The position numbers and the translations under genes were made by a program. DNA of 44,572 nucleotides, from the IMG/VR virus record IMGVR_UViG_3300033141_004333, positions 1-44,572 of that record; one strand, 5' to 3'. Below the pieces are notes generated by a model. The model ran no database searches and had not been told where the DNA came from. It was given only the letters and a program-made list of their open reading frames with translations. Of this stretch, positions 1-44,572 are shown one piece after another. This DNA comes from a virus. Numbering within the stretch: position 1 is the stretch's first letter; every line of letters starts with the position of its first letter.

Positions 1-56
1 GAGAAAAATTTAGTTGCCTTGCTGAATTATTTATAAAAGCACAATTTATAGCAATG

Positions 57-108
57 CCTCTATTGTGGTGTCAGGAACATTTCAAACGGCGATATCCACC
101 AATAGAGG
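57..108 (+). promoter_or_regulatory. Long hairpin upstream of the recombinase gene
   Basis: The arms CCTCTATTG (57-65) and CAATAGAGG (100-108) are perfectly complementary. Pairing extends inward through TGG/CCA and TGTC/GATA with small bulges, giving about 16 pairs around an 18-base loop. No run of T follows, so this is not a classical intrinsic terminator. It could be an mRNA-processing site or a 5' leader structure for the recombination operon. Bases 1-56 show no supported gene. Confidence 0.45.
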
Positions 109-165
109 TAGTGTTTGGGGGAGATTGTTGGTCTAGATATTGTAAATATCTTCAGAAGGGTAGAT

Positions 166-1125
166 ATGATGAGTAATACAATTAAGGCATTAGCAAAATC
201 TCTGAAAGCTATAACTTTAGATGAGATAGATGATCAAATTCCACGTGCTGGTACTGGTTGTTTGGTGTTAGATTTTTTGCTAGATGGTGGGATTCCTTAT
301 GGTTTGGTGACAGAGATTGTAGGGGATTATTCAACTGGCAAATCACTACTTGGATTACAATTATGTAGGGAAGTTATAAAAGCTGGTGGTGTAGGAATTT
401 ATTTAGATTCCGAGAATGCGATTAATAAACAATGGGCAGTAAAAACACTTGGTATTGATCCAGCAACATTAATTTGTCCGACAGTAGTGTCTTTAGAAAA
501 TGGATATAATATTATTAATGATATTTGTCAATCTACATACAAACAAAAAGTTCCAACAATAATTGTTTGGGATACTATTGCTGCTACTCCCGCTGCTGCA
601 CATAGAGAAATAGAGAAAAATTATTCAACGATTGCTCTAGCAGCAAGGATAAATAGCGAACGACTATCTTTAATTATTGATCCTTTAAAACAAAGTGGAG
701 TTGCCTTGGTATTATTGAATCAATTGCGATCTAAAATTGGTGTAATGTTTGGGCAAAAATGGGAGTCTTGTGGTGGTAGGGCAATTCGTTTTTATTCTTC
801 ACTTAGACTTTATATTACGAGAATGGGTAAACTAAAATCAAATAATAAAATTTATGGTACGGTTGGTCGAGTGGAGATTATTAAATCAAGATGTGGTCCA
901 CCTTTTAGGAAAGTTGTTTTTGAAATTGATTTTAAACAGGGTATTGCTCCTTGGTCTGGTATGCTAGAATTATTAAAAGATGCTAATATAATTTCAGTTT
1001 CTGGTGGAATTTATAAAACAAAATATATAAACTCATTTCATAGTAAAGATTTACCAAACATATATCAGGAACTATGGAAAAATGCTAAAAAGGATTTAGA
1101 TTTATTGAAAGGAGCGTTAATGTAA
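166..1125 (+). CDS. RecA/UvsX-like recombinase
   Basis: RecA-family strand-exchange ATPase, expected to coat single-stranded DNA and drive recombination-dependent replication or repair. The Walker A motif GDYSTGKS lies near residue 52 and a Walker B-like strand (TIIVWDTIAAT) near residue 132. The later LLNQLRSK segment fits the RecA core, and about 319 residues is close to the usual size. I chose the ATG at 166 because AGAAGGG precedes it. An in-frame start at 115 exists, but it would add 17 residues and has no good ribosome binding site. The gene overlaps the next one as TAATG. A UvsY-like and a gp32-like gene lie downstream, so UvsX is a closer functional analogue than bacterial RecA. Family assignment is firm; the UvsX subtype is inferred. 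Confidence 0.88.
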   Translation: MMSNTIKALAKSLKAITLDEIDDQIPRAGTGCLVLDFLLDGGIPYGLVTEIVGDYSTGKSLLGLQLCREVIKAGGVGIYLDSENAINKQWAVKTLGIDPATLICPTVVSLENGYNIINDICQSTYKQKVPTIIVWDTIAATPAAAHREIEKNYSTIALAARINSERLSLIIDPLKQSGVALVLLNQLRSKIGVMFGQKWESCGGRAIRFYSSLRLYITRMGKLKSNNKIYGTVGRVEIIKSRCGPPFRKVVFEIDFKQGIAPWSGMLELLKDANIISVSGGIYKTKYINSFHSKDLPNIYQELWKNAKKDLDLLKGALM

Positions 1126-2003
1126 TGGTTGATGTAAAAACACGTAGCTGGGAGGAGGATTATCCCACACTAACTATTAAGATGGTGGAGTCTGAGATGG
1201 CAATATTAACAGCTAGTGAGATTGCTTTGCCGAGAGGATATTTAAGTCCTTCATCCATCAATATGTATTTACGGTGTCCATTACAATTTTATTATAGGTA
1301 TATACTTAATATTAAGGAGCCACCGGCCATAGCGTTAATAGAGGGTGGGGTGCATCATAGTGTTTTGGAAACTAATAATAGGTATAAGAAGAAGAAAAAA
1401 GAGGATTTATCAGCGACACAACTAGTGGAGATATTTAAAGATAAATTTTCAGATGAAAAAAAGGTAATTGAGAATTGGGAAGGTGAAACCGAGAATGGGA
1501 TTAACACTAGAGCAGAGAGTTTGTTATCCGATTATATAAAAAAATTTGCTCCGAAGCTAGAACCTATATTAATAGAGACTAAAATGCAGATTAATTTTCA
1601 ATCAAGTAAAGTTATTAACTCAATAAAGCTGCTTGGGTTTCTTGATGTAGAAGGTGATTTTGCAGGGAAAGAAACGGTGCTGGATTATAAAACTGGCAAG
1701 AAAACTAAAACCCAAACTGAGTTGGAATCAGATATTGGATTAAGTTTTTATGGTTTAAGTAGCAATCTATTGCTGAAGCGAAAGGTAGATATTGGTTTCT
1801 GTATGTTAAAAAAGACGAAGAAACCAGTTGTTGAGTGGCTGCCAGCCATATTTACTCAACAACGTAATAGATGGTTTAGGCAAATAGTCGTAGGGGTGGC
1901 GAATGCTATTTCTTTGGGTTCGTTCCCCCCTTGTAATCCTGCTCATTGGTGTTGTTCCGAGCGGTTTTGTGGTTATTGGAAAAAATGTCGGGGTAAGAAA
2001 TAA
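1125..2003 (+). CDS. Cas4/RecB-like PD-(D/E)XK nuclease with Cys cluster
   Basis: Nuclease of the PD-(D/E)XK superfamily, probably an exonuclease that makes single-stranded ends for the recombinase encoded just upstream. The N-terminal block LSPSSINMYLRCPLQFYYRY (about residues 40-59) is typical of the RecB/AddB/Cas4 group. TVLDYKTGKK near residue 185 supplies the catalytic Asp and Lys. A cysteine-rich C terminus (C270, C276, C277, C282, C288), together with C51, resembles the Fe-S cluster ligands of Cas4 and AddB. Start and stop overlap with both neighbours (TAATG on each side), so translation is probably coupled. No CRISPR array is present, so a CRISPR adaptation role is not indicated. Confidence 0.82.
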   Translation: MVDVKTRSWEEDYPTLTIKMVESEMAILTASEIALPRGYLSPSSINMYLRCPLQFYYRYILNIKEPPAIALIEGGVHHSVLETNNRYKKKKKEDLSATQLVEIFKDKFSDEKKVIENWEGETENGINTRAESLLSDYIKKFAPKLEPILIETKMQINFQSSKVINSIKLLGFLDVEGDFAGKETVLDYKTGKKTKTQTELESDIGLSFYGLSSNLLLKRKVDIGFCMLKKTKKPVVEWLPAIFTQQRNRWFRQIVVGVANAISLGSFPPCNPAHWCCSERFCGYWKKCRGKK

Positions 2004-2515
2004 TGAACGATGTGAATTGGTCAAAAATTGGGAAACATTCTAGGAGAAAAGGTAAGAAATTTGAGCAAGATATAGCCAGAATGCTTCGTTTGGGAATGGG
2101 TGAAAATTGGCAAACAACACGAAATAGTGGTAGAACGGATATTAAAGGTGATATTTATTGTTCTAAATATCCTTTTATTATGATAGAGTGTAAACATAGA
2201 AAATCTTTTAGTTTGCGGTCTATGGTGCAGAAAAATGGGTTATTTCAAAAAGCAGTTATTTATATTATAGATGAGTTTAATAAGTTTTTTACAAATTCTT
2301 CAATATTAATAATTTTTCTTAAAAATGAAACTGGTTTATGGGTAATGGTTGATTTTAGTAATTCTTCAATATTAAATGAAATGTATATAATTTCTGATAT
2401 ACAAATAATAGAAAATGGAAGGATATGGCAGTGGCTGGGTAAGAATATTACATCTGATGAGGGAAAGGAGTTTATGAGTTGGCTTCAGAAGAAACTACAG
2501 AATGGCGGGATTTAG
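2003..2515 (+). CDS. Holliday-junction-resolvase-like PD-(D/E)XK nuclease
   Basis: Small (170 residue) nuclease-like protein. It begins with a basic stretch followed by KGKKFEQDIARML (residues 16-28), then NSGRTDIKGDIY (about 41-52) and MIECKHRKSF (about 60-69). The order E-(x)n-GD-(x)n-ExK is that of the archaeal Hjc and phage resolvase fold. The C-terminal half is less distinctive. It is third in the tightly coupled recombination operon, which fits a role in resolving or trimming recombination intermediates. Its last 37 bases overlap the next gene. The stop is TAG, showing that amber is used as a normal stop in this genome. Confidence 0.7.
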   Translation: MNDVNWSKIGKHSRRKGKKFEQDIARMLRLGMGENWQTTRNSGRTDIKGDIYCSKYPFIMIECKHRKSFSLRSMVQKNGLFQKAVIYIIDEFNKFFTNSSILIIFLKNETGLWVMVDFSNSSILNEMYIISDIQIIENGRIWQWLGKNITSDEGKEFMSWLQKKLQNGGI

Positions 2516-3378
2516 TTAAAGACGCTTTAGAAGAACGATTTGATGGGTTGTTTGAAAAACTTGATCCTTCTTTATATAGAATTGCTGAATCAATGGTCCC
2601 AAATATGAATATAGATGATGTAGTGCAAGCAGCACATATCCGTATTTGGAGGCATTTAGAGGAAATTGATCTCAGTAGGTTAGAAACAATTAAGGCTTTT
2701 CTCTATCGCTTAGCTCTTAATGCTATTCGGGCGGAATCCAATAAAATTATAAAGGGAAATCCAGTAGCAGAAGGTAATGCTAAGGAGAGGCTACATTTAT
2801 ATTATTTAAAAAATAAAGAAGAGAAAAAACGTAAAAGGAGAGAGAGGTATAAAATAAATCCTGAAAAAGAGAGGATACAACAGAAGGAGTATTATTATAA
2901 GCGAAAGGAGGGAATAAAACAAATATCAACACCAAATAATATATGTAGAGTCTATATTGCTGGGCCAATATCTCTAAATTTAAATGATGATGAGCCAAAG
3001 GTTATGCCAATTGATAGAGTAATATATGCATTAAGGGTTGCACAGCAAGTTAGAAAATTTGGTTATACTCCATTTGTGCCACATTTATATTTTTATTGGG
3101 ACCATCATTTTTCAAGATCATATGAATATTGGATAAAATTAGATATAGAATGGTTATTAGCTTGTAATGTGTTGTTTCGGATACACGGTTCATCTAGGGG
3201 GGCAAATGGTGAAGAAGAATTTGCACGAAAAATAATGGGGATACCAATAGTGCATTCGATTGCAGAATTAAAAAACCAATGCCCTATTGATTGCGTTGGG
3301 GGTGAACCGAGGCATTCTATATTACCAGCAGCGGAAAGTACCTTTGATTTTATAAAACAGGAGTTTGATTTAAAATGA
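2479..3378 (+). CDS. Sigma-like domain fused to deoxyribosyltransferase-like domain
   Basis: Two unrelated parts in one 299-residue frame. Residues about 20-95 resemble sigma-70 region 2 of ECF-type factors: VDDVVQAA-like block (IDDVVQAAHIRIWRHL), then a helix with FLYRLALNAIR. A very basic, charged linker follows (about 100-145, KKRKRRERYK and NPEKERIQQKEYY). Residues about 152-275 resemble the nucleoside 2-deoxyribosyltransferase/DUF4406 fold (VYIAGPIS, FVPHLYFYWDHH, W..LDIEWLLACNVLFR, SRGANGEEEFA). No region 4 DNA-binding domain follows region 2. The start is TTG at 2479 with AAGGAG upstream. Function is unknown; a regulator combined with a nucleotide-handling domain is inference. Confidence 0.6.
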   Translation: MASEETTEWRDLVKDALEERFDGLFEKLDPSLYRIAESMVPNMNIDDVVQAAHIRIWRHLEEIDLSRLETIKAFLYRLALNAIRAESNKIIKGNPVAEGNAKERLHLYYLKNKEEKKRKRRERYKINPEKERIQQKEYYYKRKEGIKQISTPNNICRVYIAGPISLNLNDDEPKVMPIDRVIYALRVAQQVRKFGYTPFVPHLYFYWDHHFSRSYEYWIKLDIEWLLACNVLFRIHGSSRGANGEEEFARKIMGIPIVHSIAELKNQCPIDCVGGEPRHSILPAAESTFDFIKQEFDLK

Positions 3379-4001
3379 ATTCAACTAATAAAGTGTTGAT
3401 AGCATGTGAAGAAAGCCAGACAATTACAATTGAATTTAGAAAACAAGGTATTGAGGCTTATTCATGTGATTTGGAACTGTGTTCTGGCGGACATCCTGAA
3501 TGGCATTTACAGCAAGATGTGTTGCCTTTATTGCAAGATAAGTGGAGTATGATTATTGCTCATCCACCTTGTACTTATTTGTCGAATGCAGGTATGGGGT
3601 GGTTTAATATAGATAGATATGGAGATAAAGCTAGAGAACGTAGGCGGTTGAGGTTATTGGCTTTTGATTTCTTTATGAAATTTACCACTGCGAACTCAAA
3701 ACATATATGTATAGAAAATCCTGTAGGGTGGGTCAATTCTCACTGGCGTAAACCGGATCAGATTATACAACCATGGCAATTTGGGCATCCAGAGAGTAAG
3801 ACGACGTGTTTATGGTTAAAAAATCTACCTAAGCTTGAAGCAACAAATATTCTCACTTTACCTGACTCAGGACGTTGGGATAATCAGACACCATCTGGTC
3901 AAAATAAATTAGGACCGTCAAAAAATAGAGCTAAAATACGTAGCAAGACATACTTAGGTATAGCAAAAGCAATAGTGAAACAATGGTCAGTGGAATTATA
4001 A
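3375..4001 (+). CDS. Cytosine-C5-methyltransferase-like phage protein
   Basis: 208-residue member of a phage family usually labelled DNA cytosine methyltransferase. It has a SAM-fold-like start (VLIACEESQTITIEFRKQG, then AYSCDLE), the PPC motif in IIAHPPCTYLSNAG (about residues 57-70), IENPVGW (about 115) and the block QPWQFGHPESKTTCLWLKNLP. It is shorter than restriction-modification C5 methylases and has no clear target-recognition domain. Either it methylates phage DNA or it acts on a nucleotide. Its position just before the polymerase and PurZ genes makes modified-DNA metabolism plausible. The start ATG overlaps the previous stop (ATGA-type). Confidence 0.62.
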   Translation: MNSTNKVLIACEESQTITIEFRKQGIEAYSCDLELCSGGHPEWHLQQDVLPLLQDKWSMIIAHPPCTYLSNAGMGWFNIDRYGDKARERRRLRLLAFDFFMKFTTANSKHICIENPVGWVNSHWRKPDQIIQPWQFGHPESKTTCLWLKNLPKLEATNILTLPDSGRWDNQTPSGQNKLGPSKNRAKIRSKTYLGIAKAIVKQWSVEL

Positions 4002-4003
4002 AA

Positions 4004-6433
4004 ATGAATTCAGTTGAGTTTTGTAATAAGTGTAGTAGGCGTGGTGATGGTAAAGGCTTTATAAAGGCTGAGATTACTGGTAATGATATTTTGGTGTTGG
4101 GGGAACAGCCAGGATATGAGGAATTAAAAGCAGATAAACCATTTGTTGGGCCATCGGGTAAAATACTTCGATCCGTGTTATCTGGAATTACAAATAAATA
4201 TATTATTGATAATGCTGTGCGGTGTTTTCATCAAATTGATAAACCTACTAAAGCTCATATAAATAAATGCCGTCAATGTTGGGTGGATTTAGTTACAAAA
4301 TATAAGCCAAAAGTTATAATTGCTCTTGGGGCCTATGCTGCTCAATCAATTTTACAACAAAAAATAATAATATCTACTAAGGTTGGGCAAATGGAGAGTG
4401 TAGATATTAATGGGCAAATCATTCCAGTTATTTATTCCTATCATCCATCATATTTATTGCGATCAGAGGGCAATAAGGATTTTCGTGCTATTCAAGATAA
4501 ATGGTTCGGGTGTTGGGAATTAGTGGAGTCGATATTAAAAAAAGGAATACCATCTCTTCCAAAAGTTCATCATTTAATTAAATATTTTGAAATTAAAGAA
4601 TATCTACAACAATTACTTCATTCATCTGAAAAATTTGCTTATGATTATGAAGTTGTTGGTGATGTAGATGCAAAGAGACCAGAACTAAATCGGAGTTTAC
4701 AAATAGTATGTATAGGAGTTGCAACGGTTGATGGGGCGGTATGTTTTCCTTTAGATCATCAAGAAATGGTGTGGCAGGATAACCAGCAACATGATATAGT
4801 GCATCTTTGGAAACAAATTATAAAAAATAAAAATCATATAGCACAAAATGCTAAATATGAGCATAAATGTAATTTTTTGCGGTTTGGTGGTTCTACACCA
4901 CTACAAGACACGATGTTAAAAATGCATTGTGTTAATGAAACGGCAAGGTGTAACTTAGGAGCTATTACTGGATGGGCGGGATTGTCGTGGGCCTATTATA
5001 AAACATATTATAAAGATGTACCAGAAAATGTAGGATTGATAAAGTTAGAAAAATTATTAACCTATTGTGGCCTTGACGCATTAGCTACTTATGAATCGGA
5101 GAAAAAGCTTACAGAGGTGATAGAGAAAGAGGGACAGGAAGATGTTGTTGCAATGCAGGAAAATTTTGCTTATTTTCTAGCACAAGTAGAATTGGTTGGT
5201 ATGCATATTAATCCTGAAGAAGTAACGCGATTACGGGTAGAGATAAATTCGAAAATAATAGAAATGGAAGAAAAATTTCAATCTCATCCAGAGGTGCTTC
5301 GGGTTCGAAAATGGGCAATGAAGAATATTAAAACATTTAAAGATGGAGATTTATTTAATCCAAAAAGTCGAAAGCAGATGGAGAGACTTTGTTTTAATGA
5401 GTTGGGATTATCTATACAACCAGATTCAAAGGGTACGCGATCGTTAGATAAGGACCATCTAGCTCCATATGTTGATAAATATTCAGTTATTAAAGATATG
5501 AACCAAGTTCGTTCCTACAGTGCTATGTTAAGTGGATTTCTTAATAAATGGGATGAAAGTTTAGGGCCTCATCATTGTGTCCATACACAATATAACCAAA
5601 CAATAGTTGTAACTAGTAGACTTTCATCTTCTAGTCCAAATTTACAAAACATACCTCGTGATTCAATTATTCGTAAGGCATTTAATAGTAGGTATGATGA
5701 TGGGTATTTGGTGAGTGCTGATTATTCACAACTTGAGCCAATAATTCTAGCAGGATGGTCGGGTGATCAATCAATGTGTAAGGCTATTAATGAGAAATTA
5801 GACTTGCATCGGTGGGTTGCATCTGTGGTGTATAAAGTAGATTATGATGATGTGACTAAGGAGCAGCGGGGACGTGGTAAGACGCTGAATTTAGGACAGA
5901 TGTATGGCCAAACGGAATATGGATTATCACAAGCTGTTAATATTAGTTTAAAAGAAGCGAAAAAGCTGATAGATGGATATAATGATAGATTTCCAGGTAT
6001 CACTCGGTTTCGTCAAGGTTTTCATAGGGAAGCAATTCATAAAGGTTATGTTGAGGATTTGTTTGGTGCAAGGAGGCATCTTCCTAATGCTAGGAGTTCA
6101 GATCGTTGGGAAAGTGAGCGGGCTTTGCGACAAGCTGGTAATTATCCAGTACAATCTACTGGTAATCGCTTTTGTCTGCTCGCGTTGTGTCGTTGTATAG
6201 TAAAATTAAGGCAGGAACGGTTAAAGGCAGTGGTGGTTGGGACGGTTCATGATAGCATTATAATAGATGTAGATGTTGATAGTTTAGAATTAGCTACTGC
6301 TGTATTAAAAGACTCAATGCTCATCCACAATCGGATGTGGTATTGGGTAAACAAACCCACACAATTAGCAGTGGATGTTCATATTGGTAGGAATTTATAC
6401 GAAATGGTTAGTGAAAGCGAATTTAAACTCTAG
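4004..6433 (+). CDS. Uracil-DNA glycosylase / family A DNA polymerase fusion
   Basis: Replicative polymerase, about 809 residues. Residues about 1-180 are a family 4-like UDG: CNKC near the N terminus, GEQPGYEE (about 33), C..C pair in INKCRQC, and HPSY (about 148). The 3'-5' exonuclease follows, with YDYE (about 212), QNAKYEH where Exo II normally has Asp, and YCGLDAL. Polymerase motifs: A ADYSQLEP (about 571), B RGRGKTLNLGQMYG (about 619) and C VHDSI (about 747). Motif C has HDS instead of HDE, and motif B has Leu where E. coli Pol I has Phe762. No 5' nuclease domain is present. Start at 4004 follows the previous stop; an upstream in-frame start at 3983 is possible. The downstream PurZ gene suggests a DpoZ-like role, which is inference. 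Confidence 0.88.
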   Translation: MNSVEFCNKCSRRGDGKGFIKAEITGNDILVLGEQPGYEELKADKPFVGPSGKILRSVLSGITNKYIIDNAVRCFHQIDKPTKAHINKCRQCWVDLVTKYKPKVIIALGAYAAQSILQQKIIISTKVGQMESVDINGQIIPVIYSYHPSYLLRSEGNKDFRAIQDKWFGCWELVESILKKGIPSLPKVHHLIKYFEIKEYLQQLLHSSEKFAYDYEVVGDVDAKRPELNRSLQIVCIGVATVDGAVCFPLDHQEMVWQDNQQHDIVHLWKQIIKNKNHIAQNAKYEHKCNFLRFGGSTPLQDTMLKMHCVNETARCNLGAITGWAGLSWAYYKTYYKDVPENVGLIKLEKLLTYCGLDALATYESEKKLTEVIEKEGQEDVVAMQENFAYFLAQVELVGMHINPEEVTRLRVEINSKIIEMEEKFQSHPEVLRVRKWAMKNIKTFKDGDLFNPKSRKQMERLCFNELGLSIQPDSKGTRSLDKDHLAPYVDKYSVIKDMNQVRSYSAMLSGFLNKWDESLGPHHCVHTQYNQTIVVTSRLSSSSPNLQNIPRDSIIRKAFNSRYDDGYLVSADYSQLEPIILAGWSGDQSMCKAINEKLDLHRWVASVVYKVDYDDVTKEQRGRGKTLNLGQMYGQTEYGLSQAVNISLKEAKKLIDGYNDRFPGITRFRQGFHREAIHKGYVEDLFGARRHLPNARSSDRWESERALRQAGNYPVQSTGNRFCLLALCRCIVKLRQERLKAVVVGTVHDSIIIDVDVDSLELATAVLKDSMLIHNRMWYWVNKPTQLAVDVHIGRNLYEMVSESEFKL

Positions 6434-6444
6434 ACGTTATGGTA
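6411..6444 (+). promoter_or_regulatory. Two-box promoter-like motif, copy 1
   Basis: First of three copies of a 34-base motif, TGAAAG.GA.TTTAAA, then six variable bases, then ACGTTATG.TA. It straddles the polymerase stop codon and ends 21 bases before the next start (6466). The same motif recurs ungapped at 17253 and 43537, each time before a + strand gene. The spacing of TGAAAG and TTATGRT (about 18-21 bases) suits a -35/-10 pair. It does not match the sigma-70 consensus, so a phage-specific factor is plausible. Confidence 0.55.
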
Positions 6445-6465
6445 ATTAGAAAGGAAGTGAATGAT

Positions 6466-6744
6466 ATGGTAAAAAAGGAAGAAATAAAAGGGGATGGCGA
6501 AAGTTTAGAAATGGAAGATATGGGGTTGGTCTTCAACGGCCAATCAGCAAATCGTGTTTTTGTGGCTCTTGGTAAGACTATTAATATTGGTAATTATGAA
6601 TCTTTTCGGGTTGATGTGGGTCGAGGCAGGGTGGTAGGGGAAGGTCAGGATTTTGATAAGGTGCTTCGACAAACCAAGAATGAAGTAATGAGGGATGTTG
6701 CGGAACTTATAAACTTGGTTGGAAAATTGTTGGAAAAGAAATGA
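6466..6744 (+). CDS. Small conserved-looking phage protein, function unknown
   Basis: 92 residues, with an acidic N-terminal third, a central block KTINIGNYESFRVDVGRG, and a helical C terminus (MRDVAELINLVGKLLEKK). Proteins of about 100 residues with a NYES..V.VG core are common near phage replication genes, but I know of no assigned function. The start at 6466 follows GAAAGGAAGTGA. An in-frame ATG at 6439 lies inside the promoter-like motif and is not favoured. The stop overlaps the next start as ATGA. Confidence 0.6.
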   Translation: MVKKEEIKGDGESLEMEDMGLVFNGQSANRVFVALGKTINIGNYESFRVDVGRGRVVGEGQDFDKVLRQTKNEVMRDVAELINLVGKLLEKK

Positions 6745-7166
6745 CGAATAAGGCTTATTTAGAAATATTAAGAAGAGCAGAGCAAGATCTTCAATTTAGT
6801 CGAGAGACTATAAATAAAAATATGAGTCAACAACCAGCTATGTATTTCTATTATGCCAATCTTTATAATATGTTATCCAGGCAGTCTAAAAAATTGAAAA
6901 TAAAATTAGGGGAAATTGAGTCAAGGGTTTATAAGGAACTGCAAGAAGGTCGAGACCGGATTACAGAGAGAATGCATCTTACCTGGATTTATCAAGATAA
7001 ACAATGGCTTGTGGTTAAGAGAGAGCAGGAGGAAATGGAGTCTCAAGCGGATGGATTAGATAAAATTTGTCGGGCGTTTGAGCATCGTAGGGATATGCTT
7101 GTTAACATTTCAGCTACCATGCGGGCGGAAATGAATTCTGAAATCAGTATTAGAAAATCTATATGA
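6741..7166 (+). CDS. Coiled-coil protein, possible UvsY-like recombination mediator
   Basis: 141 residues, almost wholly helical and highly charged. It contains a heptad-rich stretch YNMLSRQSKKLKIKLGEIES and a C-terminal segment DKICRAFEHRRDMLVNISAT. Size (T4 UvsY is 137 residues), the basic-helical profile and the position directly before a gp32-like SSB gene resemble UvsY, which loads UvsX onto gp32-covered DNA. There is no diagnostic catalytic motif, so the assignment rests on context and profile. It could be an unrelated structural coiled coil. Confidence 0.45.
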   Translation: MTNKAYLEILRRAEQDLQFSRETINKNMSQQPAMYFYYANLYNMLSRQSKKLKIKLGEIESRVYKELQEGRDRITERMHLTWIYQDKQWLVVKREQEEMESQADGLDKICRAFEHRRDMLVNISATMRAEMNSEISIRKSI

Positions 7167-7178
7167 AAGGGACTAAAG

Positions 7179-7988
7179 ATGGCTGTGAATCGTGATTTAT
7201 TACGAAAAGAAATGGAAAATGCTGCTCAAAGAATGGGAAAAGTAAGGTATATAAAGAAAGGCACTACCAGACTACGTATACTTGAATTTGAAGATTCTGA
7301 AGAAAACCAAAAGTTCTCAAGATTGGTAACCGATCATCGGAAAGTAAATGACAATGCAAAGAGTATTGGTGTATGTCGAGCTAATACTTTAGAGAAGCCT
7401 TGTGTATTTTGTCGTATTAATGAATTAGCCGAAGCCAAAGGACATGAGCGGATTTATGCGGCACGATCGAGATATTATGTTAATGCTATTGCTGTCGATC
7501 AAGATGCTAAGTCTATTCGTATTTGGAGTTTACCAACGACTGTATGGGAAGAGGTTTGTAATTATGTTTTATCAGAAGAATGGGAAGATGTTCTCGAACC
7601 GGAAACAGGACACTGCTTTGAAATCGAGCGGACTGGGGACGGTTTGGATACTGAGTATACAACAACGATTTCACGAAAATCCTATCCGGTAAATAAAGAA
7701 CTTCTAAAACAAGTGATTGATCCTTTAACAGAAGTAGTAGACCAAACACCAGAAGTTCAAGCTCGAAATATAGGTGTTGATTTATCTAAATTATGGGATG
7801 AGCAAGAATTAGAGGAAATTCGAAAGTTAGAGGAACCATCACAAAAGGTTAAAAGCAACTCATTACAAGAGGCAAGGGAATTGTTTTCTAATAAAAAAGA
7901 AAAAAAGAAAAAAGAAGAAGTGAAGGAAGAAACAGAGGAAGATATTGATGATAAAGATTTTTTAAACAGACTAATATATGGGGACTAA
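7179..7988 (+). CDS. gp32-like single-stranded DNA-binding protein
   Basis: 269 residues. A basic N terminus is followed by a core with a CRANTLEKPCVFCRINE cysteine cluster and nearby His (GHE), analogous to the zinc-binding part of T4 gp32. Next comes RSRYYVNAIAV.D...IRIWSLPTTVWEEV, matching the order of a gp32 OB-fold. The C terminus is a lysine-rich segment followed by an acidic tail (EETEEDIDDKDF), the usual protein-interaction tail of SSBs. It sits between the UvsY-like gene and purZ in the replication operon. It is expected to protect single strands and recruit the polymerase and recombinase. Confidence 0.72.
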   Translation: MAVNRDLLRKEMENAAQRMGKVRYIKKGTTRLRILEFEDSEENQKFSRLVTDHRKVNDNAKSIGVCRANTLEKPCVFCRINELAEAKGHERIYAARSRYYVNAIAVDQDAKSIRIWSLPTTVWEEVCNYVLSEEWEDVLEPETGHCFEIERTGDGLDTEYTTTISRKSYPVNKELLKQVIDPLTEVVDQTPEVQARNIGVDLSKLWDEQELEEIRKLEEPSQKVKSNSLQEARELFSNKKEKKKKEEVKEETEEDIDDKDFLNRLIYGD

Positions 7989-7993
7989 TACTG

Positions 7994-9067
7994 ATGGAGA
8001 ATAAAATGATTAAACAAGGTAAAGCAAACATTATTATTGATGGTCAATGGGGTAGCACTGGCAAAGGCAAGTTGGCAGGATATCTTTATAATCAATATCC
8101 AATAATTGATGTTGCTGTTGGTGATTTTATGCCAAATGCTGGCCATACGTATATAGATGATAGTGGTAATAAATTTATTACTAAGATGTTGCCAACAGGA
8201 TCATTGATTCGGAGTGTTGAGAATGTCATTATCGGGCCATACGCAGTGATTGATGTGGATAGGCTAAAGGAAGAAATTAAGCAAGCTGAGGAATATCGAG
8301 GTCAGAAATGTGGTGAAGGCTGGTTTCTTTTTATACATCCAATGGCGGGTGTATTAAATAAAAATGATATTGATTTAGAGAAGCGACAGTTGTTTTCGAT
8401 CGCTTCCACTATGACTGGTGGAATGGCTGCTACTGTGCGGAAGATGGAGAGAATACACCCTAAAGAAGGGGAATATGTGATTGCTAGTAATGTACCTTTC
8501 TTAAAACCCTATTTATTACGGGAACCATTTTCTCTCCTAGATGGTGATCATACTGCATTATTGGAGATGGCACAGGGTTTTGACCTTAGCCTTAATTATG
8601 GGTATGGGTGGCCATATGTTACTTCTCGTGATTGTTTGGCGGGTCGAGGTATGGATAATGCTGGATTTCCTCTTAGTGATTTGGGTAATATTATCGCGTC
8701 TTTGCGAACCTATCCTATACGGGTAGGAAATGTTAAAGATGGGTGGAGTGGTCCTCATTATGATGATCAAGAAGAAACCTCTTGGGAAAAGATTAGTGAG
8801 CAAATTGGTCGGGATGTTATAGAATATACTACTGTAACTAAACGGGTAAGAAGAGTCTTTACTTTTAGTTATATTCAATTAGGTAGATTTTTAAAGCTTG
8901 TGAATCCGGACTTTGCTTTTCTCAATTTTATTAACTATATAGAGAAGGAAAAACAAGATTCTTTTATTCATAGGTTACAACAATATATGTATACTCATAA
9001 TTATAATTGTAGATTAAGTCTTATTGGGTATGGTGCTAGAAACAATGAAATGGATATTGTGGTATGA
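7994..9067 (+). CDS. purZ: PurZ, N6-succino-2-amino-deoxyadenylate synthase
   Basis: Phage homologue of adenylosuccinate synthetase, 357 residues, much shorter than bacterial PurA (about 430). The P-loop-like motif reads GQWGSTGKGK (residues 17-26), with Ser21 in place of the catalytic Asp of PurA. That substitution is a hallmark of PurZ and makes room for the 2-amino group of dGMP. Other matching blocks are MPNAGHTYID (catalytic His51), KMLPTGS, LFIHPMAGVL, MAQGFDLSLN, PYVTSRDC, YPIRVG...SGPHY.DQEE..WE and TTVTKRVRRVFTFS (from about 278). Predicted reaction: dGMP + aspartate + nucleoside triphosphate to the succinyl precursor of dZMP. The host PurB would then release fumarate. A start at 8006 is also possible (GGAG six bases upstream). 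Confidence 0.93.
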   Translation: MENKMIKQGKANIIIDGQWGSTGKGKLAGYLYNQYPIIDVAVGDFMPNAGHTYIDDSGNKFITKMLPTGSLIRSVENVIIGPYAVIDVDRLKEEIKQAEEYRGQKCGEGWFLFIHPMAGVLNKNDIDLEKRQLFSIASTMTGGMAATVRKMERIHPKEGEYVIASNVPFLKPYLLREPFSLLDGDHTALLEMAQGFDLSLNYGYGWPYVTSRDCLAGRGMDNAGFPLSDLGNIIASLRTYPIRVGNVKDGWSGPHYDDQEETSWEKISEQIGRDVIEYTTVTKRVRRVFTFSYIQLGRFLKLVNPDFAFLNFINYIEKEKQDSFIHRLQQYMYTHNYNCRLSLIGYGARNNEMDIVV

Positions 9068-9594
9068 AAATTATTAGTGTAATTGGAACAACAGGAACTG
9101 GCAAGACCACTTATTGTGAAGACTTGGTAGAACTCTTTCCCAAAGATAATCCCCCCATGTTAGTGCGGATGGGGAAGATCTTTCGGGGGATATTTAAGGA
9201 AGCGTTTTTTATCAACCAAAACAATCCGGCTACTTCTGAAGCTACTGAATTATTGGCACGTTCGTTTGTATATCACTTGATACAGGTTGGGCTTTGTTAT
9301 AATAAAGATATAATTTTAGATGGGTTTCCTCGAAGCTTGTCTCAATTAACCTATCTTCTTGACACAATGCGAATGTGTGATGTGAAGAATCTGGATATAA
9401 AGTTTTTATATACAGATGAAGGTGAACAATGGAAACGATTGAAGGATAGGGAAGAGAATAATTTCAATTCTGTTTTCTATAGAAAGAAAATAGAGACAGA
9501 TGCACGACAATTATCTGAGTTGATTATGGAATATAAGCGTATAATAAAAAATGATTTTACTGGTCGAAAGACGTTTGAGGAGATATATTGTTAA
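9064..9594 (+). CDS. Adenylate-kinase-like nucleoside monophosphate kinase
   Basis: 176-residue P-loop kinase. GTTGTGKTT (residues 8-16) is the ATP-binding loop and LDGFPRSLSQ (about 84-93) is the adenylate-kinase signature. It is shorter than cellular Adk and lacks a clear LID insertion. It overlaps the purZ stop by four bases (ATGA) and the dUTPase start, so the three are co-translated. The natural inference is phosphorylation of a deoxynucleotide made in this pathway, perhaps dZMP. In characterised Z phages that step is credited to host kinases. Substrate cannot be read from sequence. Confidence 0.8.
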   Translation: MKIISVIGTTGTGKTTYCEDLVELFPKDNPPMLVRMGKIFRGIFKEAFFINQNNPATSEATELLARSFVYHLIQVGLCYNKDIILDGFPRSLSQLTYLLDTMRMCDVKNLDIKFLYTDEGEQWKRLKDREENNFNSVFYRKKIETDARQLSELIMEYKRIIKNDFTGRKTFEEIYC

Positions 9595-10046
9595 TGTTAT
9601 CATTAAAAGTTGTGTATGATAGTGAGATAGTAGCAGTAAGGGCAGCTTTGAAACGAGCAAAAGAAGGAGATTGTGCTTACGATCTCTATAATGCGTCGGG
9701 ACTTACAATAATTGTTGGTCCAAGGAAGAGTAAAAATATATCGGCGGGGATAAGGATTAAAATTCCTGATGGATGTTGTGGTATTATTCAGTCTAGATCA
9801 TCAACTTTTGTTCGTCGAGGTTTGATGGTAATTACAGGTATAATAGATAGTGGTTATACAGGCCCTCTTTATACATTAGTTTGGAATCCTGCTCTTAATG
9901 GAGGGTTAGCACCAATATTAATTAAGCCATGGGAGAGGATTAGTCAATTATTAATTTTACCAATTCCTGATTTCAATATTGTTCAAGTAACACAATTACC
10001 GGATACAAAGAGAGGTTCATCTGGTTTTGGAAGTACGGGTTTTTGA
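9594..10046 (+). CDS. dut: dUTPase
   Basis: Trimeric-type dUTP pyrophosphatase, about 150 residues, converting dUTP to dUMP and pyrophosphate. All five family motifs are visible in order: CAYDLYNA (I), PDGCCGIIQSRSS (II), GIIDSGYTGPLYT (III), WERISQLLI (IV) and RGSSGFGSTGF at the C terminus (V, the flexible phosphate-binding arm). The start at 9594 overlaps the kinase stop (TAATG); a TTG six bases upstream is an alternative. Together with the UDG domain on the polymerase it gives this phage two independent routes against uracil in DNA. Confidence 0.93.
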   Translation: MLSLKVVYDSEIVAVRAALKRAKEGDCAYDLYNASGLTIIVGPRKSKNISAGIRIKIPDGCCGIIQSRSSTFVRRGLMVITGIIDSGYTGPLYTLVWNPALNGGLAPILIKPWERISQLLILPIPDFNIVQVTQLPDTKRGSSGFGSTGF

Positions 10047-10067
10047 TATTTTACTTTTTTATGCTCT

Positions 10068-10113
10068 GAGGGTCTAATGGTTTTACAATGGAATGTTCGG
10101 CCGTTAGACCCTC
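10068..10113 (+). terminator. 13-bp hairpin after dUTPase gene
   Basis: Arms GAGGGTCTAATGG (10068-10080) and CCGTTAGACCCTC (10101-10113) pair over 13 positions with one G-U wobble. They enclose a 20-base loop, and CTTTT follows. This could be a weak intrinsic terminator separating the nucleotide operon from the helicase. The G-U pair suggests an RNA-level structure. It also lies just upstream of the unusual start region of the helicase gene, so it may control that gene's translation instead. Confidence 0.5.
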
Positions 10114-10237
10114 CTTTTAGGAAATAATAGATATTAGAACATCCTATACCATCGATCCTGAGTTTGAAGAAAAAATAATATCTGCTATATTTCAAGACTC
10201 CAATTTTCTTAATGAGTATCGTTCAATTCTATCAGGA

Positions 10238-11377
10238 GTGATGTTCTCGAACGAGAATAATTGCTTTCTAGTTGAGCAAATATTAACCTACTTTGATAAA
10301 TATCATGAGAAACCATCTTATGATACCCTAGTTGATGTAATCAAAGATACCAACTATCGGGATAAGGGTGGATTGATTACGACTCTTAGAAATCTCCCAG
10401 AGTGTGGAGATTTAAATTATATACGAGACAAAATTTTAGCTTGGGTAAAATGGACAGCAATTGATCAGGTACTTCAAAGTTTTTCATTTACTCCTAATAA
10501 TGGGTTGGACCCAAAACTGTTAGCAAAAGAGATTGATAAATCATCTCGTATTGGAGATGATCTTTTAATGAACCATACTAAGTTAGATGTAGATCAGCAG
10601 GAGTCCAGGAATAAGGTAGTTAGAACTCCATGGCGGAAACTTGATTATAGATTGAATGGGGGGATTGAAGTGGGTGATTTAGGTATTATTCTAACTGTGG
10701 TAAGTGGGGGTAAGACTACAGTTTTAGTTAATATTGCGGTTAGTGCGATTTGTCAAGGTTTGTTTGTTGTATATTTTACTTTTGAAGATGGTGAAGCTAA
10801 AATTAAGCGTCGGTTGATGCAGTGTATTGCTAATAAGACGATTTCGGAAATGATTGATAATCCTCAAGAGGCACGTCAGATGCGTGATAAGGTGTTATCT
10901 AAGACTTCTGGTCGATGTGAAATCAAACAAGTAACTACAAGAACTACGAAAATATCTGATGTGATTTCATTTGTGCGATCACTAGAGGAAACGCAGGGAC
11001 GAAAGGTAGATGTAATAATTACTGACTATGCTGATCGGTTTTGTCCACCAAATAGACGATCGGAGCCTAGACATGAATATCGGGAGATTTTTGAATCTTG
11101 TAAGGCAGCAGCGGGGTTGCTCAAAGTTGTTCATTGGACAGCTTCCCAAGTGAATAAAACTAGAATGGGTAAGGAGATTGTGTCGGTGGAAGATGTATCA
11201 GAGGCATATGGAAAAGTAGAATCTGCTGATATAGTGCTGGGGTTTGGTCAAACGCTAGAGGATGAACAACTTGAACGTATTACTCTTTATACAGCAAAGA
11301 TGCGTGACGCTAGTAGACATGAGAAGATTTTGTTGGGGATTGATTTTGGAAGGCAAAGATTATGGGAATTAGAATGA
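10238..11377 (+). CDS. DnaB-like replicative helicase (start uncertain)
   Basis: RecA-fold replicative helicase. The frame contains WRKLDYRLNGGIEVGDLGII, then TVVSGGKTT as Walker A (about residue 153; Thr where A/G is usual), FEDGEAKIKRR, VDVIITDYADRF as Walker B (about 256), and a SQVNKT-type motif. The first usable codon is GTG 10238, yet the frame is open back to 10121. The upstream stretch reads like the normal start of a phage DnaB N-terminal domain (DPEFEEKIISAIFQDSNFL). GTG 10238 also has its AGGAG too close. The protein may therefore begin near 10124-10133 at a non-ATG codon. The gene overlaps the primase gene, forming a helicase-primase pair. Confidence 0.82.
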   Translation: MMFSNENNCFLVEQILTYFDKYHEKPSYDTLVDVIKDTNYRDKGGLITTLRNLPECGDLNYIRDKILAWVKWTAIDQVLQSFSFTPNNGLDPKLLAKEIDKSSRIGDDLLMNHTKLDVDQQESRNKVVRTPWRKLDYRLNGGIEVGDLGIILTVVSGGKTTVLVNIAVSAICQGLFVVYFTFEDGEAKIKRRLMQCIANKTISEMIDNPQEARQMRDKVLSKTSGRCEIKQVTTRTTKISDVISFVRSLEETQGRKVDVIITDYADRFCPPNRRSEPRHEYREIFESCKAAAGLLKVVHWTASQVNKTRMGKEIVSVEDVSEAYGKVESADIVLGFGQTLEDEQLERITLYTAKMRDASRHEKILLGIDFGRQRLWELE

Positions 11378-12297
11378 ATAAAAGAGAAGTTTTAAACCAC
11401 ATTACATCAATGGTATTTTCTGGTGAGTATATATTCTCTGATGATACCAATCAATTAATAGTCTCTTGTCCTTTTTGTGAGACGGATAGTGGGCATTTTT
11501 ATGTCAATATAGAAAAATTTTTATATCATTGTTTCAAATGTAAAGTGGGTGGGAGTTTAAAGAATGAGATTTATAGAAATTTAGAGTCGTGGACAAAACT
11601 TAGGAGACATTTAATCTCTACCACTAATTTAAAAACTTTTCGTATATCTGAGTTGGTAGATGATTCTAAGACATTATTAATTCCTATATTTGAAGCGTTG
11701 GAGTTAGGAGAAGATGATTTGGGGTATAGTTCATTGGCTGTTAAGGCTTATAAATATTGTATAAATAGGGGGATGACTCGTGGACAAGTTGCTGATTACC
11801 ATGTATCAGTAGTGCGTTTTGAAAATCGCGTGTATTTTCCTTATTGGAATAAGATAAATAAAATAATCTTTTATACTGGTAGACAATTAGATGATATAGA
11901 TGATGGAGTCAAGACAATTGAAATGGTAAATTCTAGCAAACCCCTATTTGGAAGACATATTCATCAATGGCATGACTATGTGGTGCTAGTTGAAGGTGTT
12001 TTTGATCACTTTGTGACTCCTCATTCATACGCTATAATGGGTAGTTCTATTACACAACAACAAATTAATCAATTAAGAGATGATCATATCCAAAGAGTGT
12101 TTTTGTTGTGCGATCCAGATGCTGAAAAGGGAATGTTGTTCTCTGCGAATAAGCTAGCTCGCGGGGGGGTAAAAACCTTTCCTGTTTTTATGGCCGGAAA
12201 TAAAGACCCTGCGGAGTTGGGCTGGGCAAAAATGGCTAATATTGTGGAGCAGTTAGAGACGGTTCAGTACCGACGATCGCAGATAGTGAGGGTGTGA
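11374..12297 (+). CDS. T7-type DNA primase (zinc finger plus TOPRIM)
   Basis: 307 residues. The N-terminal CHC2-type zinc finger has CPFC (about residues 31-34) and CFKC (about 52-55). The TOPRIM domain has LVEGVFDHF (about 205, catalytic Glu) and LLCDPDAEKG (about 245, DxD). It makes RNA primers for lagging-strand synthesis and should work with the helicase encoded immediately upstream. The start at 11374 gives an ATGA overlap; ATG 11362, with GGAAGG upstream, is an equally reasonable start. A gene-free region beginning with an 87-base dispersed repeat follows directly after the stop. Confidence 0.85.
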   Translation: MNKREVLNHITSMVFSGEYIFSDDTNQLIVSCPFCETDSGHFYVNIEKFLYHCFKCKVGGSLKNEIYRNLESWTKLRRHLISTTNLKTFRISELVDDSKTLLIPIFEALELGEDDLGYSSLAVKAYKYCINRGMTRGQVADYHVSVVRFENRVYFPYWNKINKIIFYTGRQLDDIDDGVKTIEMVNSSKPLFGRHIHQWHDYVVLVEGVFDHFVTPHSYAIMGSSITQQQINQLRDDHIQRVFLLCDPDAEKGMLFSANKLARGGVKTFPVFMAGNKDPAELGWAKMANIVEQLETVQYRRSQIVRV

Positions 12298-12384
12298 GGG
12301 GTATTCTAGTACCATTAAAGGTCCTTAAAGATAAGGGAACGCAACTCCGTTGTCTTCTTTTCAAAAGGAAATGGGTTGAGATAT
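12298..12384 (+). repeat. 87-bp dispersed element, copy 1 (+)
   Basis: Copy 1 of an element also found at 20857 (+) and 43411 (reverse complement). By direct comparison it differs from copy 3 at 4 of 87 positions. The central 25-base core, which contains AACGCAACTCCGTTG, is identical in all three. It can fold: AACG/CGTT flanked by AAAGA/TCTTT, and a second hairpin TTCTTTT/AAAAGGAA. It begins two bases after the primase stop codon. All copies sit at a gene 3' end, so a transcription-ending or RNA-processing role, or a small mobile element, fits. Confidence 0.75.
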
Positions 12385-12403
12385 GTTGTGTTAACACAAC
12401 ATA
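12382..12403. promoter_or_regulatory. Perfect 22-bp palindrome
   Basis: TATGTTGTG, TTAA, CACAACATA: a perfect two-fold symmetric site with no loop-sized spacer, overlapping the end of the dispersed repeat. Such continuous palindromes are typical binding sites for dimeric regulators or replication initiators. Related words (ATGTTGCGT) recur at 12404-12412 and 12511-12519. Confidence 0.6.
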
Positions 12404-12444
12404 ATGTTGCGTCTATAACACTAAATTACCTAAATTAACATAAT

Positions 12445-12687
12445 GCAAAAAGCGTGCCAAAAGAAATATACAACTGGTAGTGGTTTTTAGGTGTTAGGGT
12501 ATACAATCCTATGTTGCGTTGAAGAAACATAATACTTTCTAATCTGTCAACTTGGTAGTTAATGGACTTATCCAGCCTGTCAGTTTGGCAGTTAAGAAAA
12601 TTTGGTCAAGGAAAATATACAACCGGTAGTGTTTATTAAATATTAAGACATACAACAAGAGGAAAGCTTTTTTGGCACGTCTTTTGC
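12445..12687. other. Repeat-rich gene-free region, candidate origin/control region
   Basis: Part of a 460-base gap without genes (12298-12757). Imperfect inverted repeats bound it: GCAAAAAGCGTGCCAAAAG at 12445-12463, and the complement of nearly the same word at 12667-12687. Inside are two direct repeats of AAATATACAAC(T/C)GGTAGTG (12464-12482 and 12613-12631). There are also two of CTGTCA(A/G)(C/T)TTGG(T/C)AGTTAA (12544-12562 and 12577-12595), spaced 33 bases apart, about three helical turns. Location directly after helicase and primase suits an origin with iterons. A divergent regulatory region or a small non-coding mobile element are alternatives. Confidence 0.5.
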
Positions 12688-12757
12688 TATTAGAAAGGTA
12701 GAAACATTTGAGAATTACAAAAATGCTAATTTATTATGTGATAATGAAATTGACGAG

Positions 12758-13354
12758 ATGACGTCAAAGACCAAGATTGGTGTTAAAATGGATTTGTTAG
12801 AAATTAATAAATTATATGGGGGTCTTATTTGGGGATGTGCGGAAAGATATCATGTTGGTGTTTGGGATGTCGAGGATATTTACCAGCAAGTGTTGATGAT
12901 GGTTTTTGTTGCGATGCAATCAGGAAAGTTATCTAGTGATTCATCTGGAACATCTCAAAGACGGGTAAAGAGCTTTATAATTAGCAGATCTATCGACATT
13001 GTTAGAATGGAGAATCGAAGACGTAAGCGGGAAGCATGTGATATTTATCAAGTTATTAAATCTAAGAAATCGCAGATCTCAATTAATATGGAGATTGAGG
13101 AGTTGGTTGAATTTCTTCTGAAACACCTTAATACGAAAGAGGTGGAAATCGTTATGGAACTTATTATTCCATCATATGATACTCAACAAATGGCTTGGAA
13201 ACGATTGGGGGAAGCTAGAAGAGAGAGGGATGGGGGTAAGTTAAGAATGAATGTAAGGAATGTGAAGATTCTACAATCTGATATAGCTGAAAAGTGTTAT
13301 GTTTCGCCAGCGACTGTATCGCGGGTGATTGCAAAAGTTAGAGAAATATTTTGA
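12758..13354 (+). CDS. Sigma-factor-like regulator
   Basis: 198 residues. The N-terminal half resembles sigma region 2: VWDVEDIYQQVLMMVF followed by RVKSFIISRSIDIVRMENRRRKREA, where the -10 recognition helix would be. The C terminus has a helix-turn-helix with QSDIAEKCYVSPATVSRVIAKVREIF, like region 4 or a LuxR-type HTH. It is therefore more complete as a sigma factor than the fusion protein at 2479. It follows the candidate origin/control region, where it could respond to or drive transcription. The start at 12758 is weakly supported; ATG 12788 is an alternative. Confidence 0.6.
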   Translation: MTSKTKIGVKMDLLEINKLYGGLIWGCAERYHVGVWDVEDIYQQVLMMVFVAMQSGKLSSDSSGTSQRRVKSFIISRSIDIVRMENRRRKREACDIYQVIKSKKSQISINMEIEELVEFLLKHLNTKEVEIVMELIIPSYDTQQMAWKRLGEARRERDGGKLRMNVRNVKILQSDIAEKCYVSPATVSRVIAKVREIF

Positions 13355-13373
13355 AAAAGGAAAGGAAAGGATT

Positions 13374-13700
13374 ATGGGCTATAAGTGGAAACCTAACAAA
13401 TCGCAAAAGGCAGCTTTTAAGGCTAAAATGCAAGACCCCGCCGAGCAAGCTGCTTATAACGATAAAAAGTGTGTTGCGGCAGAAGCTAGACGAGCTACAA
13501 GCCAATATGATTATGAGACGGCTGGTGGTAGGTACGTGCCGACTAAGCAGCAATATAATGCAGCTTGCCAGTTGATAACAGGCAAGCATGATTTGGCTGA
13601 ACGTCTTGCACTTAATGAGGTTATCAATGGATTTATCTCTAATAGTCGTATTCATCATGATTATATTCACGTTATAAATGGATTAATAAGGGGATATTAA
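13374..13700 (+). CDS. Basic hypothetical phage protein
   Basis: 108 residues starting MGYKWKPNKSQKAAFKAKMQDP. The start at 13374 is preceded by AGGAAAGG. The N-terminal 50 residues are rich in Lys, Ala and Arg and look like a nucleic-acid-binding or assembly segment. The C terminus is neutral and helical. No domain is recognised. It overlaps a 25-codon frame downstream as TAATG, consistent with a co-transcribed early or middle operon. Confidence 0.55.
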   Translation: MGYKWKPNKSQKAAFKAKMQDPAEQAAYNDKKCVAAEARRATSQYDYETAGGRYVPTKQQYNAACQLITGKHDLAERLALNEVINGFISNSRIHHDYIHVINGLIRGY

Positions 13701-13777
13701 TGAAAGAAGACTGGGACGGGTATAATCTTAATTGGTTGCAAAAATTAGTTTTGTTTATTATGAAATGGTTTATTTAA
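13700..13777 (+). CDS. Very small ORF, 25 residues
   Basis: Starts by TAATG overlap with the previous gene, with AAGGGGATATT upstream. The peptide is MKEDWDGYNLNWLQKLVLFI followed by MKWFI. It is amphipathic with a hydrophobic C-terminal half, like a small membrane-associated peptide. There is no family evidence; the call rests on the ribosome binding site and coupling. Confidence 0.35.
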   Translation: MKEDWDGYNLNWLQKLVLFIMKWFI

Positions 13778-13793
13778 TTTAAAGGAGCAAAAA

Positions 13794-14615
13794 ATGAAAA
13801 ATGAACAGGATAATTTAGTTTGGGAAGTAAATGATAGATATGGCAAAGCACGGGCTGTGCGGATATTAACGCCAGAAGGTAATTCAACTGAATTTGCTAT
13901 GGTATATGGCCAGGATGGTCAAGAAGTGTGGAATCCAGTTCGACCAGTTTCGGATCGTTACGTTCCGATATCAACAGGATTAATTGTTGATACTATTATG
14001 GATCGGATTGGTCAGGAGATTACAATCGAGAAGGTTAAGCAGGATCGATTTGGGACTTATACTCAAATTGATATTGCTTTGGATAGGGACGCGATTAAGA
14101 TTGGTCGGGGGAAGGCTTTCGATGCTGGTACTGAGTTTACTCAGCATGGGGATGATGCAAGAGAGATAATTACACCAATGGTGCGGGTAATTAATAGCTA
14201 TGTGGCAGTAGCTGGAGTTAGTGTGCTGGTTGGTTGGTTTCGATTGGTCTGCAGCAACGGATTAATAATTGATATTGGAGAGGGTTCGAGTTTTTCGGTT
14301 CATCATATTCATACAGTTCACCAAATGAAACATTTAGTAGAATTGCTTGGTACTTTCGAATGTAAGTATGAAGAAACTGAACAAACTTTCAAATCATTAA
14401 CTAAGAAAAAATTAGGTTCTAAACAAATTGAGCAGCTTCAAAAGCAATTACCAAAGAATTATCAAGAAGGATTTAGAGAACATTTAGTTTTGGGTGATGA
14501 TTCAGCATGGGCAGCGTTAAGTCATTTAACATATTTGCAGAGTCATCAATTATCGATCGCTCGTGGTAAGATTATCCAGCCTTTGATTGATGAAGTGGTC
14601 AAGTCAGTAGCGTAA
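13794..14615 (+). CDS. DUF932-like protein
   Basis: 273 residues, preceded by AAAGGAGC. The pattern PVSDRYVPISTGLIVDTI, then NSYVAVAGVSVLVGWFRLVCSNGLIIDIG, resembles the DUF932/phage-plasmid-like family, in which a central beta domain contains a conserved R.VCxN motif. The C terminus is helical (QIEQLQKQLPKNYQEGF). Members are common in phages and plasmids but have no established function. It starts a run of accessory genes and ends before a 230-base gap with possible RNA structure. Confidence 0.55.
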   Translation: MKNEQDNLVWEVNDRYGKARAVRILTPEGNSTEFAMVYGQDGQEVWNPVRPVSDRYVPISTGLIVDTIMDRIGQEITIEKVKQDRFGTYTQIDIALDRDAIKIGRGKAFDAGTEFTQHGDDAREIITPMVRVINSYVAVAGVSVLVGWFRLVCSNGLIIDIGEGSSFSVHHIHTVHQMKHLVELLGTFECKYEETEQTFKSLTKKKLGSKQIEQLQKQLPKNYQEGFREHLVLGDDSAWAALSHLTYLQSHQLSIARGKIIQPLIDEVVKSVA

Positions 14616-14639
14616 AATTTTTGTTTATATTAAAATATT

Positions 14640-14800
14640 ATAAGGAGCTCTTGCAAGAGGCAGTAACAGCCTAAAATTGAGTGTTTATTAGTTGTCGGTA
14701 GTGCGTCGGCGTGTGGGAAACGCAAAGTGCAAGTGAGCTTAAATCGACGAGGCAGGCAATGGTGTCTAACTGAGGGTTAAGATTAAGTATAAAAGATTCT
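14640..14800 (+). ncRNA. Possible structured non-coding segment
   Basis: This lies in the 234-base gap between the DUF932-like gene and the next start. It contains a perfect small hairpin CTCTT-GC-AAGAG, a GCG...CGC hairpin around GTGGGAAA, and GTCG/CGAC complementarity enclosing it. It is more G+C-rich than its surroundings and has no open frame of useful length. It could be a leader of the following gene or a small RNA. I cannot match it to a known class. Confidence 0.3.
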
Positions 14801-14849
14801 TTACCAAGTGAGGTATCTTACCCTTTTAGACCATACAAAGGAGACAAAA

Positions 14850-15071
14850 ATGCTTGAAAGAACAAATACATGTGATATAGGTCTTATAAAAAACCCATCG
14901 AATTCACAAAGAAGATTTCTTATTAAGATTTGTATGATAGAAGATGTTTATGATACGAAAACAAAAGAGAGAAATCAAGTAGTAACAAACACTCTTTTTA
15001 CAGCCAAACAGGTTCGTAAGATGATAGGTGGATTACGAGAAGCAGTCTCTTTTATAGAAACAGTTCAATAA
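14850..15071 (+). CDS. Small hypothetical protein
   Basis: 73 residues, start chosen at 14850 because AAAGGAGAC precedes it; an upstream in-frame start at 14808 has none. The sequence LERTNTCDIGLIKNPSNSQ leads into alternating beta-like segments (FLIKICMIEDVY) and ends with a helix (KQVRKMIGGLREAVSFIETV). No family is recognised. It heads a small operon with the next two genes. Confidence 0.5.
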   Translation: MLERTNTCDIGLIKNPSNSQRRFLIKICMIEDVYDTKTKERNQVVTNTLFTAKQVRKMIGGLREAVSFIETVQ

Positions 15072-15089
15072 GTAAGAAAGGATAGAAAA

Positions 15090-15470
15090 ATGCTTAAAAC
15101 TCCAATATATGCAAAACTCCTCCTCTTATTAGACACAAGTCCTTACTATATAGGTGACATTGCACATGATCTGTATGGAAAGGATTCAAAGAGAAACAGA
15201 GATAGAGCTCATGTTATGATCGAAAATACGAGGAAACTTGGATGGAACGTTGTACAAAGTCAACGTGCGTGTTTCGAACTTTCAACAGACCATTTTTCCC
15301 TTTTAGACAATCAAGATGTCAAAGATATAATGCTAAACTGGCGAGGGAGTTCTATGACACCGGAATATGTAGATTTTGAACTTCTCAGGTATAAGACTAT
15401 ACGTCGGGTCAAGAATATAGATGCGGATAATGATACCGACAAACTCAAACAGAAAGAAGGTGTAGAATGA
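15090..15470 (+). CDS. Hypothetical protein, possible winged-helix fold
   Basis: 126 residues with GAAAGGAT upstream. The first 60 residues (KLLLLLDTSPYYIGDIAHDLYGKDSK, then RAHVMIENTRKLGWNVV) have the helix order of a winged-helix DNA-binding domain, in which IGDIAHDLYG would be the turn. The C terminus is charged and probably disordered. The stop overlaps the LRR gene start (ATGA), so it may regulate or accompany that protein. Function is not known. Confidence 0.45.
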   Translation: MLKTPIYAKLLLLLDTSPYYIGDIAHDLYGKDSKRNRDRAHVMIENTRKLGWNVVQSQRACFELSTDHFSLLDNQDVKDIMLNWRGSSMTPEYVDFELLRYKTIRRVKNIDADNDTDKLKQKEGVE

Positions 15471-15645
15471 AAGTGGAAAATGAAATTACAGATAAAAGAC
15501 TGGAAACCGCAATCAAAAGACAATTACGAATTGTAGACTCAGAACAAATAACAAAAGCAGACTTGCTTGGGTTGACTAAATTAGAGGCATCTTGGGAAGG
15601 CATTAAGAGCTTAAAGGGTCTTGAGTATGCAGTAAACTTGACGGA
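15467..15645 (+). repeat. Duplicated LRR-cap DNA, copy A
   Basis: The LRR N-cap coding sequence recurs at 16535-16713 with only scattered base changes, most at the variable cap residues. The 66-base LRR units that follow are also similar to each other. The two copies are about 1.07 kb apart in direct orientation, separated by the YopX coding sequence. This arrangement could recombine to add or delete repeats. Confidence 0.75.
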
Positions 15646-16117
15646 CTTGAACCTGTGGGGTAACAAAATCATTGATGTATCACCGTTGGCCGGTTTGGTA
15701 AATTTGAAGATTTTGTCCCTATCGGATAACAAAATCATTGATATATTACCGTTGGCTGGTTTGAAAAATTTGACGGGCTTGTCCCTATCGGACAATAAAA
15801 TCATTAATATATTACCACTGGCAGGTTTAGTAAACTTGACGGGCTTGTACCTGTCGGATAATAATATCACCGATATATCACCATTGGTTGGTTTAGTAAA
15901 CTTGAAGAGCTTGTACCTGCGGGATAACAAAATCATTGATATATCGCCATTGGCTGGTTTGAAAAATTTGACGGACTTGTACCTGTCGGGTAATAATATC
16001 ATTGATATATCACCATTGACTGGTTTGGTAAACTTAACGGACTTGTCTCTGTGGAATAATAACATTACCGATGTGTCACCGTTGGCTGGCTTGGTAAACT
16101 TGAAGATTTATTCTTAA
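15467..16117 (+). CDS. Leucine-rich-repeat protein, internalin-type
   Basis: 216 residues. A 55-residue N-terminal cap (MKVENEITDKRLETAIKRQL) is followed by seven full 22-residue LRRs and a partial one, each of the type LVNLTxLxLSxNxIxDISPLAG. This is the SDS22/internalin repeat consensus, which forms a curved protein-binding surface. No signal peptide or membrane segment is seen, so it should act in the host cytoplasm. LRR proteins bind other proteins; an anti-host or anti-defence decoy role is inference. It was the apparent source, or sister, of the LRR block fused to YopX in the next gene. Confidence 0.8.
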   Translation: MKVENEITDKRLETAIKRQLRIVDSEQITKADLLGLTKLEASWEGIKSLKGLEYAVNLTDLNLWGNKIIDVSPLAGLVNLKILSLSDNKIIDILPLAGLKNLTGLSLSDNKIINILPLAGLVNLTGLYLSDNNITDISPLVGLVNLKSLYLRDNKIIDISPLAGLKNLTDLYLSGNNIIDISPLTGLVNLTDLSLWNNNITDVSPLAGLVNLKIYS

Positions 16118-16171
16118 TATGAAATAAAGCTAAGGCATAGATTGCTGATACTGGTGTGAAAGGAAAAGGCA

Positions 16172-17056
16172 ATGCGTGAGATAGAATTTAGAGGCAAACA
16201 AACGCTGACTGGCGAGTGGATTTATGGTAGTTTGTTACAATACAAAGGGTTGAATTATAAAATACAATCGTTTATTATGCCGGACGGAATTTATGGAGTC
16301 ACAATAGAGGTTGACGCTGCTACTATAGGGCAATATATCGGACTAAAAGACAAGAACGGCGTTAAGATATTTGAAGGGGATATAGTAACTTTTAATGATT
16401 ACCAAGGATACGTTAAGTATTTTGATAGTAGTTTTGAGGTGATGTCAGACGGGACAAAATTTTATGACATGATGGGGCCAAAGTTCTCTTGGCACAAATT
16501 AGAAGTAATTGGAAATGTCCACAACAATAAGGAAATGAAAGTGGAAAATGAAATTACAGATAAAAGACTGGAAACCGCAATCAAAAAACAATTACGAATT
16601 GTAGACTCAGAACCGATAACAAAAGCGGACATGTTTAGGTTGACTAAATTAAATGTACCTTGGAGAGACATTAAGAGCTTAAAGGGTCTTGAGTATGCGG
16701 TAAACTTGAAGTACTTGAACCTGTGGGGTAACAAAATCACCGATATATCTCCGTTAGCTGACTTGAAAAACTTGAAGAACTTGAACCTACGGGACAATAA
16801 AATCATTGATATATTACCACTGGCAGGTTTAGTAAATTTGACGGGCTTGGACTTGTCGAGTAATAACATCGTCGATATATCACTGTTAGCTAGTTTGAAA
16901 AATTTGAAGGATTTGTACTTGTCGGGTAATAATATCACCGATATATCATCTTTGGCTAGTTTGGTAAACTTAAAGAGCTTGTCCCTGTGGGGTAATAAAA
17001 TCATTGATGTATCATCTTTGGCTGGCTTGAAAAACTTGAAGATTCATTCTTTATGA
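16172..17056 (+). CDS. YopX-domain protein fused to LRR domain
   Basis: 294 residues. Residues 1-121 form a complete phage YopX domain (MREIEFRGKQTLTGEWIYGS, IGQYIGLKDKNGVKIFEGDIV, HKLEVIGNVHNNKE). At residue 122 the sequence becomes MKVENEITDKRLETAIKKQL, a near copy of the start of the preceding LRR protein. Five full 22-residue repeats and a partial one follow. Normal YopX proteins stop at about this point, so the fusion removed a stop codon. The internal ATG (16535) has AAGG only two bases upstream and is a poor independent start. The function of YopX is not established. Confidence 0.78.
   Translation: MREIEFRGKQTLTGEWIYGSLLQYKGLNYKIQSFIMPDGIYGVTIEVDAATIGQYIGLKDKNGVKIFEGDIVTFNDYQGYVKYFDSSFEVMSDGTKFYDMMGPKFSWHKLEVIGNVHNNKEMKVENEITDKRLETAIKKQLRIVDSEPITKADMFRLTKLNVPWRDIKSLKGLEYAVNLKYLNLWGNKITDISPLADLKNLKNLNLRDNKIIDILPLAGLVNLTGLDLSSNNIVDISLLASLKNLKDLYLSGNNITDISSLASLVNLKSLSLWGNKIIDVSSLAGLKNLKIHSL
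16535..16713 (+). repeat. Duplicated LRR-cap DNA, copy B (fused to YopX)
   Basis: Direct repeat of 15467-15645. Here it is joined in frame to the end of the YopX coding sequence rather than beginning its own gene. Confidence 0.75.
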
Positions 17057-17092
17057 AATAAAGCTAACAGACATTTAGAAAAGGAGACACGA

Positions 17093-17215
17093 ATCATATA
17101 TATCGGAGACGAAACGTTAAACCCACATCTTTTGACATTTCAACAAGTCTTAAAGGAGGCACAAAGTCTGATAGGTAAATATGAGAAAGATTCAAAGTTA
17201 GATAGGGAAGCATGA
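17093..17215 (+). CDS. Possible 40-residue ORF lacking a standard start
   Basis: AAAAGGAGACACGA is a strong ribosome binding site, but it is followed by ATC ATA instead of ATG. The frame then reads IIYIGDETLNPHLLTFQQVL and onward in well-formed, coding-like sequence to TGA at 17213. Initiation at ATC or ATA, or a degraded gene that lost its start, would explain it. No family is recognised. Confidence 0.3.
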   Translation: MIYIGDETLNPHLLTFQQVLKEAQSLIGKYEKDSKLDREA

Positions 17216-17252
17216 AATTCTTCATAAGATAGTAAAAAGGAAAAAAGAAAAT

Positions 17253-17286
17253 GTGAAAGGGAGTTTAAATATTGAACGTTATGGTA
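17253..17286 (+). promoter_or_regulatory. Two-box promoter-like motif, copy 2
   Basis: Second copy of the TGAAAG.GA.TTTAAA/ACGTTATG.TA motif, without gaps relative to copies at 6411 and 43537. It lies in a gap and ends 28 bases before the start of the 77-residue gene at 17315, upstream of the packaging genes. Confidence 0.6.
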
Positions 17287-17314
17287 GTAGAAGGGATAAA
17301 AGGTGTAAATAATT

Positions 17315-17548
17315 ATGGGTGAACTAGGGGCAAAGATTATAGACTATTTGCAAGCTCAATCTGAAATTTGTGATGAGTGGGTAACTGCCCAATGGATAGA
17401 TAACAAACTTAATATTACTTTAAAAATTTCTAGTCAAGAATATTATAATTTATTATGTAATATGGTTGAAAAGGGTTTTATTATTCAAGATCATCATGGT
17501 TATAAAATTAAAAAAGTTTCTCTCCCTCCGGAATCCGGCAAGGGTTGA
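17315..17548 (+). CDS. Small winged-helix-like protein
   Basis: 77 residues. IIDYLQAQSEICDEWVTAQWIDNKL, then SSQEYYNLLCNMVEKGFIIQ, then a beta-hairpin-like end (DHHGYKIKKVSLPP), follow the helix-helix-wing order of a wHTH domain. No family is certain. It lies just downstream of a promoter-like motif and before the terminase genes, so a regulator of late transcription or a packaging accessory are possibilities. Confidence 0.45.
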   Translation: MGELGAKIIDYLQAQSEICDEWVTAQWIDNKLNITLKISSQEYYNLLCNMVEKGFIIQDHHGYKIKKVSLPPESGKG

Positions 17549-17663
17549 TCCACAATCGCTTTTGCTGGGTTCTTTTTATAAAAGAATTTAGGAATGGACA
17601 AAAGATAATATGTGTTAAGAAAAGGAATTCAATCACTGAAACTTAAATTGAATTTGGTACACA

Positions 17664-17704
17664 GTGGTAGTATAAGAAAAATAAGGGGTTACCAAAACTA
17701 CCAC
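17664..17704. promoter_or_regulatory. Inverted repeat upstream of terminase genes
   Basis: GTGGTAGT (17664-17671) and ACTACCAC (17697-17704) are perfect 8-base complements. The 234-base gap 17549-17782 also holds a CCGG-AAT-CCGG mini-hairpin right at the previous stop, and a tandem CATGTTTTTT repeat near 17730. Packaging initiation sites and late promoters commonly lie just before terminase genes, but nothing here identifies one. Confidence 0.35.
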
Positions 17705-17782
17705 AAATTAAGTAGGGGCTAAACATTTCATGTTTTTTCATGTTTTTTACATTAATATAAAAAGGTAGTATATATGTAATGT

Positions 17783-18103
17783 TTGGGTTATGGAATGGGA
17801 AATAATATAGATAAGCATAAACTTGAGGATATGGTTTCTCCTACTCTTGCTCTTAGGCATTATAAACTTCAAGAAACATTATGGACAGAAATTCCAAAAC
17901 AGTTGCTAAAAATTATAAAGTCAAAAAGGGCAACTCTCCAAAATAAAATGGAGGCAATCCGATTACTTAAGGATATTAACAAACTTCATCTCACTCAACT
18001 CCAAACAGCCTATCGGTTGCATGAATTAGGTGTATTATATGAAGATGAGGTAAAACTTATTAGAGTACCGCTAAGGGGATTAGGTGAAACAAACAAAGAT
18101 TGA
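17783..18103 (+). CDS. Possible small terminase subunit
   Basis: About 106 residues, or 102 if the ATG at 17795 is used instead of TTG 17783. It is almost wholly helical, with MVSPTLALRHYKLQETLW, IPKQLLKIIKSKRATLQNKMEAIRL and DINKLHLTQLQTAY. Its position directly before, and overlapping, the large terminase gene is the usual place for TerS, and helical content fits. No clear helix-turn-helix is seen and it is shorter than most TerS, so the assignment rests mainly on position. Confidence 0.45.
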   Translation: MGYGMGNNIDKHKLEDMVSPTLALRHYKLQETLWTEIPKQLLKIIKSKRATLQNKMEAIRLLKDINKLHLTQLQTAYRLHELGVLYEDEVKLIRVPLRGLGETNKD

Positions 18104-19502
18104 TATGGAGGGGATGATTCAACCATGGTCTGGTGGTCAACAGCAATTTGCTGAAGATTGGGAACATCAAATCATTGGGCTTGAAGGTGGTTGGATGTCG
18201 GGCAAAACTTTTATTGGTGCAAGAAAGTTAATCACTCTTCATGTTTATAATGCTTTTAATTTAGATACTGGACAACCAACTTATGTGCCTTCTTCCGCTA
18301 TTTCTCCAACTTATTCTAATGCTATGGATTTTCAAATACCAGAACTTATTGATTCTGCCAAAGAATCGGGATTAACAACAAGATGGAAAGCGGTAGGGTC
18401 AATCTCCAGTGGTAGGTATTCAGGACCAGCATTAATTCTACCTGATTTAGGAACAGCAGATAACCCCTCTGTAATATTAGTTAGAACTGCTGAAAGACCT
18501 GGAACTATTACTGGTTGGCAAGCTGGTGCTGGTTGGGGTGATGAGCCAGCAAGATGGAAAGAAGACGAGGTGGATCCACGGAATGATGCTTATACTCAAT
18601 TTTTGGGTAGGATAAGACATCCCAAAGCCAATTTTGTTCAAAGAATGTTTACTTATACTAATGAAGGGGATAACACTAAAATATATAAGGAGATGCACTC
18701 CGGACAAGCTGCTTTATATAGAGCAACAACTAAAGATAACCCCTTAGCGATAGGTTTTTATGATGAGATGAAGAAAAATCTTAATAAGCAGTTAATTAAT
18801 CAATATCTAGAAGGTGGTGCAGCAGCTCTTAGGGGTGGTCGAGTTTATCCATCATTTAATAGGCGGTTACATATTAATGATAGTTTAAGGTTGAAAAAGG
18901 AACTTCCTCTTCACCTTTCAGTTGATTTTAATATTGCTCCAGGTATGCATTTTGAGATTGGGCAAGTTCATAATGAACATAATAAAAATTGGATGTTTAC
19001 TACTGTTCATGAGATTTATGCTCCCCGATTGAGTGTTAGGGAGGGAATGGTATTGTTTTATAAATTAATTGAAGATTTAGGTGGTTGGCAATGGCCAATG
19101 CTTTATATATATGGTGATGCTTCTGGTAATTCTGAATGGTCTGGGACTGGTGAAAGTAATATTTCCATTCTTCAAGATGCTCTTCTAAAGAGAGAATATC
19201 CTTATCAGCTTAGAATCCCCAAGAGCAATCCAATGGTTGTAGATAGGATTAATGCAGTAGAATTAGCCCTATTGGATGCGGATAGGAAGGTACATTGGCA
19301 ATGTCATCCTCGATGTAATCGACTTATTGATGATCGACAATACCTTAAACGAGATGCGGGAGGACAAATAGATAAAAAGGATAAAAAGCTTAGTCATGCT
19401 TCAGATGCTGATGATTATCGTATAGAGTATATGAAACCGGTTCGGGTGGTACGTCGTGTAACACCAAGAGGACAATTTTCTGTTGAGGCAGGAGTAGCAT
19501 AA
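18084..19502 (+). CDS. terL: Large terminase subunit
   Basis: DNA-packaging motor, 472 residues. The ATPase half has Walker A GGWMSGKT (residues 35-42) and a Walker B-like GAGWGDEPAR (about 151). The RNase H-like nuclease half shows SVDFNIAPG (about 279), IYGDASGN (about 342) and SHASDADDY (about 436), supplying the metal-binding Asp residues. The start GTG 18084 has AGGGG upstream and overlaps the previous gene; ATG 18105 or 18117 are alternatives. It overlaps the portal gene start, as expected for motor and portal translated together. Confidence 0.9.
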   Translation: MKQTKIDMEGMIQPWSGGQQQFAEDWEHQIIGLEGGWMSGKTFIGARKLITLHVYNAFNLDTGQPTYVPSSAISPTYSNAMDFQIPELIDSAKESGLTTRWKAVGSISSGRYSGPALILPDLGTADNPSVILVRTAERPGTITGWQAGAGWGDEPARWKEDEVDPRNDAYTQFLGRIRHPKANFVQRMFTYTNEGDNTKIYKEMHSGQAALYRATTKDNPLAIGFYDEMKKNLNKQLINQYLEGGAAALRGGRVYPSFNRRLHINDSLRLKKELPLHLSVDFNIAPGMHFEIGQVHNEHNKNWMFTTVHEIYAPRLSVREGMVLFYKLIEDLGGWQWPMLYIYGDASGNSEWSGTGESNISILQDALLKREYPYQLRIPKSNPMVVDRINAVELALLDADRKVHWQCHPRCNRLIDDRQYLKRDAGGQIDKKDKKLSHASDADDYRIEYMKPVRVVRRVTPRGQFSVEAGVA

Positions 19503-20887
19503 TGGCAAAAGAAGAATTAGATCAACAAAAACCCATCTTGGGAGAGACCACAAAGAAACAAGCAGCGGGTGTGTATTCTTCTTTTATTGATGTTTTTAAT
19601 ATTTCTTCGGGGACGTTTGATATTTACAGAAAAATGAGAACCAATCCTACTATAGCGTTAGCTCGTGTAGTTGCTACTGCTCCAATTAAGACCTCTAATT
19701 ATTCTATTAAGTCTGAGGATGATGTTAATGAGGGTATGATTGGATTCATTCAAAAGCAGATAGATGAATTATGGCCTTTGCTTATTGAAAATATTTTATA
19801 TTCTTTGGATTATGGATTTCAATCATTTGAGAAGGTTTGGGACGTAAAAATAATAGATGGATCTCCTAGATATATATTACGAAAATTAAAACCTCTTGTA
19901 CCTGATCAAATAAAAGTGATTTTTGACAGAGAGTATGGTAATTTTGCGGGTTTGAAACAAAATGATGTGTATTTATTACCTAATAAGTGTTTTCATTATA
20001 TTTATGATGGGGAAGCTGGCAACTATTATGGCAGAAGCAGACATGAAAATATTAGGGAATACGCCTGGGAACCTTGGGTTGATATTGCTAAAAAGCAACG
20101 ACAATATGCTGGTAAGATAGCTGGTGTGATTCCTCTTATTAAATATCCAATTGGTAAGAGTATGGATGCAACGGGAACGGAAACTTCAAATTTTGAAATA
20201 GCTAAAGCCATTCTTAGCTCTTTAGGGACTGGTAAAGGTGTGGCAATGCCACAAGAAATAGTGTCTTGGGCTAGAGATCTTGCTAGGCAGGGGGTTGACC
20301 CTGAACAGTTTGCAGCGTGGCATATTTCTTTTTTAGAAACAAAAGGACAACATGCAACAGGATTTGTTAATACATTACGACATTATGAGAGTTTAATTCT
20401 TAGGGGATGGATTATACCGGAAAGAGCAGCTACTGAAGGTCAATTTGGAACAAAAGCAGAAGCTGGAAAACATGGAGATCTTACCCTAGTTATGGCGGAT
20501 CTGGTTTTTCAAGATATCATTAGATGTGTTAATTGGTATATAATTAATCCTCTTCTTGTATACAATTTCGGTCTGGATAGTGAAAATAAAGTATGGTTAG
20601 AACGTGCCGGTCTTGATCCTGCGTTGACTGCATTTTTTAGAAGTATAGTGGAAAAAGTATTAGCTGCTCCGAGCAATGTTGATCTTTTCCAGACGTGGCT
20701 TGATGTTGATGCAATGTTAGATCAAGTTGGATTACCAAAAGGACAGGAACAGATTAATACAGAAGAAATTATTCCCCAAAGAGAAGAAGATGAGGGGGAA
20801 ATACCTCAAGGAGACCAGCTAAAAAAAATTAAAGAAGTTTATGCTTTGATAGGAAAGGGGTACCCTAATACCATTAAAGGTTCTTAA
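19502..20887 (+). CDS. Mu gp29-like portal protein (DUF935)
   Basis: 461 residues. YRKMRTNPTIALARVVATAPI, the long helical segment ending NILYSLDYGFQSFEKVW, LKPLVPDQIKV, GNYYGRSRHENIREYAWEPW and the TEGQFGTKAEAGKHG region follow the DUF935 portal family. This protein forms the dodecameric ring at the capsid vertex through which DNA is pumped. The last residues (KGYPNTIKGS) are encoded by a copy of the 87-base dispersed element, so the natural C terminus may have been replaced. Confidence 0.88.
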   Translation: MAKEELDQQKPILGETTKKQAAGVYSSFIDVFNISSGTFDIYRKMRTNPTIALARVVATAPIKTSNYSIKSEDDVNEGMIGFIQKQIDELWPLLIENILYSLDYGFQSFEKVWDVKIIDGSPRYILRKLKPLVPDQIKVIFDREYGNFAGLKQNDVYLLPNKCFHYIYDGEAGNYYGRSRHENIREYAWEPWVDIAKKQRQYAGKIAGVIPLIKYPIGKSMDATGTETSNFEIAKAILSSLGTGKGVAMPQEIVSWARDLARQGVDPEQFAAWHISFLETKGQHATGFVNTLRHYESLILRGWIIPERAATEGQFGTKAEAGKHGDLTLVMADLVFQDIIRCVNWYIINPLLVYNFGLDSENKVWLERAGLDPALTAFFRSIVEKVLAAPSNVDLFQTWLDVDAMLDQVGLPKGQEQINTEEIIPQREEDEGEIPQGDQLKKIKEVYALIGKGYPNTIKGS

Positions 20888-20931
20888 GGGCAAGGGAACG
20901 CAACTCCGTTGTCTTCCTTTTGAAAGGAAAT
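20857..20931 (+). repeat. 87-bp dispersed element, copy 2 (+)
   Basis: The most diverged copy, about 75 bases alignable. The core is identical to the other copies. Substitutions elsewhere keep pairing: TTCCTTT/AAAGGAA here against TTCTTTT/AAAAGGAA in copy 1, and AAGG/CCTT against AAAG/CTTT. It overlaps the portal stop codon and supplies the AAAGGAAA ribosome binding site of the next small gene, so its hairpin could mask that site. Confidence 0.72.
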
Positions 20932-20936
20932 AAATT

Positions 20937-21086
20937 ATGTCTTTTATTATTATATGTTTTCTTAGTTTTATAGGGTTAGCGTTGCTTTTAATTGAGCACA
21001 GGATATATAAAATTAGGGTAGTATCAGAAAAGCAAGTTGAGTTATTGGAGATTTTAATAGATGCCGTTCGCAACAAAACAAGCTAA
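20937..21086 (+). CDS. Small single-span membrane protein
   Basis: 49 residues: MSFIIICFLSFIGLALLLIE is one hydrophobic span, followed by a charged helix (HRIYKIRVVSEKQVELLEIL). GAAAGGAAA precedes it at good spacing. It overlaps the gpF-like gene by 26 bases in another frame. Possible roles are a small holin or membrane accessory, but nothing specific is visible. Confidence 0.45.
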   Translation: MSFIIICFLSFIGLALLLIEHRIYKIRVVSEKQVELLEILIDAVRNKTS

Positions 21087-22056
21087 AAAGAGATCTCGTG
21101 TTATATATCGAGAAATGAAGTATCTAGAAGGCATTGGTCAAAGAAAAGCTCGAATGATTGCTAACCAAATAATAGTAGAGGGTTTACGTGCTATAAAATA
21201 TGGTGGGGAACTTTTGAAAGTGCTTAAACCTGGAATTGAGAACTTTCGTAAATTATTGGTCGCAGCTATGGTTACAGCACATTTGACTGGAAGATATAGA
21301 GCATTAGTAAATATATCCCCTAGATTAAGGGTTAAACAAAAAGGTTTGGCAACTGATTCATATGCTGGTGCGGTTCAGTTTATGAGACAAAGAATGGACA
21401 TTACACCAGAAGAGTATGCTGAACTTAAGCAATTATATGGGGATACAGCACTAGATGTGACTCGTGGTTTGTCAACACAATTGGAAATTAACAGTAAACA
21501 AGCAATGTTAGAAGCCGTACAATCTGGAGAACATGTTAGCGAATCAATGAAGAAACTGCGAGCAGCTTTTGACGCAGGTGGTGTAACTCCTAATAATCCT
21601 TATTTATTAGAGAATTTAGTTCGAACGCAAACAGCTTTAGCTTATAGTGTTGGTAGATGGAATGTCAATTCTGATCCTGATATACAAGAAATATTATGGG
21701 GCTATGAATATAGTACGGTAGGAGATGATCGAGTAAGACCTAGCCATGAAGGGATGGAGGGTACTAGACTTCCTAAAGAAGATTCTTTTTGGGAGATCAA
21801 CTGGCCACCTAACGGATTTTCTTGTCGTTGTACTGTTATAGAAATATTTAAAGATCAAACTAAATTAGCAACTCTTCAAAGACCACAACCGGTTGTTGAT
21901 AAAAATGGTGTAGAGGTAATACCTGGAGCAGATAAGGGTTGGGGTTTCAATCCTGCTGTAGTGAAAAAGGAGGGTTTAAAGACAGGACCTTTGAAGACTA
22001 AGTTACCATTAAAGAAAAAGAAAGGAAATGAAAAGTATGACTACAAAAATTATTAA
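21061..22056 (+). CDS. Mu gpF-like head morphogenesis protein
   Basis: 331 residues. The C-terminal domain has YEYSTVGDDRVRPSHEGMEGT (about 218-238) and INWPPNGFSCRCTV (about 249-262), the signature of the phage Mu F-like / SPP1 gp7 family. These minor head proteins associate with the portal and aid capsid assembly or DNA ejection. The N-terminal two thirds are helical and basic. Gene order portal then gpF-like is conserved in Mu-like head modules. Confidence 0.85.
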   Translation: MPFATKQAKKRSRVIYREMKYLEGIGQRKARMIANQIIVEGLRAIKYGGELLKVLKPGIENFRKLLVAAMVTAHLTGRYRALVNISPRLRVKQKGLATDSYAGAVQFMRQRMDITPEEYAELKQLYGDTALDVTRGLSTQLEINSKQAMLEAVQSGEHVSESMKKLRAAFDAGGVTPNNPYLLENLVRTQTALAYSVGRWNVNSDPDIQEILWGYEYSTVGDDRVRPSHEGMEGTRLPKEDSFWEINWPPNGFSCRCTVIEIFKDQTKLATLQRPQPVVDKNGVEVIPGADKGWGFNPAVVKKEGLKTGPLKTKLPLKKKKGNEKYDYKNY

Positions 22057-22099
22057 AGGAATTACAACTCATACTGTTAAAATTATAGAAGTGTTATAA
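22037..22099 (+). CDS. Very small ORF, 20 residues
   Basis: ATG 22037 lies inside the end of the gpF-like gene with AAAGGAAATG upstream. It encodes MTTKIIKGITTHTVKIIEVL and stops as TAATG with the next small gene. No other evidence; it may serve mainly to couple translation. Confidence 0.3.
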   Translation: MTTKIIKGITTHTVKIIEVL

Positions 22100-22248
22100 T
22101 GGTTAAAAAAATAAAACTTAGTTCAGAATTTTCTGCTAGAATGTCTGTTCCTTTAGAGATTGAAACAAATCCAACTAAGATTAAAAGAATTAAAAAGATG
22201 TTAGAGGAAATCCGCTCTATTGATTTAAAATTATGTGAGAAAAAATAA
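22099..22248 (+). CDS. Small basic hypothetical protein
   Basis: 49 residues: MVKKIKLSSEFSARMSVPLE, then a Lys-rich helix (KIKRIKKMLEEIRSIDLKL). It is chained to both neighbours by TAATG overlaps, which supports translation. No family is recognised; it probably belongs to the head-assembly module. Confidence 0.45.
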   Translation: MVKKIKLSSEFSARMSVPLEIETNPTKIKRIKKMLEEIRSIDLKLCEKK

Positions 22249-23627
22249 TGCCTTATCCTAATTTTCATGCTGCTAGAGTAAGAGATCCAAAACTTTTTAC
22301 TCGAATTTTGGTACTTAAAAAAATGCCTGGTGGAATAATGTTATATGGGGGACCGCTTAAAACAAATCCAACTGGTGGTTCAAAACCCCAATCATATAGG
22401 TTCCCAAAAAGCAATTACACAGTGCAGCAGGCTAAAAGATGGTTGGCTGATCATAATATTAAATATATTTTATTTGAACCTTCGGAAGATAAAAAGGAGT
22501 TTAATATAAATGAACCTATATTAAAAACTATGTTTGGGGAAAGCAATCAATTTGAGTTGGCTTCTTCCGCACATATCGAATCTAATGTGCCCACCCAATT
22601 ATTCAAAAAAGATTTGATTCAAACTGGGAAATATGTACACCCAATTCATAAATGGGTTCTTGATGTGACACCAGAACGTATGGATAAGTGGATAGCATCA
22701 TTCAACAAAATGAAAAATAATGGAGTCGATGTTGAGATGGTAGTGGATCATCGTCGCGACGCTGAAGGAGTAAGAGGATATGTTAAAGATATGTTCCGTG
22801 AAGGAGATGTTTTATATGGTATAACAAACATGATAGGTAAGGAATCAATTGATCTAGTTAAGACTGTAAAAAATGTTTCTATTTTAGTTGATGAAGAATA
22901 TAAAGATGGGAAGGAAAACAAATATGGAGAATCGATTGCTCATGTGAGTATAGTGCAACAACCTGTTGCTGCTGGACAGACTGAATTTGAGGTTATACAA
23001 AAAGCGGCAAGTAGAAATGATGAAAATATAGTTAATAAATATCCAATCTACTATTTTAATAAAGGAGATATGAACATGGATGTATTAAGCCAAATTAAGA
23101 AAACTCTTGAGATTCAGGAAGACATTGATGAAAATAATGTAGTTGATATCATTTCAAAACATTTCAAAAAACTTTCTGAGACTGAAAAGGCTGGGCTTAC
23201 AACTAAAATTACTGAGTTGGAAAGTTCTATTGAAAAGATGAAAAAAGATTTTGAAAAAAAGCCCGAAGACAAAAAACCCGAGGAGAAAATAAATCCCAAT
23301 TTGGCAGAACAGATGGGCAAAACAGCGGAACAACGGGTTACTAATTTAGTAGCTGCTGGCAAGCTCACTCCTGCTGCAAGGGATCTTGTTGTGAAGAATT
23401 TTATTGGTGATAAAGGAGAGCGTAAGCTGAAAGCTTTAAGTATAGGCGACGATGGCATCTCATCTTTAGATTCTTTAATTGAAGTTTTAGAAACTAATGA
23501 TCCAGTTGAGCTTGGCGAAAAAACAAATACGTTTGCAATGAGCCGTCAAATTCCAGGTAAACAAGAAGAATATGACCCTGCTGTAACTAAGGAAATGATT
23601 GAACAGGGGTCTATATCCGAAGATTGA
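22248..23627 (+). CDS. Mu I-like head maturation protease with C-terminal scaffold
   Basis: 459 residues. Residues about 125-255 carry the protease-like part: MDKWIASFNKMKNNGVDVEM, VDHRRDAEGVRGYVKDM, VSILVDEEY and YGESIAHVSIVQQPVA. The order HxxD...S resembles the Mu gpI/S49-type phage protease. Residues 275-459 are a charged coiled-coil scaffold (ITELESSIEKMKKDFEKKPE). An internal start at 23070 can produce the scaffold alone. The N-terminal 80 residues are not recognised. It should cleave scaffold during capsid maturation. Confidence 0.75.
   Translation: MPYPNFHAARVRDPKLFTRILVLKKMPGGIMLYGGPLKTNPTGGSKPQSYRFPKSNYTVQQAKRWLADHNIKYILFEPSEDKKEFNINEPILKTMFGESNQFELASSAHIESNVPTQLFKKDLIQTGKYVHPIHKWVLDVTPERMDKWIASFNKMKNNGVDVEMVVDHRRDAEGVRGYVKDMFREGDVLYGITNMIGKESIDLVKTVKNVSILVDEEYKDGKENKYGESIAHVSIVQQPVAAGQTEFEVIQKAASRNDENIVNKYPIYYFNKGDMNMDVLSQIKKTLEIQEDIDENNVVDIISKHFKKLSETEKAGLTTKITELESSIEKMKKDFEKKPEDKKPEEKINPNLAEQMGKTAEQRVTNLVAAGKLTPAARDLVVKNFIGDKGERKLKALSIGDDGISSLDSLIEVLETNDPVELGEKTNTFAMSRQIPGKQEEYDPAVTKEMIEQGSISED
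23070..23627 (+). CDS. Internal in-frame start for separate scaffold protein
   Basis: AAAGGAGAT immediately precedes an in-frame ATG at 23070, with a second ATG at 23076. The product would be MNMDVLSQIKKTLEIQEDID and onward, about 185 residues of coiled coil without the protease. Nested protease/scaffold genes are known from lambda (C/Nu3) and Mu (I/Z), so two products from one gene are likely. Confidence 0.6.
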   Translation: MNMDVLSQIKKTLEIQEDIDENNVVDIISKHFKKLSETEKAGLTTKITELESSIEKMKKDFEKKPEDKKPEEKINPNLAEQMGKTAEQRVTNLVAAGKLTPAARDLVVKNFIGDKGERKLKALSIGDDGISSLDSLIEVLETNDPVELGEKTNTFAMSRQIPGKQEEYDPAVTKEMIEQGSISED

Positions 23628-23709
23628 TAATCTGATTTTGAGTTTACCAAATAATGTTAGTTAAGGTTTGTAATAAAATATTAAAACAAAATAATAAAGG
23701 AGATATAAC

Positions 23710-24483
23710 ATGAGTTATGGACTTCCAGGAATCAAAACTACGAAAATTACAACTCCTAGAAAGGTGTTGAAAACATTAGATCATTCAATCAAACTTCCAG
23801 GTGGTGTTATTATTGATGGAAGTTTGTCACGTGATCCTCTGAATACAGGTGATGTAGATGTGCTACGTGCTGGAATGATTATGGGTAAGATCACTGCGAC
23901 TGGTTTATTTGCTCCCTCAATATATGGGAAGCTATTAAATAATGAGCCTGCTGGTCAAACATCAATTGAGGTATCCGTTGCCACGGCGACTGAAATTCTT
24001 AGACGTGTTGGGGGTGTTGCTGGTGATCTTATAATCATTGGTGATGGTGGAACTGGAGCAGCTCCTACCCAAGAACGGGTAACGATGTCGAATTGTGTTC
24101 CGTCTACAGGAATTATAACTGTTGGTGCTATTACAGGTCCATTTTTGGCAGGAAGTGTAATTTGTCCTGCTGATGGATCTGAAATACCGCTTGGGCTTAT
24201 TGGTGATGGTTATGGACACAAAGTTACCGATGAAAATAATGCAAATATTAATATACCACTTCACAATTTGTTGGTGGGTGGAATTGTTGACGAAAGCCAA
24301 ATTATCAATTGGCCTACACCATATGAGACGCAGGAATGGTATCGAAACGCACTTGGTAAGATTGGTGTTGGTTTGTGGATTTTTGATAATCTGTTTACAG
24401 GTACAACTGTTCCTGAAGCACCTACACCTAGCCCAACACCTACACCTACACCTACACCAACACCTACACCTACTCCAACCTAA
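23710..24483 (+). CDS. Capsid decoration-like protein with Pro-Thr tail
   Basis: 257 residues, preceded by AAAGGAGATATAAC. Position between scaffold and major capsid genes and features such as GDVDVLRAGMIMGKITATG suggest a head decoration protein of the lambda gpD/Mu-like type. Glycine-rich beta segments continue to about residue 235. The last 20 residues are a regular Pro-Thr repeat with a single Ser (24421-24480). The tail looks like an exposed, possibly glycosylated extension; that is inference. Two other virion genes have the same kind of tail. Confidence 0.6.
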   Translation: MSYGLPGIKTTKITTPRKVLKTLDHSIKLPGGVIIDGSLSRDPLNTGDVDVLRAGMIMGKITATGLFAPSIYGKLLNNEPAGQTSIEVSVATATEILRRVGGVAGDLIIIGDGGTGAAPTQERVTMSNCVPSTGIITVGAITGPFLAGSVICPADGSEIPLGLIGDGYGHKVTDENNANINIPLHNLLVGGIVDESQIINWPTPYETQEWYRNALGKIGVGLWIFDNLFTGTTVPEAPTPSPTPTPTPTPTPTPTPT

Positions 24484-24537
24484 GAGATATGAAATTTTAG
24501 TAACGAAAAATCCAACAATATTTAAGGAGATATAAAA

Positions 24538-25641
24538 ATGTCTAAAACTTTGCAACAAATTTTGGGAGCAAAGAATCTTTCAGGAGTTATTCAGGGTATA
24601 AAAACAGGAATAGCTATTGAGGATGTGCCTTCCGCCTTTTTTCGTGTGACTCGAACTGTTGAGGGTGATCATTGTACATATCGTAAAGTTGAAGGAACTC
24701 GAAAAACTGCGAGACTTGTGCATTATGGTTCACCTTCGAAACTAAGAGGAGTTTCGGGTATAAGTGAAATACCAATTAAATTGATACATTCGTTTGAGCA
24801 TATGTTTCATGAACCATCTACCTTGATGAATTTAACTAATTTGGCTAATGAATCGAAACAGAAGCTTGGTATGGCTGAAATTACTCGTCAAACAGGTGAG
24901 TTCAAGCAACAATTCACCAACTTGAGAAGGGCAGGTATTTTATCCGCTCTGTTCAAAGGATATATTTATTTTGATGGAGATGGAAATCTTCTCAATTCAG
25001 CAACGGGTGCATCAGTAACAGTTAATTATGGCATTCCTGCGGGTAATCGGACTACTTGTGATGTGCTTGGTAATGGTGCTATTATTAATGCTAAGTGGAG
25101 TGCTGTTGGCACAAATATTCATACTCATATTAAGAATCTGAAAATAGCTGTGAAAAAGCTTACAGGATATTCACTTACTCATGCTTTTTATGGTTCAGCA
25201 ATTCTTGACTATATGTGGAAGAATACTGTGTTGAAAGAAATGATTAATCGAAAAACAGCTCTTCAAGACGCGTTTACTTCTGGTGAGATAGCCGATGGGT
25301 TCTTGAAAATCAAGAAATGGATCCCTGCTGATGAACTCTTTTTTGTAGATGATAATGGAAATTACCAAGATTTCATTAGTCCATATGATATTGTCTTCAC
25401 TCCCGACCCGTCGCCGGAATGGTGGGAAGTGATCGAAGGCACATATCCAGTGCCAACTAATATTGGTAGTCTCACTCCTGATGCTATAGCTGCTCTTGCA
25501 AATGTATCATCTCAAGCCGGTATGTTCAGCTATGCTCACGTATTATCTGACCCTGTAACCATCAAACAATTAGCTGGTGATACATTTTTACCAGTAATTA
25601 AGGTTCCAAATAGTGTAATAATTGCGACAGTGCATTGGTGA
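24538..25641 (+). CDS. Major capsid protein
   Basis: 367 residues, preceded by AAGGAGATATAAAA, one of the best ribosome binding sites in the window. The order and features (FFRVTRTVEGDHCTYRKVEG, IPIKLIHSFEHMFHEPSTL, RQTGEFKQQFTNLRRAGILS, HAFYGSAILDYMWKN, ISPYDIVFTPDPSPEWWE) resemble lambda gpE/Mu-like capsid proteins. It lies directly downstream of protease/scaffold and decoration genes. A 10-bp hairpin follows the stop. Confidence 0.78.
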   Translation: MSKTLQQILGAKNLSGVIQGIKTGIAIEDVPSAFFRVTRTVEGDHCTYRKVEGTRKTARLVHYGSPSKLRGVSGISEIPIKLIHSFEHMFHEPSTLMNLTNLANESKQKLGMAEITRQTGEFKQQFTNLRRAGILSALFKGYIYFDGDGNLLNSATGASVTVNYGIPAGNRTTCDVLGNGAIINAKWSAVGTNIHTHIKNLKIAVKKLTGYSLTHAFYGSAILDYMWKNTVLKEMINRKTALQDAFTSGEIADGFLKIKKWIPADELFFVDDNGNYQDFISPYDIVFTPDPSPEWWEVIEGTYPVPTNIGSLTPDAIAALANVSSQAGMFSYAHVLSDPVTIKQLAGDTFLPVIKVPNSVIIATVHW

Positions 25642-25662
25642 TAAACTACTTCTACTAGGAGA

Positions 25663-25700
25663 TATCAGCTTGTGGTTATTAGTTTTTCTGCAAGCTGATA
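25663..25700 (+). terminator. Hairpin after the major capsid gene
   Basis: TATCAGCTTG (25663-25672) and CAAGCTGATA (25691-25700) form a perfect 10-bp stem with an 18-base loop, followed by ATCTTTTATT. It probably ends or attenuates capsid transcription, or stabilises the capsid mRNA 3' end. Confidence 0.6.
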
Positions 25701-25729
25701 ATCTTTTATTAACAAAAGGGAATGGCATA

Positions 25730-25984
25730 ATGGTTGATAAATTTAATGGGAATGGAAATGTGAAATGGATAGTTACTTTAGTTATTACTACTATTATAGC
25801 TGCAATAGCTTATGGTAAACAAATACAAAATATAGAAAATATAGAAAAAAAATTAATATCTAAAGCGGATACACAAGTAGTAGCTGAAAAGTTGGCAAAT
25901 TTAAAAGATGATATATGTGAAATGAAATCTAATATTAAAATCATCCAAACAGATTTGAAAGAAATTTTGATCAAGGTAGAATAA
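25730..25984 (+). CDS. Small membrane-anchored coiled-coil protein
   Basis: 84 residues starting at ATG 25730 after AAAGGG. One membrane span (KWIVTLVITTIIAAIAYG) is followed by a coiled coil (ENIEKKLISKADTQVVAEKL and onward). The type is common among phage proteins of unknown role and resembles small holin-like or haemolysin XhlA-like proteins. The open frame extends upstream to 25622 through the capsid terminator hairpin, but no start with a ribosome binding site lies there. Confidence 0.5.
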   Translation: MVDKFNGNGNVKWIVTLVITTIIAAIAYGKQIQNIENIEKKLISKADTQVVAEKLANLKDDICEMKSNIKIIQTDLKEILIKVE

Positions 25985-25986
25985 AT

Positions 25987-26337
25987 ATGAAACAATTGGC
26001 GATATATCAACGTATGAAACAATTGGTTTTAACACAGGATTATACTGTTGAGCAGATAATGAATGCAACTATCAAACAAATTGCTGTAGTTCTAAATTTA
26101 TCAAAAGGAGAAAAACTCAGGCTATGCCGATATTGGAAAAGTATAAAAAGACATTGTATCGAGATAGCTCAGAGTAATCAGGATAAGAAAAGATTAGATG
26201 AATTCCGTGCACGGTTTTTAGTAGATAACCAAGTCTGGCTTGAAGAAAATTATCCAAGTGTAGAATTTAGTCATGGTACAGAAAAGGATAAAAAATACTG
26301 GACTATATGGCCTGAAGGAAAGGTAGAAAATGTCTGA
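25987..26337 (+). CDS. Hypothetical protein in head module
   Basis: 116 residues. It is helical and basic in the first half (MNATIKQIAVVLNLSKGEKLRLCRYW), with an HTH-like spacing, and ends with an aromatic segment (KKYWTIWPEGKVENV). It starts two bases after the previous stop and overlaps the next gene. No family is recognised. Confidence 0.45.
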   Translation: MKQLAIYQRMKQLVLTQDYTVEQIMNATIKQIAVVLNLSKGEKLRLCRYWKSIKRHCIEIAQSNQDKKRLDEFRARFLVDNQVWLEENYPSVEFSHGTEKDKKYWTIWPEGKVENV

Positions 26338-28303
26338 TATAATCGCGATAACTGGTGGTATTGGCACGGCGGCAGCAGCGTCCGATGATAATGGCGGGAT
26401 GATCGTTAAGGGGACTCTCACATTAGCACAAATTTATAGTAGTGATTTTTGTGGTGCTAATGGAGCAGCTAAAATCCATCAGGCTAGTTGCAATTATGAT
26501 GATGATTATGGTGTTGGTAATACACATAGAATAACTACGACTGGTGGGGCTTTTGGGACTACTGATCGAACTGGTTGGTTTGTACATGCCGTTTGCGACG
26601 CAGCACAGAGCTTTGATGATTGGGTTGAAGTTCTTGCGTGGGATACAACTAATGGTAATTGGCTTGAATGTGAACGACCAACTGGAGCAACGGGTGATGA
26701 TGGGACCAACAGTACAGAAGTTTGGTTAGGTGGTGCGTTTGCGACATTACAGCATACCGCTGATATTTTACCTGCCGGATATGACAACTATGAGATATGG
26801 ATATACGCTTATACAGATGATGTTACAGCGGACCAAATTGATATTGATGCTGTCGGCGGGGATCGTGTGAATAACTATTGGCTGAAAGTCATTGCTTGTA
26901 CAAACGAAGGGGTTGAATTGGCATCGGGGGAATATCTATCCTTTGACGCTGATAATACCGAAGCAATGGCTACAAAGGCCATTATCTGCGTTGGTGGAAT
27001 AAGTAACGTTTGGTTCAAACATTTATGGACTAAAAATAATCGACATATAGTCGTGCCAGACGTGATTGTCACCGAAGGTACAGGTTTTGAATGGACAGCG
27101 GGAGATACGGTTTACAATTTAGTATTTGATGATTGTAAGTCTACTGGTTGTGGTTATGGTCTGGATGTGTCGTCTATACATACTTACGATACAATGGTTA
27201 TAAACTCATATTTCAGCGGTATTGTAAATGCACTTACTATGGATAGGTCTCTGGGTCAGAAAATCTTTAATAATTATTTAGCAATAGAAGATAGTTTTAA
27301 GGCTGATACTTCTACAGTAATTTACGCAACGTATGCCCCACATATTACTGGTAATGTTATTGTTGGAGGGGCTTACGGCGTTCGATGTATAAATTCAGGA
27401 ATAGCAGATATTCATAACAATACATTTGACAATCAAACTATAGCATGTATTCGCACATATTCAGAGGCTCTTGTTGAATACAACAACATTTTTGAAGTTG
27501 CTGATCCTGCCAACGATTTAGCAGTCTGGTTAGAAGGCAAAACAATTATGTACAGTGATTATAGTTGTACTAATTCAACTGCAGCTAATCGCTGGGGCGG
27601 CGGTGGTGTACCAGAACATGCAATTGATGGTGTAAGTGCGGGGCTTGATGCTAATTATAGACCCACAATAAAGTCAATATTAACAGGAGGTCTTCAGTAT
27701 AATGAAGAAGATTGTGCGATGGGTGCTGTTCAATCAGCAGACTGGACTGCCGAAAATCCGGATATTATTACCGGAACAGTAAATCTTAATATTGATTTAT
27801 TTTGTTCTAAAGAATTGAATATGTCTACACCTTTTGATGATTTGCGAATTGGTGAATCTATGCAGATAAGTAATGATTCAAGGGATCATCAAGTTGATAA
27901 AATATGGAGTGATACGAGGACTTTAGCTACTGGTGTATCAGAAGAATTAGACCTCACAAATTCTTTACGTAGTGGGTTGGGAGATAAAATAACTTTTTTT
28001 GATATTAAAGTATTTTACATTAGAAATTGTTCAACCACGGATACTTTGAAAATTGGGGGGGCTGCTTCTGGGGCTTTTCCTATATTCAATGATAGTAGTG
28101 ATATATTAGTCTTACAACCTGATACAGATGTTGCAATTCTGTTTCATAGTGAAAATGGACTGGTGGTAGATGATAATGATATATTAAAAGTTAAACATGG
28201 TGGTGAGACATCTGGTAGTTTAGAATATGACATTATTATTGCTGGATTAGAAATACGACCAACACCTACTCCAACACCTACTCCAACACCTACACCTACA
28301 TAA
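26330..28303 (+). CDS. Beta-helix virion protein with Pro-Thr tail
   Basis: 657 residues. The middle (about 230-430) has short repeating segments rich in N, G, V and I (ITGNVIVGGAYGVRCINSG, IHNNTFDN, VEYNNIF). These are typical of a right-handed parallel beta-helix as found in tailspikes and pectate lyases. Residues about 485-640 are a separate domain paralogous to the whole protein encoded at 29222. The last 14 residues are seven Pro-Thr pairs (28259-28300). It is likely an exposed head or tail fibre/spike that binds sugars; an enzyme activity is not shown. Confidence 0.6.
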   Translation: MSDIIAITGGIGTAAAASDDNGGMIVKGTLTLAQIYSSDFCGANGAAKIHQASCNYDDDYGVGNTHRITTTGGAFGTTDRTGWFVHAVCDAAQSFDDWVEVLAWDTTNGNWLECERPTGATGDDGTNSTEVWLGGAFATLQHTADILPAGYDNYEIWIYAYTDDVTADQIDIDAVGGDRVNNYWLKVIACTNEGVELASGEYLSFDADNTEAMATKAIICVGGISNVWFKHLWTKNNRHIVVPDVIVTEGTGFEWTAGDTVYNLVFDDCKSTGCGYGLDVSSIHTYDTMVINSYFSGIVNALTMDRSLGQKIFNNYLAIEDSFKADTSTVIYATYAPHITGNVIVGGAYGVRCINSGIADIHNNTFDNQTIACIRTYSEALVEYNNIFEVADPANDLAVWLEGKTIMYSDYSCTNSTAANRWGGGGVPEHAIDGVSAGLDANYRPTIKSILTGGLQYNEEDCAMGAVQSADWTAENPDIITGTVNLNIDLFCSKELNMSTPFDDLRIGESMQISNDSRDHQVDKIWSDTRTLATGVSEELDLTNSLRSGLGDKITFFDIKVFYIRNCSTTDTLKIGGAASGAFPIFNDSSDILVLQPDTDVAILFHSENGLVVDDNDILKVKHGGETSGSLEYDIIIAGLEIRPTPTPTPTPTPTPT

Positions 28304-28314
28304 AGGAAAAAATT

Positions 28315-28722
28315 ATGGCAGGAAATTATATTAGTCAATCTGACATAGAAAATATATTTGGTGTTAATAACGTTATTGCTTATTCTAATCTTGATAGTGA
28401 TAATACAACTGTTAATATAACCAGAGTTCAAGCAGCCATTGAATGGGCTGAGAGCTATGTCAACAGCAGATTTCGCAATGGCAAATATCAAATACCTTTT
28501 CCAACTACTTGTAAAGAAGTAGTTAATTGGTGTGCTACTTTAGCAGGCATTTGGTTATATGAAGCAAGAGGAATGAGAGATGGAAATGAAGAGGGGAATA
28601 AGTTAAGTGATAAAAAAAGAGAAATAAATAGTGAAATTGCTTCTTGTCTTGCTGGAGAATTATATCTTAACGTAGAAAGTCATGATAGCAGTTCTCCATC
28701 TGCTCCAATGGTGGTGCAATAA
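28315..28722 (+). CDS. Mu gp36-like head-tail connector (DUF1320)
   Basis: 135 residues. The start YISQSDIENIFG, the central VNITRVQAAIEWAESYVNSRF and the following CKEVVNWCATLAGIWLYEARG match the DUF1320 family order. That family sits at the head-tail junction in Mu-like phages. The position between head and tail genes agrees. Its stop overlaps the next start (TAATG). Confidence 0.72.
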   Translation: MAGNYISQSDIENIFGVNNVIAYSNLDSDNTTVNITRVQAAIEWAESYVNSRFRNGKYQIPFPTTCKEVVNWCATLAGIWLYEARGMRDGNEEGNKLSDKKREINSEIASCLAGELYLNVESHDSSSPSAPMVVQ

Positions 28723-29216
28723 TGCCTAATGATTTTACAATTGATCCGTTCACACAAATTTATAATGGTATTTGGGTTCTGTTAGAAGCCAACACATCTT
28801 TTACAGATTTGGTGAAGGTTGGGAATCGTATAAAGTTTTCAGGTACAAATGAAAAACCTACTAAAGCAGAAGTGACATTTGGTGATTTGCCTGAAGTTGC
28901 TCTTATACCAACTGGTAGCAGTGATAATTTTACATTATCTTCTACTTCAGTTGAGTTGGTAAGAACATTCACAATTATGATCTCTACAGGTACATTGAGA
29001 CTTAATAAATATTTATTCCCCATAGAATGGGCGTGTTTGAAAGCTTTATATGCTGGAGTAGATTCTTTAAATTTAAGTTTTGTTGATAAATTTAGAGTTG
29101 GTGCTTCAACACAATATCCAGAGAATGATGAATTGAATCGTGGATCTGCTGGATGGTCGAGTGTTATAGATATAGAGGTCACAATAATAATACCTAAAAC
29201 TGATTTACAGGAGTAA
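28722..29216 (+). CDS. Probable tail completion/terminator protein
   Basis: 164 residues with mixed alpha/beta character. A helical N terminus (PFTQIYNGIWVLLEANTSF) is followed by beta segments (PEVALIPTGS, RTFTIMISTG) and a C-terminal strand typical of tail-terminator folds (IDIEVTIIIP). Position between DUF1320 and tail genes is the main support. It could also be a second connector. Confidence 0.5.
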   Translation: MPNDFTIDPFTQIYNGIWVLLEANTSFTDLVKVGNRIKFSGTNEKPTKAEVTFGDLPEVALIPTGSSDNFTLSSTSVELVRTFTIMISTGTLRLNKYLFPIEWACLKALYAGVDSLNLSFVDKFRVGASTQYPENDELNRGSAGWSSVIDIEVTIIIPKTDLQE

Positions 29217-29221
29217 TAATT

Positions 29222-29779
29222 ATGGATGTAACAGGCAGTGCACAAATAAAGATTAATTTGGCTATAACAAAATCCCTTGATCTTAGTTCAGTGGCGGATG
29301 CTTTAAATGTGGCGAGAAAGCTTACTGTGGCTAGCACAGTTGGTGATAATCACCAAGTAAATGCTGTCTGGCATGATCAAAGGACTTTGACAACTGGACA
29401 AACAGAAACACTAGATTTGTCTGCTTCACTGAGTGATAGTTTTGGTGATCTAGTGACCTTTTTTGATATTAAAATGTTGTATATTAGGAATCTATCAACA
29501 GCGAATAACCTTGAAATAGGTGGTATAGGAGTAGCCGATGTTCCTTTATGCGACAATGTAAGTGATATTATTGTTCTTCCTCCAGAAAGTGAAATAATAT
29601 GGTTGTTCCATAATGAAAATGGTTTAGTTGTTGATACGAATGATCAATTGAAGATGACCCATAGTGGCACTACTGCAGCAGATTTGCTTTACAATATAGC
29701 TATTGCGGGGTTGTCTGCAGCACCGACTCCGACTCCGACACCTACTCCTAGCCCAACACCTACTCCTACACCAACTTAA
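29222..29779 (+). CDS. Virion beta protein with Pro-Thr tail, paralogue of spike domain
   Basis: 185 residues. It aligns along most of its length with the C-terminal domain of the beta-helix protein: VNAVWHDQRTLTTGQTETLDL against DKIWSDTRTLATGVSEELDL, FFDIKMLYIRN against FFDIKVFYIRN, and LFHNENGLVV against LFHSENGLVV. It ends in nine Pro-Thr/Ser pairs (29723-29776). It is probably displayed on the virion surface. The duplication looks internal to this phage lineage. Function is unknown. Confidence 0.6.
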   Translation: MDVTGSAQIKINLAITKSLDLSSVADALNVARKLTVASTVGDNHQVNAVWHDQRTLTTGQTETLDLSASLSDSFGDLVTFFDIKMLYIRNLSTANNLEIGGIGVADVPLCDNVSDIIVLPPESEIIWLFHNENGLVVDTNDQLKMTHSGTTAADLLYNIAIAGLSAAPTPTPTPTPSPTPTPTPT

Positions 29780-29828
29780 AAAACATAAGAGTTTTAATAA
29801 AAATTATTAATATTTAAGGAGATATAAA

Positions 29829-30179
29829 ATGGGTGCAACTTCTGCAACCGGTCAAACCGTGACATGTGGTGATGCTCAAGCCGATGTGCGTAATGTCAGG
29901 ATAAGAGACGAATGTGATCCACAAGTTTATTCCAGCAGTAGTACCGCTGGAGTGGAACAAAATTTAGCTGGTATTACAAGATGGTCTGGAACTTTTGATG
30001 TTTATTTGGACCCTGCTTTGAGTGATAATATACAATTTAGTGTTGGTGATAAAGTGTCGTTTACAGGCGGTAATAAAACTGCTGAAGACGTACGTATTAT
30101 TGATATTGAGACTGAATGGCCAATAGAAGGTGGTGGTCTCATAACTGCCACTGTGAGTATTCTTGGGGGAGCAGTTTAA
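29829..30179 (+). CDS. Possible tail tube or small structural protein
   Basis: 116 residues, preceded by TTAAGGAGATATAAA, the same strong site used by the capsid and decoration genes, suggesting a highly expressed structural protein. The sequence is beta-rich (WSGTFDVYLDPALSDNIQF, VSFTGGNKTAEDVRIIDIE, GGGLITATVSILGG), consistent with a small tail-tube or coat fold. No family is certain. Size is below that of most major tail proteins. Confidence 0.5.
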   Translation: MGATSATGQTVTCGDAQADVRNVRIRDECDPQVYSSSSTAGVEQNLAGITRWSGTFDVYLDPALSDNIQFSVGDKVSFTGGNKTAEDVRIIDIETEWPIEGGGLITATVSILGGAV

Positions 30180-30743
30180 TTGTATAAAATGACAATTAGA
30201 ATAAATCTTGAAGGACTTGAAAGATTTATACAGCTTGTGCGAGAAGGATTGCGAATAGGCGGTTCTGGCCCAATGGATTCCTTTCTAAAAAGAATTGGAG
30301 TTCGTTATTTAGCTTTTATTAGACGACGTTTTATTCACCATTCACAAGGTATGGGCGATTGGCCTCCTTTATCTCCTACGACTATTGCTAGGAGAAGAGG
30401 GGGCCAACGTCGAAAAAAAAGAGGTGGTGGTACGACTACTCGTGGAACTGCTACCAAAGTAGCTATCTTAAGGGACACAGGAATATTACTAAATGCTCTT
30501 ACTGTGGGAATGCCTGGCAATCTGCTCAAGCGTATTCATCATGGAGTTAGAGTAGGATTCGGTGGTCCCAGTAGACATCCTAGGGGTAAAGCAACTATTA
30601 GAGATATTGCTGCTTTTCATAATTTAGGGAAGGGAGTTCCCAAAAGGCGAATTATTGTTAGACCAGAACAAGAACTTCATATTCAAATACAGAAAGATTT
30701 GAATGTCTTTTTTAAGAGAGCGGGTGGTCAATGCAAAATGTAA
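30180..30743 (+). CDS. Mu gpG-like virion morphogenesis / tail completion protein
   Basis: 187 residues. The order FLKRIGVRYLAFIRRRFIHH, GDWPPLSPTTIARRRGG, LRDTGILLNALTVG, GFGGPSRHP, IAAFHNLGKGVPKRRIIVR is that of the Mu gpG/HK97 gp10-type family. These proteins join tail to head or complete the tail. It is strongly basic. TTG at 30180 is supported by GGGGGAG eight bases upstream; ATG 30189 is the alternative. It overlaps the next gene. Confidence 0.75.
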   Translation: MYKMTIRINLEGLERFIQLVREGLRIGGSGPMDSFLKRIGVRYLAFIRRRFIHHSQGMGDWPPLSPTTIARRRGGQRRKKRGGGTTTRGTATKVAILRDTGILLNALTVGMPGNLLKRIHHGVRVGFGGPSRHPRGKATIRDIAAFHNLGKGVPKRRIIVRPEQELHIQIQKDLNVFFKRAGGQCKM

Positions 30744-31255
30744 CCTTTCATGCAGCATTAGGAACTCCTATAGAGTTTATATTCAAGAAGAAAATCTACA
30801 TTTTACATCCCCTAACTTTATTGGAATGGTCATTTTTGGAACAGAATTATATTGAGGATGATAACAAAGAGAATATCGAAACGGCTTTTTATGCTGTTTG
30901 GATGAGTATACGAAAGGAAAATCCAAATTTCAAAATAGAATATCTTGTTCGTAATATAGGAACTCATCCGAATGTTATTTGTCGTATGATGGATTTGATT
31001 TTAAGTATATCGATGCCTATTGAGGAAAAGACTGAAAACACAAAAGACGGAGCGAATGAAATCATTCTTTTTAAAGTATTTGCTGAATTATATGGATGGA
31101 CACCTGCTCAGATTTCTATAATGACTCCATTGCAACTTTGTATGCATATAAATTTTATTGCTTCTGATAAAAATTCAGAAAAAAAGATTAAAGTAAGTTC
31201 GCTGCAAGAAGCAAGGAATTTACTTCTTAAGATGAAAAATAATTTCAAGGAATAA
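30731..31255 (+). CDS. Possible tail assembly chaperone
   Basis: 174 residues, helical, beginning MQNVTFHAALGTPIEFIFKK and ILHPLTLLEWSFLEQNYIED. It has a C-terminal block LQEARNLLLKMKNNF. Immediate position before the tape measure gene is where tail assembly chaperones lie in most siphoviruses. I saw no convincing slippery heptamer for the frameshift product found in many of those phages. Confidence 0.45.
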   Translation: MQNVTFHAALGTPIEFIFKKKIYILHPLTLLEWSFLEQNYIEDDNKENIETAFYAVWMSIRKENPNFKIEYLVRNIGTHPNVICRMMDLILSISMPIEEKTENTKDGANEIILFKVFAELYGWTPAQISIMTPLQLCMHINFIASDKNSEKKIKVSSLQEARNLLLKMKNNFKE

Positions 31256-31258
31256 TAG

Positions 31259-32920
31259 ATGGCTTACAAATTTGGTGAAGCTTTTATTGACCTGACTGGT
31301 AAAAATGTCGGTCTTGATAAGATGTTAAGCAGAGTCCGTAAGTCTTTTAATAGTCTCAAGGTTCATCTAAAACGATTAGCGATAGTTGGTATTGGTGCAT
31401 TCACTGTTGGATTGGCGTATGCCACTAAACAAGCCATGGATTTTGACACAGCAGTTGCTCAGCTCCGAGCGATTTTAAACTCTACAGGAGAATCAGCAGG
31501 CTATAGTCTAAAGCAAATGTTAAAATTGGCTGACACTTTTCAAGAAGTAACTACTCATAGTAATACTGCTGTTATTGGAATGCAATCAATTTTGGCGACA
31601 TTTATGAAAGTAAAGGGGAAAGTATTCGATGATGGTCTAGAAGCTGCTATGAATATGTCGCGTGTTTTTAAACAAGATTTGAGACAATCTATTATACAAG
31701 TGGGTTTCGCTTTGAATAGTCCTGTTGAAGGTATGTCAAGATTGAGAAGAGTGGGTGTTTCTTTTACAGAATCTCAAAAAAACACAATTAAAAGTTTTAT
31801 GGAACAGAATCGTATAATGGATGCACAACGTGTTATTTTGAAAGAATTGCAAAATGAAGTGGGTAATGTGGAGCGTGCTTATGCTAAAACTATTCATGGT
31901 TCATTAGCTCAAATGAAAAACGCTTTCGATGACATCGCTCGTAAGATTGGCAAAGCTGTGCTTCCTGGATTGCAAGATATGGCAACAAATATAAAAAAAT
32001 GGATGGAAGAAAATGAAACTGTTGTAGTGGCTTGGGGTCATAAAACTATTGCTGTTGTTGAACTAATTAAAGATGGGTTTTTCATTTTGATAGAAGGATT
32101 ACGGAAAAATTGGAAGGAAGCTCTAAAAGGAATGTCTAAAGCATTCATTGAAGCTACGATAGGGCTAATACGAATAGCAAGAGTTGCGGGTGCAGCAATT
32201 GGAGAAAAACAAGGAAAATCTTTTTTAGGAGAGATAATGAAATATCTCGCAAGGAGTGGTTATGCTTATGAGAAGCTTGCAGCTTATTTAAGTCAATTAT
32301 GGATGTCAGAAAAAACTTATCAATCTTCTATGAAATATTGGGATAATCAAGAGGAAAAAGCGGTTGCTTTTTGGCAGAAATATTCAAACTCAGCAACTAA
32401 AAGTTTAGAATCGGTAAGAACAGAGCTTGAAATGATTTCTGGAGAAGTTACAAAAAAGATGCAGGATGCATTACCAACTAATATGGTGGATAAATTTACT
32501 GCTGCATGGGATAAATTGCTTAAGAAACTGGAACGTATAAGGTATGAAAGTAAGCACATGAAGTGGATTGAATTTTTAGGGAAAGCAACTTCTGAATTAG
32601 ATAAATGGATTAATAGTAGACAAATAGCTCAACAAGAATGGGGTAGAAAACCTTCAAATATAACTGAAGCAGGAAAAATGGTAACAAAAAGAGAAACTAC
32701 TTTCCAACCTGCTGCATTAGTTGGTTTAAAGGGAATGTGGGACAAGATGGCACAACAGACAGCAGGAGTTATGAAAGAATTAGAAGTGCAACAAGCACAA
32801 CTTCATGTTTTGCAAAACATACATGCTGCTGTAAAAGAAAGCACACAAACAGAAAAAACTGGAATGCAGAATTTGAAAGAATCTCTCGATAAGCCTAGAA
32901 TAGGAGTCGTTGGACCATGA
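31259..32920 (+). CDS. Tape measure protein (short)
   Basis: 553 residues. The N terminus (FGEAFIDLTGKNVGLDKMLSR) and the following VGIGAFTVGLAYATKQAMDF, TAVAQLRAIL and FQEVTTHSNTAVIGMQSIL are typical of tape measure proteins that set tail length. It has hydrophobic segments near residues 38-55 and in the middle, and coiled coils toward the end. At about 1.5 angstrom per residue this predicts a tail of only some 80 nm. It ends by ATGA overlap with the next tail gene. Confidence 0.8.
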   Translation: MAYKFGEAFIDLTGKNVGLDKMLSRVRKSFNSLKVHLKRLAIVGIGAFTVGLAYATKQAMDFDTAVAQLRAILNSTGESAGYSLKQMLKLADTFQEVTTHSNTAVIGMQSILATFMKVKGKVFDDGLEAAMNMSRVFKQDLRQSIIQVGFALNSPVEGMSRLRRVGVSFTESQKNTIKSFMEQNRIMDAQRVILKELQNEVGNVERAYAKTIHGSLAQMKNAFDDIARKIGKAVLPGLQDMATNIKKWMEENETVVVAWGHKTIAVVELIKDGFFILIEGLRKNWKEALKGMSKAFIEATIGLIRIARVAGAAIGEKQGKSFLGEIMKYLARSGYAYEKLAAYLSQLWMSEKTYQSSMKYWDNQEEKAVAFWQKYSNSATKSLESVRTELEMISGEVTKKMQDALPTNMVDKFTAAWDKLLKKLERIRYESKHMKWIEFLGKATSELDKWINSRQIAQQEWGRKPSNITEAGKMVTKRETTFQPAALVGLKGMWDKMAQQTAGVMKELEVQQAQLHVLQNIHAAVKESTQTEKTGMQNLKESLDKPRIGVVGP

Positions 32921-33744
32921 GTATAAATTTAGCAACCATACCTAATATAATAACATATGATTATGAAGAAATACATGGATTCAGACAAGGTGGGGGTACA
33001 CCTGATCATTGGTCTGGTCGTCGTATGCTTCAATGTGCTTGGGAAGATCGGTGGTATTTGTACAAACAATTATTAGGAACAACAATCGCTTCGGGGACTA
33101 CACTAGTTTATAGATTACCACAACAATTTCCTGGAGTTGCACATGCCTATGTTAATTATATCGAGGTGACTCCCTTTGGTGCTCCAATTAGTAGTAGTAA
33201 CAACACTGTATTGCAATATGAAAAAGCACGATTATTAGTACATTATGAAACAGCAGTATATGAAGCACAGCCGCATGAAGTATTAATAGAAGAACATCTT
33301 GAACCAAGCGTAGAATTTCTTACCCTACCTAATACAGAACTTTATTGGGATTCGGGACAAGCAGAACAATTACATGCAAGTGAAGCTCCTGGTATTCCCA
33401 TCAAAATGATTGATTGGGTTTATACTTTACATTTTATCCCTCTTTTACAAGCTGAGATATTATCTTTAACCGGACATTGTAATAGTGTAGCTATATATTC
33501 TCATACTTTAGATTTATGGTTTGAAATAGGTACGTTATTATATTCTTATCCAACGTTAAGCAGACAAACTACAACAGGAGGAACAAAATCTTGGGATATT
33601 ACATTGAGGTTTACATGGCGAGAGAAAGGTTGGAATAAATTTCCTAAACGTGGAGAAGGAATCACATTTCAAACCGTTTATGATAAATATGGGGATGTAC
33701 TAGAACCTTTTCCACTTGCAGATTTAGGTGTGTTGTTATTATGA
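32917..33744 (+). CDS. Tail-associated structural protein, family unknown
   Basis: 275 residues, beta-rich: YDYEEIHGFRQGGG, WYLYKQLLGTTIASGTTLVY, VNYIEVTPFG, DWVYTLHFIPLLQAEIL, KSWDITLRFTWREKGWNKFP. Its position directly after the tape measure gene suggests a distal-tail or tail-tip protein, but no Dit signature is evident. It is joined to both neighbours by ATGA overlaps. Confidence 0.5.
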   Translation: MSINLATIPNIITYDYEEIHGFRQGGGTPDHWSGRRMLQCAWEDRWYLYKQLLGTTIASGTTLVYRLPQQFPGVAHAYVNYIEVTPFGAPISSSNNTVLQYEKARLLVHYETAVYEAQPHEVLIEEHLEPSVEFLTLPNTELYWDSGQAEQLHASEAPGIPIKMIDWVYTLHFIPLLQAEILSLTGHCNSVAIYSHTLDLWFEIGTLLYSYPTLSRQTTTGGTKSWDITLRFTWREKGWNKFPKRGEGITFQTVYDKYGDVLEPFPLADLGVLLL

Positions 33745-34445
33745 GAATTTTTAGTGGTAGAAAATTAAGAGCGGGCAGAGATTCTGTTTCTGCTAGAGAT
33801 TATAATAACATGACTGATTCAGTGAATCAGTTGACCAAATCTTTATCCTCAGCAGGAATTTCTGATGCAGCAGGAGTACATACACGAAGATTATTGCCTT
33901 CAGTGATTGAAGAAATGTTTATAGCCGAGGTCGATTCCGACGCAACCGGCGGCGGATATTATAACTGTCATTTACAAAAACTTGACGCAACAGATTGGAA
34001 TACGGACACAGCAGATCAGCTTGACGATACCGGTGACTCGGTTGTTGTGCTTAACCTGGCGGAGATCGGGACTAACGTTCATAACCTTGATGCAGGTGAT
34101 ATACTTTTCGGGCATGAAACCTACGACGACGAAGGGACTAAAATACGATTAGGCTTTCCAGTTAGTAATCAAATAGGGAGCTCTCGTCGAGCTAAGACTA
34201 CTTCCGCATGGACAACGGGAACGACAACAGGGGCGAACTTATTAGATGCCGACGGTGACGAAGTAACAAGCGGTTACGGGTTTGGCATAACAGTAAATTT
34301 CTTTAAGACGTATTCCGCGACAAACTTTCCAACAATCGCAAACGATGAGACTATTCCGGTCTATAAAGATGTGGACGGTAGTTGGTACTGTCCGTACACA
34401 TTTACTGATATAGACGATATTTTTGATATCTGTCCACTGGGCTAA
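33741..34445 (+). CDS. Structural protein with composition shift
   Basis: 234 residues. The first 55 residues (GRKLRAGRDSVSARDYNNMT and following) resemble a tail-attachment N terminus in the local AT-rich style. From about residue 55 onward (base about 33900) base composition becomes visibly richer in G+C. The protein turns into acidic beta-structure (DSDATGGGYYNCHLQKLDAT, DAGDILFGHETYDDEGTKIR). It may be a receptor-related module acquired from another phage. Confidence 0.5.
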   Translation: MRIFSGRKLRAGRDSVSARDYNNMTDSVNQLTKSLSSAGISDAAGVHTRRLLPSVIEEMFIAEVDSDATGGGYYNCHLQKLDATDWNTDTADQLDDTGDSVVVLNLAEIGTNVHNLDAGDILFGHETYDDEGTKIRLGFPVSNQIGSSRRAKTTSAWTTGTTTGANLLDADGDEVTSGYGFGITVNFFKTYSATNFPTIANDETIPVYKDVDGSWYCPYTFTDIDDIFDICPLG

Positions 34446-34447
34446 TT

Positions 34448-35080
34448 ATGGCAACACATATAGTATATGGATGTTATAACTCAACAACGAAACAAGTTGA
34501 TTTTGACGATACCGAAACCGGCTGTACAGATGCTACGATTACAGGCTGTCTTGAAACATCAGGCGAGCACGAAGGACAAATAAAAATAACGCACGATTAT
34601 AATGGATGCGAAACACAATACTATGCCTGTTATGACCCTGCTACTGGTAAGTTTGAATTCGAAGCGGATGATGCGTGTTGCGAAGAGGTTTGTGTATATT
34701 CAGACGATGATTGTGCTTGTTTTGCAGCAGGAAAAACACCTTATTATATCCAAGTTGTGATTACTGGTGCCGCTGATTATTCTTGTGCCGTGGATTTGAA
34801 TGGTACACATATAATGGAGCATGGGGCTCTCGGCTTGCCCGGTGATTGTGTATGGGGAATTTCAGGAGATAATTGGATGGGGATTGCTCTTCAGGATGAC
34901 GAATTCAGCTCTCCCGCCGGTGCTGTTTATGTGCTGTTTGTGGGGGAGGAGAAATACGGTTGTGTTTTTGAGTGTGAAGATGGAGGAGATGGAGAATGCG
35001 ACGAGGCTGGTTCTTGCGATAATGCAAGTTTTGCAGGTGGAAAGGCCACTTGGACAACTTTATGTTCGGCTCCTGTGTGA
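34448..35080 (+). CDS. Cysteine-rich tail-region protein
   Basis: 210 residues with more than 20 cysteines, many in short spacings (DDACCEEVCVYSDDDCACF near residue 77, CVFECEDGGDGECDEAGSC near 174). No signal peptide is seen. It is G+C-rich relative to the genome. The pattern suggests metal binding or disulphide-stabilised small beta domains in a tail-tip or fibre protein. Neither is proven. Part of the same compositionally distinct block as its neighbours. Confidence 0.5.
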   Translation: MATHIVYGCYNSTTKQVDFDDTETGCTDATITGCLETSGEHEGQIKITHDYNGCETQYYACYDPATGKFEFEADDACCEEVCVYSDDDCACFAAGKTPYYIQVVITGAADYSCAVDLNGTHIMEHGALGLPGDCVWGISGDNWMGIALQDDEFSSPAGAVYVLFVGEEKYGCVFECEDGGDGECDEAGSCDNASFAGGKATWTTLCSAPV

Positions 35081-35084
35081 TACA

Positions 35085-35636
35085 ATGAAAAAATGTAATA
35101 ATGATATAAATAATAAATGTTCTATGTTGGCACTATTTAAGATACATACATCAACAAAAGGTAGATTCTGTAAAGATTTTTGTTGCCCAAACAATCCGGC
35201 GGCAATGAAGGCGATGCTGGCTAAATTCAACATTGAAATTGACGAGGTACCATTGGATATTAAAGAATTAGAGGCAAAGATCGAACGTGGAGAAGTAAAA
35301 CGGAATATGGAACCAGTCAAAAAAGCTCCGTGCAAAGGTTGCGGACAAGTAAAAAATATCGTCAAAGGTTTTAGCCGATTGGTCTGGAGCCGAATGGCGA
35401 AAACAAAACCCGAGCAGTTTGTCGTTGATCGTGCCGAGATATGTGCAAAGTGTGAGTATCGCACGTTTTTGCCGGTAACAAAATGGGCGATTGGTTTTGT
35501 CAGCAAGGGCGATTTGCCAATCAATCACGAGCCAAACGACTGGGATGCTCTGTGGTGCTCTCGATGTAAATGCTGCTTAGAGGCAAAGATATTAGTCAAA
35601 GACGAAAAATGCCCGATAGATAAATGGAAAATATAA
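35085..35636 (+). CDS. Zinc-ribbon-like cysteine-rich protein
   Basis: 183 residues from ATG 35085. An open frame extends upstream to 34821 but overlaps the previous gene and has no better start. Cys pairs occur as CKGCG (about 84) and CAKC (about 124), and the C terminus has CSRCKCCLEAKILVKDEKCP (about 156-175). The last resembles a treble or zinc ribbon found in many small phage proteins. Function is unknown. It ends the G+C-richer block. Confidence 0.5.
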   Translation: MKKCNNDINNKCSMLALFKIHTSTKGRFCKDFCCPNNPAAMKAMLAKFNIEIDEVPLDIKELEAKIERGEVKRNMEPVKKAPCKGCGQVKNIVKGFSRLVWSRMAKTKPEQFVVDRAEICAKCEYRTFLPVTKWAIGFVSKGDLPINHEPNDWDALWCSRCKCCLEAKILVKDEKCPIDKWKI

Positions 35637-35661
35637 ACCTATTTTTAAGGAGATCAAAATT

Positions 35662-36147
35662 ATGGATGTGTTACATTTGGTACTAAATTGGATTGATCAT
35701 AACAGGTATAAAGTATCTGGAATTGCTCTTGCCATCGTCATTATGGTAGGGTTCATAGCTTGTACACCTAAAATGCCGTCTCTAATTGGTCCTGAAAGAG
35801 AAGTTACGCTTGAAGAGTTCAGTTTAGAGGTGGTCTCTGTCGAGCGTGAATTGCAAGATGCCATTACCAAGTATGAAGCTGATGGTCTTAAATTAGATGC
35901 CAGAATTGATGAACATAACGCAAAAGTAGAATTGAGTTATTCTGGTTATGAGCAGAAATACGAGATGCAACGCAAATTTATAGAATTAACAGGAGGCATA
36001 GCAACATCGCTTATTATGGGAAATCCAGTCAATACAACAGAAATAGTTACATCTTTTATAACGTTAATGATTGCGGGTGGTGGTGCCGGTGCCTTGATTG
36101 ACAGTAAAAGAAAGGACAAGGTTATCCGAAGTAAAAAACTATCATAA
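35662..36147 (+). CDS. Membrane protein, holin- or spanin-like candidate
   Basis: 161 residues, preceded by TAAGGAGATCAAAAT. One N-terminal membrane span (VSGIALAIVIMVGFIAC, residues about 18-34) ends in IAC, a weak lipobox-like motif. A helical charged domain follows, then a second glycine-rich hydrophobic segment (FITLMIAGGGAGALI, about 133-147) and a basic tail. This could be a lysis protein, since no other lysis gene is visible, but it could also be a virion membrane component. Confidence 0.4.
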   Translation: MDVLHLVLNWIDHNRYKVSGIALAIVIMVGFIACTPKMPSLIGPEREVTLEEFSLEVVSVERELQDAITKYEADGLKLDARIDEHNAKVELSYSGYEQKYEMQRKFIELTGGIATSLIMGNPVNTTEIVTSFITLMIAGGGAGALIDSKRKDKVIRSKKLS

Positions 36148-36166
36148 TTTCTTCTTGCTGAACCTG

Positions 36167-36211
36167 GGTTCTCAATAATACATTTGCCTTTCGTTGTATT
36201 TGTTGGGGACC
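36167..36211 (+). terminator. Wobble-rich hairpin closing the structural module
   Basis: GGTTCTCAATAA (36167-36178) pairs with TTGTTGGGGACC (36200-36211), using three G-U wobbles. It extends through TACA/TGTA to a 12-base loop. Wobble pairing points to function as RNA. No U-tract follows. It separates structural genes from the sugar-modification cluster, so a terminator or processing site is likely. The rest of 36148-36295 shows nothing else. Confidence 0.45.
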
Positions 36212-36295
36212 TGGGATTTGAATAAGAAAATGTTGTGAAAATAAATTTAAAATTTATAAACATTATAATACGTGTAGGATATTAGGAGAATCTAA

Positions 36296-37189
36296 ATGAG
36301 CAAGAAGATTTGTGTGGTTATCCCCTCTCGTAACGAAACACTTCTAACAAGAACGGTCAAGCAATACTTTTCCTCCGCAAAAAATCCCGACGATATAAAA
36401 ATTGATGTTATTCTTGATGGATGGGATATTTTTGCTAACAACAAATCCAATCAAATAATGATAGATATCTACAGAAGTCAGATTGAAGAAATTAAACAGA
36501 TGGCAGAATCTGATCAAAGAATTACAATTCATGATTTGCCTGATTCTCTAGGAGTCAGACATGCTTTAAATTTAGCTTTAGCAAGAACCGATGCTACTTA
36601 TTTCATTAAATTAGATGCACATTGTGATCTCAGTCTTAATTGGGATGTCGAACTTATCAAATCTTATGAAGAAGCGGGACTCGAAACTTTAATCATTCCT
36701 AGAATCCAATCAATGGATCCTGAAACTTTCGCTTATGGACATCGTTTTTTTGATTATCTTTATATTGATAGTGACATTCACCAGAGACATTGGCCAGAAT
36801 ATGCTCAGCGTGAAGAAGCAAAAAAATCTGTTTGTGAAGTAATGAGCAATTTAGGTGCTTCGTGGTTTAGTTCGGTTCAGTATTGGTGGCAAATTGGTGG
36901 ACATGATGAATCTTTATATAGCTGGGGGGAATCTGCACCGGAAACAAGTTTGAAATGTTGGTTATCTGGTGGTAAGCAACTATTAAATAAAAATGTGTGG
37001 TTTGCCCATGTATTCAGAAGACGTTTTCCTTACAAAGTTAGTGCAGCAGGAATACAAGAAAATAAAAGACGAACAAAAGAATACTGGCTTAATAATCAAT
37101 ATCCCTTGCAGATTCATTCAATAGATTGGTTAGTAGATAAATTCTGGCCCGTACCAACATGGGATAGAAAGAGGATGCAAAATGGATAA
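36296..37189 (+). CDS. Family 2-like glycosyltransferase (paralogue A)
   Basis: 297 residues. GT-A fold features: ICVVIPSRNE at the N terminus, VILDGWD, a long helix leading to LGVRHALNLALARTDATYFIKLDAHCD (DxH, metal-binding equivalent of DxD, about residue 110), and a WWQIGGHDESLYSWG acceptor-side loop. It is paralogous to the gene at 37835, sharing the ending HSIDWLVDKFWPVPTWD. It probably transfers a sugar to a phage or host glycan. First gene of a nine-gene surface-modification cluster. Confidence 0.8.
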   Translation: MSKKICVVIPSRNETLLTRTVKQYFSSAKNPDDIKIDVILDGWDIFANNKSNQIMIDIYRSQIEEIKQMAESDQRITIHDLPDSLGVRHALNLALARTDATYFIKLDAHCDLSLNWDVELIKSYEEAGLETLIIPRIQSMDPETFAYGHRFFDYLYIDSDIHQRHWPEYAQREEAKKSVCEVMSNLGASWFSSVQYWWQIGGHDESLYSWGESAPETSLKCWLSGGKQLLNKNVWFAHVFRRRFPYKVSAAGIQENKRRTKEYWLNNQYPLQIHSIDWLVDKFWPVPTWDRKRMQNG

Positions 37190-37844
37190 AGTTATTTTAT
37201 ATTATACAGATCAAAAATTGCATAAAGGTATTGCTGAATATTGTAGAAGAAATCTTAAGAAAGTAGCAAGAGATATTCCTATCTTTTCAGTATCTCAAGG
37301 AGAGTTAGAGTTTGGTACCTATAATTATGCTATAGGAGAGATGGGGAAAAGTCATTTTTCTATGTATCAACAAATCCAATATGGTCTTTTTGAAATTTAT
37401 AAAATTCTAAATCCTGAATTCGTATTTTTTGCGGAACACGATGTTTTATATCCCTTAGATTATTTTGATTTTATACCTGATAGAAATGATACTTTTTATT
37501 ATTTTGTTGAAAAATATTTTATGAATCAAGAAGGTTTTTGGTATACGGGACAATGTGATTTATCCACTTTGGCTGGGGATTTCAAATTGATTTTGGCTCA
37601 TTTTACTTTACGTCTTTATAGAATTATGTATTTAAATATGAAAAAAGGGGGATGGGAAAAATCCGAACCTGGAACAAGTAAAGAAGATCAAACCGGATTG
37701 TGGGAAGTTAGATCAAATAAATATCCCTGTATTGATATTAGGCATAGCAATAACATGTCTAATGTGATAGAAAAACCTATACAATCTAAGATAAAATACT
37801 GGGGATCTTGTGAGCAAGTAAAAAAGGATATGTTATGGATTTAG
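37182..37844 (+). CDS. Probable glycosyltransferase-like protein
   Basis: 220 residues. The beginning KVILYYTDQKLHKGIAEYCR, a central FVFFAEHDVLYP (EHD in place of DxD, about residue 86) and IDIRHSNN resemble nucleotide-sugar transferases of divergent type. It overlaps the GT2 genes on both sides, which supports a role in the same pathway. The donor and acceptor cannot be inferred. Confidence 0.5.
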   Translation: MDKVILYYTDQKLHKGIAEYCRRNLKKVARDIPIFSVSQGELEFGTYNYAIGEMGKSHFSMYQQIQYGLFEIYKILNPEFVFFAEHDVLYPLDYFDFIPDRNDTFYYFVEKYFMNQEGFWYTGQCDLSTLAGDFKLILAHFTLRLYRIMYLNMKKGGWEKSEPGTSKEDQTGLWEVRSNKYPCIDIRHSNNMSNVIEKPIQSKIKYWGSCEQVKKDMLWI

Positions 37845-38710
37845 TGTCAGTAATCATTCCAAGCAGAAATGAAAAATACCTTTATAAAACTGTTTTTAAC
37901 GTTTTGGCTACAGCTAAAGAAGATATAGAAATATTTATTCTTCTAGATGCATGGGATTTCATAGGTTACAATGATAAAAACCCTGAAGCATCTAATATTC
38001 TTCATGAGCAAGTTAGATTAGTTAAGGAATTAGCTAGTAAAAATAAATGTGTTAAAATTATAGAAACAAAAGAATGTTTGGGGCAACGGAGATTTATTAA
38101 TGAAGCTGTACGACAAAGTAAGGGAAAATATTTTTTAAAGATTGACGCTCATTCCATGATGTCAGCTAATTGGGACATCGCAGCCAAAAAAGCAATGGAG
38201 AGAGATGTGTTTCTAATTCCACAAATGTGGAAACTGGATGAACAATCATGGAAACCTGTAAATAAGAATACACAATATCATTTAGATAATAATTTAACCC
38301 CGAGAACTGGTGGGGGATTTATAAACCTACACAAACCAGAATTGATGGCTTTTGGTGGTGAAGCTTGGTTTGTTTCTATAAATTTGTGGTGGAAACTTGG
38401 GGGTTATGACGAAATGCTTGGGAATTGGGGCAGTACTGGTACGGAGTTTAGTTTGAAAGTTTGGTTAATGGGATATAAATTATTGTTGTGTGATGATTTT
38501 TGGTGTGCTCATTTATATAGGGGAAAGTTTCCATATAAGGATAAAGGTATGCGAGCTAGAACAACTGGCAAAATTATCAGAAGCAACTTTTTAGCTAATC
38601 GAGTGAAAGGGCAAATCCATCCTGTTGAATGGTTGGTGAATAAATTTTGGCCTATACCTACGTGGGATATTAATACAATTTTAGAAATTAGGAAAAAATA
38701 TTGTGATTAA
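37835..38710 (+). CDS. Family 2-like glycosyltransferase (paralogue B)
   Basis: 291 residues. It is closely similar in layout to the gene at 36296: SVIIPSRNEKYLYKTV, IFILLDAWDF, GQRRFINEAVRQSKGKYFLK followed by IDAHSMMS (DxH), LWWKLGGYDEMLGNWG and WLVNKFWPIPTWD. Two copies suggest sequential addition of similar sugars. It overlaps the preceding and following genes, consistent with a single transcript. Confidence 0.8.
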   Translation: MDLVSVIIPSRNEKYLYKTVFNVLATAKEDIEIFILLDAWDFIGYNDKNPEASNILHEQVRLVKELASKNKCVKIIETKECLGQRRFINEAVRQSKGKYFLKIDAHSMMSANWDIAAKKAMERDVFLIPQMWKLDEQSWKPVNKNTQYHLDNNLTPRTGGGFINLHKPELMAFGGEAWFVSINLWWKLGGYDEMLGNWGSTGTEFSLKVWLMGYKLLLCDDFWCAHLYRGKFPYKDKGMRARTTGKIIRSNFLANRVKGQIHPVEWLVNKFWPIPTWDINTILEIRKKYCD

Positions 38711-39416
38711 GCAAAGTGAATTATTAGAAAAAAAGGAATGGGATGTATTAATTGTTCTAGATGGTTGTCGCTATGATGCTTTTGTACAAGCAATGAATTC
38801 TTATCCGCTAATTAATGGGACTTGTTTAGAAGTAGATAGTGAAGCATTAAATACACAACAATGGTATCAATATCATTGGCAACCGAAAGCGGTACATAAT
38901 GATGTTATAATTATTACAGCACATCCATCTATTTACAGATATGTACATCAATATCATAAATTTTTTAGTGATTGGAATATAATTGGCCTGAAAGAGCATT
39001 CTAATATAAATTGGATGCATCCATCTTTGACAATGAAACCCTTTGTAAGTCAACAGAAATCTAATAAAAAATATTTAATACATTTAATACCACCACATTT
39101 ACCTTATATTGGAAATAAAGGCAAGAACTTTCTGAAAAAATTTAAATGGCCACAAAATTCGCGTCATCTAACACAAAGTGTATATGATGTAGTGACGAGA
39201 TATGGTTGTGAGCACGGCTGGGAAAAACTTTGGGAATATTATATTGAAAATTTAAGGGTGTCACTTGATTCAGTTTTTCAATATATGCCTTCTATAAAAG
39301 GCAGAATTATATTAACAGCAGATCATGGAGAGATTATAGGACCAAAACTATATTGTCATGGAAAAGAAAAATACCCAAAATTACGATCCATTCCTTGGTT
39401 TGAAGTGAAAAGATGA
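38703..39416 (+). CDS. Sulfatase/alkaline-phosphatase-superfamily protein
   Basis: 237 residues, GTG start overlapping the previous stop. LIVLDGCRYDAF (about residues 15-26) and ILTADHGE (about 200-207) are the two metal-binding blocks of the alkaline phosphatase/sulfatase superfamily. The usual nucleophile region (C/S/T shortly after the first Asp) is unclear, as in shortened phosphoglycerol- or phosphoethanolamine-transferase relatives. In this cluster it may transfer or remove a phosphate-containing group on a glycan. Confidence 0.62.
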   Translation: MIKQSELLEKKEWDVLIVLDGCRYDAFVQAMNSYPLINGTCLEVDSEALNTQQWYQYHWQPKAVHNDVIIITAHPSIYRYVHQYHKFFSDWNIIGLKEHSNINWMHPSLTMKPFVSQQKSNKKYLIHLIPPHLPYIGNKGKNFLKKFKWPQNSRHLTQSVYDVVTRYGCEHGWEKLWEYYIENLRVSLDSVFQYMPSIKGRIILTADHGEIIGPKLYCHGKEKYPKLRSIPWFEVKR

Positions 39417-40147
39417 TAATAGCTGTTACTGCATTTGGAAACAAAAGAAAAGCACTGACAAAATTTGTGTCACATATTCGAGAACATACAAGAAGCATAC
39501 CCATACATATTTATACTGATAATCTAGATAATAAAATGGAAGGCAAATATAATTGTAAAATAATAATGGTTAAAACTAGGTGGGAAGGACATAAACGCTA
39601 TGGCTACAGAAACAGTAATTATTGGCGAATGAAACTTATATTATTATATGATGAGTGTGTTCTTTATATGGACCATGATATAAGAGTTATAAGTGAAGCA
39701 TTTGTAGAAGGCTTTAAATTAGCATCTTTATTTGGGATGTGTTTACCTTTGAGTCCAAGAGTGTTTTTATATTCAGATATGGCCAGAGGAATAGATGTAC
39801 AAATTAACAAAAAAGATATTAATATACCACATGGATCTGTTTGTAATTCAGGAATGTTTTTTGCGGATCCAAAAAATATTCATGTTCAAAATTATATTGA
39901 ACATTATTTAAAAATATATATTAATAATCCAGGTAGAGGACCATTAGCTGCTTGGCTTGCTGCTGAAGCGAGTGGATGGCATCCATACATTCTTCCACAT
40001 CAATGGCTTGTGTGCCAAGCTAATGCTGAATATTGTATAAATTATCCATACTCTGAAGTAAAACCTATTATGATTCATCTTTCAGGTAGAAAAATAGAAA
40101 GGTTATTTAAAAATGGAGTATTGTATAATTACTTATCATCAAGCTGA
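39413..40147 (+). CDS. Glycosyltransferase, DxD-type
   Basis: 244 residues. The start MIIAVTAFGNKRKALTKF, IHIYTDN, and LYDECVLYMDHDIRV (DHD as metal site, about residue 86) resemble GT8/nucleotide-diphospho-sugar transferases. HGSVCNSGMFFADPKN is similar to the acceptor loop of that group. ATGA overlap with the upstream gene and a 35-base overlap with the next indicate co-translation. Confidence 0.68.
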   Translation: MIIAVTAFGNKRKALTKFVSHIREHTRSIPIHIYTDNLDNKMEGKYNCKIIMVKTRWEGHKRYGYRNSNYWRMKLILLYDECVLYMDHDIRVISEAFVEGFKLASLFGMCLPLSPRVFLYSDMARGIDVQINKKDINIPHGSVCNSGMFFADPKNIHVQNYIEHYLKIYINNPGRGPLAAWLAAEASGWHPYILPHQWLVCQANAEYCINYPYSEVKPIMIHLSGRKIERLFKNGVLYNYLSSS

Positions 40148-40913
40148 TGATAATATGTTTGAAACTTGTATTGCTACTTTACGAAAACATTCCGACTGCA
40201 AGATAGTGGTTATTACTGATGATATACCCCAAAAACTCAGAGAAGTACTGGCAAGAAAATATAATATAAAATGGGTTTCAGTACCTTCAAATCTGATGCA
40301 AGGAAGAAGAGCAGCCTGTAAGGTAATTGAAACAAATAAATATTGTTTGGATTTACCTATAGATTCTCAGGTGCTTGTTTCAGATGCTGATATTTACTTT
40401 ATGAAAGATCCTTTTACAGTATTCAAAAAACATCCTTCTTTTGATTTGGGTCTGACTAAAAGACACTATAATTATAGACATCCTATTAATGGTGGTATAT
40501 ATTATTATCGAATAACGACTGCAACCAAAAGATTTCTAGTTTATTGGAATGATCAGACTGAGAAAATAAGCTGGCATTTATTTCTTGAATATATTAAAAG
40601 TTATGGACATAAAGGACGTATTCCTGATTGGTGTATTGGACAAGATTTTCTTAATGTACTTTGGAAAAATCTAGAAAAAAGACCTGCAGCTTGTAATATA
40701 AATATAATTGATGTAGGTTGGGAATATAATTTTTGCATTCACCAATACACTGATCGTTTTATAAAACAGGCCTACAAACAATATAAAAAGGATTTAGTTA
40801 CAGCCATACACTTAAAAGGTGGAACTAAGAAATTACTCTATCGTGATGATATATTTCATGATGCGATAATTTGTCATAAAATAAAATATCGAGATTGGGG
40901 TAGAAAAAAATGA
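40113..40913 (+). CDS. Glycosyltransferase, DxD-type
   Basis: 266 residues. CIITYHQADDNMFETCIATL, then KIVVITDDIP, then QVLVSDADIYFMKDP (DAD, about residue 92), and LTKRHYNYRHPINGGIYYYR. These are the donor-binding and acceptor motifs of GT-A transferases. The C terminus has HLKGGTKK. It forms part of the overlapping gene run. Donor sugar is unknown. Confidence 0.65.
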   Translation: MEYCIITYHQADDNMFETCIATLRKHSDCKIVVITDDIPQKLREVLARKYNIKWVSVPSNLMQGRRAACKVIETNKYCLDLPIDSQVLVSDADIYFMKDPFTVFKKHPSFDLGLTKRHYNYRHPINGGIYYYRITTATKRFLVYWNDQTEKISWHLFLEYIKSYGHKGRIPDWCIGQDFLNVLWKNLEKRPAACNINIIDVGWEYNFCIHQYTDRFIKQAYKQYKKDLVTAIHLKGGTKKLLYRDDIFHDAIICHKIKYRDWGRKK

Positions 40914-41629
40914 TAGCTACTCATTTTGATGAAAATTTTAGCAGGTGGGGAAAATTGTTAGTAAAATCAATTGCAAAAAATGCACCAGATGAGAGTATAA
41001 TAATATTTGGTGTTAATCTAAAACAAGATACAATAATAGAGCTATATAGTCTTCATAAAAATATTTATATTAAAAATTATCATTTATGCTTTGATGGAGA
41101 ACAAAAAAGATATGATGGTAATAAAGAACGAGCGAGATGGAAAATTCTAATGCAGAATATAAGAACACTTTTCATCCCTAAATTAATTGAGTGTGTTGCC
41201 AAAGATTGTCTAGTTATTTATATGGATGCGGATATGCTAATTCGAAAACCATTATTAGATATTTATAAAAAGATGAATAAATTTGATATCGGTTTCTATT
41301 ATAAAAAATATAAATATCAAGCGGGATTGATGGTGTTCAAAATTGGAACTTATGACTATTCTATATTTTGCAATCAATATAAAAAAATTAATCATGATGG
41401 TGAATTATATAATATTGAAAATAAAATGATTAGAATCTGTACTAAACATTATGGAGATCAGAATTGCTTAAGAAGTATTGCATGTCAACTTTCTAGTGTG
41501 TGTAATATTAATCTGTGGCCATTACATTATAATATAGATACACCTCTTTGGTCTGCACATAGGGGGAATAAAGAAAAAGCCTATAGAGCTTTTATTAAGG
41601 AGACAAATAAGTGTTACCAACAAGACTGA
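40910..41629 (+). CDS. Glycosyltransferase, DxD-type
   Basis: 239 residues. MIATHFDENFSRWGKLLVKS, CLVIYMDADMLIRKPLLDIY (DAD, about residue 104) and YKYQAGLMVFKIGTY are typical of GT-A nucleotide-sugar transferases. It starts by ATGA overlap and is itself overlapped by a GTG-started methyltransferase gene. It is the fifth transferase-like gene in the cluster, so the product may be an oligosaccharide of several units. Confidence 0.65.
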   Translation: MIATHFDENFSRWGKLLVKSIAKNAPDESIIIFGVNLKQDTIIELYSLHKNIYIKNYHLCFDGEQKRYDGNKERARWKILMQNIRTLFIPKLIECVAKDCLVIYMDADMLIRKPLLDIYKKMNKFDIGFYYKKYKYQAGLMVFKIGTYDYSIFCNQYKKINHDGELYNIENKMIRICTKHYGDQNCLRSIACQLSSVCNINLWPLHYNIDTPLWSAHRGNKEKAYRAFIKETNKCYQQD

Positions 41630-42126
41630 GATTGCTACATAATGCATGGATGAGAAAAACTTTAAATGGAAAACATTTTAATATAGTGTTAAATATTGGA
41701 TGTGGAAATGATTCTGATAGTGAAGGTAGATTATACTCTGACTATCTTTCGTATGATTGGATGTATTTAGTTGATCAAAATATTTATCCAAACTTAATTT
41801 ATAATAAAAAGAAACAAGTATTTTGTCAAGAAAAAGCTGAAAAGATAACATGCATACCCGACAATTCAGTTGATTTTATTATTTCATTTAATATGCTATA
41901 CCACACTGTTGTTAAGGAATCTATATTAGAATTGTATAGAATAGGTAAGATGGATAGCATGGCTGCTATCTCATATTGGCATCGAGGAGAAATTGGTATA
42001 AATAAAATAAGAAAATCAACTGAAACGAAATTTAAGATATTAGATAGATTTACCTATCTTTGTACATCTAAAAAATTAGATGGGCGTGGTGGGATAATGG
42101 AATGTTTGTACTGCAAAAGGAGATAA
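41611..42126 (+). CDS. Class I SAM-dependent methyltransferase
   Basis: 171 residues. FNIVLNIGCGNDSDSEG (about residues 22-38) is the SAM-binding motif I, DQNIYP the acidic loop, and IPDNSVDFIISFNMLYHT the motif IV region (about 83-100), as in Methyltransf_11-type enzymes. GTG 41611 has AAGGAGAC upstream. It is small for the family, ending soon after the core. It likely methylates the glycan assembled by the neighbours. Confidence 0.7.
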   Translation: MLPTRLRLLHNAWMRKTLNGKHFNIVLNIGCGNDSDSEGRLYSDYLSYDWMYLVDQNIYPNLIYNKKKQVFCQEKAEKITCIPDNSVDFIISFNMLYHTVVKESILELYRIGKMDSMAAISYWHRGEIGINKIRKSTETKFKILDRFTYLCTSKKLDGRGGIMECLYCKRR

Positions 42127-42131
42127 ATAAT

Positions 42132-42755
42132 ATGTCTGCTAGAGTTATTAAGTCAAAATATTTAACTAAGAATTCTGTTGTTATAGATGTTGGTGCTCAT
42201 GATGGTAGTGATGTTACTAAATTTCATAGAAAACACCCATGTAATATATATGCAATAGAACCATGTAAATGGGCATTTGAAAAATTAACTAAATTAACTT
42301 CAGATAAAATATTAATTTATAATATAGCTATGACTGGACGGGATGGGAGAGCTATATATTATGATTTTAGTTGTCCTACTGCTTCCTCTACTGGTAGAGG
42401 CGAAGGTAATAGTATGTTTCCCAGACATAAAACACAATCAAATTTGAAATTAATAACCAAATACAACGTGGACACAATAAGTTTAGAGTCTTTTCTTCAT
42501 AATTATTGTTTATTTTCCTTTATAGATGTTTTATTTTTGGACTGTGAGGGATCTGAATTAGGAATTATAACTGAAATATCACATAATAAAGAATTGAGCA
42601 ACAAGTTGGGACAGATAATAATTGAATTCCATCCACAAATATATGGAAAACATACTAAAGATTTTTTAGTTGATGAATTATTATTGACGCATGATATGTT
42701 CTATCAAAGAGGTCATAAAGATAGATCATTTATTTTGAAAGGGACGGGAAAATAA
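42132..42755 (+). CDS. FkbM-family methyltransferase
   Basis: 207 residues from ATG 42132, chosen for AAGGAGATAAATAAT; an upstream in-frame start at 42102 overlaps the previous gene. VVIDVGAHDGSDV (about 18-30), IYAIEPCKWAFEKL, TISLESFL and DVLFLDCEGSELGII are the ordered motifs of FkbM-type O-methyltransferases. These often act on sugars and polyketides. With the preceding gene it gives the cluster two separate methylation steps. Confidence 0.78.
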   Translation: MSARVIKSKYLTKNSVVIDVGAHDGSDVTKFHRKHPCNIYAIEPCKWAFEKLTKLTSDKILIYNIAMTGRDGRAIYYDFSCPTASSTGRGEGNSMFPRHKTQSNLKLITKYNVDTISLESFLHNYCLFSFIDVLFLDCEGSELGIITEISHNKELSNKLGQIIIEFHPQIYGKHTKDFLVDELLLTHDMFYQRGHKDRSFILKGTGK

Positions 42756-42756
42756 A

Positions 42757-43434
42757 ATGCTCCTAAAAAATTCAAAGATCCTTTGTATTTTTGCACATCC
42801 AGATGATGAAATAATTTTTGGTTGGCCTATTATGCAAAATCCAAATTTCAACCGATCGCTTATTATTTGTGCAGGTAAGCAAAAGGGACGTAACGCTCTT
42901 CATGAAGTTTGTATTAAGGAAAACATAAATTTAGTTGATACTCTGAAGCTGCCTAATACTTTTTATGCTCTTCCATTTCGTAGAGCAGAAATTAAGCTAA
43001 AAGATGTTTTGAAAATTATTAACGACGCTATTACTAAAGAGCTTTGTATAAACAAATATGATTTTATATTTACCCATAATCCAGTAGGAGAATATGGACA
43101 TGGAGATCATCGATTAATTTTTGAACTCATTACCCAACATCCCTTGACACAAAATGTATTAGTCACAAACATTATTGAACAAGATGCGGGAAAATGTCAT
43201 AGAAATGATGGAAAAATTCCAGACTACATAAAAAAGATTTATTATGACCCTGCCGAAAAACTTTGTGAAGTAGAACTTGATAGAAGCTTTTATTTGCGAA
43301 ATCAAAATATATATGAACAAAATCAGGCTTGGACATGGCACAGAAAGCTTTCATCTTCTTATCCAATTGCTCATACTAATTTATATAAAATTAAAAAATG
43401 TGGTGAGACTATATCTCAACCCATTTCCTTTTGA
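42757..43434 (+). CDS. LmbE/PIG-L-type de-N-acetylase
   Basis: 225 residues. CIFAHPDDEIIFGWP (about residues 10-24) is the metal-binding AHPDDE motif of the GlcNAc de-N-acetylase family, and THNPVGEYGHGDHRLI (about 107-122) supplies the second HxxH-type site. It would expose an amino group on an N-acetyl-sugar, for example GlcNAc, which could then carry other groups. The last codons (about SQPISF) lie in a reverse copy of the dispersed 87-base element, which supplies the stop. Confidence 0.8.
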   Translation: MLLKNSKILCIFAHPDDEIIFGWPIMQNPNFNRSLIICAGKQKGRNALHEVCIKENINLVDTLKLPNTFYALPFRRAEIKLKDVLKIINDAITKELCINKYDFIFTHNPVGEYGHGDHRLIFELITQHPLTQNVLVTNIIEQDAGKCHRNDGKIPDYIKKIYYDPAEKLCEVELDRSFYLRNQNIYEQNQAWTWHRKLSSSYPIAHTNLYKIKKCGETISQPISF

Positions 43435-43497
43435 AAAGAAGACAACGGAGTTGCGTTCCCTTATCTTTAAGGATCTTTAATAATACTAGAGTACCCC
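43411..43497 (-). repeat. 87-bp dispersed element, copy 3 (-)
   Basis: Reverse complement of copy 1 with four differences over 87 positions, while copy 2 is more diverged. It overlaps the 3' end of the de-N-acetylase gene, as copy 2 overlaps the portal gene end. The strand reversal shows it is not a simple by-product of tandem duplication. It starts the 324-base gap 43435-43758, which otherwise holds the promoter-like motif and the structured leader. Confidence 0.75.
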
Positions 43498-43536
43498 TTA
43501 ATATTAAAAAGATAAGGAAACATAATAAAATAAATT

Positions 43537-43570
43537 ATGAAAGCGAATTTAAATATCAGACGTTATGATA
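43537..43570 (+). promoter_or_regulatory. Two-box promoter-like motif, copy 3
   Basis: Third copy of the TGAAAG.GA.TTTAAA/ACGTTATG.TA motif, in wholly intergenic DNA. Transcription from it would enter the structured segment starting near 43580 and then the gene at 43759. This is the clearest context for promoter function. Confidence 0.62.
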
Positions 43571-43579
43571 TATGGAAAG

Positions 43580-43735
43580 CACCAGTGTGAAATAACGCTA
43601 CCGCTTTCGGCGATCCGGTTTTGACACTCCGTCACCTTTGGCCGAGATCGTGGCCTTACACCGAGTCCGTTGGACTTGGAAAAAATTAGGTTCTCCTTTT
43701 GGGGCGGACCTTATCCAAGTCCCACCACCAAGAAA
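43580..43735 (+). ncRNA. G+C-rich structured leader or small RNA with alternative helices
   Basis: Conspicuously G+C-rich against its surroundings and without a usable reading frame. Helices visible: AGTGT/ACACT (43584-43588, 43624-43628) continuing through AAA/TTT around an inner CCG-CTTT-CGG; GGCC/GGCC (43640-43643, 43652-43655); and AGGTTC...GGACCT with inner CTCC/GGGG (43688-43711). GGACTTGG (43672-43679) can pair either with CCGAGTCC (43661-43668) or with CCAAGTCC (43715-43722), not both. That is the arrangement of a riboswitch or attenuator. It ends shortly before the ribosome binding site of the gene at 43759. Confidence 0.55.
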
Positions 43736-43758
43736 TATAATGGAAGGATAAAATAAAA

Positions 43759-44085
43759 ATGGAAGAAGAACCATCTATAATAACTCCAGAAGAATTTGCC
43801 AAATTGATTGGGATTGAACGTCAAAAACAATTAAAAACGTTTGGTATTAATTTTCAACATAATCTTGAACAATGGATGACAATTATTAGTGGGGAGTTTG
43901 AAAAAGCGGTTGTTATTTCAAATTACTTAACTTTGATAATAGAGGGTAAATATGATGAATATGAAGCCAATATTCCATTTGAAATACAAAAAGCAAAACT
44001 AAAACTACGTGATCAATTATTACAAATATCCACATGTTGTCTTGCAGTTCTACAGGAATCACCTTTCCTAATTATATTTAAATAA
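43759..44085 (+). CDS. Possible MazG-like (MazZ/DUF550-like) pyrophosphohydrolase
   Basis: 108 residues. FAKLIGIERQKQLKTFG, H..NLEQWMTIISGEFEKAV and LKLRDQLLQISTCCLAVL follow the order of small phage MazG-like proteins: ERxRQ..K.G...H....W..IL.EE.GE...., then ..EL.DVAA. Several expected acidic residues are changed: EExGE reads GEFEK, and the distal ELxD reads DQLLQ. Activity is thus uncertain. In Z phages a MazG-like enzyme (MazZ) makes dGMP for PurZ, so this is a candidate partner. GGAAGGAT precedes the start. Confidence 0.4.
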   Translation: MEEEPSIITPEEFAKLIGIERQKQLKTFGINFQHNLEQWMTIISGEFEKAVVISNYLTLIIEGKYDEYEANIPFEIQKAKLKLRDQLLQISTCCLAVLQESPFLIIFK

Positions 44086-44094
44086 GGAGTTATT

Positions 44095-44445
44095 ATGGTT
44101 AATGAAGATTTCAAAAATTTAGATAATATACCAAAATTGTTGCTTAAGGAGTCCAAAAGAAAAAGGAGAAATAATAACAATCTGATGGATGCTATTGGAA
44201 TCAAAATGGCAGAGTGTAAACTACCATCAGAAATAGCGGAACTTGCACAAAAGTTTGGTGTTGAACGAAAAGAAATATATAGGCGAGCCGACAAAGCAAC
44301 AAATTCTGGTCAATTCAGGATGATAATGCTTAATCGCATTCGTAGTATTATAAGAAAATTGAAAGTCGCTCAATCACTAAATATAAAAATAACACCACAA
44401 CAAGCTGCATATCCTGATAAGAAATTAACTAAAACATTAAGGTAA
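44095..44445 (+). CDS. Hypothetical basic protein with HTH-like segment
   Basis: 116 residues, preceded by TAAGGAGTTATT. LPSEIAELAQKFGVERKEIYRRAD (about 42-65) has the spacing of a helix-turn-helix. The surrounding sequence is very basic (KESKRKRRNNNN; RIRSIIRKLKVAQ). It is likely a DNA-binding protein of the small operon that starts at 43759. No family is recognised. Confidence 0.5.
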   Translation: MVNEDFKNLDNIPKLLLKESKRKRRNNNNLMDAIGIKMAECKLPSEIAELAQKFGVERKEIYRRADKATNSGQFRMIMLNRIRSIIRKLKVAQSLNIKITPQQAAYPDKKLTKTLR

Positions 44446-44447
44446 AA

Positions 44448-44572
44448 ATGATCAAATTTGAAATTTATAAACAATCTCTAATATATAATTATATAGAAGC
44501 AGTTAACACTAGAAATAGAAATAAGAAACTTTGTAGGTTGAAAATCGGAGATGAAATAATTCGTCCTATTAT
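44448..44572 (+). CDS. Partial gene running off the window end
   Basis: ATG 44448, with TAAGG upstream, opens a frame that continues to the last base. The 41 visible residues (MIKFEIYKQSLIYNYIEAVN, then basic NTRNRNKKLCRLKIG) give no family. The 3' end is outside the window. Confidence 0.4.
   Translation, partial: MIKFEIYKQSLIYNYIEAVNTRNRNKKLCRLKIGDEIIRPI

Follow-up and report, generated by a model that had tools for sequence, protein, structure and literature searches.

A viral purZ gene adjoined by adenylate-kinase-like and DutZ-like genes: a proposed route to 2-aminoadenine nucleotides

Introduction

Phages that replace adenine (A) with 2-aminoadenine (Z) encode PurZ, a relative of the adenylosuccinate synthetase PurA. 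The PurZ of phage phiVC8 (6fko, 6fm1, 6tnh) and that of S-2L (7odx) carry a Ser in place of the catalytic Asp13 of PurA, and in both phages the gene lies in a Z-cluster with datZ and mazZ. The phosphorylation of dZMP in the known Z-phages is ascribed to host enzymes. A second group, the PurZ0 phages (Arthrobacter phage Wayne, Gordonia phage Archimedes), forms a distinct branch with a GSEAKG motif and encodes DutZ and DmtZ. DutZ has been reported to hydrolyse dATP and dGTP (PMC12884076). Some Z-phages have a PolA-family polymerase, DpoZ, in which F459 (phiVC8 numbering) is the only change common to both DpoZ clades (PMC8599892). A selective polymerase is not found in every case. S-2L reaches complete replacement with a non-selective PrimPol, through control of the dNTP pool (PMC8065100).

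Here we describe a purZ locus in a viral genome from IMG/VR (IMGVR_UViG_3300033141_004333). The whole record, 44,572 nucleotides with a GC content of 35%, is referred to as the window. From the synthetase gene, the original prediction was that this phage replaces some or all of its adenine with Z. The most informative feature of the locus is one that the prediction left unmentioned, the kinase and DutZ-like genes that adjoin purZ.

The Locus and Its Near Relatives

The genes upstream of purZ encode a UvsX-like recombinase, nucleases, a sigma-70 region 2-like domain fused to a nucleoside 2-deoxyribosyltransferase (NDT) domain, a UDG-PolA polymerase of the SPO1 type, a UvsY-like protein and a single-strand DNA-binding protein (SSB). 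An adenylate-kinase-like gene and a dUTPase-fold gene follow in overlapping reading frames, and then DnaB and DnaG (Table 1). The UvsX/gp32-like set that had been predicted is thus present as UvsX-like, UvsY-like and SSB genes, and the Mu-like head genes are found as a portal, a gpF-like gene and a head-tail adaptor. The primase had been called T7-type; it is of the DnaG type, with a separate DnaB helicase.

Table 1. Features of the purZ region, with positions in the window.
Feature	Position	Strand	Remarks
Sigma-70 region 2-like + NDT/DUF4406 fusion	2479..3378	+	phrog_355, E 1.6e-14; Tyr/Asp/Glu triad
Replicative DNA polymerase: family-4 UDG domain fused to PolA, SPO1-type, not DpoZ	3983..6433	+	
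UvsY-like recombination mediator	6741..7166	+	
Single-strand DNA-binding protein	7179..7988	+	phrog_1192, E 1e-22; directly 5' of purZ
purZ, N6-succino-2-amino-2'-deoxyadenylate synthetase (PurZ)	7994..9067	+	357 aa; Ser21; pocket conserved; fold and clade of PurZ
Adenylate-kinase-like NMP kinase, proposed dZMP kinase	9064..9594	+	176 aa; ATGA overlap with purZ stop; ADK family
Trimeric dUTPase-fold protein, DutZ-like; proposed dATP/dGTP (and dUTP) diphosphohydrolase	9588..10046	+	Groups with DutZ of PurZ0 phages
DnaB-like replicative helicase	10238..11377	+	
DnaG-like primase	11362..12297	+	

The same block is conserved, in the same order, in L006/L008 (PurZ 85% identical) and in L007 (59%). 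The window is near-complete, since in L007 the genes of its right end directly precede the gene of its left end, and since it starts inside an ORF that is present in L007. No match came up when the window was scanned for Rfam families and tRNAs. Elsewhere in the window, genes for glycosyltransferase-like proteins, methyltransferases (FkbM and others) and PIG-L deacetylase form a cassette at 36296-43434, which is partly kept in L007. Two adjoining leucine-rich-repeat proteins (15467-17056) are made of 66-bp tandem repeats. Three ORFs terminate in (Pro-Thr)n runs encoded by short tandem repeats (24419-24473, 28259-28300, 29721-29775), and a C-terminal Pro-Thr tail is also found on the PurZ of L007.

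A PurZ-Type Synthetase

The predicted ORF, with its GQWGSTGKGK motif, could be read directly. Ser21 within this motif takes the position of the PurA catalytic Asp13. The best NCBIfam model is NF038379 (PurZ; E 2.2e-65, 220.8 bits), followed by an archaeal-type PurA at 113.8 bits. The score is below the curated cut-off of NF038379 (300 bits), which counts against the PurZ reading; it is probably low because the model was built on the known PurZ clade. In a profile comparison the protein scored 254 bits for PurZ vs. 75 bits for PurZ0. The best PDB match is phiVC8 PurZ (6fm1/6fko, 1.4e-59), with S-2L PurZ (7odx) also found, and the nearest PurZ of isolated phages are those of phiVC8 (37% identity) and ZP6 (41%).

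Structure gives the same answer. A Foldseek search with the AlphaFold model (pLDDT 91.9) placed phiVC8 PurZ with dGMP at the top (E 3e-33, TM 0.84-0.85), then S-2L PurZ and Pyrococcus PurA; PurZ0 ranked 12 and bacterial PurA fell below. The dGMP/ATP pocket was compared at 33 positions, using the S-2L ligand-site list (PMC8342488). Most of them are either unchanged or differ in ways also seen among known PurZ, and the unchanged ones include V244, which excludes the 2'-OH, as well as R243, Q194, T279-T282, N311, F312 and N314. The window enzyme thus shares with the phiVC8 and S-2L enzymes the Ser, the pocket, the fold and the length. It differs from them in its 37% identity, in its clade and, within the pocket, mainly at A137 (Gly in known PurZ, G130) and A348 (Pro in most known PurZ, P336).

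The phylogenetic check called for by the original prediction also favours PurZ. In a tree of 95 rows rooted on PurA (a quick tree, in which moderate supports need caution), the Ser-type enzymes separate from PurA (support 100). The window protein falls in a clade of 21 phage rows (99) within a larger clade (97) that also holds the known PurZ of phiVC8, S-2L, SH-Ab 15497 and others, themselves another well-supported clade. PurZ0 is placed apart from the window, beside chromosomal paralogues. A further branch is formed by mostly Clostridia- or Bacilli-assigned PurZ-like proteins with GQAGSCGKGK, possibly from prophages (genome contigs L023-L035, L039, L040, L042, L043, L045, L047, L060).

Judged on sequence, the identification as PurZ is firm. 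Its key residue, ligand pocket, fold and phylogenetic position all mark the enzyme as PurZ-type, so it is likely to produce dZMP from dGMP, and the phage is likely to synthesize dZTP.

Two Kinds of purZ Locus

At least 577 relatives emerged when IMG/VR was scanned with a profile, and the 80 best of them were read. A set of 74 non-redundant viral purZ loci comprises 29 with the kinase, 39 with DatZ/MazZ, six with neither and none with both. This exclusivity follows lineage, with three changes on the tree, and so does not represent many independent events; we therefore dropped it as statistically independent evidence. At the level of gene content, what is new here is the context, a second kind of purZ locus with a kinase in place of DatZ/MazZ. 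The Ser at the PurA catalytic Asp position is present in the window and in all kinase-type loci inspected.

The companions of the known Z-cluster are missing. HMMs for DatZ, MazZ, DUF5664 and DmtZ found nothing convincing in the window, the L006 contig or all but about 1.2 kb of the L007 contig. Across 21 whole kinase-type contigs neither DatZ nor PF04447 scored above the cut-off, with controls positive in 4/4 and 3/4 cases, respectively. These contigs reach 262 kb. In 17 of the 21 there is a single dUTPase class, from one or other of two unrelated folds: the trimeric, DutZ-like PF00692 in 10 and PF08761 in seven, the latter usually fused to the kinase. Neither class occurs in any of four DatZ-type controls. 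PurB (adenylosuccinate lyase) is encoded in the three largest (262, 136 and 126 kb). No guanylate kinase was found in kinase-type phages.

The Adenylate-Kinase-Like Gene

The AlphaFold2 model of the kinase (pLDDT 93.3) has adenylate kinases as its nearest folds, the best being the short E. coli enzyme (8pvw, E 4e-8). It shares with them the P-loop NMP kinase fold and the DGFPR-xxx-Q motif, and differs in its low identity (<22%), short length, own conserved residues and tie to purZ. Six residues are invariant in all 29 kinase sequences (G13, K14, G37, P89, R90 and Q94). The Gln that follows GFPR in adenylate kinases touches the N1/N6 edge of adenine, the face that adenine has in common with 2-aminoadenine. 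This Gln alone does not separate dZMP from dAMP and is equally expected for an AMP/dAMP kinase.

The association with purZ is close. The kinase ORF starts -10 to +99 nt from the end of the purZ ORF in all kinase-type loci except L122 (299 nt), and the pair is found on contigs of very different gene content. In six loci the kinase is fused to a dUTPase_2 domain (PF08761). A seeming triple fusion in L139 was not accepted: its C-terminal domain is NDT-like by eye, but it had no PHROGs match and only a weak profile match. A kinase-profile match in the Clostridium locus L043 was likewise dropped, as it falls in an apparent FtsY. We found no close homologue of the kinase in isolated phages, and no mention of a dZMP kinase in the openly accessible Z-phage literature.

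Similar pairs exist in cells. On bacterial and archaeal chromosomes, 17 Ser-type PurA paralogues (GGQFGSEGKG; L041, L056, L058, L064, L066, L069, L077-L081, L083, L085, L086, L091, L094, L096) carry an in-frame N-terminal kinase-like domain, with a D-x-x-R-x-x-x-Q motif in all 17 and a recognisable P-loop in 16. These fusions independently suggest that a kinase and a synthetase of these kinds act together. Shorter, unfused chromosomal Ser-type paralogues occur in many phyla, e.g., in Nostoc and Nitrosomonas.

We conclude that the adenylate-kinase-like enzyme probably phosphorylates dZMP. That it is instead a general dNMP, polynucleotide or DNA-hypermodification kinase that sits beside purZ by chance is quite improbable: the kinase of L113 does weakly match HMUDK and a phrog polynucleotide kinase, and one of the weaker fold matches is a polynucleotide kinase, but adenylate kinases are the nearest fold, the adjacency to purZ is kept over deep divergence and differing genome contexts, and there are fusions to a dNTP hydrolase domain as well as the separate kinase-PurZ-like fusions in cells.

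The dUTPase-Fold and NDT-Domain Proteins

In a 34-row tree the dUTPase-fold proteins of kinase-type loci group with the DutZ of PurZ0 phages, apart from 11 ordinary phage dUTPases (support 100/99). The tree does not establish the two sets as a single clade among themselves (p-AU 0.227, not rejected). DutZ-like membership rests on this one tree and on few measured enzymes, and dUTPase activity alone would fit as well. The dUTPase of Moorella phage MTATph1 (L215), for which our searches listed no PurZ, also falls inside the DutZ group, on a long branch. On a Bacteroidetes MAG contig (L082:6001-7523) a Ser-type PurA paralogue is directly followed by a DutZ-like gene.

A DutZ-type enzyme near the synthetase and an NDT-fold domain in the genome are thus common to the window and the PurZ0 phages. 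The window differs from these in having the kinase, in the branch of its synthetase and in its polymerase, which lacks the DpoZ Phe. We also could not identify the NDT domain as DmtZ: it has a Tyr/Asp/Glu triad (Tyr/Asn(Asp)/Glu in DmtZ), but the profile match is non-significant, leaving the triad only. The sigma-NDT protein is a possible dNMP-processing accessory. The fusion is unusual, with a TTG start within the preceding gene; it is also fused in L006 and L007, and the two parts are separate ORFs in L100.

The DNA Polymerase

The window polymerase belongs, like DpoZ, to the PolA family. It is a UDG-fused, SPO1-type enzyme that scores 304 bits for PolI vs. 67/27 for DpoZ. In helix O, at the position of DpoZ Phe459, it and the kinase-type PolA sequences have a Tyr. 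The DpoZ-matching polymerases of DatZ/MazZ-type records and of both PurZ0 records have Phe there, with the exception of the DatZ-type locus L174 (Tyr); L123/L124 and L160 are unaligned at this position. The profile scores and the Tyr rule out a divergent DpoZ.

A Proposed Route to Z Nucleotides

We think it reasonably probable that the three overlapping genes, purZ, the kinase gene and the dutZ-like gene, act as one operon that provides the phage replisome with 2-aminoadenine nucleotide. The substrates of the steps, and the DNA composition that would follow, are what we infer from the PurZ identity, the conserved operon order, the kinase fold with its adenylate-kinase-type Gln, the Dut-DutZ link and the lack of a recognisable DatZ, MazZ or DpoZ. 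The DutZ-like enzyme would convert dGTP to dGMP and dATP to dAMP. PurZ would then join dGMP and aspartate to give dSMP, which PurB of the host (phage-encoded in the largest relatives) would convert to dZMP. The adenylate-kinase-like enzyme would phosphorylate dZMP to dZDP and the host NDP kinase dZDP to dZTP, which the UDG-PolA polymerase would place opposite T. A and Z would be discriminated by control of the dNTP pool instead of by a DpoZ-type polymerase, and the genome may therefore be wholly or partly Z. Of the original Z interpretation, then, the PurZ-type enzyme and a likely supply of dZMP from dGMP hold up, whereas the known A-excluding companions DatZ, MazZ and DpoZ were not found in the window or in two near-complete relatives. 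With neither DatZ nor DpoZ, no known part accounts for how A would be kept out.

A mixed genome, in which Z replaces A in part and to an extent sufficient to blunt restriction, is a sub-case of this operon reading and compatible with it. It would accord with an ordinary polymerase that has Tyr at the Phe459 position and with the absence of DatZ/MazZ from the window, two near-complete relatives and the large kinase-type contigs. The full replacement reached by S-2L with its non-selective enzyme argues the other way, as the DutZ-like enzyme could exert the same pool control in the window phage. On balance we consider a mixed genome rather unlikely.

The main rival reading does without Z. A PurA-like synthetase, PurB (in the large relatives) and an adenylate kinase make up the ordinary route from IMP to ADP, and these genes might do no more than increase the dATP/ATP available to an AT-rich phage. 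The gene types fit that canonical route, as do the low GC content and the adenylate-kinase-type Gln. This leaves unaccounted for the change of the catalytic Asp to Ser in the window and every kinase-type locus inspected, the retention of V244 and other PurZ-specific pocket residues, a closest fold and clade that are those of PurZ, and a Dut of the DutZ type. Plain adenine supply is thus improbable.

The Z-nucleotide operon may also have a wider meaning. Kinase-linked PurZ could be a third, deep-branching Z-DNA system next to the DatZ/MazZ/DpoZ and PurZ0/DutZ/DmtZ kinds, a suggestion that we offer tentatively. In large phages, of 126-262 kb, it would come close to self-sufficiency, with PurZ, PurB and its own dZMP kinase. 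It would work with polymerases that have no Z-selective signature, and would share its kinase-synthetase pairing with the cellular fusions. If the proposal is true, these phages would provide a test of whether Z-DNA requires a Z-selective polymerase or whether pool control and a dedicated kinase suffice, and would open to study how dZMP is activated. They would also widen the likely range of Z-phages to those with large genomes, and would offer a candidate dZMP kinase for making Z-DNA.
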